From the NCBI GenBank assembly GCA_017455525.1, contig JAFTAP010000025.1, forward strand, positions 1-52,500: 52,500 nt of DNA. The letters run 5' to 3'. The stretch is from Lachnospiraceae bacterium. GTDB lineage: Bacteria > Bacillota > Clostridia > Lachnospirales > Lachnospiraceae. This document shows positions 1 through 52,500 of the stretch, piece after piece. Every line of letters starts with the position of its first letter. Position 1 is the first letter of the stretch. The translations under genes were made by a program, and so were the position numbers. The notes beneath the pieces are model-generated. The model made no database searches. It was not told where the DNA came from and saw only the letters and a list, made by a program, of their open reading frames with translations.

Positions 1-33
1 CTCTCGCCATGCTCCGTCCATTCGGAATCCGCT

Positions 34-117
34 AATTTGCTACGCAAATTGCTACTTCCTCATGTTCGGGCGGGTCACAAGTTCCAAATCCTATTTGTGC
101 AAGCACAATCGGATTTG
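34..117. repeat. Hairpin repeat modules downstream of the SRP RNA gene
   Basis: Two inverted repeats are visible. One is AATTTGC-tac-GCAAATT at 34-50. The other, at 85-117, has arms CAAATCC and GGATTTG enclosing TTGTGC/GCACAA, and is framed by an outer GGGTCA (74-79) and TGACCC (124-130). They resemble the modular hairpins in other intergenic regions of this window. The second lies just after the 3' end of the SRP RNA and could act in termination or processing, but it has no clear T-run. Confidence 0.5.
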
Positions 118-145
118 TACCTTTTGACCCTAGCATCATTTAATT

Positions 146-290
146 GGCTGACTGACCCCAAGGCTCGTCTCCGGGTACCCTGCGTCACATGAAAGACACC
201 TCTTAGTGCTGCTTCGTTCCCGACCTGACACGGTTCGTGGGCTCTCATTGCGCAGGACCGGAAAGTCATCACCCCAGACTCAGCCAGCCG
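146..290 (-). ncRNA. ffs: Signal recognition particle RNA without an Alu domain
   Basis: On the minus strand the apical SRP signature is present: GTCAGGTC, then a GGAA-type tetraloop region, then GAAGCAGC (about 200-235). The RNA ends pair: GGCTGGCTGA (280-289) is complementary to TCAGTCAGCC (146-155), with one G-U. Inner arms CCGGTCCTGCG and CGCAGGG..CCCGG also pair. The extent of about 145 nt is taken from this terminal helix and from the promoter just upstream. This is one extended helix-5/8 rod. No second 5' domain for helices 2-4 fits, because the promoter leaves no room, so it lacks the Alu part found in Bacillus-type SRP RNA. Confidence 0.88.
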
Positions 291-296
291 AAATAC

Positions 297-325
297 ATTC
301 TATGATAATAAAGTTAAATGGTCAA
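297..325 (-). promoter_or_regulatory. Promoter of the SRP RNA gene
   Basis: Reading on the minus strand, TTGACC (320-325) and TAGAAT (297-302) are separated by exactly 17 nt. The predicted start is about 290, matching the 5' end of the terminal helix of the SRP RNA. The site is divergent from the promoter at 343-371. Confidence 0.75.
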
Positions 326-342
326 ATCATATTTGGGTTGAA

Positions 343-371
343 TTCTCATAATTTAAGAAATATGTTATCAT
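343..371 (+). promoter_or_regulatory. Promoter of the methyltransferase operon (leaderless start)
   Basis: TTCTCA (343-348), 17 nt, then TATCAT (366-371) with an extended TG at 363-364. The -10 box ends 7 nt before the ATG at 379 and there is no Shine-Dalgarno sequence, so transcription probably begins at or next to the start codon. Confidence 0.55.
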
Positions 372-378
372 GTGATGC

Positions 379-1536
379 ATGCAAAGATTCGACATTATCT
401 GCCCTTGCCATTTTGGGCTGGAGGCAGTGCTAAAAAAAGAGATACAGGATTTAGGATATGAGATAGCCAGAACCGAGGATGGACGGATCATATTTCATGG
501 TGATCCTGATGCGGTTGTCATGGCGAATATCCATCTGCGCACAGCTGAGAGGGTGCTTATCTGCTGTGCGGAATTTGAGGCACGTACATTTGACGAACTT
601 TTTGAGGGCGTGAAGGCTGTGCGGTGGGAGGATTACATTCCAAGGGATGGCAGATTCTGGGTTAAGAAAGCGTCTTCAGTAAATTCAAAGCTTTTTTCTC
701 CAAGGGATATCCAGGCGATAGTTAAGAAGGCGATGGTAGATCATTTGTCGGGTGTATATGGCGTTACGCATTTTGAAGAGTCAGGAAATGATTATCCGTT
801 AAGAGTTTTTATCAATAAAGATCATGTGACGCTGGGACTTGATACGACAGGCGATTCCCTTCATAAAAGGGGGTACAGGCCTGACGCCGGAGAAGCTCCT
901 ATAGCGGAGAACCTTGCGGCGGCGCTTATACTGCTGACACCGTGGAGGGCTGACAGATACCTCACAGACCCCTTCTGTGGCTCCGGGACATTTGCGATAG
1001 AAGCGGCTATGATCGCGAGAAATATCGCACCGGGACTTGATCGCAGCTTTACGGCAGAGGCATGGGATAATTTTATAGATAAGAAGCTATGGTATAAAGC
1101 AGTATCTGAGGCGCACGAAGAAATAAAAGAAGATATACGCTGTGACATACAGGGCTATGACATAGACAGCAAGGTGCTTGAGGCAGCAAGGGATAACGCA
1201 AAGCGGGCCGGCGTACTCGATACCATACATTTCCAGAAGAGAGCGGCATCAGAGCTTTCGCATCATGGGAAATACGGCTTTGTGATCACGAATCCGCCTT
1301 ATGGTGAGAGGCTTGAAACGGCAAAGACCCTGCCGGGGATATACGGTGATCTGGGCAATGCGATGAAACGTCTTGATACATGGTCGTTTTATGTGATAAC
1401 CTCTTATGCGGACGCAGAAAAGTATATAGGAAGAAAAGCGGAAAAGAATCGCAAGGTATATAACGGTATGATCCAGGCAAGATACCTAAGCTTCCCCGGA
1501 CCGAAACCGCCAAAGAAAGTCAAGCCGGAATTATGA
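379..1536 (+). CDS. THUMP-domain class I SAM-dependent RNA methyltransferase (RlmL/YpsC family)
   Basis: This is a 385-residue putative rRNA guanine-N2 methyltransferase that would use SAM in the cytosol. The N-terminal 60 residues match the small domain that precedes THUMP (FDIICPCHFGLEAVLKKE). A THUMP region follows to about residue 165. The Rossmann methyltransferase domain contains TDPFCGSGTFAIEAA (SAM loop, about residues 196-210), GYDIDSK and the catalytic NPPYGERLE motif (about residue 307). Family knowledge places this type on 23S rRNA (RlmL-like), but the exact base modified by the Firmicute YpsC type is not something the sequence settles. It is the first gene of a tight operon, and its stop overlaps the next start by 4 nt. 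It starts without a Shine-Dalgarno, 7 nt after a -10 box. Confidence 0.9.
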   Translation: MQRFDIICPCHFGLEAVLKKEIQDLGYEIARTEDGRIIFHGDPDAVVMANIHLRTAERVLICCAEFEARTFDELFEGVKAVRWEDYIPRDGRFWVKKASSVNSKLFSPRDIQAIVKKAMVDHLSGVYGVTHFEESGNDYPLRVFINKDHVTLGLDTTGDSLHKRGYRPDAGEAPIAENLAAALILLTPWRADRYLTDPFCGSGTFAIEAAMIARNIAPGLDRSFTAEAWDNFIDKKLWYKAVSEAHEEIKEDIRCDIQGYDIDSKVLEAARDNAKRAGVLDTIHFQKRAASELSHHGKYGFVITNPPYGERLETAKTLPGIYGDLGNAMKRLDTWSFYVITSYADAEKYIGRKAEKNRKVYNGMIQARYLSFPGPKPPKKVKPEL

Positions 1537-2552
1537 GAAAATACGGATTATTAATTACAACTATTATAGCTGCGCTTATCTGCATGCCCGTCATGCTGTT
1601 TTTATTTTTGGGGAATAAGGTATATGCAGGAAATATGCGTCTGGAAGATGTATCATACTATGACGGGAATGATGCCGTCAAAATGACGCTTGACGCAGAG
1701 AGTAATGCCAGCGTGGTCGAGGGAATCACGGATGATGTAGAGGTAAGCCTTGGTATCCCTCTCGATTACGAGACTGAGATAGATAAAATAAATGTATATG
1801 AAGATAAAGCGGCTTCTCTTATAAATATTTCGATTCCTACCGATGACAAGAATTATTATTACAGGAATGAGCTTACTGGTTCGCAAAAAGGTATAGCTTC
1901 ACTTGTGTATGATTATACTGACGGGTACGCAGAATTTGATATTATTACAGCCGGCTATTATATTTCTACGGTTCATCTTACAGAAAGAGAGCTTTATCTT
2001 GAACTTATTTCACCGAAGGAACTTTATGGTCATGTATTCGTGATAGATGCTGCGCATGGCGGAGATGACGCAGGGAACAGCGCATACGGAGTTACAGAGA
2101 AGGATGTCGCGCTGAATATAACGCAGGCTATAGCAAAGAAAGCCGAGGAAAACGATGCCGGAGGTTTTTATTTTACCAGGAATACTGACGAGGCTGTATC
2201 AAGTGAAGACAGGGCAAAGCTTGTCTCGCTGCTTAACCCTGATATATTCATTTCTTTTCATGTAAATGCTGACGGAGATACCAGAGTAACGAACGGCATA
2301 AGTGCCGTGATAAATAATCCCGCAGATGAGGCAGAGGTAGCCAAACTTATAAGCGTGATTGCCACGGAGACGGGACAGCAGGATCTGGGAGTGACGATCA
2401 AGGCACCGGATGAGGGAAGCGCGGAGCATGAAATAAATATTTATACGGGCTATATCACTAATAAAGCCGAGGCATTGCAGATGGGGAGCACGCAGTACAC
2501 TGACAAGATTGGTGATGTGGTATATGCGTGGGTGGTGCGTTTTGACGCATAG
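1533..2552 (+). CDS. Membrane-anchored amidase_3-like protein, catalytic Glu apparently replaced
   Basis: A 339-residue protein. Residues 5-27 form an uncleaved or weakly cleaved membrane segment. Residues 35-160 resemble an AMIN-type beta domain, and residues 166-339 are an N-acetylmuramoyl-L-alanine amidase (amidase_3) fold. The three zinc ligands of the family are visible: His175 (DAAHGG), Glu189 (GVTEKD) and His243 (SFHVNAD). In the last conserved block, where active enzymes have the general base as E-x-G-F/Y-I-S-N, this protein reads IYTGYITN (about 303-310), so Tyr304 replaces Glu. It may be inactive or regulatory, like other degenerate amidases, or use nearby Glu298/Glu300. It overlaps the methyltransferase gene by 4 nt. 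The location is predicted to be the outer face of the membrane. Confidence 0.85.
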   Translation: MRKYGLLITTIIAALICMPVMLFLFLGNKVYAGNMRLEDVSYYDGNDAVKMTLDAESNASVVEGITDDVEVSLGIPLDYETEIDKINVYEDKAASLINISIPTDDKNYYYRNELTGSQKGIASLVYDYTDGYAEFDIITAGYYISTVHLTERELYLELISPKELYGHVFVIDAAHGGDDAGNSAYGVTEKDVALNITQAIAKKAEENDAGGFYFTRNTDEAVSSEDRAKLVSLLNPDIFISFHVNADGDTRVTNGISAVINNPADEAEVAKLISVIATETGQQDLGVTIKAPDEGSAEHEINIYTGYITNKAEALQMGSTQYTDKIGDVVYAWVVRFDA

Positions 2553-2629
2553 GCGTAACCTATGTATCAAAATCCTACGAAATACGGTCCGTGGGTCACG
2601 CCTCTCATTTCGTGAGAGCCCGGTCAAAT
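2548..2629. repeat. Hairpin repeat modules between amidase-like gene and rdgB
   Basis: A small hairpin CATAGG-cgtaa-CCTATG spans the end of the upstream gene (2548-2564). The segment 2597-2629 contains the hairpin CTCTCA-tttcg-TGAGAG, and its reverse complement matches 3891-3923 at 30 of 33 positions. The module sits inside the operon, before the rdgB Shine-Dalgarno. Confidence 0.7.
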
Positions 2630-2662
2630 GTAAACAGCAAACGCAACAAAGGACGATCTGCT

Positions 2663-3277
2663 ATGAAGATAATATTCGCCACAGGAAATAAAAACAAAAT
2701 GCGTGAGATAAATGAAATCATGGAAGGAACAGGATACGATATAATCCCGGCTTCTGATGAGGGAATAAACGCTGATCCCGATGAGAACGGGATGAGTTTT
2801 GAGGAGAATGCGCTTATTAAAGCGCGCGCAGTATACGAGCTTTCTGATAAGAAATCTATCGTGATGGCGGATGACTCCGGCCTTAGCGTGGACGCTCTTG
2901 GCGGTGAGACAGGCGAGCTTGGCATACATTCAGCGAGGTTCATGGGGCACGATACACCGTATGATGTAAAGAATAAGGAAATTCTTGACCGCCTGAAGTC
3001 TGTACCCGATAAGGACAGAACGGCAAGATTCATATGCGCTGTTGCGGCAGTGCTTCCATCAGGCAGGGAGATAGTCGTAAGGGAAGCCATGGAAGGTTTT
3101 ATTTCACATGAGATAGCGGGTGCAAACGGTTTTGGATATGACCCCATATTTTATCTGCCGGAATTTAATATGACCTCAGCGGAGATATCATCGGAAGCGA
3201 AGAACCTTATCTCGCACAGAGGCAAGGCGCTTAGGCATATCAGGGCGGTGCTCGGCGAATTAAAGGATAAGATATGA
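2663..3277 (+). CDS. rdgB: Non-canonical purine NTP pyrophosphatase (XTP/dITP diphosphatase)
   Basis: A 204-residue Ham1/RdgB family enzyme that hydrolyses dITP, XTP and dITP-like nucleotides to monophosphates, cleaning the nucleotide pool. The N-terminus MKIIFATGNKNKMREI carries the family's T-G-N-x-x-K substrate motif. The metal-binding ADDSGL motif is near residue 72, and FGYDPIF is near 153. The C-terminal SHRGKALR motif is the family's base-recognition tail. The ATG at 2663 is chosen over an in-frame upstream ATG at 2591 because AAAGGA lies correctly in front of it and homologues begin there. It is in operon with the next gene, with a 4-nt overlap. Confidence 0.95.
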   Translation: MKIIFATGNKNKMREINEIMEGTGYDIIPASDEGINADPDENGMSFEENALIKARAVYELSDKKSIVMADDSGLSVDALGGETGELGIHSARFMGHDTPYDVKNKEILDRLKSVPDKDRTARFICAVAAVLPSGREIVVREAMEGFISHEIAGANGFGYDPIFYLPEFNMTSAEISSEAKNLISHRGKALRHIRAVLGELKDKI

Positions 3278-3753
3278 AAGTCCTAATAGTGAGCGATACC
3301 CACGGCAGGCATGATGCGCTCCTAAAAGTTTTACGGAGGGAAGAGCCTGTAGACATGCTCATACATTGCGGCGACACCGAGGGAGGGGAGGATTGGATAA
3401 GGCAGCATACACAGTGTCTTTCAGTCCCGATAGTGAAGGGAAATAATGATTTTTTCAGCAATCTTCCACCTGAACTGGAGCTAGATATAGAAGGATTCCA
3501 TGTATTTATCACTCACGGACACGGTTACGGCGTATCGATGGGCATAGAGAGATTGATAGAAGAAGCCCTGTCGAGAAAGGCTGATATAGTCATGTACGGA
3601 CATACTCACCGTCCGATGATCCGAAATGAAGGGTTATGGGTTATTAATCCCGGATCATTATCTTATCCGAGACAGGAGGGACATGAGCCAACATATATTA
3701 TTATGAATGTATTTGAAGGAAATAAACCGGAATTTAATTTATATACCTTATGA
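3274..3753 (+). CDS. YfcE/MJ0936-family metallophosphoesterase
   Basis: A 159-residue calcineurin-like phosphodiesterase. The metal-binding blocks are all present in order: SDTHGR (residues 7-12), HCGDTEG (about 30-36), KGNND (about 50-54), THGHGYG (about 76-82) and YGHTHRP (about 108-114). Family members hydrolyse phosphodiester bonds with Mn2+, and the natural substrate is not known for this one. It often sits directly after rdgB in Clostridia, as here (ATGA overlap). The operon ends downstream at the strong terminator at 4016. Confidence 0.9.
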   Translation: MKVLIVSDTHGRHDALLKVLRREEPVDMLIHCGDTEGGEDWIRQHTQCLSVPIVKGNNDFFSNLPPELELDIEGFHVFITHGHGYGVSMGIERLIEEALSRKADIVMYGHTHRPMIRNEGLWVINPGSLSYPRQEGHEPTYIIMNVFEGNKPEFNLYTL

Positions 3754-3778
3754 GCCGCTTAAGGAAAGCATCTCATAA

Positions 3779-3979
3779 CCCGCTTTCAGCGGGTACGCAC
3801 TTGTGGTGCTAGGAAAATACGGTTTCGAAATTGCTGATGCAATTTCAAAACCTATAGAATATTGATTTTTATCGAAAAATCAATATTCGTATCTGACCAG
3901 GCTCTCACGAAGTGAGAGGCGTGCTCTGCGGAACGCAGAGTTTCTGAATGCAATTCCGATTTTGCATTCAGAAAGTCAT
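3779..3979. repeat. Array of five modular hairpin repeats
   Basis: Successive hairpins follow one another after the operon. ACCCGC-tttca-GCGGGT lies at 3779-3794. Module G (3821-3852) is a long palindrome with GAAATTGC/GCAATTTC. Module E (about 3852-3900) contains ATTGATTTTT/AAAAATCAAT. Module D (3891-3923) contains CTCTCACG/TGAGAG. CTCTGCG-gaa-CGCAGAG lies at 3924-3940, and module F (3945-3979) contains TGAATGCA/TGCATTCA. Near-identical copies occur elsewhere: G at 29340-29371 (31/32, inverted), D at 2597-2629 (30/33, inverted), E at 38429-38479 (about 45/51, inverted) and F at 52291-52325 (34/35). No protein is encoded. Confidence 0.85.
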
Positions 3980-4015
3980 GGATTATGATGTTGGAGTCAA
4001 AAGGTGTTTATAATG

Positions 4016-4062
4016 CAATATCCGTTCCGGAAATGAGAACCCGGAACGGATATTGTATTTTT
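4016..4062 (+). terminator. Rho-independent terminator of the 379-3753 operon
   Basis: A perfect 15-bp stem, CAATATCCGTTCCGG (4016-4030) with CCGGAACGGATATTG (4041-4055), is followed by TATTTTTATT on the plus strand. Confidence 0.85.
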
Positions 4063-4088
4063 ATTAATTTATAGTAAGCGAACAAAGC

Positions 4089-4121
4089 AATTGCGGATTG
4101 AGCTTGCTCAAAGCCGCAATT
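4089..4121. repeat. Intergenic hairpin
   Basis: AATTGCGG (4089-4096) pairs with CCGCAATT (4114-4121), and an inner GAGC-tt-GCTC forms the tip. It lies between two convergent terminators. It has the look of the other hairpin modules, but I found no second copy. Confidence 0.5.
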
Positions 4122-4136
4122 ATTCTGCGAGCGGGG

Positions 4137-4173
4137 ATATCGTAAACGAAATTATTTATTTCGTTTACGATAT
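4137..4173 (-). terminator. Terminator of clpB, overlapping its stop codon
   Basis: A perfect 16-bp inverted repeat has arms ATATCGTAAACGAAAT and ATTTCGTTTACGATAT with a 5-nt AT loop. The right arm contains the last codons and TAA stop of clpB. The minus-strand side continues into CCCCGC rather than a T-run, so termination efficiency is uncertain. Confidence 0.55.
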
Positions 4174-6759
4174 ATGTGCTACGAGTACGCCATCGCCCTG
4201 CGTCCTGTCGCAGTCTATATTTATGACGTCTCCCTCGCCTGCGCCGTCTGAGAGTATCGCTCTCGCCGCAAGCGTTTCCACGTTCTTCTGCATATAGCGC
4301 TTGAGAGGGCGCGCACCGTATATCGGGTCGTAGCCGCCATCGACTATGAATTTCTTCGCATCATCGGTAAGGCTTATTGATAACTGCTTATCCGCAAGCC
4401 GCCTGTTGGTATCTGCGATCAGAAGCTCTACTATGCCCTTGATATTCGCCTTGGTGAGCGGTCTGAACTCTATTATCTCATCAAGCCTGTTTAAGAACTC
4501 CGGTCTGAAATGAGAGCGAAGCTCCGCATCCACGGCATCGTGTGCGTCACGGCTTATATGTCCTGTATCGTCTATACCGTCTAAGAGATACTGCGAGCCG
4601 ATATTCGAGGTCATGATAAGTATCGTGTTTTTGAAGTCAACGGTGCGTCCCTGCGAATCAGTGATCCTGCCGTCGTCAAGCACCTGCAGCAGCACGTTGA
4701 ATACATCAGGATGAGCCTTTTCTATCTCATCAAAAAGCACGACCGAATAAGGGTGCCTCCGCACTGCCTCGGTAAGCTGTCCGCCCTCGTCGTAGCCCAC
4801 GTATCCGGGAGGAGCTCCGATGAGCCTTGACACGGAGAATTTCTCCATGTACTCTGACATATCGATCCTTACGATATTATTTTCGTCATCAAAGAGGGCT
4901 TCCGCCAGAGCCTTTGCAAGCTCGGTCTTACCAACGCCTGTAGGACCTAAGAATAAGAAGCTTCCTATCGGCTTCGTCGGGTCTTTTATTCCCGCCCTTG
5001 ACCGGATTATCGCATCAACTACCTTGTCAACGGCGTCATTCTGCCCGATCACTCTCTTATGCAGGGTATCGCCTAAGTGAAGAACTTTTTCTCTTTCGCC
5101 CTCGTTTAACTTCGAGACTGGGATACCAGTCCAGCGGGATACTATCGTCGCTATCTCGTCCTCGGTGACAGCTTCATGCACCATAGAGATGTCCTTGCTG
5201 TGAAGCGCTGATTCGGCGGCTTCAAGCTCTGACGTAAGCTTCGGCAAGTCGCCGTATTGCAGCTTTGCTGCTTTCTCAAGGTCGCCCTGTCTCTGTGCAA
5301 TCTGTATTTCATTGTTCACGGACTCTATCTGTTCGCGAAGCTCTGACAGCCTGCCTACGCTCTGCTTTTCATTGTCCCACTTCGCCTTATCGTTCTGGAA
5401 CTTCTCGTTAAGCTCGGAGATGTCCTTCTGCAGCTCCGCAAGCCTCTGCTTTGAGGCGGTATCCTTTTCCTTCTTTAAGGCTGTTTCCTCTATCTGCATC
5501 TGCGTGAGGCGCCTTCGCATCTCATCAAGCTCCGCAGGCATCGAATCCATCTCGGTCTTAATAGATGCACAAGCCTCATCAACAAGGTCTATCGCCTTAT
5601 CAGGTAAGAATCTGTCGGAGATATACCTGTGCGAGAGCACCGCTGCGGCTACGAGTGCGGAGTCAGCGATCTTCACGCTGTGATATACCTCATATCGGTC
5701 CTTCAAACCTCGGAGTATCGATATGGTATCCTCTACCGATGGCTCGTCCACCAGCACAGGCTGGAAACGCCGCTCTAAAGCCTTATCCTTTTCTATGTAT
5801 TCCCTGTACTCGTCAAGTGTTGTCGCGCCTATGCAATGCAGCTCGCCGCGTGCAAGCATGGGCTTCAGCATATTGCCTGCGTCCATGGCGCCGTCGGTCT
5901 TGCCTGCTCCTACTATAAGGTGCAGCTCGTCGATGAATAATATCACTCTGCCGTCTGATTTTCTTACTTCTTCGAGTACGGCTTTAAGTCTCTCTTCAAA
6001 CTCGCCTCTGTACTTCGCTCCTGCGACTAACGCGCCCATATCGAGTGAGAATATTTCCTTATCCTTCAAGGCTTCGGGGACGTCGCCTGCAACTATCCTC
6101 TGTGCCAGTCCTTCTACGGCAGCGGTCTTTCCTACGCCGGGCTCGCCGATTAATACGGGGTTATTCTTCGTCTTTCTGGACAAGATCAGGATCATATTCC
6201 TTATCTCGGAATCTCGCCCTATGACCGGATCAAGCTTCTGCTCCCTTGCCCTTGCGACAAGGTTCGTGCCGTATTTTTCAAGCACATCATAGGTGTCTTC
6301 GGGGTTGTCGGTGTTAACGGTCTGATTCCCCCGCACCTCGGAGAGCACCTGCAGGAAGTGATCGCGGGTGATCCCATAGTCCTTTAATATCTGCTTCAGC
6401 TCCTTGCCGGGGTGCTTGATGACGGAGAGGAATAAATGCTCGACCGACACATAGGAATCCCCCATAGCCTTCGCCTCGTCTGAGGAATCAAGCAGTATCT
6501 TATTAAGCTCCTGTCCCATGAAGGGCTCGCCGCCCTGCACCTTGGGACGCTTCTCTATGACCTCAAGTATGGTCTGCGTGAACTCATCTGCGTCTATCCA
6601 CATCTTCTCGACAAGCTTGCGTATCAGCGACTCGTCGATAGTAAGCAGCGAATAAACGAGGTGCGCCGGTACTATCTCCTGATTGCCGTAGTCAAGCGCG
6701 ACCTTCTGGCAGTTATTAACCGCCTTTATCGAATTCTGAGTGAACTTATCTATATTCAT
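4165..6759 (-). CDS. clpB: ATP-dependent disaggregase ClpB
   Basis: An 864-residue class I Hsp100 chaperone that, with DnaK, extracts and refolds aggregated proteins in the cytosol. The N-terminal Clp-N domain (residues 1-145) is followed by AAA+ domain 1 with Walker [10 protein letters not shown] long coiled-coil middle domain (about 400-520) distinguishes ClpB from ClpC/ClpA. AAA+ domain 2 has Walker A GPTGVGKT, and the small D2 domain carries GARPLKR. The ATG at 6759 is used because GGAGGTGAGACC stands immediately before it. An earlier in-frame ATG (6855) would add 32 residues unlike ClpB. Control is by the CIRCE operator and promoter at 6955-6997. The 3' hairpin overlaps the stop codon. 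Confidence 0.97.
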
Positions 6760-6858
6760 GGTCTCACCTCCTTTGAAATCCTGCTGTCGTTCCTTTTTAT
6801 CATCCAGAACCGGCAGCATATAATTTCCTATATGGTATCGTTTCCCGACTTGCACAGC

Positions 6859-6941
6859 GACCCGTCGTGATTGAAATCAAGGCGGGTCAGCAGTCAGCCA
6901 AAATCTAAGGACCTGTCACAAATTAATTTTGTGACAGTTCC
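6859..6941 (-). promoter_or_regulatory. Two hairpins in the clpB 5' untranslated region
   Basis: GGACCTGTCACAAA (from 6909) pairs with TTTTGTGACAGTTCC (ending 6941), and GACCCG (6859-6864) pairs with CGGGTC (6883-6888). Both lie between the predicted transcription start (about 6948) and the start codon, so the clpB leader is about 190 nt and structured. Whether these affect translation on heating is inference only. Confidence 0.5.
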
Positions 6942-6954
6942 TAAGTCTGAAAGT

Positions 6955-6983
6955 ATGCTAACACGAATTGTTAGCACTGTCAA
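6955..6983 (-). promoter_or_regulatory. clpB promoter
   Basis: On the minus strand TTGACA (6978-6983), exactly 17 nt, and TAGCAT (6955-6960) are present. The -35 box lies within the CIRCE operator. Confidence 0.8.
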
Positions 6984-6997
6984 GAGGTGAGTGCTAA
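6971..6997. promoter_or_regulatory. CIRCE operator (HrcA binding site)
   Basis: TTAGCACTG-N9-GAGTGCTAA matches the CIRCE consensus TTAGCACTC-N9-GAGTGCTAA with a single change at 6979. That changed base is the one needed to make the overlapping -35 box read TTGACA. HrcA bound here would occlude the -35 element directly, giving heat-inducible clpB. An additional perfect repeat TGCTAACA-N5-TGTTAGCA (6956-6976) overlaps the left half. Confidence 0.88.
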
Positions 6998-7028
6998 TTT
7001 TTGTTATGTGGTAAGATGACTTCAGTGA

Positions 7029-7196
7029 TTAGGTCGCAGATACTTGTGATGCTTCCAGATCAAAGAGCTTTCCCATTTCCGCGCTGGAATCATACTTGAA
7101 GGTAGTGGACTGCACTATGGGTATCTGCCTCGGATCGCCGTTCCCCGGTCGATAGCCTGCCTGTACGCATTTCGTGTCAATGTGATAGTCTTTCAT
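7029..7196 (-). pseudogene. metY: Remnant of metY (O-acetylhomoserine sulfhydrylase), N-terminal 50 codons
   Basis: The minus strand encodes 55 residues beginning MKDYHIDTKCVQAGYRPGNG and including QIPIVQSTTFKYD and MGKLFDLEAS. I recognise this as the N-terminus of the PLP enzyme O-acetylhomoserine aminocarboxypropyltransferase, normally about 425 residues long. The homology stops at LEAS, after which five unrelated codons lead to TAA. The lysine that binds PLP and the rest of the enzyme are gone. The start overlaps the stop of the PrsA-like gene (AATGA) and GGAGGC lies in front, so the fragment may still be translated. It most likely marks a deletion or rearrangement junction next to clpB. 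Confidence 0.75.
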
Positions 7197-8224
7197 TTTG
7201 CGCCTCCTATTGTAATAAATACATCATCGTAAACTGCAAAAAAGTTAGCGTCAGAGTCAAGCTCCTCTGAAGTCATATTCTGCCCGTCCCAAAGCTCTTT
7301 ATTGAAGCCGGTATAAAGCTCCTTAACAAAAGCGCTGTATACGCTTTCAAAGGCTTCCTGCCTGCTTCGCTCAACCATACGTACCTTATGTGCATCCGTC
7401 TGCTCCATATCGTATGAGCTTACGCACTTTACAATGGATACGCCTTCCTTGCTGACTATGGGTGCGGAGATCTCATCCGTTGAAAGCTCGAAGCAGGCGT
7501 TTACGAATTCGGATGAGAACTCGTCTGTATCCTTGCCGAAGGAATACTTCGACTGAGTGTCTTCATTATAATCATCTGCCAGCGAATCAAAGCTCATGCC
7601 GTCTGATATCATAGCATATATCGAGTTGGCAGTCTGCATTGCTTCGCTTTCATTTTCATTTTTTATAAGTATGCGCTGTATCGTGATGATACGGGCTTCA
7701 TCATCAGAGATCTCAGGATCTATGCCACTCGTTATGTCTGCATAGACTTTATTGGCAAGAGCGTAGTCCTCATACATCTTAAGAAGCAGGTCATCCGTTA
7801 TGCCAAGCTCGTTCACATCCTTTTCTGTTAAGGATTTCATATATCTGTCCGCAGCCTGTGCGCATTTCTCCGTTTCGGTACTGTCAAGTGTTATGCCACG
7901 CTCTGCCGCGAGAAGCCCGATGGCCTTTACCTCGGCAAGTCTTGACAGGGCAAGGGACGAGAGCTTATCGCTGACCGCTGTGCCGCCTATGCTTCGATCC
8001 ATGAAATCATCTCCGTAGACCGACTCGTACCCTTTGGCCGTATTATTTATATAGAGCTTTGCTTCCGGCAGATAGCACTTGCTGTCTTCTATGAAGAAAA
8101 GCTCGTTCTCTTCGAAGCCCGTGGTGAATATGACCTTGCGGTCTTCCTTTTCGTCCTTATTTCCGCATCCGGAGAATAAGAGAGCGCACACTATTATGAA
8201 TAATATAAGAGGCTTTGCTTTCAT
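7193..8224 (-). CDS. PrsA-like peptidyl-prolyl isomerase lipoprotein
   Basis: A 343-residue secreted foldase. The signal peptide ends in a lipobox, LLFSGC (cysteine at about 22), so the mature protein is lipid-anchored on the outer face of the membrane. The middle part is a SurA/PrsA-type helical region. A parvulin-like domain is seen around residues 175-290 (RILIKNENESEA, FDSLADDYNED, FGKDTDEFSSEFVNACFEL). These are degenerate but recognisable rotamase blocks. It probably helps fold secreted proteins such as PBPs, and the class A PBP gene is just across the divergent promoter region. The ATG at 8224 was chosen because the signal peptide starts there; a longer in-frame start at 8272 would disrupt it. 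Confidence 0.8.
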   Translation of the reverse strand: MKAKPLILFIIVCALLFSGCGNKDEKEDRKVIFTTGFEENELFFIEDSKCYLPEAKLYINNTAKGYESVYGDDFMDRSIGGTAVSDKLSSLALSRLAEVKAIGLLAAERGITLDSTETEKCAQAADRYMKSLTEKDVNELGITDDLLLKMYEDYALANKVYADITSGIDPEISDDEARIITIQRILIKNENESEAMQTANSIYAMISDGMSFDSLADDYNEDTQSKYSFGKDTDEFSSEFVNACFELSTDEISAPIVSKEGVSIVKCVSSYDMEQTDAHKVRMVERSRQEAFESVYSAFVKELYTGFNKELWDGQNMTSEELDSDANFFAVYDDVFITIGGAK

Positions 8225-8231
8225 GGTCTTT

Positions 8232-8240
8232 ATTTTACCA
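8232..8240 (-). promoter_or_regulatory. Extended -10 box directly before the PrsA-like gene
   Basis: The minus strand reads TATGGTAAAAT, an extended TG-n-TAAAAT -10 element ending 7 nt before the ATG at 8224. No Shine-Dalgarno lies between them, which points to a leaderless transcript. The -35 region is not clear. Confidence 0.45.
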
Positions 8241-8346
8241 TAGGAAATGTGTTGTGAACTTTTTTTTTTCACAAAGGAATAGTATAATATATCGATTAAG
8301 AAGTTGTATTTTTTTGATATTTAGTAGGACAGGGAGGTACGGTATT

Positions 8347-8682
8347 ATGAAGAAATTTCTTAAAGGACTTTTTGGCTTAGCCATTGTAGGGGGCATAGCA
8401 GCGGGCATTTATTATTACCTTACGGGGAATAAGTACTCTGATTTTGATGACTTCGATGATGACGAGGCGTCTAATGACGACCTGCAGGATTTCCTGGATA
8501 ACGAGAAGGACGGAAAGCCTGAGGATCACTACGTCTCGCTTGATCTCACCAAGGAGAAGGCAACGGAGGACGATAAGATAATTGGCGATGTGCAAAAGGA
8601 TGACGAAAGCAAGGTAGTTAAGGCGGATTCGGAAGCAAGCGATGAGGTCGAGGGCTTCAGCTTCAGCGACCTTACAGACTGA
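8347..8682 (+). CDS. Small acidic membrane-anchored protein of unknown function
   Basis: A 111-residue protein: MKKFLKG, one hydrophobic segment (about residues 8-27, rich in Gly/Ala/Ile), then a strongly acidic tail with runs of Asp and Glu (FDDFDDDEASNDD and similar). The tail is predicted disordered. I do not recognise a family. The ATG at 8347 is preceded by AGGGAGGT at good spacing, and upstream in-frame starts have none. It lies 23 bp before the class A PBP on the same strand and is probably co-transcribed, so a role at the membrane in cell-wall synthesis is plausible by association only. Confidence 0.75.
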   Translation: MKKFLKGLFGLAIVGGIAAGIYYYLTGNKYSDFDDFDDDEASNDDLQDFLDNEKDGKPEDHYVSLDLTKEKATEDDKIIGDVQKDDESKVVKADSEASDEVEGFSFSDLTD

Positions 8683-8705
8683 CACTTGCGTGAGGATTAA
8701 GAGAC

Positions 8706-11372
8706 TTGAATTATAGCCGCAGGGGAATAGAAAAGAGACGGAGAGAGCTTCACGCCAAGATGCCGAAGCTCACGAACATGCTGGGTGCCGGCTTTTATAT
8801 GGCGGCTATCGTGGTGCTCGTGGCTTTAGTCCTTGCGGGCAGCTTTGCGGCAGTCGGCGTGTTCAGAGGCATGCTTAAGACTGCGCCGGACATATCCACT
8901 ATCGATGTGAGGCCTACCGGCTATTCAAGTGCCGTCTATGACAGCGATGGCAATCAGATAACGAAGCTTGTCGCTACCAATTCAAACCGTATCTATCAGA
9001 CCATAGATAAGATACCGATAGACATGCAGCATGCCTTTGTCGCTATGGAGGACGAGAGATTCTATGAGCATAACGGCATAGATATCAAGGGTATAGCGAG
9101 GGCTGCGTATATCGTCCTTTCGACCCGTGATATGTCGCAGGGCGCGAGTACGATAACCCAGCAGCTTATCAAGAACTCCGTGTTTGATAAATGGGCTACG
9201 GGCGAGTCCAAGTTCGAGAAGATAAAGAGAAAGATACAGGAGCAGTATCTTGCCGTGCAGCTTGAGAGGCAACAGGGCATGACGAAGGATAATATCTTAG
9301 AGCTTTATCTGAATACGATAAACCTCGGACAGAATACTCTCGGGGTGCAGGCGGCGTCGCTAAGGTATTTCGGTAAGAACGCATCTGACCTGAATCTGTC
9401 CGAAGCCGCTGTTATTGCTGCTATAACCAGTAACCCCAGCAGATATAATCCGATTTCCCATCCGGATAATAATGCGAGAAGGCGTAAGATAGTCCTCGAT
9501 AATATGCTCGACCAGGGTTATATCACGGATCAGGCATATCAGCAGGCAATGGCGGACGACCCTTATGAGCGCATACAGGTCGTGAACTCCCAGACCGAGC
9601 AGAATTCTATCAATACTTATTTCGTGGACGCACTTGTTGACGAGATAATGGAGGATTTTCAGAATAAGCTTGGTTATACGGAAAATCAGGCGTACAACAT
9701 GCTTTATTCCGGCGGGCTTCAGATATTCGCGACGCAGGATTCTTCTATTCAGAAGATATGCGACACGGCGACCTCTGACCCGGAGCTTTATCCCGAGAAG
9801 ACGGAATACCTCCTTGATTACAGGGTTACGGGAGTCGATAAGGATGATAAGGTGCAGAATTTCTCTTCCCAGATGATGGAGGTGTACTTCAAGGATCAGG
9901 GAAGGAACGGCTATGACCGTCTTTATTCCTCGGAGGAGGATGCGAAGGCTGATGCGGAGGAATATAAGAAATATGTAGAAAGTCAGGGCTACAGCGTGGA
10001 GGCGGAGACGATATCGATAACTCCGCAGCCGCAGATCTCCCTTACTGTAGAGGATCAGTCTACAGGTTACGTGAAGGCGATAGTAGGGGGCAGAGGAAGG
10101 AAGGAAGCTTCGCTGACGCTGAATCGTGCTACTGATACGGTGAGACAGCCGGGATCTACCTTTAAGATCGTATCGACCTATGCGCCGGCTTTCGACCTGG
10201 GAGCGAAGACGCTTGGTACGGTGACTGTCGATGAGCCCTTTAACTATGCGAACGGAAGGCCTGTGTCCAACTGGTATTCATCGGGCTACAAGGGACCTGT
10301 TACTTTAAGATATGCGATAGAGCAGTCGATGAATATAATCGCGGTCAAGACGCTGACTGACATCACGCCTCAGGTCGGATTTGATTATCTGCTTAATTTC
10401 GGCTTCACAACTCTTGTCGATAATGAAGTGCAGTCCGACGGCACGGTGATGTCCGACGTGCAGCAGGCGCTGGCTCTGGGCGGCATCACTCATGGGGTCA
10501 AGAATTATGAGCTTAATGCGGCCTATGCGACGATAGCGAACGGCGGTGTTTACCATAAGCCGATATTCTATACGAAGATATTAGATCACGACGGAAACGT
10601 GCTGCTTGATAATACGGGCGATCCGGGCAGGCAGGTAATCGGAGAAGCGGCGGCGTTCCTTTGTACCTCTGCTATGGAGGATGTCGTTACCAAGGGAACG
10701 GGAGCATCGGTGAACTTCGGCACACAGAAGATAGCGGGTAAGACCGGTACTACGACCGGAGAGAACGACGTATGGTTCGCGGGCTACACGCATTACTATA
10801 CCTGCACGACATGGGCGGGCTATGATAATAATAAGAAGATGTACGACAAGGCACAGCAGAGACTTGCCAGAACCGTGTGGCGCGCAGTAATGGAGCCTAT
10901 TCACGAGGGCTTGCCGGAGGTTGATTTCGTGCAGCCTCCCGACGTGACGACCGCAACCGTGTGTGACAAGACAGGAAATCTTGCGTCTGACTTCGACAGG
11001 GCGGTAGGCACTGCTCATTCGGAGTTTTACAGGGTCGATACCATACCTACGCAGACCTGTAACGGGGTGCACAGCACGTCGTATGGTTTTATCTGCGGAC
11101 TCACAGGGCAGGCGGCGTCTGAGACCTGTCCCTTCAGGACAGCTGGAACCCCTATAAATGCGGGCTGGTGTCCTCATTCTCTGGATGCCACGGGAGCGCA
11201 GAGGACGGATCCCGCGCCTTCGGGAATAGGAGAAAGCACGGTTTCCGTATCGTCTAATGCCACTGAAGCTGCAGCAGGCGGTGAGGAAAATGGTGACATA
11301 GGAGCCATAGATCCTAATCTGCTGGCAGCTCTTCTTGCACAACAGGCGGCGCAACAAGCTGCGGGACAGTAA
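8706..11372 (+). CDS. Class A penicillin-binding protein (transglycosylase/transpeptidase)
   Basis: An 888-residue bifunctional peptidoglycan synthase. A basic N-terminus and one TM helix (about 26-52) are followed by a GT51 glycosyltransferase domain with catalytic Glu115 (EDERFYEHNGID) and the QGASTITQQ and ELYLNTINLG blocks. The transpeptidase domain has the nucleophile Ser484 in GSTFK, the SMN motif at about 541 and KTGTT at about 678. After the catalytic domains come about 130 residues with cysteine pairs (CNGVHSTSYGFICGLTG), a Ser/Ala-rich linker and a final Ala/Gln-rich stretch. The start is TTG at 8706 with GAGG upstream. An ATG at 8760 would shorten the cytosolic tail by 18 residues. 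The stop is 15 bp from the convergent ahcY stop, with no terminator visible between them. Confidence 0.93.
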   Translation: MNYSRRGIEKRRRELHAKMPKLTNMLGAGFYMAAIVVLVALVLAGSFAAVGVFRGMLKTAPDISTIDVRPTGYSSAVYDSDGNQITKLVATNSNRIYQTIDKIPIDMQHAFVAMEDERFYEHNGIDIKGIARAAYIVLSTRDMSQGASTITQQLIKNSVFDKWATGESKFEKIKRKIQEQYLAVQLERQQGMTKDNILELYLNTINLGQNTLGVQAASLRYFGKNASDLNLSEAAVIAAITSNPSRYNPISHPDNNARRRKIVLDNMLDQGYITDQAYQQAMADDPYERIQVVNSQTEQNSINTYFVDALVDEIMEDFQNKLGYTENQAYNMLYSGGLQIFATQDSSIQKICDTATSDPELYPEKTEYLLDYRVTGVDKDDKVQNFSSQMMEVYFKDQGRNGYDRLYSSEEDAKADAEEYKKYVESQGYSVEAETISITPQPQISLTVEDQSTGYVKAIVGGRGRKEASLTLNRATDTVRQPGSTFKIVSTYAPAFDLGAKTLGTVTVDEPFNYANGRPVSNWYSSGYKGPVTLRYAIEQSMNIIAVKTLTDITPQVGFDYLLNFGFTTLVDNEVQSDGTVMSDVQQALALGGITHGVKNYELNAAYATIANGGVYHKPIFYTKILDHDGNVLLDNTGDPGRQVIGEAAAFLCTSAMEDVVTKGTGASVNFGTQKIAGKTGTTTGENDVWFAGYTHYYTCTTWAGYDNNKKMYDKAQQRLARTVWRAVMEPIHEGLPEVDFVQPPDVTTATVCDKTGNLASDFDRAVGTAHSEFYRVDTIPTQTCNGVHSTSYGFICGLTGQAASETCPFRTAGTPINAGWCPHSLDATGAQRTDPAPSGIGESTVSVSSNATEAAAGGEENGDIGAIDPNLLAALLAQQAAQQAAGQ

Positions 11373-11386
11373 AATCCCATTAAATA

Positions 11387-12631
11387 TTACAATGACTGAT
11401 TCAGATATGCCTCCTGTTCGGGCGTCAGCACATCAATCTTCTTGCCAAGGAAATCAAGCTTAAGCTCCGCTACATGGCGGTCTACCTCTTCGGGTACATC
11501 TATAAGCTTCTTCTTAAGCTCTGCGCCATGCTCTACGAGATACTTGGCAGAGAGTGCCTGTATCGCAAAGGACATATCCATGATCTCAGCGGGATGTCCA
11601 TCGCCGCAGGCAAGATTCACAAGCCTTCCTTCGCCAAGCACATAAACCGTCTGTCCTGTAGGAAGCTCATATCCCATGATGTTATTCCTTGCTTCCCATG
11701 ACCTCTTAGCGTTCGCATGGATCCAAGCCATGTCTACCTCGCAGTCGAAATGTCCTGCATTCGTAAGGATCGCCCCATCCTTGATATTCGCAAGATCCTC
11801 ACTGTCTATGACCTTGTCACAGCCTGTCACTGTGACAAAGAAATCTCCGTACTTCGCCGCCTCTTTCATAGGCATCACATCAAAGCCATCCATTATCGCT
11901 TCTATTGCCTTTACGGGATCTATCTCCGTTACTATAACCTGCGCTCCAAGACCTTTAGCCCTCATAGCTACGCCCTTACCGCACCAGCCATAACCTGCTA
12001 CTACTACGGTCTTTCCAGCTACGATAAGATTCGTCGTGCGGTTTATGCCATCCCATACCGACTGGCCTGTACCATAACGGTTATCAAAGAAATGCTTCAT
12101 CATCGCATTATTAACCCTTACCATCGGGAACTTAAGATCGCCGGCTTTATTCATCGCTTCAAGCCTTATGATGCCTGTAGTCGTCTCTTCGCATCCGCCT
12201 ATCACGTCAGGAATGAGATCCTTGTACTTCGTGTGCATCCTGTGTACGAGGTCGCCTCCGTCATCTATTATGATATTAGGACCTACAGAAAGTACCGCAT
12301 CAATGTGATTATTATATTCTTCCTCCGTGGTGCCGTGCCATGCGTGAACCTCAAGACCATGCTTTACAAGAGCCGCCGCCACATCGTCCTGGGTGGATAA
12401 TGGATTAGAACCGGTAACATACATCTCTGCTCCGCCTGCCGCCATAGTAAGGCAGAGGAAGGCCGTCTTTGCTTCCAGATGCACGGAAAGCGCCACCTTC
12501 TTGCCTGCAAAGGGCTTTGTCTTATCAAACTCTTCATATAGAGTTCTCAGCAGGTCACAGTGCTGCCTCACCCACTCGATCTTCGTCTCGCCCGACGGTG
12601 CTAAGTTAATGTCCTTGATCTCGCTTGCCAT
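11387..12631 (-). CDS. ahcY: S-adenosylhomocysteine hydrolase, short archaeal/Thermotoga-like form
   Basis: A 414-residue NAD-dependent hydrolase that splits S-adenosylhomocysteine (or S-inosylhomocysteine) to homocysteine and nucleoside. STQDDVAAAL, the DDGGDL block, EETTTGIIRL, GTGQSVWDGI, the NAD-binding GYGWCGKG and NAGHFDCEVDM are all present. It lacks the long insertion of 460-470-residue proteobacterial forms. At the adenine site it has HLEAKTA where eukaryotic enzymes have HMTVETA. With an MTA/SAH deaminase in the same window, the deaminated substrate is possible. GGAGGATACACA precedes the ATG. Confidence 0.93.
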   Translation of the reverse strand: MASEIKDINLAPSGETKIEWVRQHCDLLRTLYEEFDKTKPFAGKKVALSVHLEAKTAFLCLTMAAGGAEMYVTGSNPLSTQDDVAAALVKHGLEVHAWHGTTEEEYNNHIDAVLSVGPNIIIDDGGDLVHRMHTKYKDLIPDVIGGCEETTTGIIRLEAMNKAGDLKFPMVRVNNAMMKHFFDNRYGTGQSVWDGINRTTNLIVAGKTVVVAGYGWCGKGVAMRAKGLGAQVIVTEIDPVKAIEAIMDGFDVMPMKEAAKYGDFFVTVTGCDKVIDSEDLANIKDGAILTNAGHFDCEVDMAWIHANAKRSWEARNNIMGYELPTGQTVYVLGEGRLVNLACGDGHPAEIMDMSFAIQALSAKYLVEHGAELKKKLIDVPEEVDRHVAELKLDFLGKKIDVLTPEQEAYLNQSL

Positions 12632-12742
12632 TGTGTATCCTCCTTATAAGTATATGTTATTCTGGCGATACACGATTCCCATCGTTTCTCTAGTTAAAAA
12701 CTCTGTATTATGATACCAAAGAGATGATTTCAGTTCAACAGA

Positions 12743-12775
12743 AAATCCCGGACGGTTTCGTCCGGGATTTCCATA
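12743..12775 (-). terminator. Terminator of the Ala-rich repeat protein gene
   Basis: A perfect 12-bp stem, AAATCCCGGACG-gttt-CGTCCGGGATTT (12743-12770), lies downstream of the 12801 stop and ends in TTTTC on the minus strand. Confidence 0.75.
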
Positions 12776-12800
12776 TATATCTTGTTACTAAGCTTTTGAA

Positions 12801-13313
12801 TCAAAGGCTTGAAAGATATGAGTTAATCTGCTTCTGAACCTCTGCACGCTCCTCTTTCTGCGCATTCTCAGCATCCTTCTGTGATGACCAGAAAGATTCA
12901 AGTGCCTCCTGCCCCTTTTCAAGCGCTGCTTTGCCTGCTTCCTTAGCTGCCTCGCCCTTTGAAAGCTCACTGCTCTGGAAAGACTCCACTGCCGCCTTGC
13001 CTGCCTCTGCTGCTGCCTCACCTGCTGCCTTCGCTGCTTCACCCTTAGCAAGCTCACCACTCCTAAAGTTAGCTATTGCTTCCTGAGCTGCCTCATAAGC
13101 CGCCTGTCCTGCTGACTTAGCCGCCTCGCCCTTAGCTATCTCTGAATTCTGAAAGCTTGCCATCACCTCTTTGCCTGATGCAATCTTCGCATTACGTGCA
13201 TCCTGTGCTGCCTGTGCCGCGGCTACCTCTGATGCAGGTGATGCGAACGCAGGAACAACCGTAAGAGCCGTGACTGCAAGTGTCGTCATTACTGCTACTA
13301 ACTTCTTGTTCAT
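12801..13313 (-). CDS. Secreted Ala-rich protein with three 29-residue repeats
   Basis: A 170-residue protein not matching a family I know. A clear Sec signal peptide (MNKK, hydrophobic core, cleavage near AFA-SP at 24) is followed by an Ala/Gln helix. Three tandem 29-residue repeats start at residues 53, 82 and 111, each of the form (S/N)F(Q/R)(S/N)(S/G)E(I/L)(A/S)KGEAAK(x)AG, then Ala/Glu-rich. A fourth degenerate copy starts at 140 (SFWSSQKDAEN). The pattern predicts long amphipathic helices with a conserved aromatic-Ser cap, like apolipoprotein- or coiled-coil-type surface proteins. It is a single-gene unit with its own terminator. Confidence 0.8.
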   Translation of the reverse strand: MNKKLVAVMTTLAVTALTVVPAFASPASEVAAAQAAQDARNAKIASGKEVMASFQNSEIAKGEAAKSAGQAAYEAAQEAIANFRSGELAKGEAAKAAGEAAAEAGKAAVESFQSSELSKGEAAKEAGKAALEKGQEALESFWSSQKDAENAQKEERAEVQKQINSYLSSL

Positions 13314-13513
13314 TTTGTTCTCCCTTCAATATATTGATATTTTTGCGCTATTCAAATTCCGCACTCAAATAGCTCAATCTTGAATAACTCCGCACATTAT
13401 ACAACTTTATGTCAAGCAATGCAAGTATTATGTTTACCCAACATGTTGACCAGGGTAAAAAGTTTTATTTCCGAATGGGCGGAGCATGGCAAGAGGGCTA
13501 TGCCCGGCATCAT

Positions 13514-13873
13514 CTATACAAAATGCTCCTCCAATGCAGCCATAAGCCCCTTCTTCCCTAACGACTTCGGCAAAAATCCTTGCGGATTAAGCTCCTTTAC
13601 CTTCTCCATACTCTCTGCGTCCTCTGCGCCGGTCAGGAAGTATACGGGAAGCTCTGATGTGTCGGCATTTTCTCTTATTGCCTTGAGAGTCGCGGGACCG
13701 TCCATCTCCGGCATCATGAAATCAAGAAGCACTAAATCAGGCTTATCGGACTTAAGATAATCTAATGCCTCTTGTCCCGATCCTGCTGTCGCTACCTCGT
13801 ACTCCTTCTTAAGCCACCTCCCGGTGAGCATCATCATGTCCTGATCATCGTCAACCAATAATATTTTCTTCAT
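13514..13873 (-). CDS. Stand-alone receiver-domain response regulator
   Basis: A 119-residue protein that is only a REC domain: acidic pocket DDDQD (residues 7-11), phosphoacceptor Asp in LVLLDFMMPEMDG (about 51), Thr in YFLTGAED and Lys in FLPKSLG (about 104). There is no output domain, so it must act by protein contact or as a phosphate shuttle or sink. It is the last gene of the five-gene signalling run and lies 40 bp after the HPt-containing kinase, whose HPt is the obvious donor. The ATG at 13873 has AGGAGGAAATGAT in front. Confidence 0.92.
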   Translation of the reverse strand: MKKILLVDDDQDMMMLTGRWLKKEYEVATAGSGQEALDYLKSDKPDLVLLDFMMPEMDGPATLKAIRENADTSELPVYFLTGAEDAESMEKVKELNPQGFLPKSLGKKGLMAALEEHFV

Positions 13874-13913
13874 ATCATTTCCTCCTAAGTTCCGGCTCAT
13901 GGATTCCAAGAGC

Positions 13914-15752
13914 CTACTGCTTGTAATACCTATCCAACGACTCCTTAAGCTCTCTATACATTCTCACAAGCTCTGGGGTCTCTTGCTTCACGGTGTCCGT
14001 GTCGCCCTCTTTGCCTGCAAGCTCAAGCCTCTTTGCAAGCTCCGACAGCTCCTCCGCTCCTATCGCAAGCGACGTACTCTTTAAGGAATGAACCTTCAGC
14101 GTGTACGCATCCATATCCATAGACTCAAGGTCTGCCTCTATCTGTCCTGCTTTAGTTTCTATAGATTTATGATATATCTCCAGAGCGTCCATATAATCCT
14201 CTGCGTCGCCACAGTATTCTATGCCCTTCGCTACATTAAGAAGGCGTATATCCCTTATTTCCTTAGGCAGAGTGGCAAGCTCCTCATCTATCTCCTCATC
14301 GGCATCAGCCTCAGCAGCCTCATCCTTTATCTGCACCTTATCGTCAGGCAGGTATTTTATCATCATCTCCTCCATCTCCGAAATATTTACGGGTTTCGTA
14401 AGATAATCTGTAAATCCTGCGTTAAGCATCTTCTCCCGGTCTCCCGCCACGGCGCTTGCCGTAAGGGAAATTATAGGCGTAGAGCCCGCCTTTTCGGGAT
14501 ACGCCTTATGAAGCTCCGCAAGCGTCTCTATCCCGTCCATCTGTGGCATGCGATAATCAAGGAACACCAGATCGTAATGCACCTTGCCGAATTTTTCAAT
14601 GCACTCCCTTCCGCTTCCTGCCACGTCTATATCCATTCCGGCGTGCTTTAGAAGCCCGACTATGACCTGTATATTCATCGGAGTATCGTCTACTACCATA
14701 ATGCGCGTTCCGGGAGCGGTAAATGATGAATGCGTCCGCTTCTTTTCCTTATACTCCGAAGCGTAATTTATCGCATCGAATTTCCCTATCCTGTTCCAGT
14801 CCGCAACCTTCTGCTTAAGCGTGAAGAAGAACTTCGAGCCTTCGCCGTAGGTACTTTCCACCTCAAGCCGGCTTCCCATGATGGAGAGCATGCTTCTTGA
14901 TATCGCAAGGCCAAGCCCCGAACCCTCTATCGTCCTCGTCCGCTTAGCATCGAGCCTGTCAAAAGCCGAGAAAAGCTTATCCATCTCCTCCTGCTTTATA
15001 CCTATGCCGGTATCAGTCACCGCCACATACATGGTCACGGAGTCCGCATCGAAATCCCTAACCCACATCTCAAGCTTCACGCTGCCACGTTCCGTATACT
15101 TGACGGCATTCGTGAGCATATTGGTGATAACCTGCTTGATGCGAAGCTCGTCTCCTATGAGCTTTACAGGGAGCATAGGGTCTATATCCGTTATAAGCGA
15201 CAGCCCTTTATTTTCCGCTCTTAGATGTATGAGGTTCACGAGATCGCCTGCAAGAGACGTCGTGAGATACTCCGTAGGGAGAAGCTCCATGCGCCCCGCT
15301 TCTATCTTTGAGAAATCAAGGATATCATTAATTATACCAAGCAGGCTCGTGCCGGCCTTCTGGATATTATAAGAATACTCCAGCACGTTAGCATCCTCGG
15401 ATTCACGCTGTATCATCTCGTTCATACCGAGTATAGCCGTGATCGGCGTGCGTATCTCATGCGACATATTAGAGACGAAGTCAGACTTGGATTTATTCGC
15501 AAGAGTTGCTTCCAGCGCCGCCTTATGAAGCCTCCGGTTATATAGGATCATCACGGTGAGGTCGAGTATGATCAGGATCACCAGGGCCACGGACACGAAT
15601 ATGACCATGGTCCAGTCAATATTAACTTCATGCCTGCTTCTTGCATAAAGGATCATGAATAATATTATCGCAAGAACTAAGAATAGATTGGCTATTATTA
15701 TCCCGTATTTTTTAAGCAATATTAAATAACTCCGTTCCCGGCAGCCCTGCAT
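13914..15752 (-). CDS. Membrane hybrid histidine kinase with receiver and HPt domains
   Basis: About 612 residues from the ATG at 15752: two TM helices (about 17-37 and 48-71) with a very short outside loop, then HisKA with His98 (NMSHEIRTP) and a HATPase with DTGIGIK and EGSGLGLAIS. A receiver domain (VFLDYRMPQMDG) follows, then a C-terminal HPt domain (LKVHSLKSTSLAIGA). All modules of a full phosphorelay are in one chain except the final regulator, which is the next gene. The start is uncertain: ATG 15752 has a poor ribosome site, while TTG 15719 has GGAG 10 nt upstream and would begin just before the first helix. Confidence 0.88.
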   Translation of the reverse strand: MQGCRERSYLILLKKYGIIIANLFLVLAIILFMILYARSRHEVNIDWTMVIFVSVALVILIILDLTVMILYNRRLHKAALEATLANKSKSDFVSNMSHEIRTPITAILGMNEMIQRESEDANVLEYSYNIQKAGTSLLGIINDILDFSKIEAGRMELLPTEYLTTSLAGDLVNLIHLRAENKGLSLITDIDPMLPVKLIGDELRIKQVITNMLTNAVKYTERGSVKLEMWVRDFDADSVTMYVAVTDTGIGIKQEEMDKLFSAFDRLDAKRTRTIEGSGLGLAISRSMLSIMGSRLEVESTYGEGSKFFFTLKQKVADWNRIGKFDAINYASEYKEKKRTHSSFTAPGTRIMVVDDTPMNIQVIVGLLKHAGMDIDVAGSGRECIEKFGKVHYDLVFLDYRMPQMDGIETLAELHKAYPEKAGSTPIISLTASAVAGDREKMLNAGFTDYLTKPVNISEMEEMMIKYLPDDKVQIKDEAAEADADEEIDEELATLPKEIRDIRLLNVAKGIEYCGDAEDYMDALEIYHKSIETKAGQIEADLESMDMDAYTLKVHSLKSTSLAIGAEELSELAKRLELAGKEGDTDTVKQETPELVRMYRELKESLDRYYKQ

Positions 15753-15825
15753 ATTGCCGTCCGACCGCCTGTCTGTCTGATGAATCGCAGCTTGCGCAAA
15801 AACATCCTGCCTTAAAGCGAAATCC

Positions 15826-17835
15826 TCATCCCACGATAAGTCTCTCCAACGTGCTATACAAGGCATCCGGCTCTATAGGCTTCGTAACGTGCGCTACCAT
15901 GCCTGCGTCAAGCGACTGCTGCACATCCTCGTCAAAAGCATTTGCCGTAAGCGCTATGATCGGAACCTTAGCGGCATCTGGCCTTGCCATCGCCCTTATC
16001 GCTTTTGTAGCTTCAAGTCCGTTCATCTCCGGCATCTTTATATCCATGAGTATCGCATCGTAGGCGTTCTCATCGCTCTTTTCAAAAAGCTCCACAGCCT
16101 GTTTTCCGTTCTCTGCATGATCGCACTCCATCTCCTTCATGCGAAGGAGCTGCTTCATTATCTCGGCGTTTATCATCACGTCTTCTGCGAGAAGTATATG
16201 CCTGCCCTTGAGAGAAGCCTTATGCTCAGGCTCCTTTTCCCTCTCCTTGCGCCCCTCGGTCATTACCGTCTTGAACTGCTCCAAGACGCTCTTTGCAAAG
16301 AAAGGCTTCGGAAGGAACCCGTCCGCTCCCGCATCGAGAGCCTCCTGCATTATCTCATCCCAGTTATAGGTAGTAAGGATAATAACCGCCTTATCGTCCT
16401 TAAACCGCTCCTTAAAATGCTTTATAGTCTCTATGCCGTCCCACTTTGGCATCTTCCAGTCCACAAGCACAAGATTATACGGCTCGCCCTCTTCTTTCTT
16501 TTTCCCGAATATATCAAGCGCTTCCTCGCCATCTAAGCAATAGTCTGCCGTCATGCCCTTCTTCTTTAATACCATCTGCGCATGCTCGCAGGCCGTGATA
16601 TCGTCGTCTATAATAAGAACCTTCATGCTGCCCGCGTCTATCTCAGCCTCTGCGCTTCCCTTTGCGCTGATTCCTAGCGATACCGTGACTATGAACTCCG
16701 AGCCCACGTTCTTCTCAGACTCAACGACTATCGTGCCGTCCATCATGTCAACGATATTCTTCGTTATAGCCATGCCGAGGCCGGTACTTCCGTACTTATT
16801 CGCTTTTCCCTCGTTCTCCTGTGAGAAAGCCTCGAATATCTTCGGAATATATTCCTTATCCATGCCTACGCCCGTGTCCTTCATGGAGAATCTGAGCACA
16901 GCCTTGTCCTTATTCCTTTCAAGCTCCTCTACCGTGAATGTCACAGAGCCCGGCGCTGGCGTGAACTTTACTGCGTTTCCCAATATATTGATTATTACCT
17001 GCTTAAGCTTCATGTCGTCGCCGATATAGTAATCATCCACATGTCCCTTGACTCGGCAGATATATTCAAGCTTCGCATCATCGCACTGAGCCTCTATCAT
17101 CGTATTTATCTGCTCAAGCATCTCGCTGAAGGAGAACTCTTCATTGCGTATCGTCATACGTCCCGACTCTATACGGCTCATGTCGAGTATGTCGTTTATG
17201 AGCGACAATAAATGCCTTGCGCTTGCGCCGATCTTCTTAAGCTGATCCCTGGTTTCTGATGATAACTCGGTATTCTTGAGCGCTATGTTATCAAGTCCGA
17301 TTATGGCGTTCATCGGAGTCCTTATCTCATGGCTCATGTTTGACAGGAAGGCTGTCTTCGCTACATTCGCCCTCTCCGCTTCCCTTAAGGCAAGAGCAAG
17401 CATCGCATTCTTCTCTTTCTCTTCCTGAGCTATGCGCCTCTCTGTAATGTCACTGATGAAAACATAGTAAACGTTGCCGAAGCCCGGCAGGTCGGCATAA
17501 TGCCCATAGTCGTCAACCCACCTTATGCTGCCGTCCTTCTGTCTGATACGATATACCACGTAATCCGTATTATTATTCGCCTTATCCGCTATCTGGGCAT
17601 CAATAGAAGATTGTATCGAAGCAAAGTCCTCCGGATGCACCATGCCCTTGAAGGTATTGCCAGTCAGCTCTTTGAATTCCTCTAAGGTCTCGCAGCCGAA
17701 TATATTCCATGTAGCCTCGTTCACATAGAGTATCTCCTGCGAATCGTCCGCCCTGTATACGAAGAATCCTCCCGGCATCTGCTCCGCAAACCACTCTATC
17801 GCCGGTATCATCTGATCATCTGCAAGTCTGCTCAT
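15826..17835 (-). CDS. Cytosolic PAS hybrid histidine kinase with two receivers
   Basis: A 669-residue protein: PAS domain (about 18-135, including GFFVYRADD and [14 protein letters not shown]), HisKA with His169 (NMSHEIRTP), HATPase with [10 protein letters not shown] and [10 protein letters not shown], receiver 1 ([13 protein letters not shown]) and receiver 2 ([13 protein letters not shown]). No TM segment is present, so it senses something cytosolic. Its start overlaps the end of the permease-kinase gene by 20 nt, so the two are translationally coupled. It is a close paralogue of the 20788-22833 kinase in its catalytic part. Confidence 0.9.
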
Positions 17836-20764
17836 TTATTCCGCCCCTCAAAACTTCCCGCAATACGTTCATCATGTTATTCACGTCTATAGGCTTAGCT
17901 ATATGTCCGTTCATTCCTGCGTCCTGTGCCTTCTTCACATCCTCAGAGAAGGCGTTAGCGGTCATCGCTATGATGGGTATCTTAGACAGCTTCTCATCAG
18001 GAAGCGACCTTATGGCTCTCGTCGCCTCATAGCCGTCCATCACAGGCATCTGAATATCCATTAGCACCGCATCATAATATCCCGGTTCAGATGCCGCTAC
18101 CTTATCCACGCCCTCCTTGCCGTTCTCGGCAGTCTCTATCGTGAAGCCGAAGCCCTGGAGCTGCATGGTCGCTATCTCACGATTTATGGGCATATCCTCG
18201 ACCAACAGAAGCCGCATCTCAGTGAAGTCAACTGTAAGATTATGCTCTTCTCTCCGCTGCTTCTCAGCCTCTTCATCGAGCTCCTCGCTTCCCTCTTCCT
18301 GCAGTTCAAGATTGATATTTATAATGAATTCCGTGCCCCTGTCGGGAGCAGTCTTTACATCTATAGTGCCGCCCATAAGGTCTATGATGCTCTTAGTGAT
18401 GGACATACCAAGTCCCGTGCCCTGTATACCGCTGACGGTCGAGGTACGCTCCCTTTCAAACGGCTCGAAAACCTTCGCCGCAAACTCATCAGACATTCCT
18501 ATGCCGCTGTCTGCGACACGTATCTCGTACTTACCGGTTTCCTTATCATTATCAGAGGTAAGTGTTTCCCATGCCGTGACCGATACCGTGCCGCCCGTAG
18601 GAGTGAACTTATAAGCATTGCTGACTAAGTTCAGCAGCACTCTGTTAAGCAGTATCTTATCACAGTACACCTTGCCGTTTCGTATATTCGACACGTCAAC
18701 CGTGAAGTCTATATCATTCTCCGACATCTGAGTGGCAAAGAGATCCTCGACCTCGCTTATTGATTTCTTAAGGTCTATCGCCATCAGGTCAAGCTGCATC
18801 TTGCCGCTCTCGATACGGCTCATCTCCAATATATCGTTAATAAGTGCTAATAGATGATTGCTGGACCCCTTTATCTTGCCCAGATAATTCTTCATCTCAT
18901 CGAAAGTGATGTCCTCTCTTTCGGCGAGATTCACATAGCCGACTATAGCATTCATCGGCGTCCTTATGTCATGGGACATATTAGACAGGAACACGCTCTT
19001 CGCCCTGTTGCCTTCCTCCGCCTTTATCTTCTCCGTCTCCATCTGTTTCTCGCGCTTCGACATCATCGTATAGATGCTGAACATTATCGCAAGGCTCGCC
19101 ACGATGAAGCACATCTGTATGATGCTGTTGCGGGCAAGAGTCCTGTCAACGCGCGCCATCTGCTCGGTGATATAGGCTTCCGTATCCCTCACCTCCGAGG
19201 GATCCCGCTCGGAATTCTTTTCCTCATAGTATTCGCTTATATTGCTAACGACCTCCCTTGTCACGTCGTCAGTCGCCTGCCTTACCCACATGAGAGAAGT
19301 AAAGAAAATAAGGAATAAAAGCCCTATCCAGACGACCGTGGACTTGCCGAAGCGCCGCTCCGTATCCTTTGCGAATACATAGCGGAAATATACAAAGCCT
19401 AAGATGCTCCATGTCGCAAGTATCAGGTACGACTCCGTAGACATCGCTCCCGCAGACCACGCCATGAAATAGAAGAAAAATATTATCGACATCACTATAC
19501 CGATGATGCCGGTGATCTGTATCGCCTTATTCTTGTCCTTTTTGGCCGTAGCAAGGGCTGATGCGGAGGTATACGCATAAGCTATCGTCGCCCCTACCGT
19601 ATTGACATCTATGATCCAGCCTATAGTCGTCCTGCCTAGGAGGGGAACAAAGAAGGATATGCCCATCAGAAAAAGCGTGGCATTCTTAGGACTGTGATCC
19701 TCATTAAGCTCACCGAACCATTCAGGAAGGATCTTATCCTCCGCCATCGAGTACATGAGACGGCTTCCGGCGATAAAGTTTCCGATAAGTCCGGTCATTA
19801 TGCCCCCAAGCGCCGCAAGCCCAAGGATGATAACGCCGGCCTGTCCTAAAGCCTTATGTGCCGCAAAGAAGGTCGGCAGTCCCGCAAGACCGTCTTGTCC
19901 GCCGAGGTCTCCGATATAGCCTATCCAGTCTCCGTAGCCATCAGGCTGTACCATGACGGATATTTGAGTAAGGAGAATATACGCCAGCGCTCCCGTGAAT
20001 AAGGACGCTATGAATATCCCTTTTGTCTTCTTTAATGAGAACTTGAAGCCTTTTGCCGAGTTTGATATCGACTCGAAGCCCACGAAGGCCCATGGACACA
20101 ATGCGACTATCGTGAATATCTGGCTTAAAGGCATCCCGCCTGTCGGGGAGAATGCCGGGATCCTCATTTCCGTATCATATGAGTTCGTAGCAAGCACTGC
20201 AGAAGCAACTATTATGACTCCTGCGATAAGCAGAACCGCAAATATGACCTGCAATGCGGCCGCAAGGCTTTTGCTTTTTATGCATATAAGCCCGCATATG
20301 ACTATCGCTATCATTGATAGCAGAACTTCTCCCAGATACACGTCGTATCCCAGCACCTGATAATAGAAGCCGAACTGGAACGTAGAGCCTAGTAAGTTCT
20401 TGCTTATAAGTCCTAATGCCGTGGCGTTCGCCCAGATTATCGCTACATAGACGAGCATAAGAAACCATGAGCTCAGGAAGCCGTGATCGTAGCCGAAGGT
20501 TCTTACCGTATATGTAAGTGTTCCGCCTGCGTCGGGGTATTTATTCATCAGATAGTGATAGTTCATGCCGATTATAAACATGACTATCGCTCCGATCACC
20601 ATGCCGAGGATCGTGCCTACGGGACCTGCTTTTGGAAGGAAGGTGGTTCCGGGCATGACGAATGCGCCCCAGCCGACTGCGCAGCCGAAGGATAGTGCCC
20701 AGACGGATAGCGGGGACAGATATTGTCCCAGTCCCGTTATTTGTTCTTGTTCTCCTTGCTCCAT
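17816..20764 (-). CDS. Amino-acid permease fused to a hybrid histidine kinase (transporter-kinase)
   Basis: A 982-residue fusion. Residues 1-495 form a complete APC-superfamily permease with 12 predicted helices, including the helix-1 unwound motif [13 protein letters not shown] and the conserved PWAFVGFES in helix 6. Residues 496-545 are a charged extracytoplasmic segment. One more helix (546-568) leads through a short coiled coil to HisKA with His598 (NMSHDIRTP), HATPase ([21 protein letters not shown]) and a receiver ([13 protein letters not shown]). The layout suggests that substrate binding or transport is read directly by the kinase. The ATG at 20764 is used because GGGAGAG precedes it; a TTG five codons upstream has no site. 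It lies between two other hybrid kinases. Confidence 0.92.
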
Positions 20765-20787
20765 TTTATACTCTCCCAAATAACTAT

Positions 20788-22833
20788 TTAATCTTCTATC
20801 AGACTCTCCAACGTGCTGTATAGTGTTTCCGGCTCGACGGGTTTGCTTAGGTGGGCGTTGAGACCGGCCTGCAGGCTGCGCTGCACGTCTTCATCGAAGG
20901 CGTTTGCGGTTAGGGCTATTATGGGTATCTTCTTTGCGTCCTGTCTGTCGAGGGCACGGATTGCGGTTGTTGCCTCCAGGCCGTCCATTTCGGGCATGCG
21001 CATATCCATAAGTATTGCGTCATAGTAGCCTTCGTGATGAGATGAGAAAAGCTCTACTGCTATCTTGCCGTTTTCCGCTCTGTCCGCCTGCACTTCTCTC
21101 GTCGCGAGTATCATCATCATTATCTCGGCGTTGATATCTATGTCTTCCGCCAGGATAACTTTGCGTCCTTTAAGGTCAGCTTTCGGTTTTTCGGCAGTAT
21201 TCTCGCTTCTCTTTGTTATCGCCTGTCTGAACTCGTCTATAACATTGGCAGCAAACAGAGGCTTTGATATGAAGCTGTCTATGCCTGCGCCGAATGCCTC
21301 CTCTACCACATCCTCCCAGTTATATGCAGTGAGGATGACTATAGCAGATGAGTCCTCGCCTATGACCTCTCTTATCTGCTGTGCCGTCTCAGCCCCGTCC
21401 ATCTCAGGCATTTTCCAATCAACTAATATCAGCTGATAGGGTTCCCGCCTGGCGTGTCTCAGCCTTACTTTTTCTATTGCCTCTCTGCCTGAGGATGCTG
21501 TCTCTGAGACTATGCCTACCTGATCGAGCACGAGCCTTGCATGCTCCAAGTCTACGGGATCGTCGTCTACTATCAGAACCGTCATATCCTGCGGTCTGGG
21601 TATGCCGTGCTCTTCTCCCCCGTCCTTACGGTCGGAGTCCGTGAGCGTCACTGTCACGGTAAAGGTTGTGCCTTTGCCCTTCTCGCTCTCTACCTTTATA
21701 TTGCCGTTCATTATATCTACGATGTTCTTGGTTATCGCCATGCCAAGTCCCGTACTGCCGTACTTATTCGTCGCCGACGAATCTTCCTGACTGAAGGAAT
21801 CAAAGATCTTCGGCAGATACTCCTCCGACATGCCTATACCCGTATCGCTCATTATAAAACGCATCGTGGACTTACCTTCATATTGGGCTATCCTGTCCAC
21901 CTTAAAGGTAACTTTGCCCTTTTCCGTGAACTTTACGGAGTTTCCGAGGATATTTATGAGCACCTGCTTGAGCTTCATATCATCGCCGATATAATAGCCG
22001 TCAATATGACCGTCTATGCAAGTCACATACTCTATGCCCTTGTCCCGGCACTGTCCGCCGATGATGATATTTACCTGTTCAAGGAGCTTTGCAAAAGCAA
22101 ACTCCTCATTTTTTATCGCCATACGGCCGGACTCTATGCGGGACATGTCGAGTATGTCATTTATTATGCTGAGCAGGTGCTGTGCCGATGCCCCTATCTT
22201 TTCCAGATATTCCTTTGTCTCAGCAGAAAGATCGGGGGCGTTAAGCGCTATGCTGTCTAAGCCTATTATGGCATTCATCGGCGTCCTTATTTCATGGCTC
22301 ATGCTGGAGAGGAAGGCTGTCTTTGCCCTGCTCGCTTCCTCTGCGACTGCCAGTGCGTCCGCAAGCGCCTGACGCTGGGCTATAGTGTCGCGCATCTCCT
22401 TATCCACATCAGAGAAACCGACTCCGACAGCATGAACTATATGGTCATCCCTGTCCTCGGGTCTTCTGACCCCCGCCATGCGGAGCATTTCCCACGACTC
22501 GCTGCCACCCCTGTTTATCAGGTAGCGATAAGCTATTATGGCATCTGTTTCAAGAGCCTCCCGTATATTCTCAGGCTTTATGAAATCAAGGAAGCCTGCT
22601 CTGTACGCCTCCGCTACATACTTATTGGCGTATTCCTGAAATATCCTGCTGAACGAGAATTGCTCGCCCTGAGCAAGACCGCCTTCTATCTTGCTATGCG
22701 AGCGGTAGCATATGCCTTCGTCCGTATCCAGATTTATATAATAAATACTGCGATAGTCCGAAGACAGTGCCGTTATCATGCTGTTTGCCTGCGCTTCAAG
22801 GTTTAAGTTCGTGTTACCCGATGGTTTCTTCAT
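20788..22833 (-). CDS. Hybrid histidine kinase with N-terminal PAS-like sensor and two receivers
   Basis: A 681-residue soluble kinase, first of the signalling run. Residues 20-148 are a PAS-like sensor ([31 protein letters not shown]). The rest is HisKA with His180 (SMSHEIRTP), HATPase ([21 protein letters not shown]), receiver 1 ([13 protein letters not shown]) and receiver 2 ([13 protein letters not shown]). There is no membrane segment. It is 23 bp upstream of the permease-kinase and very similar to the 15826 kinase from HisKA onward, so a duplication is likely. The ribosome site is weak (GGGTAAG). Confidence 0.9.
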
Positions 22834-22973
22834 ATTACTTACCCATTCTTAATTTAAACCTGACAATAAAATATCCGCCGAATGCTTTATAGCAATCAAA
22901 ATTCCATATTTTGCTTGCTATAATGTGCCTGCCGCAGACACGTTACGACAATCATCTCCTGCGAGGATTGAAG

Positions 22974-24242
22974 CTATGCCAGCCTCTCCATCATGGCGTT
23001 TGCTTCATGCAGGACTTTTTCAAGGTCTATGGTCTTTAGTTCCCTGCCCTCCATGAGTATCTCGCCGTCAACTATGGTCGTGTCAACCTCCGAACCGTTT
23101 GCGGAATAAGTAAGGCTTGAGAGCATATTATTCCTCGGAACCATGCTCGGCGTGTTGATATCGAGTATCGCTAGATCCGCCTTGTAGCCTTCCTTTATTT
23201 CTCCTACGTTCTTTAGTCCTAAAGCCTTTGCACCATTTTTAGTTGCAATATCAAGGGCTTCCTTCGCGCCTATGCAGACCGGCGTATCGTGCGTGCCCTT
23301 ATGTATTAAGGTCAGCAGGCTCATCTCATGGAACATATTCAGCGTGTTATTCGACGCTGCGCCGTCTGTTCCAAGGCATACGTTTATGCCTGCCTCTATC
23401 ATCTCAGGCACGGGAGCGAAGCCGTTGCCAAGCTTCATATTAGAAGCGGGATTCGTGACTACGGACACGTTCTTTTTCGCCATGAGCGCTATGTCCGATT
23501 CCGTAACCTTCACGCAATGAGCCGCTATGCAGGGCACATCGAAGCAGCCCGCCTTATCCGCATATTCTATTGCGGTAAGTCCGTATTCCTTTTTTAAGTT
23601 ATCTACCTCAGTCTGTGACTCGGCAAGGTGGATATGTATGCCTAAGCCCTTTTCCTTCGCTATATCAACAATGCCCCTTATATAATCAATGCCTGCCGAA
23701 TAAGGCGCATGTGGCGCGAGCCTGAAGGTAAGCCGACCGTTAGTGCCCTCTCCGTCTGGCATCTCTTCAAAGGCCTCCTTTATTCGCCTGTCTTCCTTGT
23801 CGTATTTATCACCGACAAGCCCGCGGGATATAACCGCCCTCATGCCGCTTTCTTTCACGGCTCTTGTTGTATTATGAATATGCATCTGCATATCGTTGAA
23901 GGTCGTCGTGCCGCAGCGTATCATCTCCGCCATGGCAAGCATAGCGCCCCAATAAGCATCCTCCCCTGTCATTCTATCCTCGACAGGATTCACTCCCTTA
24001 AGGAGCCAGTCCATGAAAGGCATGTCATCCGCAATGTTCCTGAGCGGAGCCATATAAGAGTGCGTATGTGCATTGATAAGTCCGGGGATCACGAGCCGGT
24101 CAGTGCCGTCTATCGTCTTCTCCGCCTTAAACCCTTCCGGAATATTATCTACTCCGGTTATCGTATCCTTTTCGATGTAAATACTATGCCTCTTAATCTC
24201 CCCGTCAATAAGGGCATAGACATTTTTAATTTCTATGTTCAT
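22974..24242 (-). CDS. mtaD: 5-methylthioadenosine/S-adenosylhomocysteine deaminase
   Basis: A 422-residue amidohydrolase of the cytosine-deaminase-like branch. Metal and substrate motifs are in the expected order: INAHTHSYMAPLR (His pair near residues 58-60), APHAPYSAG, HIHLAESQTE, AAHCVKVTE and GTDGAASNN. It hydrolyses the 6-amino group of MTA, SAH or adenosine to the inosine form. AhcY in this window would be its partner in SAM by-product recycling. It is a single-gene unit, with GGAGGCGGT before the ATG and a promoter at 24277-24304. Confidence 0.9.
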   Translation of the reverse strand: MNIEIKNVYALIDGEIKRHSIYIEKDTITGVDNIPEGFKAEKTIDGTDRLVIPGLINAHTHSYMAPLRNIADDMPFMDWLLKGVNPVEDRMTGEDAYWGAMLAMAEMIRCGTTTFNDMQMHIHNTTRAVKESGMRAVISRGLVGDKYDKEDRRIKEAFEEMPDGEGTNGRLTFRLAPHAPYSAGIDYIRGIVDIAKEKGLGIHIHLAESQTEVDNLKKEYGLTAIEYADKAGCFDVPCIAAHCVKVTESDIALMAKKNVSVVTNPASNMKLGNGFAPVPEMIEAGINVCLGTDGAASNNTLNMFHEMSLLTLIHKGTHDTPVCIGAKEALDIATKNGAKALGLKNVGEIKEGYKADLAILDINTPSMVPRNNMLSSLTYSANGSEVDTTIVDGEILMEGRELKTIDLEKVLHEANAMMERLA

Positions 24243-24276
24243 ACCGCCTCCTTGTTAAAATGGTCATACGAATATG

Positions 24277-24304
24277 ATTATACCATAACCCATAAGCCCG
24301 TGAA
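24277..24304 (-). promoter_or_regulatory. Promoter of mtaD
   Basis: On the minus strand TATGGTATAATC gives an extended -10 TATAAT (24277-24282). A TTCACG -35 (24299-24304) stands 16 nt upstream. Confidence 0.6.
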
Positions 24305-24312
24305 AAACATCT

Positions 24313-24338
24313 TTAAAAAGCCGCTATCTATGAGACAG
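24313..24338 (-). terminator. Probable terminator after crh
   Basis: On the minus strand GCTGTC-tcata-GATAGC (one G-U pair) is followed by GGCTTTTTAAAG. It lies about 110 bp beyond the crh stop and just before the mtaD promoter. Confidence 0.5.
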
Positions 24339-24449
24339 CATTTTCATACCCAGGTCTTTAAGCATATGTTATCATCGCCGGTTTTTTTAAATAATTATTC
24401 TGTTTTATTGTAATATGTGTAATGAACCGTCAGAATTTAACGGTCCCAT

Positions 24450-24704
24450 TTACCCTGCTGTCAGAAATTCCTCTATCTTTGTGACTGCCTCGTCCTCGTC
24501 TTTTCCTTCTGCGGAGACTATGGCTTTGGTTCCGTTTTCAAGCGTGAGTGTCATCATACCCATTATTGACTTCGCATTCACATGTTTTTCCTCGCAGTCA
24601 ATATAGATTTTTGACTCAAACTGGCTTGCTGTCTGCACAAGAAACGCTATCGGACGGGCATCCTTGACATCCTTCACGTTTACTACTACCTCACTCTTTT
24701 TCAT
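24450..24704 (-). CDS. crh: Crh-like HPr paralogue with Asp at position 15
   Basis: An 84-residue HPr-fold protein. The PTS phospho-histidine position reads KDARP, with Asp15 in place of His15, so it cannot take phosphate from Enzyme I. The regulatory site is intact: Ser46 in VNAKSIMGMM, the substrate of HPr kinase. Bacillus Crh has Gln at 15 and is likewise only Ser46-phosphorylated, acting with CcpA in catabolite repression. The gene order rapZ-whiA-crh matches Bacillus, and hprK starts the same run. GAGGAGATATTT precedes the ATG. Confidence 0.88.
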   Translation of the reverse strand: MKKSEVVVNVKDVKDARPIAFLVQTASQFESKIYIDCEEKHVNAKSIMGMMTLTLENGTKAIVSAEGKDEDEAVTKIEEFLTAG

Positions 24705-24758
24705 AAATATCTCCTCTAATAACGCCAGTTTATTATCTGACTTCGTCCGTTCGGGGCT

Positions 24759-24797
24759 GATACCGTAACCGCCTAAAATACAGGCGCTAACGGTATC
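24759..24797. repeat. Long hairpin between whiA and crh
   Basis: GATACCGTAACCGCCT and AGGCGCTAACGGTATC pair with one or two mismatches around a 7-nt loop. No T-run follows on either strand, so it is more likely an mRNA processing or stability element than a terminator. Confidence 0.5.
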
Positions 24798-24816
24798 ATG
24801 CTCCTAATAATAAAAG

Positions 24817-25539
24817 CTACTTCCTATATCTCAACCTTTCGGCAAACTCCCTTATTTTTCTAAGCCTGTGGTTCACGCCGGACTTGCCAAGCGGAGGATC
24901 CATATTATCGCCAAGGCTCTGTAACGTTGCATCCGGATACTCTATGCGCATCTCTGCCATATCCCTGAGTCCTGCCGGTAGCTGCTTCAGTCCCCCGTGT
25001 GATTCTATGTAGCGGATATCCTCAATATCCTTCATTGCGGCTCCTACGGTACGTTCTATATTTGCCGCCTCAAAATTCACCTTCCTATTTACAGAATTCC
25101 TCACGTCCTTCAGTATCAGTGAATTTTCCATAGCCATCATCGAGCTGACCGCACCGATGTATCCAAGAAAATCAGCTATACTCTCTCTGTCCTTAAGATA
25201 GACTATGTACTTTCCCTTGCGCTCCGTAGTCCTGACCTTAAAGCCCTGATCCGCCATAAGATTTGCTACAGCCTCCGCATCATGAGAGCTGTCGCATACT
25301 ATCTCAAGGTGGTAGCTTATATTAGGATCATTCACCGATCCTTTTTGCACAAAGAGATATGCCAGGACATCAGCAGTGTTAATACTCTCCGCTCCCGCAG
25401 AGCCCTTATGCAAATCCATGACCTTAAGCTGCCGGTCAATCTGATTTATATTATTAGCATTTTGCGAAAATGTAAAGCCATTTGATTTTTTTGACAGATG
25501 CTCCTGTATCTCCCGCTTTACGTCCTGTGAGAAAGACAT
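24817..25539 (-). CDS. whiA: WhiA-family DNA-binding protein, short form
   Basis: A 240-residue protein. WhiA proteins are usually about 300-320 residues, with two LAGLIDADG-like lobes and a C-terminal HTH. Here the first lobe is reduced to a short segment (residues 15-75). The second lobe (about 80-150, DRESIADFLGYIGA) and the HTH region (RNSVNRKVNFEAANIERT, PDATLQSLGD, GKSGVNHRLRKI) are kept. In Firmicutes WhiA affects chromosome segregation and division. It is 3 bp from the rapZ stop. The MSFSQDVKREI start matches normal WhiA N-termini, so the shortening is internal and not a missed start. Confidence 0.88.
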   Translation of the reverse strand: MSFSQDVKREIQEHLSKKSNGFTFSQNANNINQIDRQLKVMDLHKGSAGAESINTADVLAYLFVQKGSVNDPNISYHLEIVCDSSHDAEAVANLMADQGFKVRTTERKGKYIVYLKDRESIADFLGYIGAVSSMMAMENSLILKDVRNSVNRKVNFEAANIERTVGAAMKDIEDIRYIESHGGLKQLPAGLRDMAEMRIEYPDATLQSLGDNMDPPLGKSGVNHRLRKIREFAERLRYRK

Positions 25540-25542
25540 ACA

Positions 25543-26433
25543 TTACCTGCCTTTTTGACGAACCGTATCTTTGTCTATGTCCCTGTGCTCAATCCTTATG
25601 CCGTATTCCGCTGCCTCTGAGAGTCCTTTATACAGCTCCTCTGCCAGACATACCGACCTGTGCTTCCCACCTGTACAGCCCACAGCGATAACCAGCTGAT
25701 TCTTCCCCTCCTTTACATAGTTGGGTATGAGGAATAAGATCATGTCCTGAAGCTTCTTTAAGAAAGCATGCGCCTCCTCAAATGACATCACGAAATCATG
25801 TACGCTCTTATCCTTGCCGGTGTCATTCTTTAATTCTTCTATATAAAAAGGGTTCGGCAGGAACCGCACGTCAAAGACAAGATCCGCATCTGCGGGAATG
25901 CCATATTTAAATCCAAAAGACAAAATATTGACATACAGGTTGCCATAGTTTTTATTCGCTGCATAAATGCCGTTTATCTCTTTCTTTAAGTCCCGGATAA
26001 GCATGTGCGAGGTGTCCAATATATAGGTCGCATTCTTGCGCAGATACTTAAGCTGCTTCCTATCCTCCGCTATGCCATCCTCTATGCGGCCGTCTATCGC
26101 AAGAGGGTGCGCCCGCCTTGTCTCCTTGAATCTCTTTAGGAGCACGGCATCGTCCGCATCAAGGAATATTATCTCATAGGAAATCCCCTGTGCCTTAAGC
26201 GCTTCAAGCGGAGCCTTGATCTTTGCAAGCCCCGTCCTTGCGTCTATTCCGATCGCCACCTTGCCAAGCTCGCCGCCTACAGCCTCGGATGCGGAGCCAG
26301 CGAATAAATCCGCAAATTTCTCTATAAGAGGCGCAGGGAGATTATCTATACAATAATATCCGAGATCCTCCATCATCTTTAATGTGCTGCTCTTTCCCGC
26401 TCCGGACATGCCGGTGACAATGACAAGCTTCAT
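25543..26433 (-). CDS. rapZ: RapZ/YvcJ-family nucleotide-binding protein
   Basis: A 296-residue P-loop protein: Walker A GMSGAGKSS (residues 8-16), IDNLPAPL, and the C-terminal domain signature GCTGGKHRSVCLAEEL. In E. coli RapZ guides RNase E to the GlmZ RNA. In Bacillus, YvcJ has GTPase activity and lies in the same rapZ-yvcK-whiA-crh context. The yvcK gene normally found between rapZ and whiA is missing here. It is 6 bp from the murB stop. Confidence 0.93.
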   Translation of the reverse strand: MKLVIVTGMSGAGKSSTLKMMEDLGYYCIDNLPAPLIEKFADLFAGSASEAVGGELGKVAIGIDARTGLAKIKAPLEALKAQGISYEIIFLDADDAVLLKRFKETRRAHPLAIDGRIEDGIAEDRKQLKYLRKNATYILDTSHMLIRDLKKEINGIYAANKNYGNLYVNILSFGFKYGIPADADLVFDVRFLPNPFYIEELKNDTGKDKSVHDFVMSFEEAHAFLKKLQDMILFLIPNYVKEGKNQLVIAVGCTGGKHRSVCLAEELYKGLSEAAEYGIRIEHRDIDKDTVRQKGR

Positions 26434-26439
26434 CCTGTC

Positions 26440-27357
26440 CTAAAACTCTCCTATGATCCTGACCTCAGGCGTAAGCTCGACGCCGAACTTCGCCTTTACC
26501 CGCTCCTGAACTTCCTGTATAAGGTCAAGTATATCCGCCGAAGTAGCGCTTCCGAGATTTATAATAAAACCGTTGTGCTTCGGCGAAACTCTTGCCCCTC
26601 CGATAGTAAGTCCCGAAAGCCCCGTATCAGATATAAGCTTACCGGCGAAATACCCCTCCGGTCTTTTAAAGGTAGAGCCTGCCGACGGGAAATTAAGGGG
26701 CTGCTTCTTTGCCCGTTGCTCGCCAAGCTCCTGTATCTTCGCGCATATCTCGTCTTTATTCCCCTGCTTTAATCTAAGCTTTACGGAGATCACAGGGAAG
26801 TTCTCCTTCTGTGCTATGGAAGTGCGGTATCCGAAGCCCATCTCAGGTCCTTGTATCTCTGTCACCTCGCCTGCAGGACCTATGACCTCCACAGAGGATA
26901 CGATCTGCGCCATCTCACCGCCGTAAGCACCGGCATTCATAAAGACCGCTCCGCCGACAGATCCCGGTATGCCTGATGCGAACTCCATGCCTGTAAGCGA
27001 AGCTTCCGCCGCCATATTCGCCACAGCGCCAAGCCCTGCCCCGGCTCCCGCTGTTATCGTCTCGCCATCTATTTCTATACTATTTAACGCCCCCGATGTA
27101 TCAACCACCGTACCCCGATAGCCTTTGTCGCCTACGAGGATATTGCTTCCTTTCCCAAGGATGAAATGCTCCCTTTCAGACTGCCTTAAATACCGCAAAA
27201 GCTTAACAAAAGCTTCCTTATCCTTCGGTGTCACGAAGTAGTCCGCTGGTCCCCCCGTGCGAAAGGTCGTATGCTCCGACATCGGCACGGACTTCTGTAC
27301 GCTCCTTTCCCCGCATATCTCGGCAAGTCTTGATTCAAAGAATGACAACTCAGGCAT
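26440..27357 (-). CDS. murB: UDP-N-acetylenolpyruvoylglucosamine reductase
   Basis: A 305-residue FAD enzyme of peptidoglycan precursor synthesis that reduces UDP-GlcNAc-enolpyruvate with NADPH. The type IIa pattern is present: HTTFRTGGPADYF, LGKGSNILVGDKGYRG, GIPGSVGGAVFMNAGAYGGE, GYRTS, and the catalytic FPSAGSTFKRPEG with Ser. The ATG at 27357 overlaps the stop of the glucokinase gene (TGATG). An in-frame upstream ATG at 27438 would lie inside that gene. Confidence 0.95.
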   Translation of the reverse strand: MPELSFFESRLAEICGERSVQKSVPMSEHTTFRTGGPADYFVTPKDKEAFVKLLRYLRQSEREHFILGKGSNILVGDKGYRGTVVDTSGALNSIEIDGETITAGAGAGLGAVANMAAEASLTGMEFASGIPGSVGGAVFMNAGAYGGEMAQIVSSVEVIGPAGEVTEIQGPEMGFGYRTSIAQKENFPVISVKLRLKQGNKDEICAKIQELGEQRAKKQPLNFPSAGSTFKRPEGYFAGKLISDTGLSGLTIGGARVSPKHNGFIINLGSATSADILDLIQEVQERVKAKFGVELTPEVRIIGEF

Positions 27358-28295
27358 CAGTCGATGACCATCTTTGCAGCACCCAGAGTGCCTGCGCTGT
27401 TGCCAAGTGTTGCTATTACTATCTGCGCATCCCTGCATGCATGAAAGGCGTGCTCGTCGAAATACTTCCTTACATAAGGGATAATAATATTTCCAGCCTT
27501 TGACACCCCTCCACCAAGGACGAAAACTTCGGGGTTTGTGACTCCGGCAATAATGGATAGCCCCCAGCCGAGGTAATATCCGAATCTTTCAGCCACTCTT
27601 ATGGCAAGTGCGTCGCCATTCTTCACGGCATCCCATACATCCTTAGCCGTAACTTTATCTGTCCCTCTAAGCTCGGATTCATCTGCGGATGCCTCAAGCT
27701 CTTCCATCGCAAGCCTTGCTATGCCCGTAGCCGAAGCATACTGCTCGAAGCACCCCGCATTACCGCAGTTACAGCGTATCTTCTCATTAGGGTTCAAACA
27801 TATATGACCTATTTCTCCGCCGGCTCCGGTTGTCCCTGCATATATCTGTCCGTGATGGATGATGCCGCCTCCGATGCCGGTTCCAAGCGTGACCATGACC
27901 ATGTCGCCATAGTCTTTGCCTGCGCCTTGCCAGTATTCTCCAAGAGCCGCTACGTTCGCATCATTTCCTGCCTTGACCTTCATGCCGCCCAAAAGCTCCG
28001 AAAGCTCATCCGCCACATTGAAGGTTCTCTCCCAATGCAGATTTACAGCCTTCCGTATGACTCCCTCATCGTCCACAGGTCCCGGAAGTCCTATGCCTGC
28101 GCCTATGACATCATCCGCAATACCCTTCTCCGCTATCTTCTGTCTAACTGACGCAGCGATATCGGGGAGTATAGACTTTCCGCCGTCCTCGGTTCTCGTT
28201 GGTATCTCCCAGCTTTCAGTTATCTCGCCGTCCATATTCACAAATCCGAGCTTTACGGATGTACCGCCTACGTCTATTCCTACTGCGTACTTCAT
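27357..28295 (-). CDS. glcK: ROK-family glucokinase
   Basis: A 312-residue sugar kinase phosphorylating glucose with ATP. The N-terminal phosphate loop GIDVGGTSVKLGF, the sugar-binding and catalytic GNDANVAALGE, GTGIGGGII, EIGH and the ROK zinc motif CNCGNAGCFEQYAS are all present. It is positioned between hprK and murB in one operon, linking sugar phosphorylation with the HprK/Crh catabolite-repression pair. Confidence 0.92.
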   Translation of the reverse strand: MKYAVGIDVGGTSVKLGFVNMDGEITESWEIPTRTEDGGKSILPDIAASVRQKIAEKGIADDVIGAGIGLPGPVDDEGVIRKAVNLHWERTFNVADELSELLGGMKVKAGNDANVAALGEYWQGAGKDYGDMVMVTLGTGIGGGIIHHGQIYAGTTGAGGEIGHICLNPNEKIRCNCGNAGCFEQYASATGIARLAMEELEASADESELRGTDKVTAKDVWDAVKNGDALAIRVAERFGYYLGWGLSIIAGVTNPEVFVLGGGVSKAGNIIIPYVRKYFDEHAFHACRDAQIVIATLGNSAGTLGAAKMVID

Positions 28296-28388
28296 TATCT
28301 CATCCCCCTGATAGTTCTTATTTTGTGTCTATTCAGAATCTGCTAGGCCGTTTCTTTTACTCACGGCTATGTGCGTCGTATTCCGGTA

Positions 28389-29315
28389 TCAGCTCCTTTT
28401 TGACAGGTTGTCCTGCACCCTCTTGTAAAGCTCCTGAGCCGCATTGTAGCCCATCTTCTTAAGCCTGTGATTTATAGCCGCAGTCTCGCATATAACGGCA
28501 AGATTCCTGCCGGGTCTTATAGGTATCACATGACACACGACCTTATTCCCCAGATACTCCGTGTGCTCCTCCTCAAGACCGAGCCTGTCATAGTCCTTAT
28601 CCTTATCCCAGTCCTCCAGCCTGATGACGAGGTCTATATTCTGCGTCTCCTCTATAGCTGATGCTCCGTAGAGAGCATACACGTCAACTATGCCTATGCC
28701 TCTAAGCTCGATGAAATGCTTCGTGATATCGGGAGCAGAGCCTACAAGCGTCTCGTCCGAAACCTTCCTTATCTCCACGACATCGTCCGTGATAAGCCGG
28801 TGTCCCCTCTTTACAAGCTCAAGCGCCGCCTCGCTCTTTCCTATGCCGCTCTCACCTGTAATAAGAACTCCCTCGCCGTAAACATCAACAAGGACGCCAT
28901 GTATGGATATGCAGGGCGCAAGCTTCACGTTAAGCCATCTGATGATCTCTGCCATGAATGCCGATGTAGGCATGGCGGATTTCATCAAAGGAACGTTATA
29001 CTTTATCGCCGCTTCCTTGAACTTCTCGTCAGGCTCTAAGTTCCTGCAGAAGACTACGCAGGGTATGGGATTATTCAGAAACTTATCATATATCTTAAGT
29101 CTCTCTTCCACGTCCTTCTGCTCGATGAATGAATACTCTCCCGCACCGATTATCTCTATCCTGTCTGCGTCAAAGAGCTCAAAATAATCAGCGAACTGCA
29201 GAGCCGGACGGTTTATATCCGGCTTCTCTATCTTGATCTCCGAGATATCTATCTCCGGAGTGATATTCGTAAGCGACATATGCTCTACGACATCCGCCAA
29301 AGGAACACTTGCCAT
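28389..29315 (-). CDS. hprK: HPr kinase/phosphorylase
   Basis: A 308-residue bifunctional enzyme that phosphorylates HPr and Crh on Ser46 and removes that phosphate. The N-terminal domain (1-125) precedes the kinase domain with P-loop GESGIGKSEAALEL (about 155-163), the catalytic His/Asp block HRLITDDVVEI, and the HprK signature ELRGIGIVDVYALYG. The C-terminal IRPGRNLAVICETAA is present. Its probable target is encoded at the end of the same operon. Its promoter is at 29424-29452 and a hairpin repeat lies in its leader. Confidence 0.95.
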   Translation of the reverse strand: MASVPLADVVEHMSLTNITPEIDISEIKIEKPDINRPALQFADYFELFDADRIEIIGAGEYSFIEQKDVEERLKIYDKFLNNPIPCVVFCRNLEPDEKFKEAAIKYNVPLMKSAMPTSAFMAEIIRWLNVKLAPCISIHGVLVDVYGEGVLITGESGIGKSEAALELVKRGHRLITDDVVEIRKVSDETLVGSAPDITKHFIELRGIGIVDVYALYGASAIEETQNIDLVIRLEDWDKDKDYDRLGLEEEHTEYLGNKVVCHVIPIRPGRNLAVICETAAINHRLKKMGYNAAQELYKRVQDNLSKRS

Positions 29316-29339
29316 AACCTACCTCCTGAATAAAGAACA

Positions 29340-29400
29340 GGTTTTGAAATTGCATAAGCAATTTCGAAACCGTATTTCGCAGGATTCTTTAGAATCCTGC
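29340..29400. repeat. Hairpin repeat modules in the hprK leader
   Basis: Positions 29340-29371 are the inverted copy of 3821-3852 with a single mismatch in 32. A linker GTATTTC and a second hairpin GCAGGATTC-ttta-GAATCCTGC (29379-29400) follow. The pair lies between the promoter and start codon of hprK, so it is transcribed. Confidence 0.85.
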
Positions 29401-29423
29401 CCGTAGGGTTTTTCCGGTGAGAC

Positions 29424-29452
29424 ATTATACCATAACACAGGCAGGAGCTCAA
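29424..29452 (-). promoter_or_regulatory. Promoter of the hprK-glcK-murB-rapZ-whiA-crh operon
   Basis: On the minus strand TTGAGC (29447-29452), 17 nt, then TATAAT (29424-29429) preceded by TGG (extended -10). Confidence 0.75.
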
Positions 29453-29477
29453 AATCTCTTATACCCGGAGTTTTATG

Positions 29478-29828
29478 CTAAGTCTGTATATTTTTCAAGG
29501 GAGTTTTTGCGGACACCGCGCCCTGGGTTTTTGGTATCACCATTGCCACGCACTTATTCTTCATGATGGTAAGGAACATCTCGAAGTCTTCCCGTCTGCC
29601 AAGCGTTACCGTAAGCACTTTCCCTGCGGGGGTCTTCTCATATGATAATTCGTCCGAATCATCCCCCATAAAATGAGAAAGATCCTTTGATGCCGGTTCC
29701 AGACCTCGAAGAGCCACTTTTTTATATTCCGATTCGAGATCCTCCATCCCCGGATGCAGATACAGCTTTTTATAGATTTCAGCAAGTTTCGGAAGCACTT
29801 CCCGTCCTGATGCATCTGCTTCACTCAT
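29478..29828 (-). CDS. Conserved-looking protein of unknown function
   Basis: A 116-residue, mainly helical, charged protein. I do not recognise the family. The C-terminal half (LTVTLGRREDFEMFLTIMKNK, then MVIPKTQG) looks like an alpha/beta fold with a hydrophobic strand. There is no signal peptide or membrane helix. It has its own predicted promoter (-10 TATAAT at 29868-29873) and GGGAAG 11 nt before the ATG. It lies between the hprK operon and the RiPP locus, with no clear tie to either. Confidence 0.65.
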   Translation of the reverse strand: MSEADASGREVLPKLAEIYKKLYLHPGMEDLESEYKKVALRGLEPASKDLSHFMGDDSDELSYEKTPAGKVLTVTLGRREDFEMFLTIMKNKCVAMVIPKTQGAVSAKTPLKNIQT

Positions 29829-29867
29829 AGCATATTAATCTTCCCTTATCAGCTCCCGTTTTTCCTA

Positions 29868-29888
29868 ATTATACTAGTGTCCTGACAC
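29868..29888 (-). promoter_or_regulatory. -10 box with overlapping perfect palindrome
   Basis: TATAAT on the minus strand (29868-29873) is followed upstream by the perfect palindrome GTGTC-CT-GACAC (29877-29888) in the spacer region. The -35 is poor, which suits an activator or repressor site, but no regulator is identified. Confidence 0.4.
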
Positions 29889-29915
29889 ATTACCACGCAT
29901 TGTGGTGCATTGTGG

Positions 29916-30701
29916 TCAGGTACTGTGAATCCTTGAGCTATGAACAAGGTTACCATTTTTCAAATAATCACTCAACCTGTTATATCTGTCAAATCCACGC
30001 TGCTCCCATGCGGCTGCATCGTATGCCAAATCGCTGCCAAATATCTCCGCAAATGCCTTGGCCCGGAGATTTTCCTTCCCTCGTACATAGAAGCTTATAT
30101 CCTGCTCCCTGGTTATATATTTATATGGCTGTTCAAGGCAGTCCATGAGCCTGCCGCAGATTTCATCCAGTATCGGATCCATGTCTGATCTGTTATTCAG
30201 ACCGGGATCTGCATTATGCCTGTATGCACACCCGCTGTAGGCAACAGAAGCACCAAACATACGAACAGCCTCTTCAATCGCACTTGCGGTTTCAGTGCCA
30301 TGGTTATTAGACGATGTGACAAGCACGGCCGCTGTCTTCCCCGCAAGCTCATACAGATGCGACCAGTATGCAAGCCTGTCCACCACGCATTTCATAAGTC
30401 CTGACATTGAGCCCATGTATACCGGAGAGCAAAACAGGATCACATCCGCGCACAGCATTTTCTGCTTCAGGACGGACATGTCATCCCCATTATCCAGCGG
30501 GCATTCCCAATCATAGAAGCACGTTTCGCATGAGCGGCAGAACTCTATCTTAAGACTTTCCCCGGTGATGCGCTTGTACTCCACCTCTTTCCCGGATTTC
30601 TCAGCGTATTCTTTAAGCCGCTTTGCGACCATGTCAGAGAAAAGCGCGGTATTTGATTCTTTCCCGGCACATGATGCCACAAATGAAAAGACTTTGATCA
30701 T
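29916..30701 (-). CDS. Iron-sulfur flavoprotein / NADPH-dependent FMN reductase family
   Basis: A 261-residue flavodoxin-fold protein. The N-terminus (KVFSFVASCAGKESNT) is the FMN phosphate loop. The compact cysteine motif C-x2-C-x2-C-x5-C (CRSCETCFYDWEC, about residues 59-71) matches the [4Fe-4S] motif of archaeal iron-sulfur flavoproteins. SPVYMGSMSG and TSSNNHGTE follow. It could supply electrons to the radical SAM enzyme or reduce dehydroamino acids; both are inference from position. It is the last gene of the RiPP operon. The ATG at 30701 is 1 nt after the upstream stop, with AAGGGTGG as ribosome site. Confidence 0.82.
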   Translation of the reverse strand: MIKVFSFVASCAGKESNTALFSDMVAKRLKEYAEKSGKEVEYKRITGESLKIEFCRSCETCFYDWECPLDNGDDMSVLKQKMLCADVILFCSPVYMGSMSGLMKCVVDRLAYWSHLYELAGKTAAVLVTSSNNHGTETASAIEEAVRMFGASVAYSGCAYRHNADPGLNNRSDMDPILDEICGRLMDCLEQPYKYITREQDISFYVRGKENLRAKAFAEIFGSDLAYDAAAWEQRGFDRYNRLSDYLKNGNLVHSSRIHST

Positions 30702-30702
30702 A

Positions 30703-31836
30703 CTACCACCCTTGATCTGATAGTAACTCATACACCCGCCCTGCTATCATTTCATTACCCTTCTCCGAGACATGGCAGGTGTCGTGGAATATATCCTCTT
30801 CCTGCTCAAAGATATCAGTAAAGTCATACATATAAGGGTACTCTGTCCTGACTTTTTTATACTGATCATGGAAGTCTTCAAATCGTTCGATGCATTTCTT
30901 TATCGCATCTTCCTTGATCAGATTCTCTGCAAAGGAGCCCTTTGGGATCAACTCTCCTGTTATTATCGGTTGAAAAATATGATAATATCTGATACCAAAC
31001 TCTCCGCACAACGCATTCATGGATCTTGCGTTATAAATGAATTCGGAAAAGGCATCATTTGTTTCCTTTCCATAGTACATGGGGCGGAGCTCGTCCTCGT
31101 TGTTTTCGGTGTAGGATTTTATCATTTTTTCATGGTAATCATATAAGTTTTTATTTATCAGCGGGAAGTGTCCTCCTGAAGGAAGATCCATGGCTTCAGA
31201 ATAGTCATTATAGCCGGTATAGCTTATCACCGCATCAGGTTTTTCCCTGATTCCATCCCTTAATAAGCACAGCAGCTCCTGTCCGGTCGCATGTCCCACT
31301 ACGGCACCGTTCAGCACCTTGACTTCTTGTCCGTTTTCATTGAATTTCTTTTGCAGATACCATGACCATGAGCGTATACCCTCGTAGGTAGGATCGGAAG
31401 TGCTCCCACCCAATATAAGGATCTTTCTTCTTGCGTCAGAATCAGGGGCCATATCCACTATCGTGTTATCTCCCCTGGACGCCCCAAGCAAGGCGTCAGT
31501 ATGGTCAGCATCGTTCTTTGCGCTAAAGTACATCAGTATGTTTTCATCCGTAAAACCCATGCCGTAAAGCCTCTCCATGACTATGTCCTTGCCGCCCGGC
31601 GTACATATTACGATGACGGTTTTGTCCTTATCCTCATAGATCAGATCATAAGGACTCCGGATATCCTTTTCCAAAAGCTTACGGCCCTGCTTTTTCTTGT
31701 TTCCGTCACACACATAGGCGACCTCGACATTTTCAAGCCTTGCCTCGGTAAGGAACACCAGCGCAGTCACGCCTGATCCATATGCTATTACCTTCCTGCC
31801 TTTTATAAGCTTTTTTATCCTGTCGATATTTCTCAT
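30703..31836 (-). CDS. SGNH/GDSL-type hydrolase or acyltransferase with N-terminal Rossmann-like domain
   Basis: A 377-residue protein. Residues 1-110 form a nucleotide-fold-like domain (GRKVIAYGSGVTALVFL, DKTVIVICTPGG) of the kind seen before sugar- or peptide-modifying domains. Residues 130-377 are an SGNH fold: nucleophile block ILGGSTSDP, GYNDYSE as the Gly/Asn oxyanion block, and the Asp-x-x-His pair in FHDTCHVSEKGNEM. No signal peptide is present, so it acts in the cytosol. In the RiPP operon it could attach or remove an acyl group from the peptide. ATG 31836 is chosen with GAGG in front. Confidence 0.78.
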   Translation of the reverse strand: MRNIDRIKKLIKGRKVIAYGSGVTALVFLTEARLENVEVAYVCDGNKKKQGRKLLEKDIRSPYDLIYEDKDKTVIVICTPGGKDIVMERLYGMGFTDENILMYFSAKNDADHTDALLGASRGDNTIVDMAPDSDARRKILILGGSTSDPTYEGIRSWSWYLQKKFNENGQEVKVLNGAVVGHATGQELLCLLRDGIREKPDAVISYTGYNDYSEAMDLPSGGHFPLINKNLYDYHEKMIKSYTENNEDELRPMYYGKETNDAFSEFIYNARSMNALCGEFGIRYYHIFQPIITGELIPKGSFAENLIKEDAIKKCIERFEDFHDQYKKVRTEYPYMYDFTDIFEQEEDIFHDTCHVSEKGNEMIAGRVYELLSDQGW

Positions 31837-31844
31837 GACCGGCC

Positions 31845-32126
31845 TCAAAATTGGTAATTAAACGGCGATACCTCTACTTCATCGGACTCGTCACGGTTCT
31901 TAAAGGCAGATGCGGTGACGGAGGGGATGAAGTCTTTCATGTAAGGCTTATCTACGCTATCCCACATTTTCTCAAGCACTTTCATAAGCTCCACAGGAGT
32001 GTTGAAATCATATTCCATAGATGCATGATTGACCTTGCCTGGATGGCTTATCCCGATATTTCTTTTTGACAACGTATCCGCCGCTTCCTTTATCTTTATC
32101 CTGTCATCGTATTTAGTCCGGCTCAT
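31845..32126 (-). CDS. Small protein of unknown function in the RiPP operon
   Basis: A 93-residue protein, charged at the N-terminus (MSRTKYDDRIKIKEAADTL), with a central helix (TPVELMKVLEKMW) and an acidic end finishing SPFNYQF. It has no cysteine, no GG leader motif and no membrane segment, so it is not an obvious second precursor. It overlaps the carbamoyltransferase end by 14 nt, and its TGA directly precedes the SGNH start region, so it is firmly in the operon. A peptide-binding or partner role is conceivable. Confidence 0.7.
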   Translation of the reverse strand: MSRTKYDDRIKIKEAADTLSKRNIGISHPGKVNHASMEYDFNTPVELMKVLEKMWDSVDKPYMKDFIPSVTASAFKNRDESDEVEVSPFNYQF

Positions 32127-33930
32127 AGATGCTTCTCCAATCCTTTGCATCATCAAATTCTTCCTGTTCTTCTTTTAGCAGTATATGATTTTCCAGCACG
32201 AGTATGTCCATGTCCGTGCGCATGAAGCAAAGCCATGCGTCCTCCGGAGAGCACACGATCGGCTCTCCCCTGACATTGAAGGAGGTGTTTACTATCAACC
32301 CGCACCCGGTCAGCTCCTTGTATGCTGATATTATATTATAAAAAAACGGATTTGCATCCTTGCTTACTGTCTGGATCCTCGCGCTATAGTCTACATGGGT
32401 GACGGCAGGAATCATTGATCTTTTTTCATTTACGGTTTCAAAAATACCGGCATCTTTTTTGTGTGAATTCTCGTGTATTCTGATCTCATTATTTACAGGA
32501 GCGGTGAGCAGCATATAGGGGCTTTTGTCTGTCTTCAGTTCAAAATAATCATGGACATCTTCCTCCAGTACGGAGGGAGCAAACGGTCTGAAAGACTCCC
32601 TGAATTTTATCTTTAGGTTTAACTTTTTTTGCATATCCTCATGCAGAGCGCTTGCCACGATGGATCTGTTGCCGAGTGCCCTGGGACCATATTCCATGCG
32701 GCCATGGAAGAGTCCGATCACCTTTCCCTCCGAAAGATAACCGGCTATTTTTTTATATAGTTTTTTGTCGTCATAACGGTGGTATTTACAGCCTTTGTCA
32801 TTTAAGGATTTCTCTATTTCGTCATTGGTAAATGAAGGTCCAAGATACGATCCTTTTTGAGAGTCCCGGCCTTCTGTCATTCTTTTCCATCCTGCCTTAT
32901 TATATCCGTAATAAAGCGCGCACCCCAGAGCTCCCCCCGCATCGCCTGCGGCGGGCTGTATCCAGACATCGTCAAAAATCCCATCCTCAAGTATCCTGCC
33001 GTTCGCGACACAGTTCAGGGCGGTTCCCCCTGCCATCACCAGCTTGCCGCAGCCGGTTATCCTTCTTGCTTTTCTTGCAAGGTTTATCATTATTTCTTCA
33101 GTAACCTTCTGGATGGAGGCTGCGATGTCCGTGTATGGCTTTGAGATATTTGTCTCAGGTCTTCTAGGCTGCATATTGAACAGTTCACAGAAGGCATCGG
33201 ATATCAGGGAATCGTTCGTCATATAATTAAAGTATTTTTGATTAAGATGAAGACCGCCGTCCGGGTCAATACCTACGATTTCTTTTTTTATCAGCTCTTC
33301 ATATACCGGCTCCCCGTAAGGCGCAAGCCCCATAAGCTTATATTCTCCGAAATTTACCTTGAATCCGCAATAATATGTGAATGCGGAATACAAAAGCCCC
33401 AGGGAATCAGGATAGTTGGTCTGCTCCAATATTTCAATCCTTTCCCCATCCCCCATGCCTATGGTGGTCGTCGCCCATTCTCCCACTCCGTCCACAGTAA
33501 GGATCGCGGCACGTTCAAAAGGGGATGGATAGAAGGCTGATGCACCGTGCGATATGTGATGCTCGCAAACCTCCAACTTCCCGCCCTTTGGCCATTTATT
33601 TCCGAGTGCTTTCTTTAAGTGTTCATGTATCCAAAGCCGTCCGGACATCATGTGATGAAATGATTTATCAATGATTTTTTCATTTTGGGGAGCTGCCTCG
33701 ATAACGTTTGTCAGCCATCTGTCCAAGGTAAGAAAGGGATTATCATAATAAACGACCTTGTCTATCTTTTTCCCGAACGAAAGACAATAGCTTATCGCAT
33801 TAACGGGTATGGATGCATCGGCCTTTATCCTTGTGAACCGCTCCTCCTGAGCGGCGGCGATTATGTCACCATCGCATACCAGCGCCGCTGCGCTGTCGTG
33901 GTATAGTGCCGATATGCCTAAGATATTCAC
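32113..33930 (-). CDS. NodU/CmcH/TobZ-family carbamoyltransferase
   Basis: A 605-residue O-carbamoyltransferase. The N-terminal Kae1-like domain has GISALYHDSAAAL, the metal-binding HHISHGASAF and TVDGVGEWATT. The C-terminal domain has GRMEYGPRALGNRSI and FRESFRPFAPSV. Family members make carbamoyl-adenylate from carbamoyl phosphate and ATP and transfer it to a hydroxyl on small molecules such as tobramycin and cephamycin. In a peptide operon, likely acceptors are a hydroxyl on a modified residue or on an attached group. The start is GTG 33930: AAAGGAGA is in front and GTGA overlaps the upstream stop. Confidence 0.9.
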   Translation of the reverse strand: MNILGISALYHDSAAALVCDGDIIAAAQEERFTRIKADASIPVNAISYCLSFGKKIDKVVYYDNPFLTLDRWLTNVIEAAPQNEKIIDKSFHHMMSGRLWIHEHLKKALGNKWPKGGKLEVCEHHISHGASAFYPSPFERAAILTVDGVGEWATTTIGMGDGERIEILEQTNYPDSLGLLYSAFTYYCGFKVNFGEYKLMGLAPYGEPVYEELIKKEIVGIDPDGGLHLNQKYFNYMTNDSLISDAFCELFNMQPRRPETNISKPYTDIAASIQKVTEEIMINLARKARRITGCGKLVMAGGTALNCVANGRILEDGIFDDVWIQPAAGDAGGALGCALYYGYNKAGWKRMTEGRDSQKGSYLGPSFTNDEIEKSLNDKGCKYHRYDDKKLYKKIAGYLSEGKVIGLFHGRMEYGPRALGNRSIVASALHEDMQKKLNLKIKFRESFRPFAPSVLEEDVHDYFELKTDKSPYMLLTAPVNNEIRIHENSHKKDAGIFETVNEKRSMIPAVTHVDYSARIQTVSKDANPFFYNIISAYKELTGCGLIVNTSFNVRGEPIVCSPEDAWLCFMRTDMDILVLENHILLKEEQEEFDDAKDWRSIYEPD

Positions 33931-35828
33931 CGGATATCTCCTTTCACCCGGGGACTCAAAGGACATTCCTCCATCTCAAATGCAAGCCTTCCATGAAGCT
34001 TGTGACCGACGTCCATGCATGGGACGCAATATGGGTTCAGGGAACACTCTGCGCAGCAGCCTTCGGGGGACGACGATATCTCCCTCAGTCTTTTTATGGA
34101 TTCCGACTTCTCCCAGTATTCGCTTATAGAGTCCCATTTTTCGGGGATATTCAAATGGCGGCAGGGGGTAAGCCTTCCCCCGGCAGTTACGGATACCCCG
34201 TCCCGTCCTGCGCCGCAGCCCCTCTCTATGCCGTTATTCCGGTTACCAAAGAGACCGCTGTGGATCAAGGCAAGCAGCTGTGAGAAGCAACCCTCAGCAT
34301 CAATGTATAAAGAGCCCTTGTATTTCTTGACCGTATGTGCGATATCGCGCATCTGCTTTTCGGTGGGATAGCCGCTGAGGCTCCCCGATGAATCGGGCTT
34401 GAAGCCCAGTATTATCAGCGTTTTTACGTGGTTATCCTCGCAGAGTTTTATCATGTTCGGAAAATCATCCGCATTGCATCTGTGCATCACCCAGTTAATG
34501 CAGATATTATCAAAGGAAAGCTCCTGCAGCAGGGCAAGAAGTCTCATCGCCTGAGCATAGCCATCCCTTGTAAGAGAGGTAACCTCTTCCGTACTGCCAT
34601 TAAGGGAGACATAGATCTCCTCCACACCCCTGTCTATAAGTCCCTTGATCCGATCCTTTGACGCCCCCGCCCCGGACAGGGCGATCGCCGTATGAAGCCC
34701 AAGCTCCCCGCATTCCTCCAGAACCCGCTCTAGATGAGGGTAGCACAGGGTCTCTCCCCCGCTGAGGTTCACCTGCTTCACCCCGCACCTTGCAGCATCC
34801 CTTATCCAGTAAAGGGCGGTCTCAAGTGACATCTCACGTCCGGTATTGAGCGAGACGTAGCACTGCGGGCAATGCAGAGGACACGCCGTCGTAAGCTCAA
34901 GATTCATCTCCCACGGGTGAGAATAATGGCTCGCCTCGGCTATAATAAAGGCTGTGGTCTGCTGCAGATAAGCCTTGGCGGCAATTATCCCGTCATCAAT
35001 AAATGTGACCTTCACATGCGAGAGGTCGTTCTGTATGACCGGCTCCTTTTGAGGGGGATACCGCAGGAAGCGCTTTATCGCCTCCTCCCTTACGGACAAT
35101 AAAAGCCCCTGCTCCCTTAGCTTTTTCAGCAGTCCGTCGGTAGACTTTAAGGTTTTGAGCCTTGTGGAAAAATTAATGCCTATCTTAGGTCCCACATGGT
35201 CTTCAAAGAGGTCGAAATTCAATATGAGTGTGGAATTATGCCAGGTCTCAAGGAAGGTCCCGATTCCTTTGGTTCCCCCTGCATATCCGATGTCCTTAAG
35301 ATACGGTATTATATCTCCTGCCTTCATGTAATCCGTATAGATACGAAGGCTCTCCTCCTCCCCCCTGGCTTCCATGGTACCGACCTGATACAATCCGTCG
35401 CACCTTCCCTGCAGCAGCCCCACAGCGTTCTTCAGGACAGGGGCAAAACGGGAAGCCATATCTTCACCCACGAGTCGGGGCAGCACGTCCTTATAGTAAT
35501 CCTCGTCATCCCTGCCCGGGCGCAATCTCCCGGCATCATAGAATATACACGGATTTATATTATCGCCGGACACATATGTCCCATAGTCCATCTCAAGCCA
35601 GTATTCCTCTATATCCTGATCGGGCGTGGGCACACAGACGGAGTAATCCATGACGGGCAGCTCCCTGTCCATGGGTATCTCAAGGCATACTGCGGACACC
35701 CCGGTGTCCCCCAGTCTGCGCTCGATATTTGACAGTCCCGCAATGCATTCATCCGAAAAGATCTCAGGATACGACTGCTCCCTTAATGCTTTTATATATT
35801 CGCTGACCGGATGCGTTATCTGCTTCAC
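33927..35828 (-). CDS. Radical SAM/SPASM peptide-modifying enzyme with novel N-terminal region
   Basis: A 633-residue protein. The radical SAM core begins at about 305 with the cluster motif C316-x3-C320-x2-C323 (CPLHCPQCY) and continues with NLSGGETL. The C-terminal SPASM region has many cysteines (GCGAGRDG, TPCRH, CCAECSLNPYCVPC, EECPL), enough for auxiliary clusters. Residues 1-300 match no domain I know and contain GTFLETWHNSTLILNF and DHVGPKIGINFS. SPASM enzymes in RiPP loci make thioether, C-C or ether links, epimers or dehydrogenated residues. With no cysteine in the precursor, thioether chemistry is excluded. GTG start at 35828, 65 bp after the LanM-like gene. Confidence 0.9.
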   Translation of the reverse strand: MKQITHPVSEYIKALREQSYPEIFSDECIAGLSNIERRLGDTGVSAVCLEIPMDRELPVMDYSVCVPTPDQDIEEYWLEMDYGTYVSGDNINPCIFYDAGRLRPGRDDEDYYKDVLPRLVGEDMASRFAPVLKNAVGLLQGRCDGLYQVGTMEARGEEESLRIYTDYMKAGDIIPYLKDIGYAGGTKGIGTFLETWHNSTLILNFDLFEDHVGPKIGINFSTRLKTLKSTDGLLKKLREQGLLLSVREEAIKRFLRYPPQKEPVIQNDLSHVKVTFIDDGIIAAKAYLQQTTAFIIAEASHYSHPWEMNLELTTACPLHCPQCYVSLNTGREMSLETALYWIRDAARCGVKQVNLSGGETLCYPHLERVLEECGELGLHTAIALSGAGASKDRIKGLIDRGVEEIYVSLNGSTEEVTSLTRDGYAQAMRLLALLQELSFDNICINWVMHRCNADDFPNMIKLCEDNHVKTLIILGFKPDSSGSLSGYPTEKQMRDIAHTVKKYKGSLYIDAEGCFSQLLALIHSGLFGNRNNGIERGCGAGRDGVSVTAGGRLTPCRHLNIPEKWDSISEYWEKSESIKRLREISSSPEGCCAECSLNPYCVPCMDVGHKLHGRLAFEMEECPLSPRVKGDIR

Positions 35829-35893
35829 CCTGCGACCTCACTTTCAAGTCCGTAAGCTGCCTGATAATCCCTTTTGACATTTCCGTTTGTGCT

Positions 35894-37975
35894 TCATATT
35901 GTGTCTTCGGTTAATCCCGCAAGCTCCATGTACCATAGCATGACATATCCTATGCCGCTCTCACCGAAGTAAAATGACGGATCCTCGCTGTTATAATAAG
36001 GCCACGACCTTGTGGTATATTGACCCGATCTTTGTTTGTCAGCATATATTACGGTCAGTATTTCACCTGCCCTCAAAAGATCTGTCTCATCTCCATTATC
36101 ATGATATGCAAGTAACAGTCTCCCGGAAAGTCCCGCCCGTCCGCCGTCCACTATGTCCGTGTCGGGAAGCTCAGTCTCCACAGGAATATCGCCAAAGAGC
36201 AGGCGTTCTGCTTCCCCCATATCCGGATTCTCATTTTTCAGGCACCTCATGAGCGTCTCCAGACCGGAAACCACCTTTGCCTGCTTGTCACCGTAGCGAT
36301 CATTCTCCTGCTTCTCGCGCTCCCACATTTTCAGATAAAGCTCAATGTCACCCATGCATTTTTCAAGCATTTTTTCGGCCAGCTCCCTTTCGGTTCCATC
36401 ATGCATGAGATACTTCTTAAGGAATAGCGCTATGCCTCCGCACCCGTTCCCGGGGGCGGCACTGCCTATCCTCGCATCGGTTGCCTTATGTCCGCCAAAC
36501 CACATGGATCTCCCTTCAGGCGTCGTCACCATCATGTCTTTTATTCGGGGCACTATCCTGTCAGCTTCACCCAGGATGACCTCCGCTGAAAGGGACTCGG
36601 GTTCAGATACATGCTCCGTATCATGCTCCCTGACCTCATACCAGCTATGTATCCTGTCGGTATGCCTGAAGCAGAGCCTGATCAGCTCCTCTTCAAATAG
36701 CTCCTCCTCATCACCCATGAGGTCAAGCCTTTCTGCGGCACGGTCAAGCGCCGTCTTCTGAAAGCACCCCCGGATCAGCGGCTCATGCTCCGGACTGCCA
36801 TATAAATCCCTGCTGCCAAGCCTTGTATGGTAATAAGGAAAATCACCCTCCTCCAGTGAAGCCCTCTCCCACTTCATAAGAGACGCAGTATCCCGGGGAT
36901 CATTCCCCGCGAAGCGTCTCCCAAGCCTCTTATATACCTCTTCCTTTTTACCGGGATCCGTCATAGACTCGGGAGCGAGCAGGTTGCCAAGCATCCTCTC
37001 GTAGTACGCCGTAGGCCTAAGCACGTAGCGAAAGGCAATGTCATTGTTTTCATCGAGAAGATCCCGCAATGATCTGCGTATCTTCATCACACGCCCATAG
37101 CCCTCCTTAAAGCCCGCTATGAATTCCTCCCGGTATTCCTCGACGGTCCTGAGCTCGTTCCCGATCATGGGGAGACATCCCATCGTAAGCTCCTTGCTGT
37201 ACAAGGGACTGAACTGGAGACCGCCCAGCACCATCGTCGGAAGCACGCAGGTGTCCATAAAAGAATGGGTAATATATTTATCAGGTATGAAGTAGACAGG
37301 AGGCCTTATTATCCAGTCTTTGTCAAGCTGCGGTGTCAGCATGGTCTCCATGTCGATGACCACGGGTCTGTCCCCACAGGCTATGATGTTGCCCCCGTGC
37401 AGGTCGGAGCTTGCAAGCGACCGGAAAAGCGCCAGCATTACGCCGAAATTATGATAATATCCTGCTATATCCTCCGCCCGCCTTACTTCCTGGTTTTCTA
37501 CATTGGAAACATATGAATAACCGTCACGTAGGATAAGCGCAGGGACGGATGTCACATCGCCAAACCACCTGTCTGCGATCTGACAGTATAAGCCGTCAAG
37601 CCTGCTCTCACGTGGCTTATAGTAAAAAATACCCTGATCCGTCCCGATGCGAAGGGAGCAGCGCCCATGGTTGTGAAAGTCAGCACCCGGCCAGGTTATG
37701 TCCTGTATTTCCCGAAAAGACCTTCCCTTAAAGATACGTTCAGAGATCTCACCGGAGTCAGCCAGTATCCGTCCCAGAGTCTCGTCACGAAAGACCGCGG
37801 TATTATCCCTGACCCTCCCTTCAAGGATCTTCCAGGCCTCAGGCTCGTCTCCGGCTTTATAAAAGTCACGCCTGAGAACCCCCAGGCGTGACTCTTCCAT
37901 CTTCTCAAATGAGCTGTATCCGCCGGAGAAGTCCATCCCCCTCACACGTTCAAGTCTGCCCATTGATAAATCCAT
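35894..37975 (-). CDS. LanM-like lanthipeptide synthetase with truncated, zinc-less cyclase half
   Basis: A 693-residue protein (LanM enzymes are typically 900-1100). The dehydratase (DUF4135) part is intact: FHNHGRC (100-106), FYYKPR with Lys120, and the kinase-like catalytic motif Asp191-x-His193-x-x-Asn196 (SSDLHGGN), then VVIDMETML. The C-terminal part from about 490 is a LanC-like toroid remnant (GNGCGGIALFLKKYL, GGRAGLSGRLLLAYH, GESGIGYVMLWYMEL). It is shortened, and the zinc ligands (a lone Cys and the Cys-His-Gly motif) are absent. Expected activity: ATP-dependent dehydration of Ser/Thr without lanthionine formation. The stop of the precursor is 15 bp upstream. The start is uncertain among ATGs at 37975, 37963 and 37936. 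Confidence 0.88.
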   Translation of the reverse strand: MDLSMGRLERVRGMDFSGGYSSFEKMEESRLGVLRRDFYKAGDEPEAWKILEGRVRDNTAVFRDETLGRILADSGEISERIFKGRSFREIQDITWPGADFHNHGRCSLRIGTDQGIFYYKPRESRLDGLYCQIADRWFGDVTSVPALILRDGYSYVSNVENQEVRRAEDIAGYYHNFGVMLALFRSLASSDLHGGNIIACGDRPVVIDMETMLTPQLDKDWIIRPPVYFIPDKYITHSFMDTCVLPTMVLGGLQFSPLYSKELTMGCLPMIGNELRTVEEYREEFIAGFKEGYGRVMKIRRSLRDLLDENNDIAFRYVLRPTAYYERMLGNLLAPESMTDPGKKEEVYKRLGRRFAGNDPRDTASLMKWERASLEEGDFPYYHTRLGSRDLYGSPEHEPLIRGCFQKTALDRAAERLDLMGDEEELFEEELIRLCFRHTDRIHSWYEVREHDTEHVSEPESLSAEVILGEADRIVPRIKDMMVTTPEGRSMWFGGHKATDARIGSAAPGNGCGGIALFLKKYLMHDGTERELAEKMLEKCMGDIELYLKMWEREKQENDRYGDKQAKVVSGLETLMRCLKNENPDMGEAERLLFGDIPVETELPDTDIVDGGRAGLSGRLLLAYHDNGDETDLLRAGEILTVIYADKQRSGQYTTRSWPYYNSEDPSFYFGESGIGYVMLWYMELAGLTEDTI

Positions 37976-37990
37976 TGTGTCCGGATATTA

Positions 37991-38317
37991 TCACCATTTT
38001 TTCTTGACCGCAAAATATATTATTGTTGCGGTGGTGCTTAAAGTATATGCGATGATCGGAGTAAGTCCGCCTGCCGCGCTCTCAAGCTCCTCCTCGGTAA
38101 GCTCATCGTTATTTGACTTTACCTTGTCGGATGCCTCGTTCATAAGCCTTGCCAGCTCATTGACCTCGTCGATTGAAAGGCTTATTCCCTTTGAATCAAG
38201 CTCTGCCTTTACCTCCTCTGCAGTCTCAAGGTCAAAAAGCTTCTTTGCGTACTCCTGATCCTTCAGCAGCTCGCCCAGCTTTTTCATCTCCGCTTCATCG
38301 ATCTTTACATCACTCAT
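37991..38317 (-). CDS. Nif11-type RiPP precursor peptide, cysteine-free core
   Basis: A 108-residue peptide. Residues 1-60 form a Nif11-like helical leader, and the acidic stretch ELTEEELESAAGG (72-84) is a classic double-glycine cleavage site for a C39 peptidase. The predicted core is residues 85-108: LTPII at its start, a central YTLSTTAT, a hydrophobic run and a KKKW end. It has five Thr and one Ser but no Cys; the whole peptide lacks Cys. The start ATG at 38317 has a perfect GGAGGTGAT ribosome site. It is directly followed by the LanM-like gene, and it faces a divergent NHLM-type exporter operon with a C39 peptidase. Confidence 0.92.
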   Translation of the reverse strand: MSDVKIDEAEMKKLGELLKDQEYAKKLFDLETAEEVKAELDSKGISLSIDEVNELARLMNEASDKVKSNNDELTEEELESAAGGLTPIIAYTLSTTATIIYFAVKKKW

Positions 38318-38356
38318 GTTTATCACCTCCATATTGAAAATCTAAAACTATGACTT

Positions 38357-38479
38357 CTTGCGGACGAAATTCGGTAATTGTCCGCAAGAATCCGGCTTCG
38401 CCGGACACGCCGAACGTCAAGCCGGTCGCCTGGTCAAATACGATTATTGATTTTCCGATGAAAATCAATAATCTATATT
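38357..38479. repeat. Hairpin repeat modules in the leader of the RiPP operon
   Basis: CTTGCGGAC (38357-38365) pairs with GTCCGCAAG (38380-38388), and TCCGGC-ttc-GCCGGA follows at 38391-38405. Positions 38429-38479 match the reverse complement of 3850-3900 at about 45 of 51 positions, including ATTATTGATTTTC/GAAAATCAATAAT. All lie between the promoter and the precursor start, giving a structured mRNA leader of about 155 nt. Confidence 0.8.
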
Positions 38480-38481
38480 AT

Positions 38482-38510
38482 TTTATACGAGCGACCGGCA
38501 GAAATGTCAA
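38482..38510 (-). promoter_or_regulatory. Promoter of the RiPP precursor operon
   Basis: On the minus strand TTGACA (38505-38510), exactly 17 nt, then TATAAA (38482-38487). This near-consensus promoter would drive the precursor and the seven downstream genes to 29916. Confidence 0.8.
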
Positions 38511-38537
38511 TACAAATATCTAAACTGTTGCGATTAT

Positions 38538-38681
38538 CTATGCGCTGAACAAATATTTTCGCATCATATTTCCAAATTCCTTAAAATACTTTTTATCTTC
38601 TGATCCCGCATAATCATACTGGTGCAGCATTTCGATTTAAAATATCATCTTGCCGCCAGCTGCTTCGTTGTCGTCGGTCAG
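38538..38681 (-). other. Possible relic of a second precursor or lost gene
   Basis: On the minus strand an open frame without a good start ends LTDDNEAAGGKMIF at 38637, resembling the acidic-plus-GG end of a leader cut off after four core residues. Just after it, 38630-38538 could encode a 30-residue peptide (MLHQYDYAGSEDKK...). Neither has a ribosome site. This may be decay debris or chance. Confidence 0.25.
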
Positions 38682-38728
38682 CGTAGACAAGCGAAAATCA
38701 ATTTGATGAACACCTGATGGACATGTTG

Positions 38729-38737
38729 TGGTATGAT
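38729..38737 (+). promoter_or_regulatory. Extended -10 box directly before the exporter operon
   Basis: TG-G-TATGAT (38729-38737) ends 8 nt before the ATG at 38746, with no Shine-Dalgarno. The -35 is not clear. This predicts a leaderless or nearly leaderless mRNA for the first exporter gene. Confidence 0.5.
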
Positions 38738-38745
38738 ATAAAACT

Positions 38746-40476
38746 ATGGCAGACATTTTTAGGAAATCGGCAACCGACAGGCTCTCGGAACCCGAGCAGC
38801 TGGACAAGGCGATAGTCATAGTATCGCCCTCTTTCTGGATCGCTGTGCTTGGAGCCTTTGGGATCATCGCAGTCGCCCTCGTGTGGTCCATATTTGGGAG
38901 GCTTCCCCAGAACATCTCCGCAAACGGGATATTCATGAGCAGAGAGGGGATATACACAGTCTATTCAGAGACAGGCGGCACCGTGCAGGAAATAACCGTC
39001 TATCCCGGGCAGCAGGTGCATAAGGGAGAGGTGATAGCGAGGCTTTCAAGCAAGACACCGGAGCTAAAGCTGAACGATCTCCTGCTGCGCAGACAGGCGG
39101 TGGAGGACGTGACCCTGACCTCTGCCGATGATGTGGCGATCGACGACAACAAGGAGTTGCTTAATATAAAAAGCCAGGGGCTTACCATGGACAACAGCAT
39201 AGTCTCTGATCAATACATGCTTGATGCGAAGCAGGGCGAGCTTACGACCCAGAAGGGAAAGACTGCTGCGGCAAAGGCTAGCCTTGACGAGGTCGAGATA
39301 AAGTATTACCTGAGTCTGCTTCCGGTAGACACCAATAAGGCGAATATAACCTTCGCGGAGGCACAGACCAATCTAAATTCCGCAAAAAACTATCTGGAAA
39401 GCGCAAAGGATACGCTGTTAAACCTCGACGCACAGAATGAAAACACAGAGAAAAGGTACAAAGAGGCAAAGGAAAAGCTTGAATCCGTAAGTGAGGATTC
39501 CGAGGAATATCAGTCGCTCCTTGCCGGCTATGAACAGGCAAAAAAGGCGTGGGAGGATTACGAGGACGCGGCAGATGATTATGAGCGCAAGGTAAGGTCA
39601 TGGGAAAATGTCACCTACCAGACACAGAGCCAGTATGAGGCAGCAAAGGAAGGGTATGTAAATACGGTCGTCCGGCAGGAGTCCACGACGGCATGGAACG
39701 CACAGGTAAGCGCCGCATACCAGAAAGCGCTTAATACTTATAATACGGAGCTTGGAACCCAGAGGACGCTTGAGGACGAGATCATACAGATCAAGGCGAG
39801 GCTTGCAGGCGAGGAAAGCAACATGGAAAACCAGAGCTTGGCCCTTTCCGCGCAGTTTGACGCTGCCAAGAACGCCGCCCTTGCTCAGATCGACAGGGAG
39901 ATCAGGGAATATAACGAACAGATAGTAAACAACTCTATCTGCTCCACCCTTGACGGCACGATAACGGAGGTCTCGGTCGTCGAGGGTCAGGTGATAAATG
40001 CGGGAGAGTACGTAGCGAGGGTGTCACAGGGCGATGCAGGGGACAACGTGGTCGTTTGCTACGTGCCCGTGGCAAGCGGCAAGAAGATAAACGTGGGAAT
40101 GAGCGCATCCGTGTACCCAAGTACGGTAAAGAAGCAGGAATACGGTCACATGAAGGGCACGGTGGAGTACGTGGACAGCTATGTGACGTCCCGGGCACAG
40201 ATAACGAACCAGGTCGGTCTGGCTTCCCTGGTTGATTCCTTCCTCCAGAACGGACCGGTGGTGGAGGTCCGCTTAACCCTTAAAACGGACGACAGCACCG
40301 AAAGCGGGTACTGGTGGTCCAGCAGGAGAGGGGCCGAGATAGACCTCATGAGGGGCACCATGGTCTCGGCCGACATCGCGACCGAGGAAAAAGCCCCTAT
40401 ATCAATGCTGATACCTTATTTGAAGGAGAAGCTTACCGTGAGGCGCACGGGGGGAGAAGACTCCAAAAATGAGTAA
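38746..40476 (+). CDS. HlyD-family secretion protein of an NHLM-type bacteriocin exporter
   Basis: A 576-residue membrane-fusion-type adaptor. MADIFRKSATDRLSEPEQLDK is the characteristic N-terminus of NHLM secretion proteins. One TM helix follows (about 37-58), then a lipoyl-like half (GGTVQEITVYPGQQVHKGEVIARL), a long coiled coil (about 125-395, rich in Glu/Lys/Ala heptads), the returning lipoyl half (LDGTITEVSVVEGQVINAGEYVARV) and a beta-barrel part. In a Gram-positive cell it would extend across the wall zone and work with the two ABC proteins that follow. It overlaps the next gene by 8 nt. Confidence 0.92.
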   Translation: MADIFRKSATDRLSEPEQLDKAIVIVSPSFWIAVLGAFGIIAVALVWSIFGRLPQNISANGIFMSREGIYTVYSETGGTVQEITVYPGQQVHKGEVIARLSSKTPELKLNDLLLRRQAVEDVTLTSADDVAIDDNKELLNIKSQGLTMDNSIVSDQYMLDAKQGELTTQKGKTAAAKASLDEVEIKYYLSLLPVDTNKANITFAEAQTNLNSAKNYLESAKDTLLNLDAQNENTEKRYKEAKEKLESVSEDSEEYQSLLAGYEQAKKAWEDYEDAADDYERKVRSWENVTYQTQSQYEAAKEGYVNTVVRQESTTAWNAQVSAAYQKALNTYNTELGTQRTLEDEIIQIKARLAGEESNMENQSLALSAQFDAAKNAALAQIDREIREYNEQIVNNSICSTLDGTITEVSVVEGQVINAGEYVARVSQGDAGDNVVVCYVPVASGKKINVGMSASVYPSTVKKQEYGHMKGTVEYVDSYVTSRAQITNQVGLASLVDSFLQNGPVVEVRLTLKTDDSTESGYWWSSRRGAEIDLMRGTMVSADIATEEKAPISMLIPYLKEKLTVRRTGGEDSKNE

Positions 40477-42643
40477 GCGCGGGTATGCGAAAACCCCCAC
40501 GGTCTATCAGATGGAGGCGACCGAGTGCGGAGCCGCCTCGCTTGCGATGATACTGGGGTACTTCGGTAAGCATATACCTCTCGAGCAGATGCGCATAGAG
40601 TGCGGCGTATCGCGGGATGGAAGCACCGCCGCCAATATTATGCGTGCAGGGAGAAGGCTGGGACTCGAGGTTCATGGCTACCGCAAGGAACTTGACGGTC
40701 TGCTGGAGCTTCCGGTGCCCTGCATACTGCACTGGAACTTCAACCATTTCGTGGTATGGGAGGGAGTGAAGGGCAGATACTGTTATATCAATGATCCCGG
40801 TGAAGGACGGAGAAAACTCACTTTTCAGGAAATAGACGACTGCTTTACCGGCGTAGTCCTTACCTTCAGTAAAACACCGGAATTTGTCCCCTCCAAAAGG
40901 ACTGATACCCTCATGGGATTCATAAGGAAGCGTCTTGAGGGACAGCAGGGTGCCCTTGCGGCTCTTGTAGTAACGGGATTGCTTCTGGTATTTCCGGGAC
41001 TGGTGATACCGGTTTTCTCACAGGTCTTCATAGACGGCATACTGATCGACGGAAACGATGCCTGGACTACCGGGCTTCTTGCCGTGATGATATTCACCAT
41101 GCTGTTCAAGTCGGTACTGACTTACTACCGGGGGATGCTCCTGCAGCTTTTGCAAAACAAGATGGCGCTGGTATCGGCGCATAAATTCCTGACCCACTTC
41201 TTCAGACTTCCCATAGGCTTCTTCACTCAGCGGTACGCCGGCGATCTGTCAAACCGCGTAGAGAATAACAACAATATAAGCGTCTTCCTGACCGGGGATG
41301 TGGCAGAGACCGTTTTGAACATAATGGTGGCGGTCTTTTATCTGATCCTGCTTGTAATATACAGCCCCCTGCTTACGATGATAGGAGTGGCGATAGTCGC
41401 CCTAAACCTTGTGATAATGAAATCCGGCGCCAACGCGATAGGCGACATGGCGCTTAAGCTGCAGCAGGAGCAGGGGCGATTGCTCGGAAATTTATTTGCA
41501 GGCATAGCCGTGTCGGAATCACTCAAGGCATCCGGTACGGAAAATGAATACGCGGGCAAGCTTCAGGGGTATTATGCCAAGAGCATACAGATAGAACAGA
41601 AGATAGGCTGCAGGCAGGCGATACTTGATGCCATACCCGAGGTCACGCAGCAGGTCACGACCATAGTGATACTGATAGTGGGGGGCATACAGGTCACAGG
41701 GGGGGCACTCACCGAGGGAATGCTGGTCGCCTTTGCTTCCCTGCTTGACTCCTTTATGGAGCCGGTAAACAGTCTTGCGGGCTTTGTGCAGAAGGTGCAG
41801 ACCGCAAAGGCGGACATGAGGCGGGTCGAGGACATCATGAAGTATGATGAGGATACTAAATTTGAGGCTGATGACAAGGCCGATATCGGCAGGAAGCTGG
41901 AGGGGAACATAAGGCTTGAAGCCGTATCCTTTGGCTACAGCACGCTAAAGCCGCCCCTTGTTAAGGATTTCAGCTTTGACATAAAGACCGGCTCCTCCAT
42001 AGCCTTCGTCGGAGCCTCGGGGAGCGGCAAGTCCACGATGTCGAAGATCTGCAGCGGACTGTACAGGCCCTGGAGCGGGGAGATACTGATAGACGGCATC
42101 CCTGTGGAACATATTCCTGCGGAGGTTCTGTCATCAAGCATATCCACGGTGAGTCAGGAGATATCCCTTTTTTCGGGAACTGTGAGGGACAACCTTACGA
42201 TGTGGAACCGGTTCATGCCACAGACGGACGTGATAAGGGCCGCCAAGGATGCCTGTATTCACGATGTCATAACCTTGAAGCCCGGGGCCTACGACTATCA
42301 GATAGCAGAGGGCGGCTCCAATTTCTCCGGAGGACAGCGGCAGCGGCTTGAGATAGCGAGGGCTCTTGCAACCAATCCCAGCATACTCATAATGGACGAG
42401 GCGACGAGCGCGCTTGATCCGCTGCTTGAGAAAGAAATATTGGATAATATAAAACGAAGGGGCTGCACCTGCATCATAGTGGCGCACAGGCTGTCCGCAA
42501 TACGCGACTGCGACGAGATAATAGTCATGGATCAGGGGAAGATAGTACAGAGGGGAAGCCACGACGAGCTTGTGGATCAGGACGGACAGTACAAGGTACT
42601 GGTACAGAATATAGGCATGGCCGCAGATGAAGACGGGAAATGA
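40469..42643 (+). CDS. C39 peptidase-ABC exporter (NHLM type) that cleaves the GG leader
   Basis: A 724-residue protein. Residues 1-140 are a C39 double-glycine peptidase with catalytic Cys in ATECGAASLAMIL (about 19), His in HWNFNHFVVWEG (about 92) and Asp in INDPGEG (about 108). Five to six TM helices follow (about 155-430), then an ATP-binding domain with Walker A GASGSGKST, signature FSGGQRQRLE, Walker B ILIMDEATSALD and AHRLS. It should remove the Nif11 leader after GG and export the core peptide. The precursor gene lies divergently 2.2 kb upstream. Confidence 0.95.
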   Translation: MSKRGYAKTPTVYQMEATECGAASLAMILGYFGKHIPLEQMRIECGVSRDGSTAANIMRAGRRLGLEVHGYRKELDGLLELPVPCILHWNFNHFVVWEGVKGRYCYINDPGEGRRKLTFQEIDDCFTGVVLTFSKTPEFVPSKRTDTLMGFIRKRLEGQQGALAALVVTGLLLVFPGLVIPVFSQVFIDGILIDGNDAWTTGLLAVMIFTMLFKSVLTYYRGMLLQLLQNKMALVSAHKFLTHFFRLPIGFFTQRYAGDLSNRVENNNNISVFLTGDVAETVLNIMVAVFYLILLVIYSPLLTMIGVAIVALNLVIMKSGANAIGDMALKLQQEQGRLLGNLFAGIAVSESLKASGTENEYAGKLQGYYAKSIQIEQKIGCRQAILDAIPEVTQQVTTIVILIVGGIQVTGGALTEGMLVAFASLLDSFMEPVNSLAGFVQKVQTAKADMRRVEDIMKYDEDTKFEADDKADIGRKLEGNIRLEAVSFGYSTLKPPLVKDFSFDIKTGSSIAFVGASGSGKSTMSKICSGLYRPWSGEILIDGIPVEHIPAEVLSSSISTVSQEISLFSGTVRDNLTMWNRFMPQTDVIRAAKDACIHDVITLKPGAYDYQIAEGGSNFSGGQRQRLEIARALATNPSILIMDEATSALDPLLEKEILDNIKRRGCTCIIVAHRLSAIRDCDEIIVMDQGKIVQRGSHDELVDQDGQYKVLVQNIGMAADEDGK

Positions 42644-45215
42644 AAACGTAAAATTCCATATATGGGGCGGGGAGGTTTTTATTACCGAAAGCTCCCATAA
42701 AGCCTACCGTGTGCTGAAGGGGAGCATACTGGTATACCTCATGCCTTTTTCAGACGGGAAACCGGGGCGGAGGCTCTTCCTGAAGGAAGTTTCCGAGGGA
42801 GACATGGCACCGGGTCTCGCCGTTGATTCAAAGACGGATGGTACCTGGCGGTTTGGTTTTGTGGCGCTTGATGAGGCCGACTTCGATGAGGTAGATTACG
42901 AGGCGACGGACGAATCCTCTCTGGATGATTTAAGACTTTCATTCGCAGGCGCGGCGGGGCTTTCATTATCAAGTTCTGCGGAGCTTGAAGAGGCTCTCAT
43001 AGAGCTGTACAACATGCACTCGGTAATAGAAGAGGGTCATATCTATAATATCCGGCAGGATGCGGAGTCCACCAGGGAGCGCTCCCTGAAAATGATAAGG
43101 GATGTCTTTGAAAAAAAGGGCATGCATAATGAAGTAACGGAGGCGCCGACGGGACTGGAGCTCTATGACTGCGCCGCCATCCTTTGCGCAAGGGAGGGCA
43201 TACATATTGCGCCGATTGAAAAAATCCGGCAGAGCATGGGCAGGCGATTTACGATAAATGACATCGCCAGGATATCGCACTTCATGATCAGGCAGATCAA
43301 CCTTGAGGAGGATTGGTACAGGAAGGATCAGGGGGCGTTTATCGCAGTCAGGGATGAGGACGGTCATCCCTATGCCATACTCCCGTCAGGGATCGGGAGG
43401 TACCGGGCATATGATGCAAAAAGCGCCGGGTTTATCAGGGTAGACGAGGACTTTGCGGAAGGTCTCAGCCCCGATGCGATGATGTTTTACAGACCCTTCC
43501 CTGAGGAGAAGATAACCCTGTCAAAGCTCATAGCCTTTGGTTTTAAGAAAGTATATCGCCCGGACATCGTGAGGATAGTGCTGCTTGCGGTGATCGGTAT
43601 CCTGACGGGACTGCTTATTCCTTTCTTTAACTCGCTGGTATACGACAGGTTCATACCCATGGGAAATGATAACGGGCTTGTGCAGCTGGGAGCGGTTATT
43701 CTTGCGTGTGCTTTGGGCAATGTTTCATTCACTGTCGTCAAGAACCTTTCGACCATGAGGGCGATGGACTCGATGAAGTACGCAGTCCAGAGCGCGACGA
43801 TGGACAGGCTCTTCAATCTTCCCGAAAGCTTCTTCAGGGAATACGATGCCGCCGACCTGGGGCTTAGGACGATGAACATATCCCAGATGTACGAGGTGTT
43901 TTCAAAAAATGCTGTGAACAGCGTGCTAACGGCATTTTTTTCATTATTATATATTTTCAGGATGTACGGGTACTCAAAGATACTCACAGGTCGGGCGATC
44001 ATAATGCTCGCAGTATCGATGATCTTTGTGATCTGTCTGGGGCAGAGGCAGATAAAGCTCGAAAGGAAAAAGCTCTTGACCGACAATGCCGCAAATGCCA
44101 GCATGTACCAGTTCATAAACGGGATTGAAAAGCTTCGCATGAGTGCATCGGAGGAGAGGGCGTTGATACGATATCTGACGGATTATACCGAATCAAGAAA
44201 GATAAACATACGCAAGGAACGTATGACGGTTACGGTAACTACCTTCGTGGGAGCGGCGCAGATCATCTTTTCGATCGTGTTTTATTACCTTATGATACGA
44301 AAGGGAATGGGACTTAGTATCGGAAGCTTCGTGGGCTTCACCACGGCATTTGGTTCACTGTCCGGAGCAATGTTTGAGCTATCGCAGAGCTTCCTTGCGG
44401 TAAATCAGGCATGGCCCATGTACGAGATGGCCCGTCCTGTGCTTGAGGCATTGCCTGAGAGCACGGATGAGGCAATGATACCGGGCGAGCTGACGGGCGA
44501 CATAGAGATAGACAACGTGACCTTTTCCTATGACCCGTCAGGCGAGCCTGTATTAAGCGACATCAACCTGCACTTCTCCCCGGGGGAGTATGTGGGCATA
44601 GTTGGTGCCTCGGGATGCGGAAAATCAACCCTCTTAAAGCTTTTGATGGGCTTTGAAAGGCCGCAGATTGGAAAGATATATTACGACAGACAGGACATAG
44701 ACGAGCTCGACAAGAGGGAGCTTAGAAAAAGGTTCGGCGTGGTGCTGCAAAACGGCGGACTTATAGGCGGAACCATATATGAGAACATAACGATCACCGC
44801 CCCGAACTGCAGCAAGGAGCGGGTGGAAGAGGTCGTGCGTGAGGTGGGGCTTGCAGACGACATAGCGGCAATGCCCATGGGGCTTTATACTCACATAAGT
44901 GAGGGAATAAGCACCATCTCCGGCGGTCAGGCGCAGAGGATACTAATAGCACGTGCGATAGCCGGAAAGCCAAGGATAATATTTTTTGACGAGGCGACGA
45001 GCGCCCTTGACAATACAACGCAGACGAAGGTCATGGAAACACTTTCAAGCCTTGAAGCCACAAAGATCGTGATAGCCCACAGGCTTTCCACCATAGCAGG
45101 CTGCGACAGGATCATAGTGATGGATAAGGGACGGGTGATAGAGGAAGGAAATTACGACGAGCTTATGGAGAAGCACGGCAGATTCTATGAGCTTGCATTG
45201 AGGCAGATGACGTAG
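42627..45215 (+). CDS. Second ABC exporter protein of the NHLM system
   Basis: An 862-residue protein overlapping the peptidase-ABC gene by 17 nt. The N-terminal 290 residues (WGGEVFITESSHKAYRVLKGSILVYL and onward) form a cyclic-nucleotide-binding-like domain typical of the second NHLM ABC protein, without a peptidase. Six TM helices lie at about 310-580. The nucleotide-binding domain has GASGCGKSTL, ISGGQAQRIL, IIFFDEATSALD and AHRLS. It probably forms the heterodimeric exporter with the previous protein. Confidence 0.92.
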   Translation: MKTGNENVKFHIWGGEVFITESSHKAYRVLKGSILVYLMPFSDGKPGRRLFLKEVSEGDMAPGLAVDSKTDGTWRFGFVALDEADFDEVDYEATDESSLDDLRLSFAGAAGLSLSSSAELEEALIELYNMHSVIEEGHIYNIRQDAESTRERSLKMIRDVFEKKGMHNEVTEAPTGLELYDCAAILCAREGIHIAPIEKIRQSMGRRFTINDIARISHFMIRQINLEEDWYRKDQGAFIAVRDEDGHPYAILPSGIGRYRAYDAKSAGFIRVDEDFAEGLSPDAMMFYRPFPEEKITLSKLIAFGFKKVYRPDIVRIVLLAVIGILTGLLIPFFNSLVYDRFIPMGNDNGLVQLGAVILACALGNVSFTVVKNLSTMRAMDSMKYAVQSATMDRLFNLPESFFREYDAADLGLRTMNISQMYEVFSKNAVNSVLTAFFSLLYIFRMYGYSKILTGRAIIMLAVSMIFVICLGQRQIKLERKKLLTDNAANASMYQFINGIEKLRMSASEERALIRYLTDYTESRKINIRKERMTVTVTTFVGAAQIIFSIVFYYLMIRKGMGLSIGSFVGFTTAFGSLSGAMFELSQSFLAVNQAWPMYEMARPVLEALPESTDEAMIPGELTGDIEIDNVTFSYDPSGEPVLSDINLHFSPGEYVGIVGASGCGKSTLLKLLMGFERPQIGKIYYDRQDIDELDKRELRKRFGVVLQNGGLIGGTIYENITITAPNCSKERVEEVVREVGLADDIAAMPMGLYTHISEGISTISGGQAQRILIARAIAGKPRIIFFDEATSALDNTTQTKVMETLSSLEATKIVIAHRLSTIAGCDRIIVMDKGRVIEEGNYDELMEKHGRFYELALRQMT

Positions 45216-45329
45216 GGGGCCTGTCAGATTAGGGACGAATGGAATAAAGACAACATCCGCGAAGCCACGTCCCGCATCCCTTTGAAGAAGAGACTCGAAA
45301 GCCTTAGGAAACATATGCTAACGATAAAT
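45216..45329 (+). other. In-frame extension after the exporter stop codon
   Basis: After the TAG at 45213, the same frame stays open for 38 codons to TAA at 45327-45329, reading REATSRIPLKKRLESLRKHM near the end. It looks like a helical protein tail and could be a relic of a lost downstream gene. No start or ribosome site supports separate expression. Confidence 0.25.
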
Positions 45330-47201
45330 TTATAATTGCACGGCTCCTGAGTCCTGCTTTTCTTTGAAATAGCTGCTCACTGCCACCGCTGCCTTAGTAT
45401 TCATTCCCTCCACTGCGCATAGCTCGTCTATACTTGCGGTCTTTATCTTCCCTATATCCCCGAAATGCCGCATCAGCGCCTTACGCCTTGCCGGTCCTAT
45501 GCCCGGTATCTCGTCAAGGACAGAATGTACCTGACTCACGGAACGGAGCGACCTATGATACTCTATCGCAAACCTGTGTACCTCGTCCTGTATACGGGTT
45601 GCCAGCTTAAATCCCTCCGAACGAGTGTCTATCGGGATTTCCTTATCCTCAAAATAAATGCCTCTCGTGCGGTGCTTGTCGTCCTTAACCATGCCCGCCA
45701 CAGGGATATTTATGCCAAGCTTATGCAGCACCTCAAGACAGATATGCACCTGCCCCTTTCCTCCGTCCATAAGGATAAGGTCGGGATATCTGCTGAAGCT
45801 GTCATACTCTGATTTCGCTTCGTGCGTGAACCTCCTCGTCAACACTTCTTTCATAGATTCATAGTCGTTATTCCCTATGCCTGCGGAAAGGCGGAACTTG
45901 CGGTAATCGGATTTCTTCGCCTTGCCTTTCTCGAAGACGACCATACTTCCAACGGAATCAAAGCCTGAGATATGTGAGATATCGTAGGATTCCATACGGT
46001 TCACATCGGTAAGACCTAGCCACCCTGCTATTTCCTTCGCGGCCCCTATCGTGCGTCCCTCTTCACGCTTGATACGCTCCTTGGAGTTTTCCATTATGAT
46101 GCCCGCATTGCGGTGAGCAAGCTCCACGAGCCTCTCCTTCTGTCCGATCTTCGGAATAAGAATTGATACCTTACTGCCCCGTTTATCGGACAGGAAATTC
46201 TCTATCACTTCCTTGTCGGGCACATCCATCTCAAGCATTATCTCTCTGGGAACGAATGGCGTTCCCGTATAGAACTGCCCTAAAAAGTCATTAAGCACCT
46301 CCGCATCCTCCGAATCTTCCGACACATGGCTTAAGACATAGTGATCCCTGCCGATAAGCCGTCCTTCTCTAACAAAGAAGATGACGACCACGGCGTCTTC
46401 TCTGTCGCGGTTCAGTGCGATCACGTCCCTGTCCTCGCCGTCATGCGCCGTGATCTTCTGCTTCTCCGAGACGGAACGGACTGCCTCTATCAAGTCCCTG
46501 TACGCCGCCGCATTCTCGAAATCAAGCCTCTCCGATGCGGCCTCCATACGATCATTAAGCGACTTCAGCACCGGCTCATACTGTCCGTTCAAAAAATCCA
46601 AAGCTCCCTTGACATTCTCCGCATATTCAGCCTCATCCGCTTCCGTGAAGTCACTGCGGCAGGGCGCGGAGCACTGCTTCATGTGATAATTTAAGCACGG
46701 TCTGTCCTTGCCTCTGTCTCTCGGCAGGACCCTGTTACAGGTACGGAGCTTATATATCTTATTTATAAGTTCGATAGTCTCCCTCACGCCGTAGCTTGAA
46801 GTATATGGTCCGAAGTATTTCGCCTTATCCTTCTTCATAGTGCGTGAGAACATGATGCGAGGATACTGCTCGCTCACCGTCACCTTTATATAAGGATAGG
46901 TCTTATCGTCCTTAAGCATCGTATTGTACTTCGGACGGTGCTCCTTTATCAGATTGTTTTCAAGAACTAAGGCTTCCAGCTCAGAGTCCGTTAAGATGTA
47001 CTCAAACCATACGATCTGCGACACCATTCTCTTTATCTTCTCTGATTTCGCGGTCTTGCGGAAATAAGAATGGACACGGTTAAAAAGATTCACCGCTTTC
47101 CCGATGTATATAATAACATCGTCCGCATCGTGCATCAGATACACCCCCGGTGACTTCGGGAGCTTTTTTAATTCTGTTTCAATATCGAAATCTTTAGCCA
47201 T
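45330..47201 (-). CDS. uvrC: Excinuclease ABC subunit C
   Basis: A 623-residue nucleotide-excision-repair endonuclease making the 3' and 5' cuts around a UvrB-marked lesion. The GIY-YIG domain (GVYLMHDADDVIIYIGKA, residues 19-36), a Cys cluster (CNRVLPRDRGKDRPCLNYHMKQCSAPC written in parts: CNRVLP, RPCLNYHMKQC, APC), the UVR helix pair (about 205-235) and the RNase H-like nuclease (SYDISHISG, ILMDGGKGQ) are present. The C-terminal HhH is IPGIGPARRKALMRHFG. The ATG at 47201 lies 6 nt after an extended -10 box with no Shine-Dalgarno. Confidence 0.96.
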   Translation of the reverse strand: MAKDFDIETELKKLPKSPGVYLMHDADDVIIYIGKAVNLFNRVHSYFRKTAKSEKIKRMVSQIVWFEYILTDSELEALVLENNLIKEHRPKYNTMLKDDKTYPYIKVTVSEQYPRIMFSRTMKKDKAKYFGPYTSSYGVRETIELINKIYKLRTCNRVLPRDRGKDRPCLNYHMKQCSAPCRSDFTEADEAEYAENVKGALDFLNGQYEPVLKSLNDRMEAASERLDFENAAAYRDLIEAVRSVSEKQKITAHDGEDRDVIALNRDREDAVVVIFFVREGRLIGRDHYVLSHVSEDSEDAEVLNDFLGQFYTGTPFVPREIMLEMDVPDKEVIENFLSDKRGSKVSILIPKIGQKERLVELAHRNAGIIMENSKERIKREEGRTIGAAKEIAGWLGLTDVNRMESYDISHISGFDSVGSMVVFEKGKAKKSDYRKFRLSAGIGNNDYESMKEVLTRRFTHEAKSEYDSFSRYPDLILMDGGKGQVHICLEVLHKLGINIPVAGMVKDDKHRTRGIYFEDKEIPIDTRSEGFKLATRIQDEVHRFAIEYHRSLRSVSQVHSVLDEIPGIGPARRKALMRHFGDIGKIKTASIDELCAVEGMNTKAAVAVSSYFKEKQDSGAVQL

Positions 47202-47207
47202 AAAAGA

Positions 47208-47235
47208 ATTTTACCATAAAAAACGGAGCTGTGTA
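47208..47235 (-). promoter_or_regulatory. uvrC promoter, predicted leaderless
   Basis: On the minus strand TACACA (47230-47235), 16 nt, then TG-G-TAAAAT (47208-47215). The -10 ends 6 nt before the ATG. It overlaps the terminator of the upstream isomerase gene. Confidence 0.55.
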
Positions 47236-47252
47236 CTTATTACATACACAGC
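47217..47252 (-). terminator. Terminator of the sugar isomerase gene
   Basis: GCTGTGTA (47228-47235) pairs with TACACAGC (47245-47252), with further C/G pairs outside, and TTTTTT follows on the minus strand. Confidence 0.8.
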
Positions 47253-47284
47253 CCCGATCTTAAGCCCTTATTTTATCAAACTCC

Positions 47285-48772
47285 TTACTTGTAAGGGTTC
47301 TCCGAAGGATAAGAAAGTGATGCGGGCTGATTGTAGCCTATCTCTGAAAGATCCACTCCGATATACTTATAAACCTCGAAGAGTGCCTTGCCGAAGTGTC
47401 CGAACATGACGGCTCCGTGATGAGGATAGTTCTTCTCTATGAGAATGTGGCGATAGAAGCGCCCCATCTCCTTGATTGCGAATACGCCGATAGAGCCGAA
47501 GGACTTCGTAGCAACAGGAAGCACCTCGCCCTCTGCAAGATAAGCCCTGAGCTTGCCGTCAGCAGTGGACTGCAGCCTGTAGAATGTGATATCGCCGGGC
47601 TGGATGTCACCCTCCATAGTTCCTTCGCACCAATCCTGCGGGTGAGTACGAGCCATGATCCTCTGATATGAAAGATGAGGATTGCAAAGCTTCGTAGAAC
47701 AGGTATTTCCACAGTGGAAGCCCATAAATGTGTCGGTATGCACATAAGGGAACTTGCCCTCGATGGACTCCTTATACATATCCTTGGGTACGGAGTTATT
47801 GATATCAAGCAGCGTCACGGCGTCGCCTGATATACAGGTGCCGATGTACTCTGAAAGCACGCCGTAGATATCAACCTCGCAGGAAACAGGTATGCCTTCC
47901 TTTGCAAGCCTTGAATTGACATAGCAGGGATTGAAGCGGAACATATCCTGGAAAGCAGGCCAGCACTTTGTTGTAAGCGCAACATACTTCCTGTAGCCCA
48001 TGTGCTCCTTCACCCAGTCCTTAAGCGTAAGCTCATACTGCGCAAGCTTCCTCAGGGTATCATTGACATCAGACTGTCCGAGCTCCTTCGCCATATCCTT
48101 AGCTATAGCCTCGATGCCGTCCTTGTCATCAGCATGCTTCTGATATGACTCGAAAAGGTCAAGCTCTGATTCCTCCTCGATCTCAACGTCAAGATTGTAA
48201 AGCTGCTTGATAGGAGCGTTGCAGGCAAGGAAATTCTGAGGTCTGGGCCCGAAGGATATGATCTTTAAGTTCTTAAGACCGACTACCGCCCTTACTATAG
48301 GAAGAAAATCATGTATCATATCTGCACAGTCATCAGCATCGCCTACAGGATACTCCGGGATATAAGCCTTCGTATTCCTAAGAGCAAGGTTGTAGCTTGC
48401 ATTCAGCATACCGCAGTATGCATCGCCTCTGCCGTCAAAGAGGTCATCCTGACTCTCCTCTGCTGCTGCAATGAACATTGAAGGACCGTCGAAATGCTTT
48501 GCAAGAAGCGTCTCAGATATCTCCGGTCCGAAGTTTCCAAGATATACGACTATAGCGTTGCACTCGTTCTTCTTTACGTCCTCAAGCGCCGCTACCATGT
48601 CGGTCTCACTCTCGATGATACAGACAGGACACTCATAGATGTCGTCCTTGTCGTACTTCTTCGTGTAAGCCTCTACGAGAGCCTTCCTCCTGTTCGTCGC
48701 AAGCTCTGCAGGGAAGCAGTCTCTTGAGACAGCCACGATACCGACTTTTGCCTTTGGGATGTTACTTACCAT
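47285..48772 (-). CDS. L-fucose/L-arabinose isomerase family protein
   Basis: A 495-residue cytosolic protein of the fucose/arabinose isomerase fold: N-terminal alpha/beta part (AKVGIVAVSRDCFPAELA, CNAIVVYLGNFGPE), central KIISFGPRPQNFLACNAP, and C-terminal metal and substrate region (ALTTKCWPAFQ, CEVDIYGVLSEYIG, HCGNTCSTKLCNP). The exact aldose-ketose pair cannot be fixed from sequence. Homologues in Lachnospiraceae lie in fucose, arabinose or other plant-sugar contexts. GGAGGAAAGAAGT precedes the ATG, and it has its own terminator. Confidence 0.85.
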   Translation of the reverse strand: MVSNIPKAKVGIVAVSRDCFPAELATNRRKALVEAYTKKYDKDDIYECPVCIIESETDMVAALEDVKKNECNAIVVYLGNFGPEISETLLAKHFDGPSMFIAAAEESQDDLFDGRGDAYCGMLNASYNLALRNTKAYIPEYPVGDADDCADMIHDFLPIVRAVVGLKNLKIISFGPRPQNFLACNAPIKQLYNLDVEIEEESELDLFESYQKHADDKDGIEAIAKDMAKELGQSDVNDTLRKLAQYELTLKDWVKEHMGYRKYVALTTKCWPAFQDMFRFNPCYVNSRLAKEGIPVSCEVDIYGVLSEYIGTCISGDAVTLLDINNSVPKDMYKESIEGKFPYVHTDTFMGFHCGNTCSTKLCNPHLSYQRIMARTHPQDWCEGTMEGDIQPGDITFYRLQSTADGKLRAYLAEGEVLPVATKSFGSIGVFAIKEMGRFYRHILIEKNYPHHGAVMFGHFGKALFEVYKYIGVDLSEIGYNQPASLSYPSENPYK

Positions 48773-49188
48773 ACTTCTTTCCTCCTAAATAATTTATTAT
48801 AGATATAAAAATATGTTCTCTCCGATCCATGAAGCCTGCTGTCAATAATCCGTAAAACCAGGCAGATCAGCCGGCAGTCCTCAAGAGAACTGATGCACTA
48901 TAATAAATCCGTATCCGGCGGTCATGTCTTCTGTGGGATTCTTCTATTATATGATTGCTCCAGAAACTGACCCGACGATAGACCGTGCGCTAACCCGATT
49001 GCAAACCAGCCCTATCGCACCATAACTATTTATCAAGTGCGTATCTTATCGGTTTATACAAATCTGATCTGTTATCATAGATTCCCAACCGGATCACCGC
49101 ACTGTCGATCGCCGTCCTCCCGGAACCGGATACGAATATTATTATAAGACTTTTAGGAAAGGCAGGCAATAAGATTTATGTGTCAATC
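48773..49188. other. Intergenic region without a recognised gene
   Basis: About 415 bp between the isomerase gene and the end of the kinase gene. I find no open frame with a ribosome site, no clear tRNA or riboswitch, and no copy of the hairpin modules. A TTGACA and an AT-rich stretch with CTATAATAA lie on the minus strand near 48793-48850 but are not correctly spaced. The isomerase promoter must be here. Confidence 0.5.
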
Positions 49189-50133
49189 CTATGCATACCT
49201 GTCGATTATCCGCTGCACGGAATACAGATAGCCTCCGCCGAATAAGTTCAGATGGTTAAGCAGATGGTAGAGATTATATAGCTCTTTCCTGTCCTCATAA
49301 TCCGGCTGCATGGGCTTCGCTTCATTATATGCTATATAGAAGTCCTTATGAAATCCCCCGAAAAGCTCCGTCATCGCTATGTCTGCCTCTGCATGTCCTA
49401 CATAAGCCGCAGGATCTATAAGCCATGCCTCACCGTCATCTCCTGTCATATAATTTCCAGACCATAGGTCGCCATGTAGTAAAGACGGCATTTCGGGCTC
49501 TATAAGATAGTTATCGAGCTTTTCCATCAGCCTGTTTATCTTCTTCACAGCCGTACCGTCAAAGTATCTTTCAGCCCTCTCAATCTGCGGTTTTAACCGG
49601 CATTCTCTGAAAAATACAATCCACATCTCCCTTGGCTCGTTCACCTGATAGCCCGCGCCTATATAGTTGTCGTGAATAAACCCGAACCGACCGCTGCCAT
49701 TATTAGCATCTTTATTCAATCCTCTTTTCTGCGTTGCTTCTTCTCCCGCATATTTAACATACTTATCTGCCGGAGCAGAGTGAAGCTCTGCCATTTTTCT
49801 GCCAAAATTCCCCCAAAAATCTGCTGTTTTTCCTTTGGACTTAATAAAACTTAAAAGCAGGTAAGAACGGTTTCCATCTGTTCCAATCCCCAACACGTCA
49901 GGGGTTTTTATCGTGCTTGTATCCTTGATTGCAGATAACCCCTCTGCTTCCTTACGGAAGAAATCTATATTTTCCCTGCGGTTTGATTTCATGAAGATTT
50001 TCGAGCCGTCAGACAGTATGCATGCGTATGCGTCATTGATATCACCGCCCGATACCGAAAGCGTCTTTTCTATAGACACTTCTTCCCCACATATATCATG
50101 TATGGCTTCATTTACTGATGTATATTCTTTCAT
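49189..50133 (-). CDS. Fructosamine/ketosamine-3-kinase-like protein
   Basis: A 314-residue protein of the aminoglycoside-phosphotransferase-like fold. The ATP lysine is in KIFMKSN (about 49), the FGRKMAELHS helix is present, FGFIHDNYIG is the ketosamine-kinase substrate block, HGDLWSGN (about 218) is the catalytic loop with Asp, and LIDPAAYVGHAEADIAM is the metal-binding segment. The family phosphorylates protein-bound or free ketosamines so that they decompose (deglycation). It is 35 bp downstream of the GH9 gene and probably in one unit with it. Confidence 0.9.
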   Translation of the reverse strand: MKEYTSVNEAIHDICGEEVSIEKTLSVSGGDINDAYACILSDGSKIFMKSNRRENIDFFRKEAEGLSAIKDTSTIKTPDVLGIGTDGNRSYLLLSFIKSKGKTADFWGNFGRKMAELHSAPADKYVKYAGEEATQKRGLNKDANNGSGRFGFIHDNYIGAGYQVNEPREMWIVFFRECRLKPQIERAERYFDGTAVKKINRLMEKLDNYLIEPEMPSLLHGDLWSGNYMTGDDGEAWLIDPAAYVGHAEADIAMTELFGGFHKDFYIAYNEAKPMQPDYEDRKELYNLYHLLNHLNLFGGGYLYSVQRIIDRYA

Positions 50134-50168
50134 ATTTATATGTCCCGTCTTTCCGAATGTCGCTCCGC

Positions 50169-52073
50169 CTATCGGTCGAAGTACGCCGTCGCAAAAAGCA
50201 TTGATGAGTTCCAGTATATCGTTACCTCATTAGTGCTATAGCTCATATAGTGATCGACATAGCACTTCTGAGCGGGAGTATTTTCATTTGCCGTTTTCTT
50301 TATTTCATCATCAGCAAGCAGGGTACAGGGACCTCCGGACACCTCGCCGGGAACAGGCCTTGTTACATTATCCGCAAAGGTGACTCTGTTATGCGGGTTC
50401 TTAAATGCACGCTCCCCGAAGCCCGTGACATATGAAGTATCCATAGCGTTCATCCCAAGTATATAGTGTATCTGATTTAATGCCGCCTCCTCATACACTT
50501 CTATGTCAAGCTCCATAGCGCTGATCTCATCCTCGGTAAGCCCGATATCTTCCTCTGATTTATCATGATACGAAAGCTCTATGACCTTGATATTTAGCGT
50601 ATCGGATGCTTCTATGCCCTTATTCGCAAGCTCTATCCTGTGCCTTAGCGCAAGGCTCGTTAGAATAAGTACGTCCGCACGGTTTGATACGACCATATTG
50701 CTCCCCCAGACAAAGTCCTGCTTCTCCATCGCAAGCGGACAGCCCTCCTCCTGCATGGCAACAAAAGCGTCTGCCCTGTCTTTCAGCATATCCGTCATCC
50801 TGTCCCGAAGCTCTGTCCCTGCCCGGTTCATAGGATCGAAAGTAACCGCCAATGCAGCCAGGCTTGACACATCCTGCCAGCCGAAGCCATCATCTGCGCT
50901 CCTTCCGTCGGAGTGCGGATGTTCCTTCTCATATAAATCAAACGCCAGATACAGCTGTGCCAGATACCTGTCCTGCCGTGTCTCTCTCTGAGAAGCCGCT
51001 GCCATCATGGAGCGGTCGCCTTCATTCTTTGCTTCGTAATCCGTCCTCAGAAGCTCCGCGAAAGCCCACATTCTCTCATCAAGGTCACAAGTGTCGGTGT
51101 ATTCTCCCGTATTGCAGCCTGCGGGATTATGGAAGTCAGTATTCTCCGGATGCCCGATAAGCCATTTTCCCGCAAGATAAGCCTGATGCATGCAATCCCT
51201 CGCAAATGCCGGATCATATTCCTCGTAAACCCTTGATGCTACGCACATGACTGCTGCAAAGTCCGCTGTCGCCATAGAAGTCACGGGGAATAATATCTGC
51301 TCGCTCTTATCGTCCTCCGGCATGATGAAATCACAAAAGACCTCGCTCGTCACCTTATGATGCACTCCGCCGTCCTCATCCTGCATCTCGCTTAGAAATT
51401 CAAGCTCATAGCGGCATTCATTCAAGATGTCCGGGATGCCGTTGCCTGATTCGGGTATATTCACAAGCTCCTTAAACGCCTCGGGGAATAGCTCATAAGC
51501 ATAGAGCATATGGGCAACCGCAACTGCCCCTGCGCTTGAATATCTGCCAAAGTCTCCGGCATCATGCCAGCCTTTTTTTATAAATACTCTGCTGTCATCT
51601 GCCTTATCCTGTTCGCCCTCTGCGTATTGGTCCTTATTTTCTTCATTATTCGATCTATCTTCCGGTTTGTGACATGGCTCTTCAAGCATACGCACCGCCT
51701 CAAGATGGCACGCCCCCCGCTCAAAGGGACCTGCATATTTCCTTGGCAGCTCACAGCCGCATCTCTGGAAATAAAAGAATTTCAGCAGTGAATTTTTAAG
51801 CGTTTTATAAACATGAGGCTCCACCTTGAATACAGCGGATTTCTCGCCGTCCTCGGATTCTATATGGTATATCCCCGGCTCGCTCACGCCTGAAAAGTCA
51901 AGCTTGTATATATCGCTCCCCGCTGTCTCATCAAATCCTGACTCTATTACGGCGACACCGATATCAAGCCTCTTTCTTTCATTGTCGTCTATGATATAGA
52001 AGCTTCCATCCTTATCGCTTATAGCGAGCTTCACCGCATTAGGCAAAAAACCTGTCTCGTTTACTGCTATCAT
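50169..52073 (-). CDS. Cytosolic glycoside hydrolase family 9 (cellodextrinase type)
   Basis: A 634-residue protein. Residues 1-85 are the immunoglobulin-like CelD N-terminal domain (VNETGFLPNAVKLA, GIYHIE). The catalytic (alpha/alpha)6 domain carries the two Asp in KKGWHDAGDFGRYSS (Asp171, Asp174) and the C-terminal acid in STNEVTIYWNSS. There is no signal peptide, so it should act on cellodextrins or cellobiose-like sugars already taken up, as described for a Butyrivibrio cellodextrinase. An unusual acidic insert (about 136-160, rich in Glu/Asp/Asn) lies just before the Asp motif. GGAG stands 9 nt before the ATG. Confidence 0.9.
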   Translation of the reverse strand: MIAVNETGFLPNAVKLAISDKDGSFYIIDDNERKRLDIGVAVIESGFDETAGSDIYKLDFSGVSEPGIYHIESEDGEKSAVFKVEPHVYKTLKNSLLKFFYFQRCGCELPRKYAGPFERGACHLEAVRMLEEPCHKPEDRSNNEENKDQYAEGEQDKADDSRVFIKKGWHDAGDFGRYSSAGAVAVAHMLYAYELFPEAFKELVNIPESGNGIPDILNECRYELEFLSEMQDEDGGVHHKVTSEVFCDFIMPEDDKSEQILFPVTSMATADFAAVMCVASRVYEEYDPAFARDCMHQAYLAGKWLIGHPENTDFHNPAGCNTGEYTDTCDLDERMWAFAELLRTDYEAKNEGDRSMMAAASQRETRQDRYLAQLYLAFDLYEKEHPHSDGRSADDGFGWQDVSSLAALAVTFDPMNRAGTELRDRMTDMLKDRADAFVAMQEEGCPLAMEKQDFVWGSNMVVSNRADVLILTSLALRHRIELANKGIEASDTLNIKVIELSYHDKSEEDIGLTEDEISAMELDIEVYEEAALNQIHYILGMNAMDTSYVTGFGERAFKNPHNRVTFADNVTRPVPGEVSGGPCTLLADDEIKKTANENTPAQKCYVDHYMSYSTNEVTIYWNSSMLFATAYFDR

Positions 52074-52290
52074 TTATTAGACTCCAATCCATTTTCAATT
52101 ATTGACCAGATAATTCTCTCATTCATTTTTTATAGTTCTCACGCTGACTTTAATTTAGGTATTATAAATTATTGTCTTTCATATAGAACTTTATTGCAAC
52201 ATATTTTTGCCCGTTTTTTCGGACTTTGAATATTTTTTTAGTTAACAAGCCAAAATTATCTGTGCATAGCACTCTTGTTGGGAATATATA

Positions 52291-52325
52291 TGAATGCAAT
52301 TCCGATTTAGCATTCAGAAAGTCAT
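52291..52325. repeat. Hairpin repeat module F
   Basis: This 35-nt segment matches 3945-3979 at 34 of 35 positions, in the same orientation, and contains TGAATGC/GCATTCA. It lies in the 339-bp AT-rich gap before the surface-protein gene end. Apart from this module and the next terminator I see nothing else in that gap except the presumed GH9 promoter. Confidence 0.85.
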
Positions 52326-52342
52326 TTCCCGGCAATGAAAGA

Positions 52343-52378
52343 TACGCAGCGGCATCTTCTGATGCCTGCTGCGTACCT
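52343..52378 (-). terminator. Terminator of the surface-protein gene
   Basis: TACGCAGC-GGCATC-ttct-GATGCC-TGCTGCGTA forms a long stem with one bulge. On the minus strand it is followed by TCTTTC. It is 35 bp after the stop at 52413. Confidence 0.65.
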
Positions 52379-52412
52379 ACATGGAATATCAGATCTAGGA
52401 TGTTGTCGTTTC

Positions 52413-52500
52413 TTACTTGACCGTCACGGTTATGACGTCCTTGCCGCCATTCTTCGTCGTGATGGTCACTTTTGCCTTGCCGGCCTTCACGCCCTTGATC
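52413..52500 (-). CDS. 3' end of a protein with a Big2-type Ig-like domain
   Basis: The last 28 codons of a minus-strand gene run off the window: IKGVKAGKAKVTITTKNGGK, then DVITVTVK and TAA. The G-x-A-x-V-T-I-T pattern is the final strand pair of a bacterial Ig-like domain group 2, common at the C-terminus of cell-surface or secreted proteins in Lachnospiraceae. The rest of the protein is outside the window. Confidence 0.75.
   Translation of the reverse strand, partial: IKGVKAGKAKVTITTKNGGKDVITVTVK

Follow-up and report, generated by a model that had tools for sequence, protein, structure and literature searches.

The closest published pair to the precursor and LanM-like enzyme described here is EmbA and EmbM of the phospeptin pathway of Ca. 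Eudoremicrobium malaspinii, which combines a Nif11-type leader, a GG site and a Cys-free core with a LanM-like protein without zinc cyclase; as far as the cited sections describe it, the product is diphosphorylated and EmbM is the sole maturase, reported without elimination residues (PMC9505594, PMC9259500). PoyF, which acts in the polytheonamide pathway (proteusins), is likewise a LanM-type dehydratase without a cyclisation domain that acts together with radical SAM enzymes, but the leader there is of the NHLP type, the radical SAM enzymes are C-methyltransferase-type and others, and the cited part of the paper mentions no prenyltransferase (PMC9505594). CcaM of the carnazolamide pathway (dehydrazoles) dehydrates through DUF4135 and forms no lanthionine; however, in the section cited, it has a class III-type cyclase domain and requires prior YcaO azoles, neither of which is found here (PMC10676384). 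The CA_C0082 family consists of LanM-like proteins of 670-728 aa without zinc ligands, but its members are described in the relevant passages as also lacking the dehydratase residues and as lying beside agr genes with no precursor (PMC10301443). Carbamoyltransferases are part of RiPP pathways in the case of crocagin and of the NodU-like StdF, the latter described in the part cited as fused to a peptidase and acting with YcaO and MNIO enzymes (PMC13174530). Compared with phospeptin, the locus analysed here keeps the elimination residues of its LanM-like enzyme and adds a prenyltransferase-radical SAM fusion, a carbamoyltransferase, an SGNH protein and a flavoprotein.

Results

The locus lies in a stretch of 52,500 nucleotides from a Lachnospiraceae contig (the window), with the precursor and its presumed tailoring genes on the minus strand and the exporter genes on the plus strand. 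Every gene is an unbroken ORF, and because no cassette gene is interrupted, decay of the locus, which frameshifts in several genes would have indicated, was set aside. The gene content given by a first-pass annotation is real, and its reading of the product as a multiply tailored RiPP that is free of Cys, dehydrated by a dehydratase-only LanM and exported by NHLM proteins is supported: the dehydratase with a broken cyclase half, the carbamoyltransferase, the SGNH protein and the three-protein exporter are all borne out by their model scores. Its Nif11-leader precursor, radical SAM/SPASM enzyme and iron-sulfur flavoprotein stood in part, as described below.

The precursor peptide (37991..38332, 113 aa) has a leader ending in ESAAGG and a core of 24 aa, LTPIIAYTLSTTATIIYFAVKKKW, with six Ser/Thr, Lys-Trp at the C-terminus and an unmodified mass of 2741.577 Da; Cys is absent from the core and from the whole precursor, leader included. 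The assignment of the leader is looser, since the Nif11 model TIGR03798 gives 19.4 bits, below its cut-off of 32.3, although the leader aligns with those of nine related precursors. An HMM made from eight leader sequences, this one included, found this precursor as its sole match in the window. At E<=0.1 the precursor matched no NHLP (nitrile hydratase-like) leader model, and its top leader match was the sub-cut-off Nif11. A Nif11-leader search of the host genome gave no match and missed even this precursor, so other precursors may exist elsewhere in that genome. An enrichment of the core in Ser/Thr was considered and rejected as weak (6/24 here against 31/283 for a set of nine further cores; one-sided p = 0.053, not significant).

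The adjoining LanM-like dehydratase (35894..37975, 693 aa) matches DUF4135 with 186 bits (cut-off 29), and LANC_like (14.5 bits, cut-off 23.2) and the whole-protein model TIGR03897 (240 bits, cut-off 304) both remain below threshold. Its LanC half is shortened and the zinc-ligand region is absent. In the alignments the dehydratase residues are conserved and the cyclase ligands missing: the elimination residues D252, H254, R506 and T512 are matched, and the zinc ligands Cys875, Cys911 and His912 of CylM have no counterpart. R506 and T512 fall within a weak HMMER segment (18.6 bits), and the same motif is also aligned in a second alignment. Roles of these residues are given in the part of PMC4550811 cited.

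The most unusual part of the locus was overlooked in the first-pass annotation, which saw a plain radical SAM/SPASM enzyme where residues 1-295 (34944..35828) form a separate domain with a predicted PT-barrel (ABBA) prenyltransferase fold. The model, built from three sequences, has the ten strands of the barrel (five models, pLDDT 82.5 to 58.2), and the same fold is predicted for the counterpart at L050, one of the relatives of the locus. The predicted fold is shared with cyanobactin and indole prenyltransferases (LimF, PagF and DciF; CymD, PriB and IptA), whereas identity to them is 6-14% among the matches listed and there is no common Pfam model; none of the PT-barrel entries among these matches carries a radical SAM fusion in its title. 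The domain matches no Pfam or NCBIfam family. Pfam searches with five of its members gave only two weak single-member matches (best E 0.072), and a PDB sequence search with its profile reached a best E of 0.11. Residues 296-633 of the same ORF (33927..34943) match Radical_SAM above cut-off (68.6 bits) and contain the CxxxCxxC motif (CPLHCPQC). The SPASM-type cysteines of this half were read by eye, although the SPASM Pfam model does not match, and its top NCBIfam score, below that model's cut-off, is for PqqE, whose chemistry is C-C bond formation. The fusion architecture was not found by Pfam/NCBIfam searches or a targeted literature search, the cited parts of PMC13289728, PMC4289311 and PMC10880069 describe no such fusion or similar locus, and viral-contig searches with the radical SAM protein and alignment returned no relative.

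Downstream, a NodU/CmcH-type carbamoyltransferase (32113..33930; Carbam_trans_N/C 263/234 bits, above cut-off) has a probable GTG start at 33930 that overlaps the radical SAM stop codon (GTGA). It is followed by a small protein (31845..32126, ORF of 103 aa, 93 aa from the likely start), an SGNH/GDSL protein (30703..31848, 381 aa; Lipase_GDSL PF00657, 26.7 bits, cut-off 23.6) and an FMN_red-type flavoprotein (29916..30731, probable start 30701; 74 bits, above cut-off). The iron-sulfur part of the latter depends on a CX2CX2CX5C motif, which we take to be an iron-sulfur motif. A role for this protein as a dehydroamino-acid reductase was considered and set aside, nothing among the papers listed in a literature search linking this FMN_red protein to those reductases. 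On the plus strand, the NHLM HlyD-type adaptor (38746..40476; TIGR03794, 254.7 bits, cut-off 156.2), NHLM ABC1 with C39 peptidase, permease and ATPase (40469..42643; TIGR03796, 1007 bits, cut-off 853, and Pfam) and NHLM ABC2 with permease and ATPase (42627..45215; TIGR03797, 806 bits, cut-off 709) all exceed their NCBIfam equivalog cut-offs.

The nearest relatives of the locus are L094, L095, L050 and L051 (the contig of L051 ends inside the fusion gene), whose cores are Cys-free or contain a single Cys. The radical SAM tree groups the window with L094 and L095 (support 100/99); with three changes and seven of its 15 inner branches open, it leaves unsettled whether the fusions form a single clade. 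One row of the tree, L100, is a radical SAM piece at a contig end that was labelled with the degenerate group; a precursor scan of L061, L099 and L100 found none, and these were left out of the set of 19. None of the genomes of the four nearest relatives has a LanM match, and those behind L094 and L095, G046 and G018, are 99% and 75% complete. BLAST of the fetched stretches of the four also gave no match for the carbamoyltransferase, SGNH protein and flavoprotein, nor for the LanM; the small ORF had none either, in a family too divergent for this to weigh. UPF0489 genes (Pfam, above cut-off) accompany Nif11-like precursors in L050, L094 and L095, as in the peptide arginase Nif11 (N11P) loci of the cited part of PMC12703449, and the peptide arginase model NF052474 matches below cut-off in L050 and L094; unlike N11P loci, the window cassette has no UPF0489 gene, and the residue preceding the last Trp of its precursor is Lys instead of Arg. 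In the sequences compared, a C-terminal [KR]W of the precursors is associated with the fusion, and Trp is absent from two of the ten fusion-locus precursors (L094 and L095, ending in GAERFK).

Discussion

We think it rather probable that the locus makes one exported peptide that is dehydrated by the LanM-like enzyme, prenylated on Trp and modified by radical chemistry by the fusion, tailored further and exported by NHLM proteins. From the genes and residues described above we infer the following order of steps. The precursor would be bound through its Nif11-like leader, and the LanM-like enzyme would phosphorylate and then eliminate core Ser/Thr (six candidates), giving Dha/Dhb and no lanthionine. 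The PT-barrel half, by a putative prenyl transfer, would modify the C-terminal Trp on its indole ring; a second change, near the basic-Trp end, would be the work of the radical SAM/SPASM half. Further late steps may be due to the carbamoyltransferase with its small partner and to the SGNH protein; the flavoprotein may add another or supply electrons. Finally, the C39 peptidase of ABC1 would cleave after GG, and the exporter would release a peptide that is both hydrophobic and cationic and is probably a bacteriocin.

A predicted fold alone does not prove activity, and the barrel could be a peptide-binding relic that docks the precursor, with the radical SAM half alone acting, for example by linking the last Trp with a side chain close by, and the peptide staying unprenylated. 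Stand-alone radical SAM relatives without the domain exist (43-45% identical), two of three (L060 and L062) have Nif11-like precursors, and three of these four precursors end in Trp or Tyr, Trp being the last residue at L060 and in one of three at L062; because Trp endings thus occur where the barrel is missing, Trp may be the radical SAM target, and the sub-cut-off PqqE score is consistent with this. However, the polar barrel residues are invariant in 11/11 domains, five proteins retain the domain together with a radical SAM half that has lost CxxxCxxC (a sixth, L099, is truncated by the end of its contig), and in L050, one of five loci, the fusion lies next to an IPP isomerase gene, so that we regard a dead barrel as unlikely, if worth serious consideration. 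That the carbamoyltransferase, small ORF and SGNH genes are a surface-glycan cassette lying downstream and have no part in modifying the peptide is a real possibility, though on balance doubtful. Among 48 genomes of the genus there are five non-self carbamoyltransferase matches, one at 34% (G030) and four at 52-58% identity; unlike the crocagin enzyme and StdF, these four lie in surface-glycan loci with sugar epimerase, aminotransferase, LicD or NusG-type genes. Behind each of them comes a small ORF that resembles the one here (13-26% identity, with a like aromatic C-terminus), and an SGNH-like match is nearby at three of the four. Against this, the genes continue from the radical SAM gene with the GTGA overlap and are tightly packed through to the flavoprotein gene, and Pfam detects no sugar-nucleotide or glycosyltransferase genes among the ten cassette proteins.

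That the LanM-like enzyme leaves phospho-Ser/Thr, as in phospeptin, and makes no dehydroamino acids is suggested by its likeness to EmbM, but the four matched elimination residues, reported missing from EmbM, make this improbable. By the same precedent, the pairing of a LanM lacking its cyclase with a Nif11-type precursor free of Cys has been described before. The first-pass annotation had also taken the joint loss of Cys in the substrate and of zinc ligands in the enzyme as the mark of a new dehydrated class descended from class II lanthipeptides. An apparently intact dehydratase without its zinc-ligand region, the Cys-free precursor and the closest LanM relative, L035 (genome G296), a full LanM adjoining a radical SAM gene and an NHLM exporter, fit such a descent; of the two L035 precursors, one has a core with two Cys and the other none. 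However, L094 and L095, which the tree joins to the window, have cores with no Cys in genomes with no LanM, and Cys-free cores, whose conservation in relatives had been proposed as a check, make up six of ten at fusion loci, five of them at loci without LanM. We consider this descent very improbable. Because the nearest relatives, with Cys-free or single-Cys cores, have no LanM match, it seems that the LanM was added to a prenyltransferase-radical SAM pathway.

For and against seem to us evenly balanced on a broader reading, in which the locus is one member of a RiPP class not described before. Acting on NHLM-exported peptides with a Nif11 leader, a bifunctional prenyltransferase-radical SAM/SPASM enzyme would prenylate their conserved C-terminal basic-Trp end and modify it by radical chemistry, and the accessory enzymes would vary by strain: a peptide arginase, an IPP isomerase or, as here, a dehydratase-only LanM with a glycan-derived carbamoylation cassette. 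If correct, one polypeptide would join isoprenoid transfer and radical chemistry on a peptide, and one short Cys-free peptide would be served by a dehydratase and a carbamoyltransferase as well as by prenyltransferase and radical SAM activities. The combination of apparently dehydrated Ser/Thr and a probable isoprene on the last Trp of a small exported peptide suggests a natural product of a new type, and the Pfam-invisible fold together with [KR]W-ending Nif11-like precursors could serve as a sequence handle for lipidated, non-lanthionine RiPPs in anaerobes.

A genome-contig search with the LanM-like protein and a viral-contig search with the LanM alignment found no relative, and of 148 plasmid records with LanM-like matches none spans 80% of the query, the top-ranked being 24.7% identical. 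In samples, not full sets, of the class and the family, one of 341 class-wide genomes besides its own has a LanM match at 1e-15 (G199), and 27 of 397 same-family genomes, its own included, have one at 1e-3, the best of the others, L035, being 28% identical.

Results

The cassette at 29916-45215 consists of seven minus-strand and three plus-strand genes, none of them interrupted. In transcription order, the minus-strand genes encode a 113 aa precursor, a LanM-like protein of 693 aa, a protein of 633 aa that contains a radical SAM (rSAM) domain, a NodU/CmcH-type carbamoyltransferase, a protein of about 100 aa without a family match, an SGNH protein and an FMN_red-type flavoprotein. The plus strand carries a complete NHLM exporter, all three proteins of which exceed the NCBIfam equivalog cut-offs. 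The rSAM gene ends in a GTGA overlap with the carbamoyltransferase gene, whose putative start codon is GTG; an AAAGGAG stretch precedes the overlap.

The precursor contains no Cys. Its leader falls below the cut-off of the Nif11 model (19.4 against 32.3 bits) but can be aligned with nine precursors of related loci up to and including the GG site. If the ABC1 C39 domain cuts behind GG, the released peptide would be LTPIIAYTLSTTATIIYFAVKKKW, with a computed unmodified mass of 2741.577 Da.

The 633 aa protein joins a predicted PT-barrel prenyltransferase (PT) domain to the rSAM half, and such fusions with CxxxCxxC are present in five genomes: the window's, G204 (locus L050), G760 (L051, truncated by the contig end ahead of the SPASM part), G046 (L094) and G018 (L095). 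All five adjoin Nif11-like precursors and, as far as the contigs extend, NHLM export genes. The PT domain is also retained with an rSAM half lacking CxxxCxxC in five proteins (L047:9635-11545, L048:9163-10821, L096:1212-2999, L097:8361-10052 and L098:9241-10929), and in a sixth, cut off, at L099. At the first five of these loci all 13 Nif11-like precursors have Cys in the core, and L047 has a separate radical SAM protein near its degenerate fusion. Stand-alone rSAM proteins in L060, L061 and L062 are 43-45% identical to the rSAM of the window, which the rSAM tree groups with L094/L095 (support 100/99); the same tree neither supports nor rejects a single clade of all fusions.

Most precursors at the five fusion loci have the same type of C-terminus: eight of ten end in [KR]W, against 0/19 at eight other loci (L035, L047, L048, L060, L062, L096, L097 and L098), where three of the 19 end in W. 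By locus the contrast is 5/5 versus 0/8, and the Fisher p of 1e-5 is to be read knowing that the motif was spotted in the window, L050 and L051 prior to counting and that rows are dependent, owing to paralogues and the near-identical L094/L095. In the later-added L094 and L095, RW ends one of two precursors each, and the remaining ones end in ...GAERFK. When the window was compared with L050, L094 and L095, genes of the UPF0489 (peptide arginase) type were present at the latter three, where Arg precedes the terminal Trp; the window cassette has no UPF0489 gene and Lys in that position. Immediately upstream of the L050 fusion lies an isopentenyl-diphosphate isomerase gene; the isomerase at L050:9236-9979 is fused to a LuxR-type HTH domain.

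The LanM-like protein is the sole DUF4135 protein detected in its genome. It matches the CylM residues D252, H254, R506 and T512, tied to phosphate elimination, and K274, D347, H349, N352 and D364, tied to the active site (PMC4550811); R506 and T512 lie in a weak segment (18.6 bits), the same motif aligning too in the LanM alignment. The stretch with the zinc ligands (Cys875, Cys911 and His912 in CylM; PMC4550811) is missing, and it is kept by the five same-family LanMs compared at full length in an alignment with six, the sixth (L040) being truncated by a contig end. Because the elimination and active-site residues are matched and the zinc-ligand stretch is absent, the enzyme should dehydrate and not cyclise. 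Its closest LanM relative among the samples searched, at L035 (G296), is a full LanM whose zinc motif is of the CCG type; two precursors, NHLM-type export genes and an rSAM gene are found at that locus too.

Carbamoyltransferases with 52-58% identity to the window's occur in G001 (split into two ORFs), G004, G022 and G023; a fifth match is that of G030 (34% identity). Neighbourhoods were compared in the first four. In 4/4 the gene is followed by a small ORF whose C-terminal end is similar, in 3/4 an SGNH-like match lies nearby, and the neighbours include sugar epimerase, aminotransferase, LicD or NusG-type genes. A surface-glycan locus is the probable source of the window's carbamoylation genes. 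RiPP pathways rarely include a carbamoyltransferase, but crocagin and StdF are known cases (PMC13174530).

Discussion

The first-pass annotation had paired the loss of Cys in the substrate with the loss of zinc ligands in LanM as the mark of a new class, a coupling that is not borne out by the relatives. DUF4135 has no match in G204 or G760 (the same model does match in the window's genome), LanM has none in G046 (99% complete) or G018 (75% complete), and in the retrieved stretches of L050, L051, L094 and L095 BLAST found nothing that matches the LanM, carbamoyltransferase, small ORF, SGNH protein or flavoprotein of the window. On these comparisons LanM is an apparent local addition to the window's locus. 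Since no match to it was found in the fusion relatives and six of ten cores at fusion loci are Cys-free, the Cys-free core is best read as a feature of the PT-rSAM family, not as a loss paired with a change in LanM.

Nor is the combination of a Cys-free precursor with a cyclase-less LanM new, since the phospeptin pathway is already known to combine EmbM, an enzyme of this kind, with a Nif11-type precursor that has no Cys (PMC9505594; PMC9259500). EmbM reportedly lacks the elimination residues (PMC9505594), which the window enzyme retains. Other LanM-like proteins known to have no functional cyclase are PoyF (PMC9505594), CcaM (PMC10676384) and relatives of CA_C0082, the last reported to lack dehydratase residues as well (PMC10301443). 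The PT-rSAM fusion itself was not found in a targeted literature search or in the prenyltransferase part of one review (PMC11002830), but it may have been published elsewhere.

From the observed gene content and residues, together with the predicted folds, we infer the most likely chemistry. The LanM-like enzyme would dehydrate Ser/Thr, the PT domain would prenylate the C-terminal Trp and the rSAM half would make a second change; carbamoylation is possible, and lastly NHLM would cut the leader and export the peptide.

The draft genome has 2.7 Mb, and the window is its contig 77, in which the cassette sits between uvrC and hprK. The spacing of these genes was compared in two of the eight genomes searched: they adjoin in G030, of the same genus, and about 6 kb of other genes separate them in G002 (uvrC 84% identical). 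Because the interval differs among the three, the site is variable, and the locus was either gained in this lineage specifically or remains from a formerly wider one. Between cassette and hprK lies a 116 aa ORF (29478-29828, minus strand) with no family match over cut-off. Elsewhere in the window, four hybrid-kinase genes stand in a row (13914-22833), and one of them (17816-20779, minus strand) encodes a 987 aa protein that combines an amino-acid permease (PF13520, PF00324) with a histidine kinase and a receiver domain.
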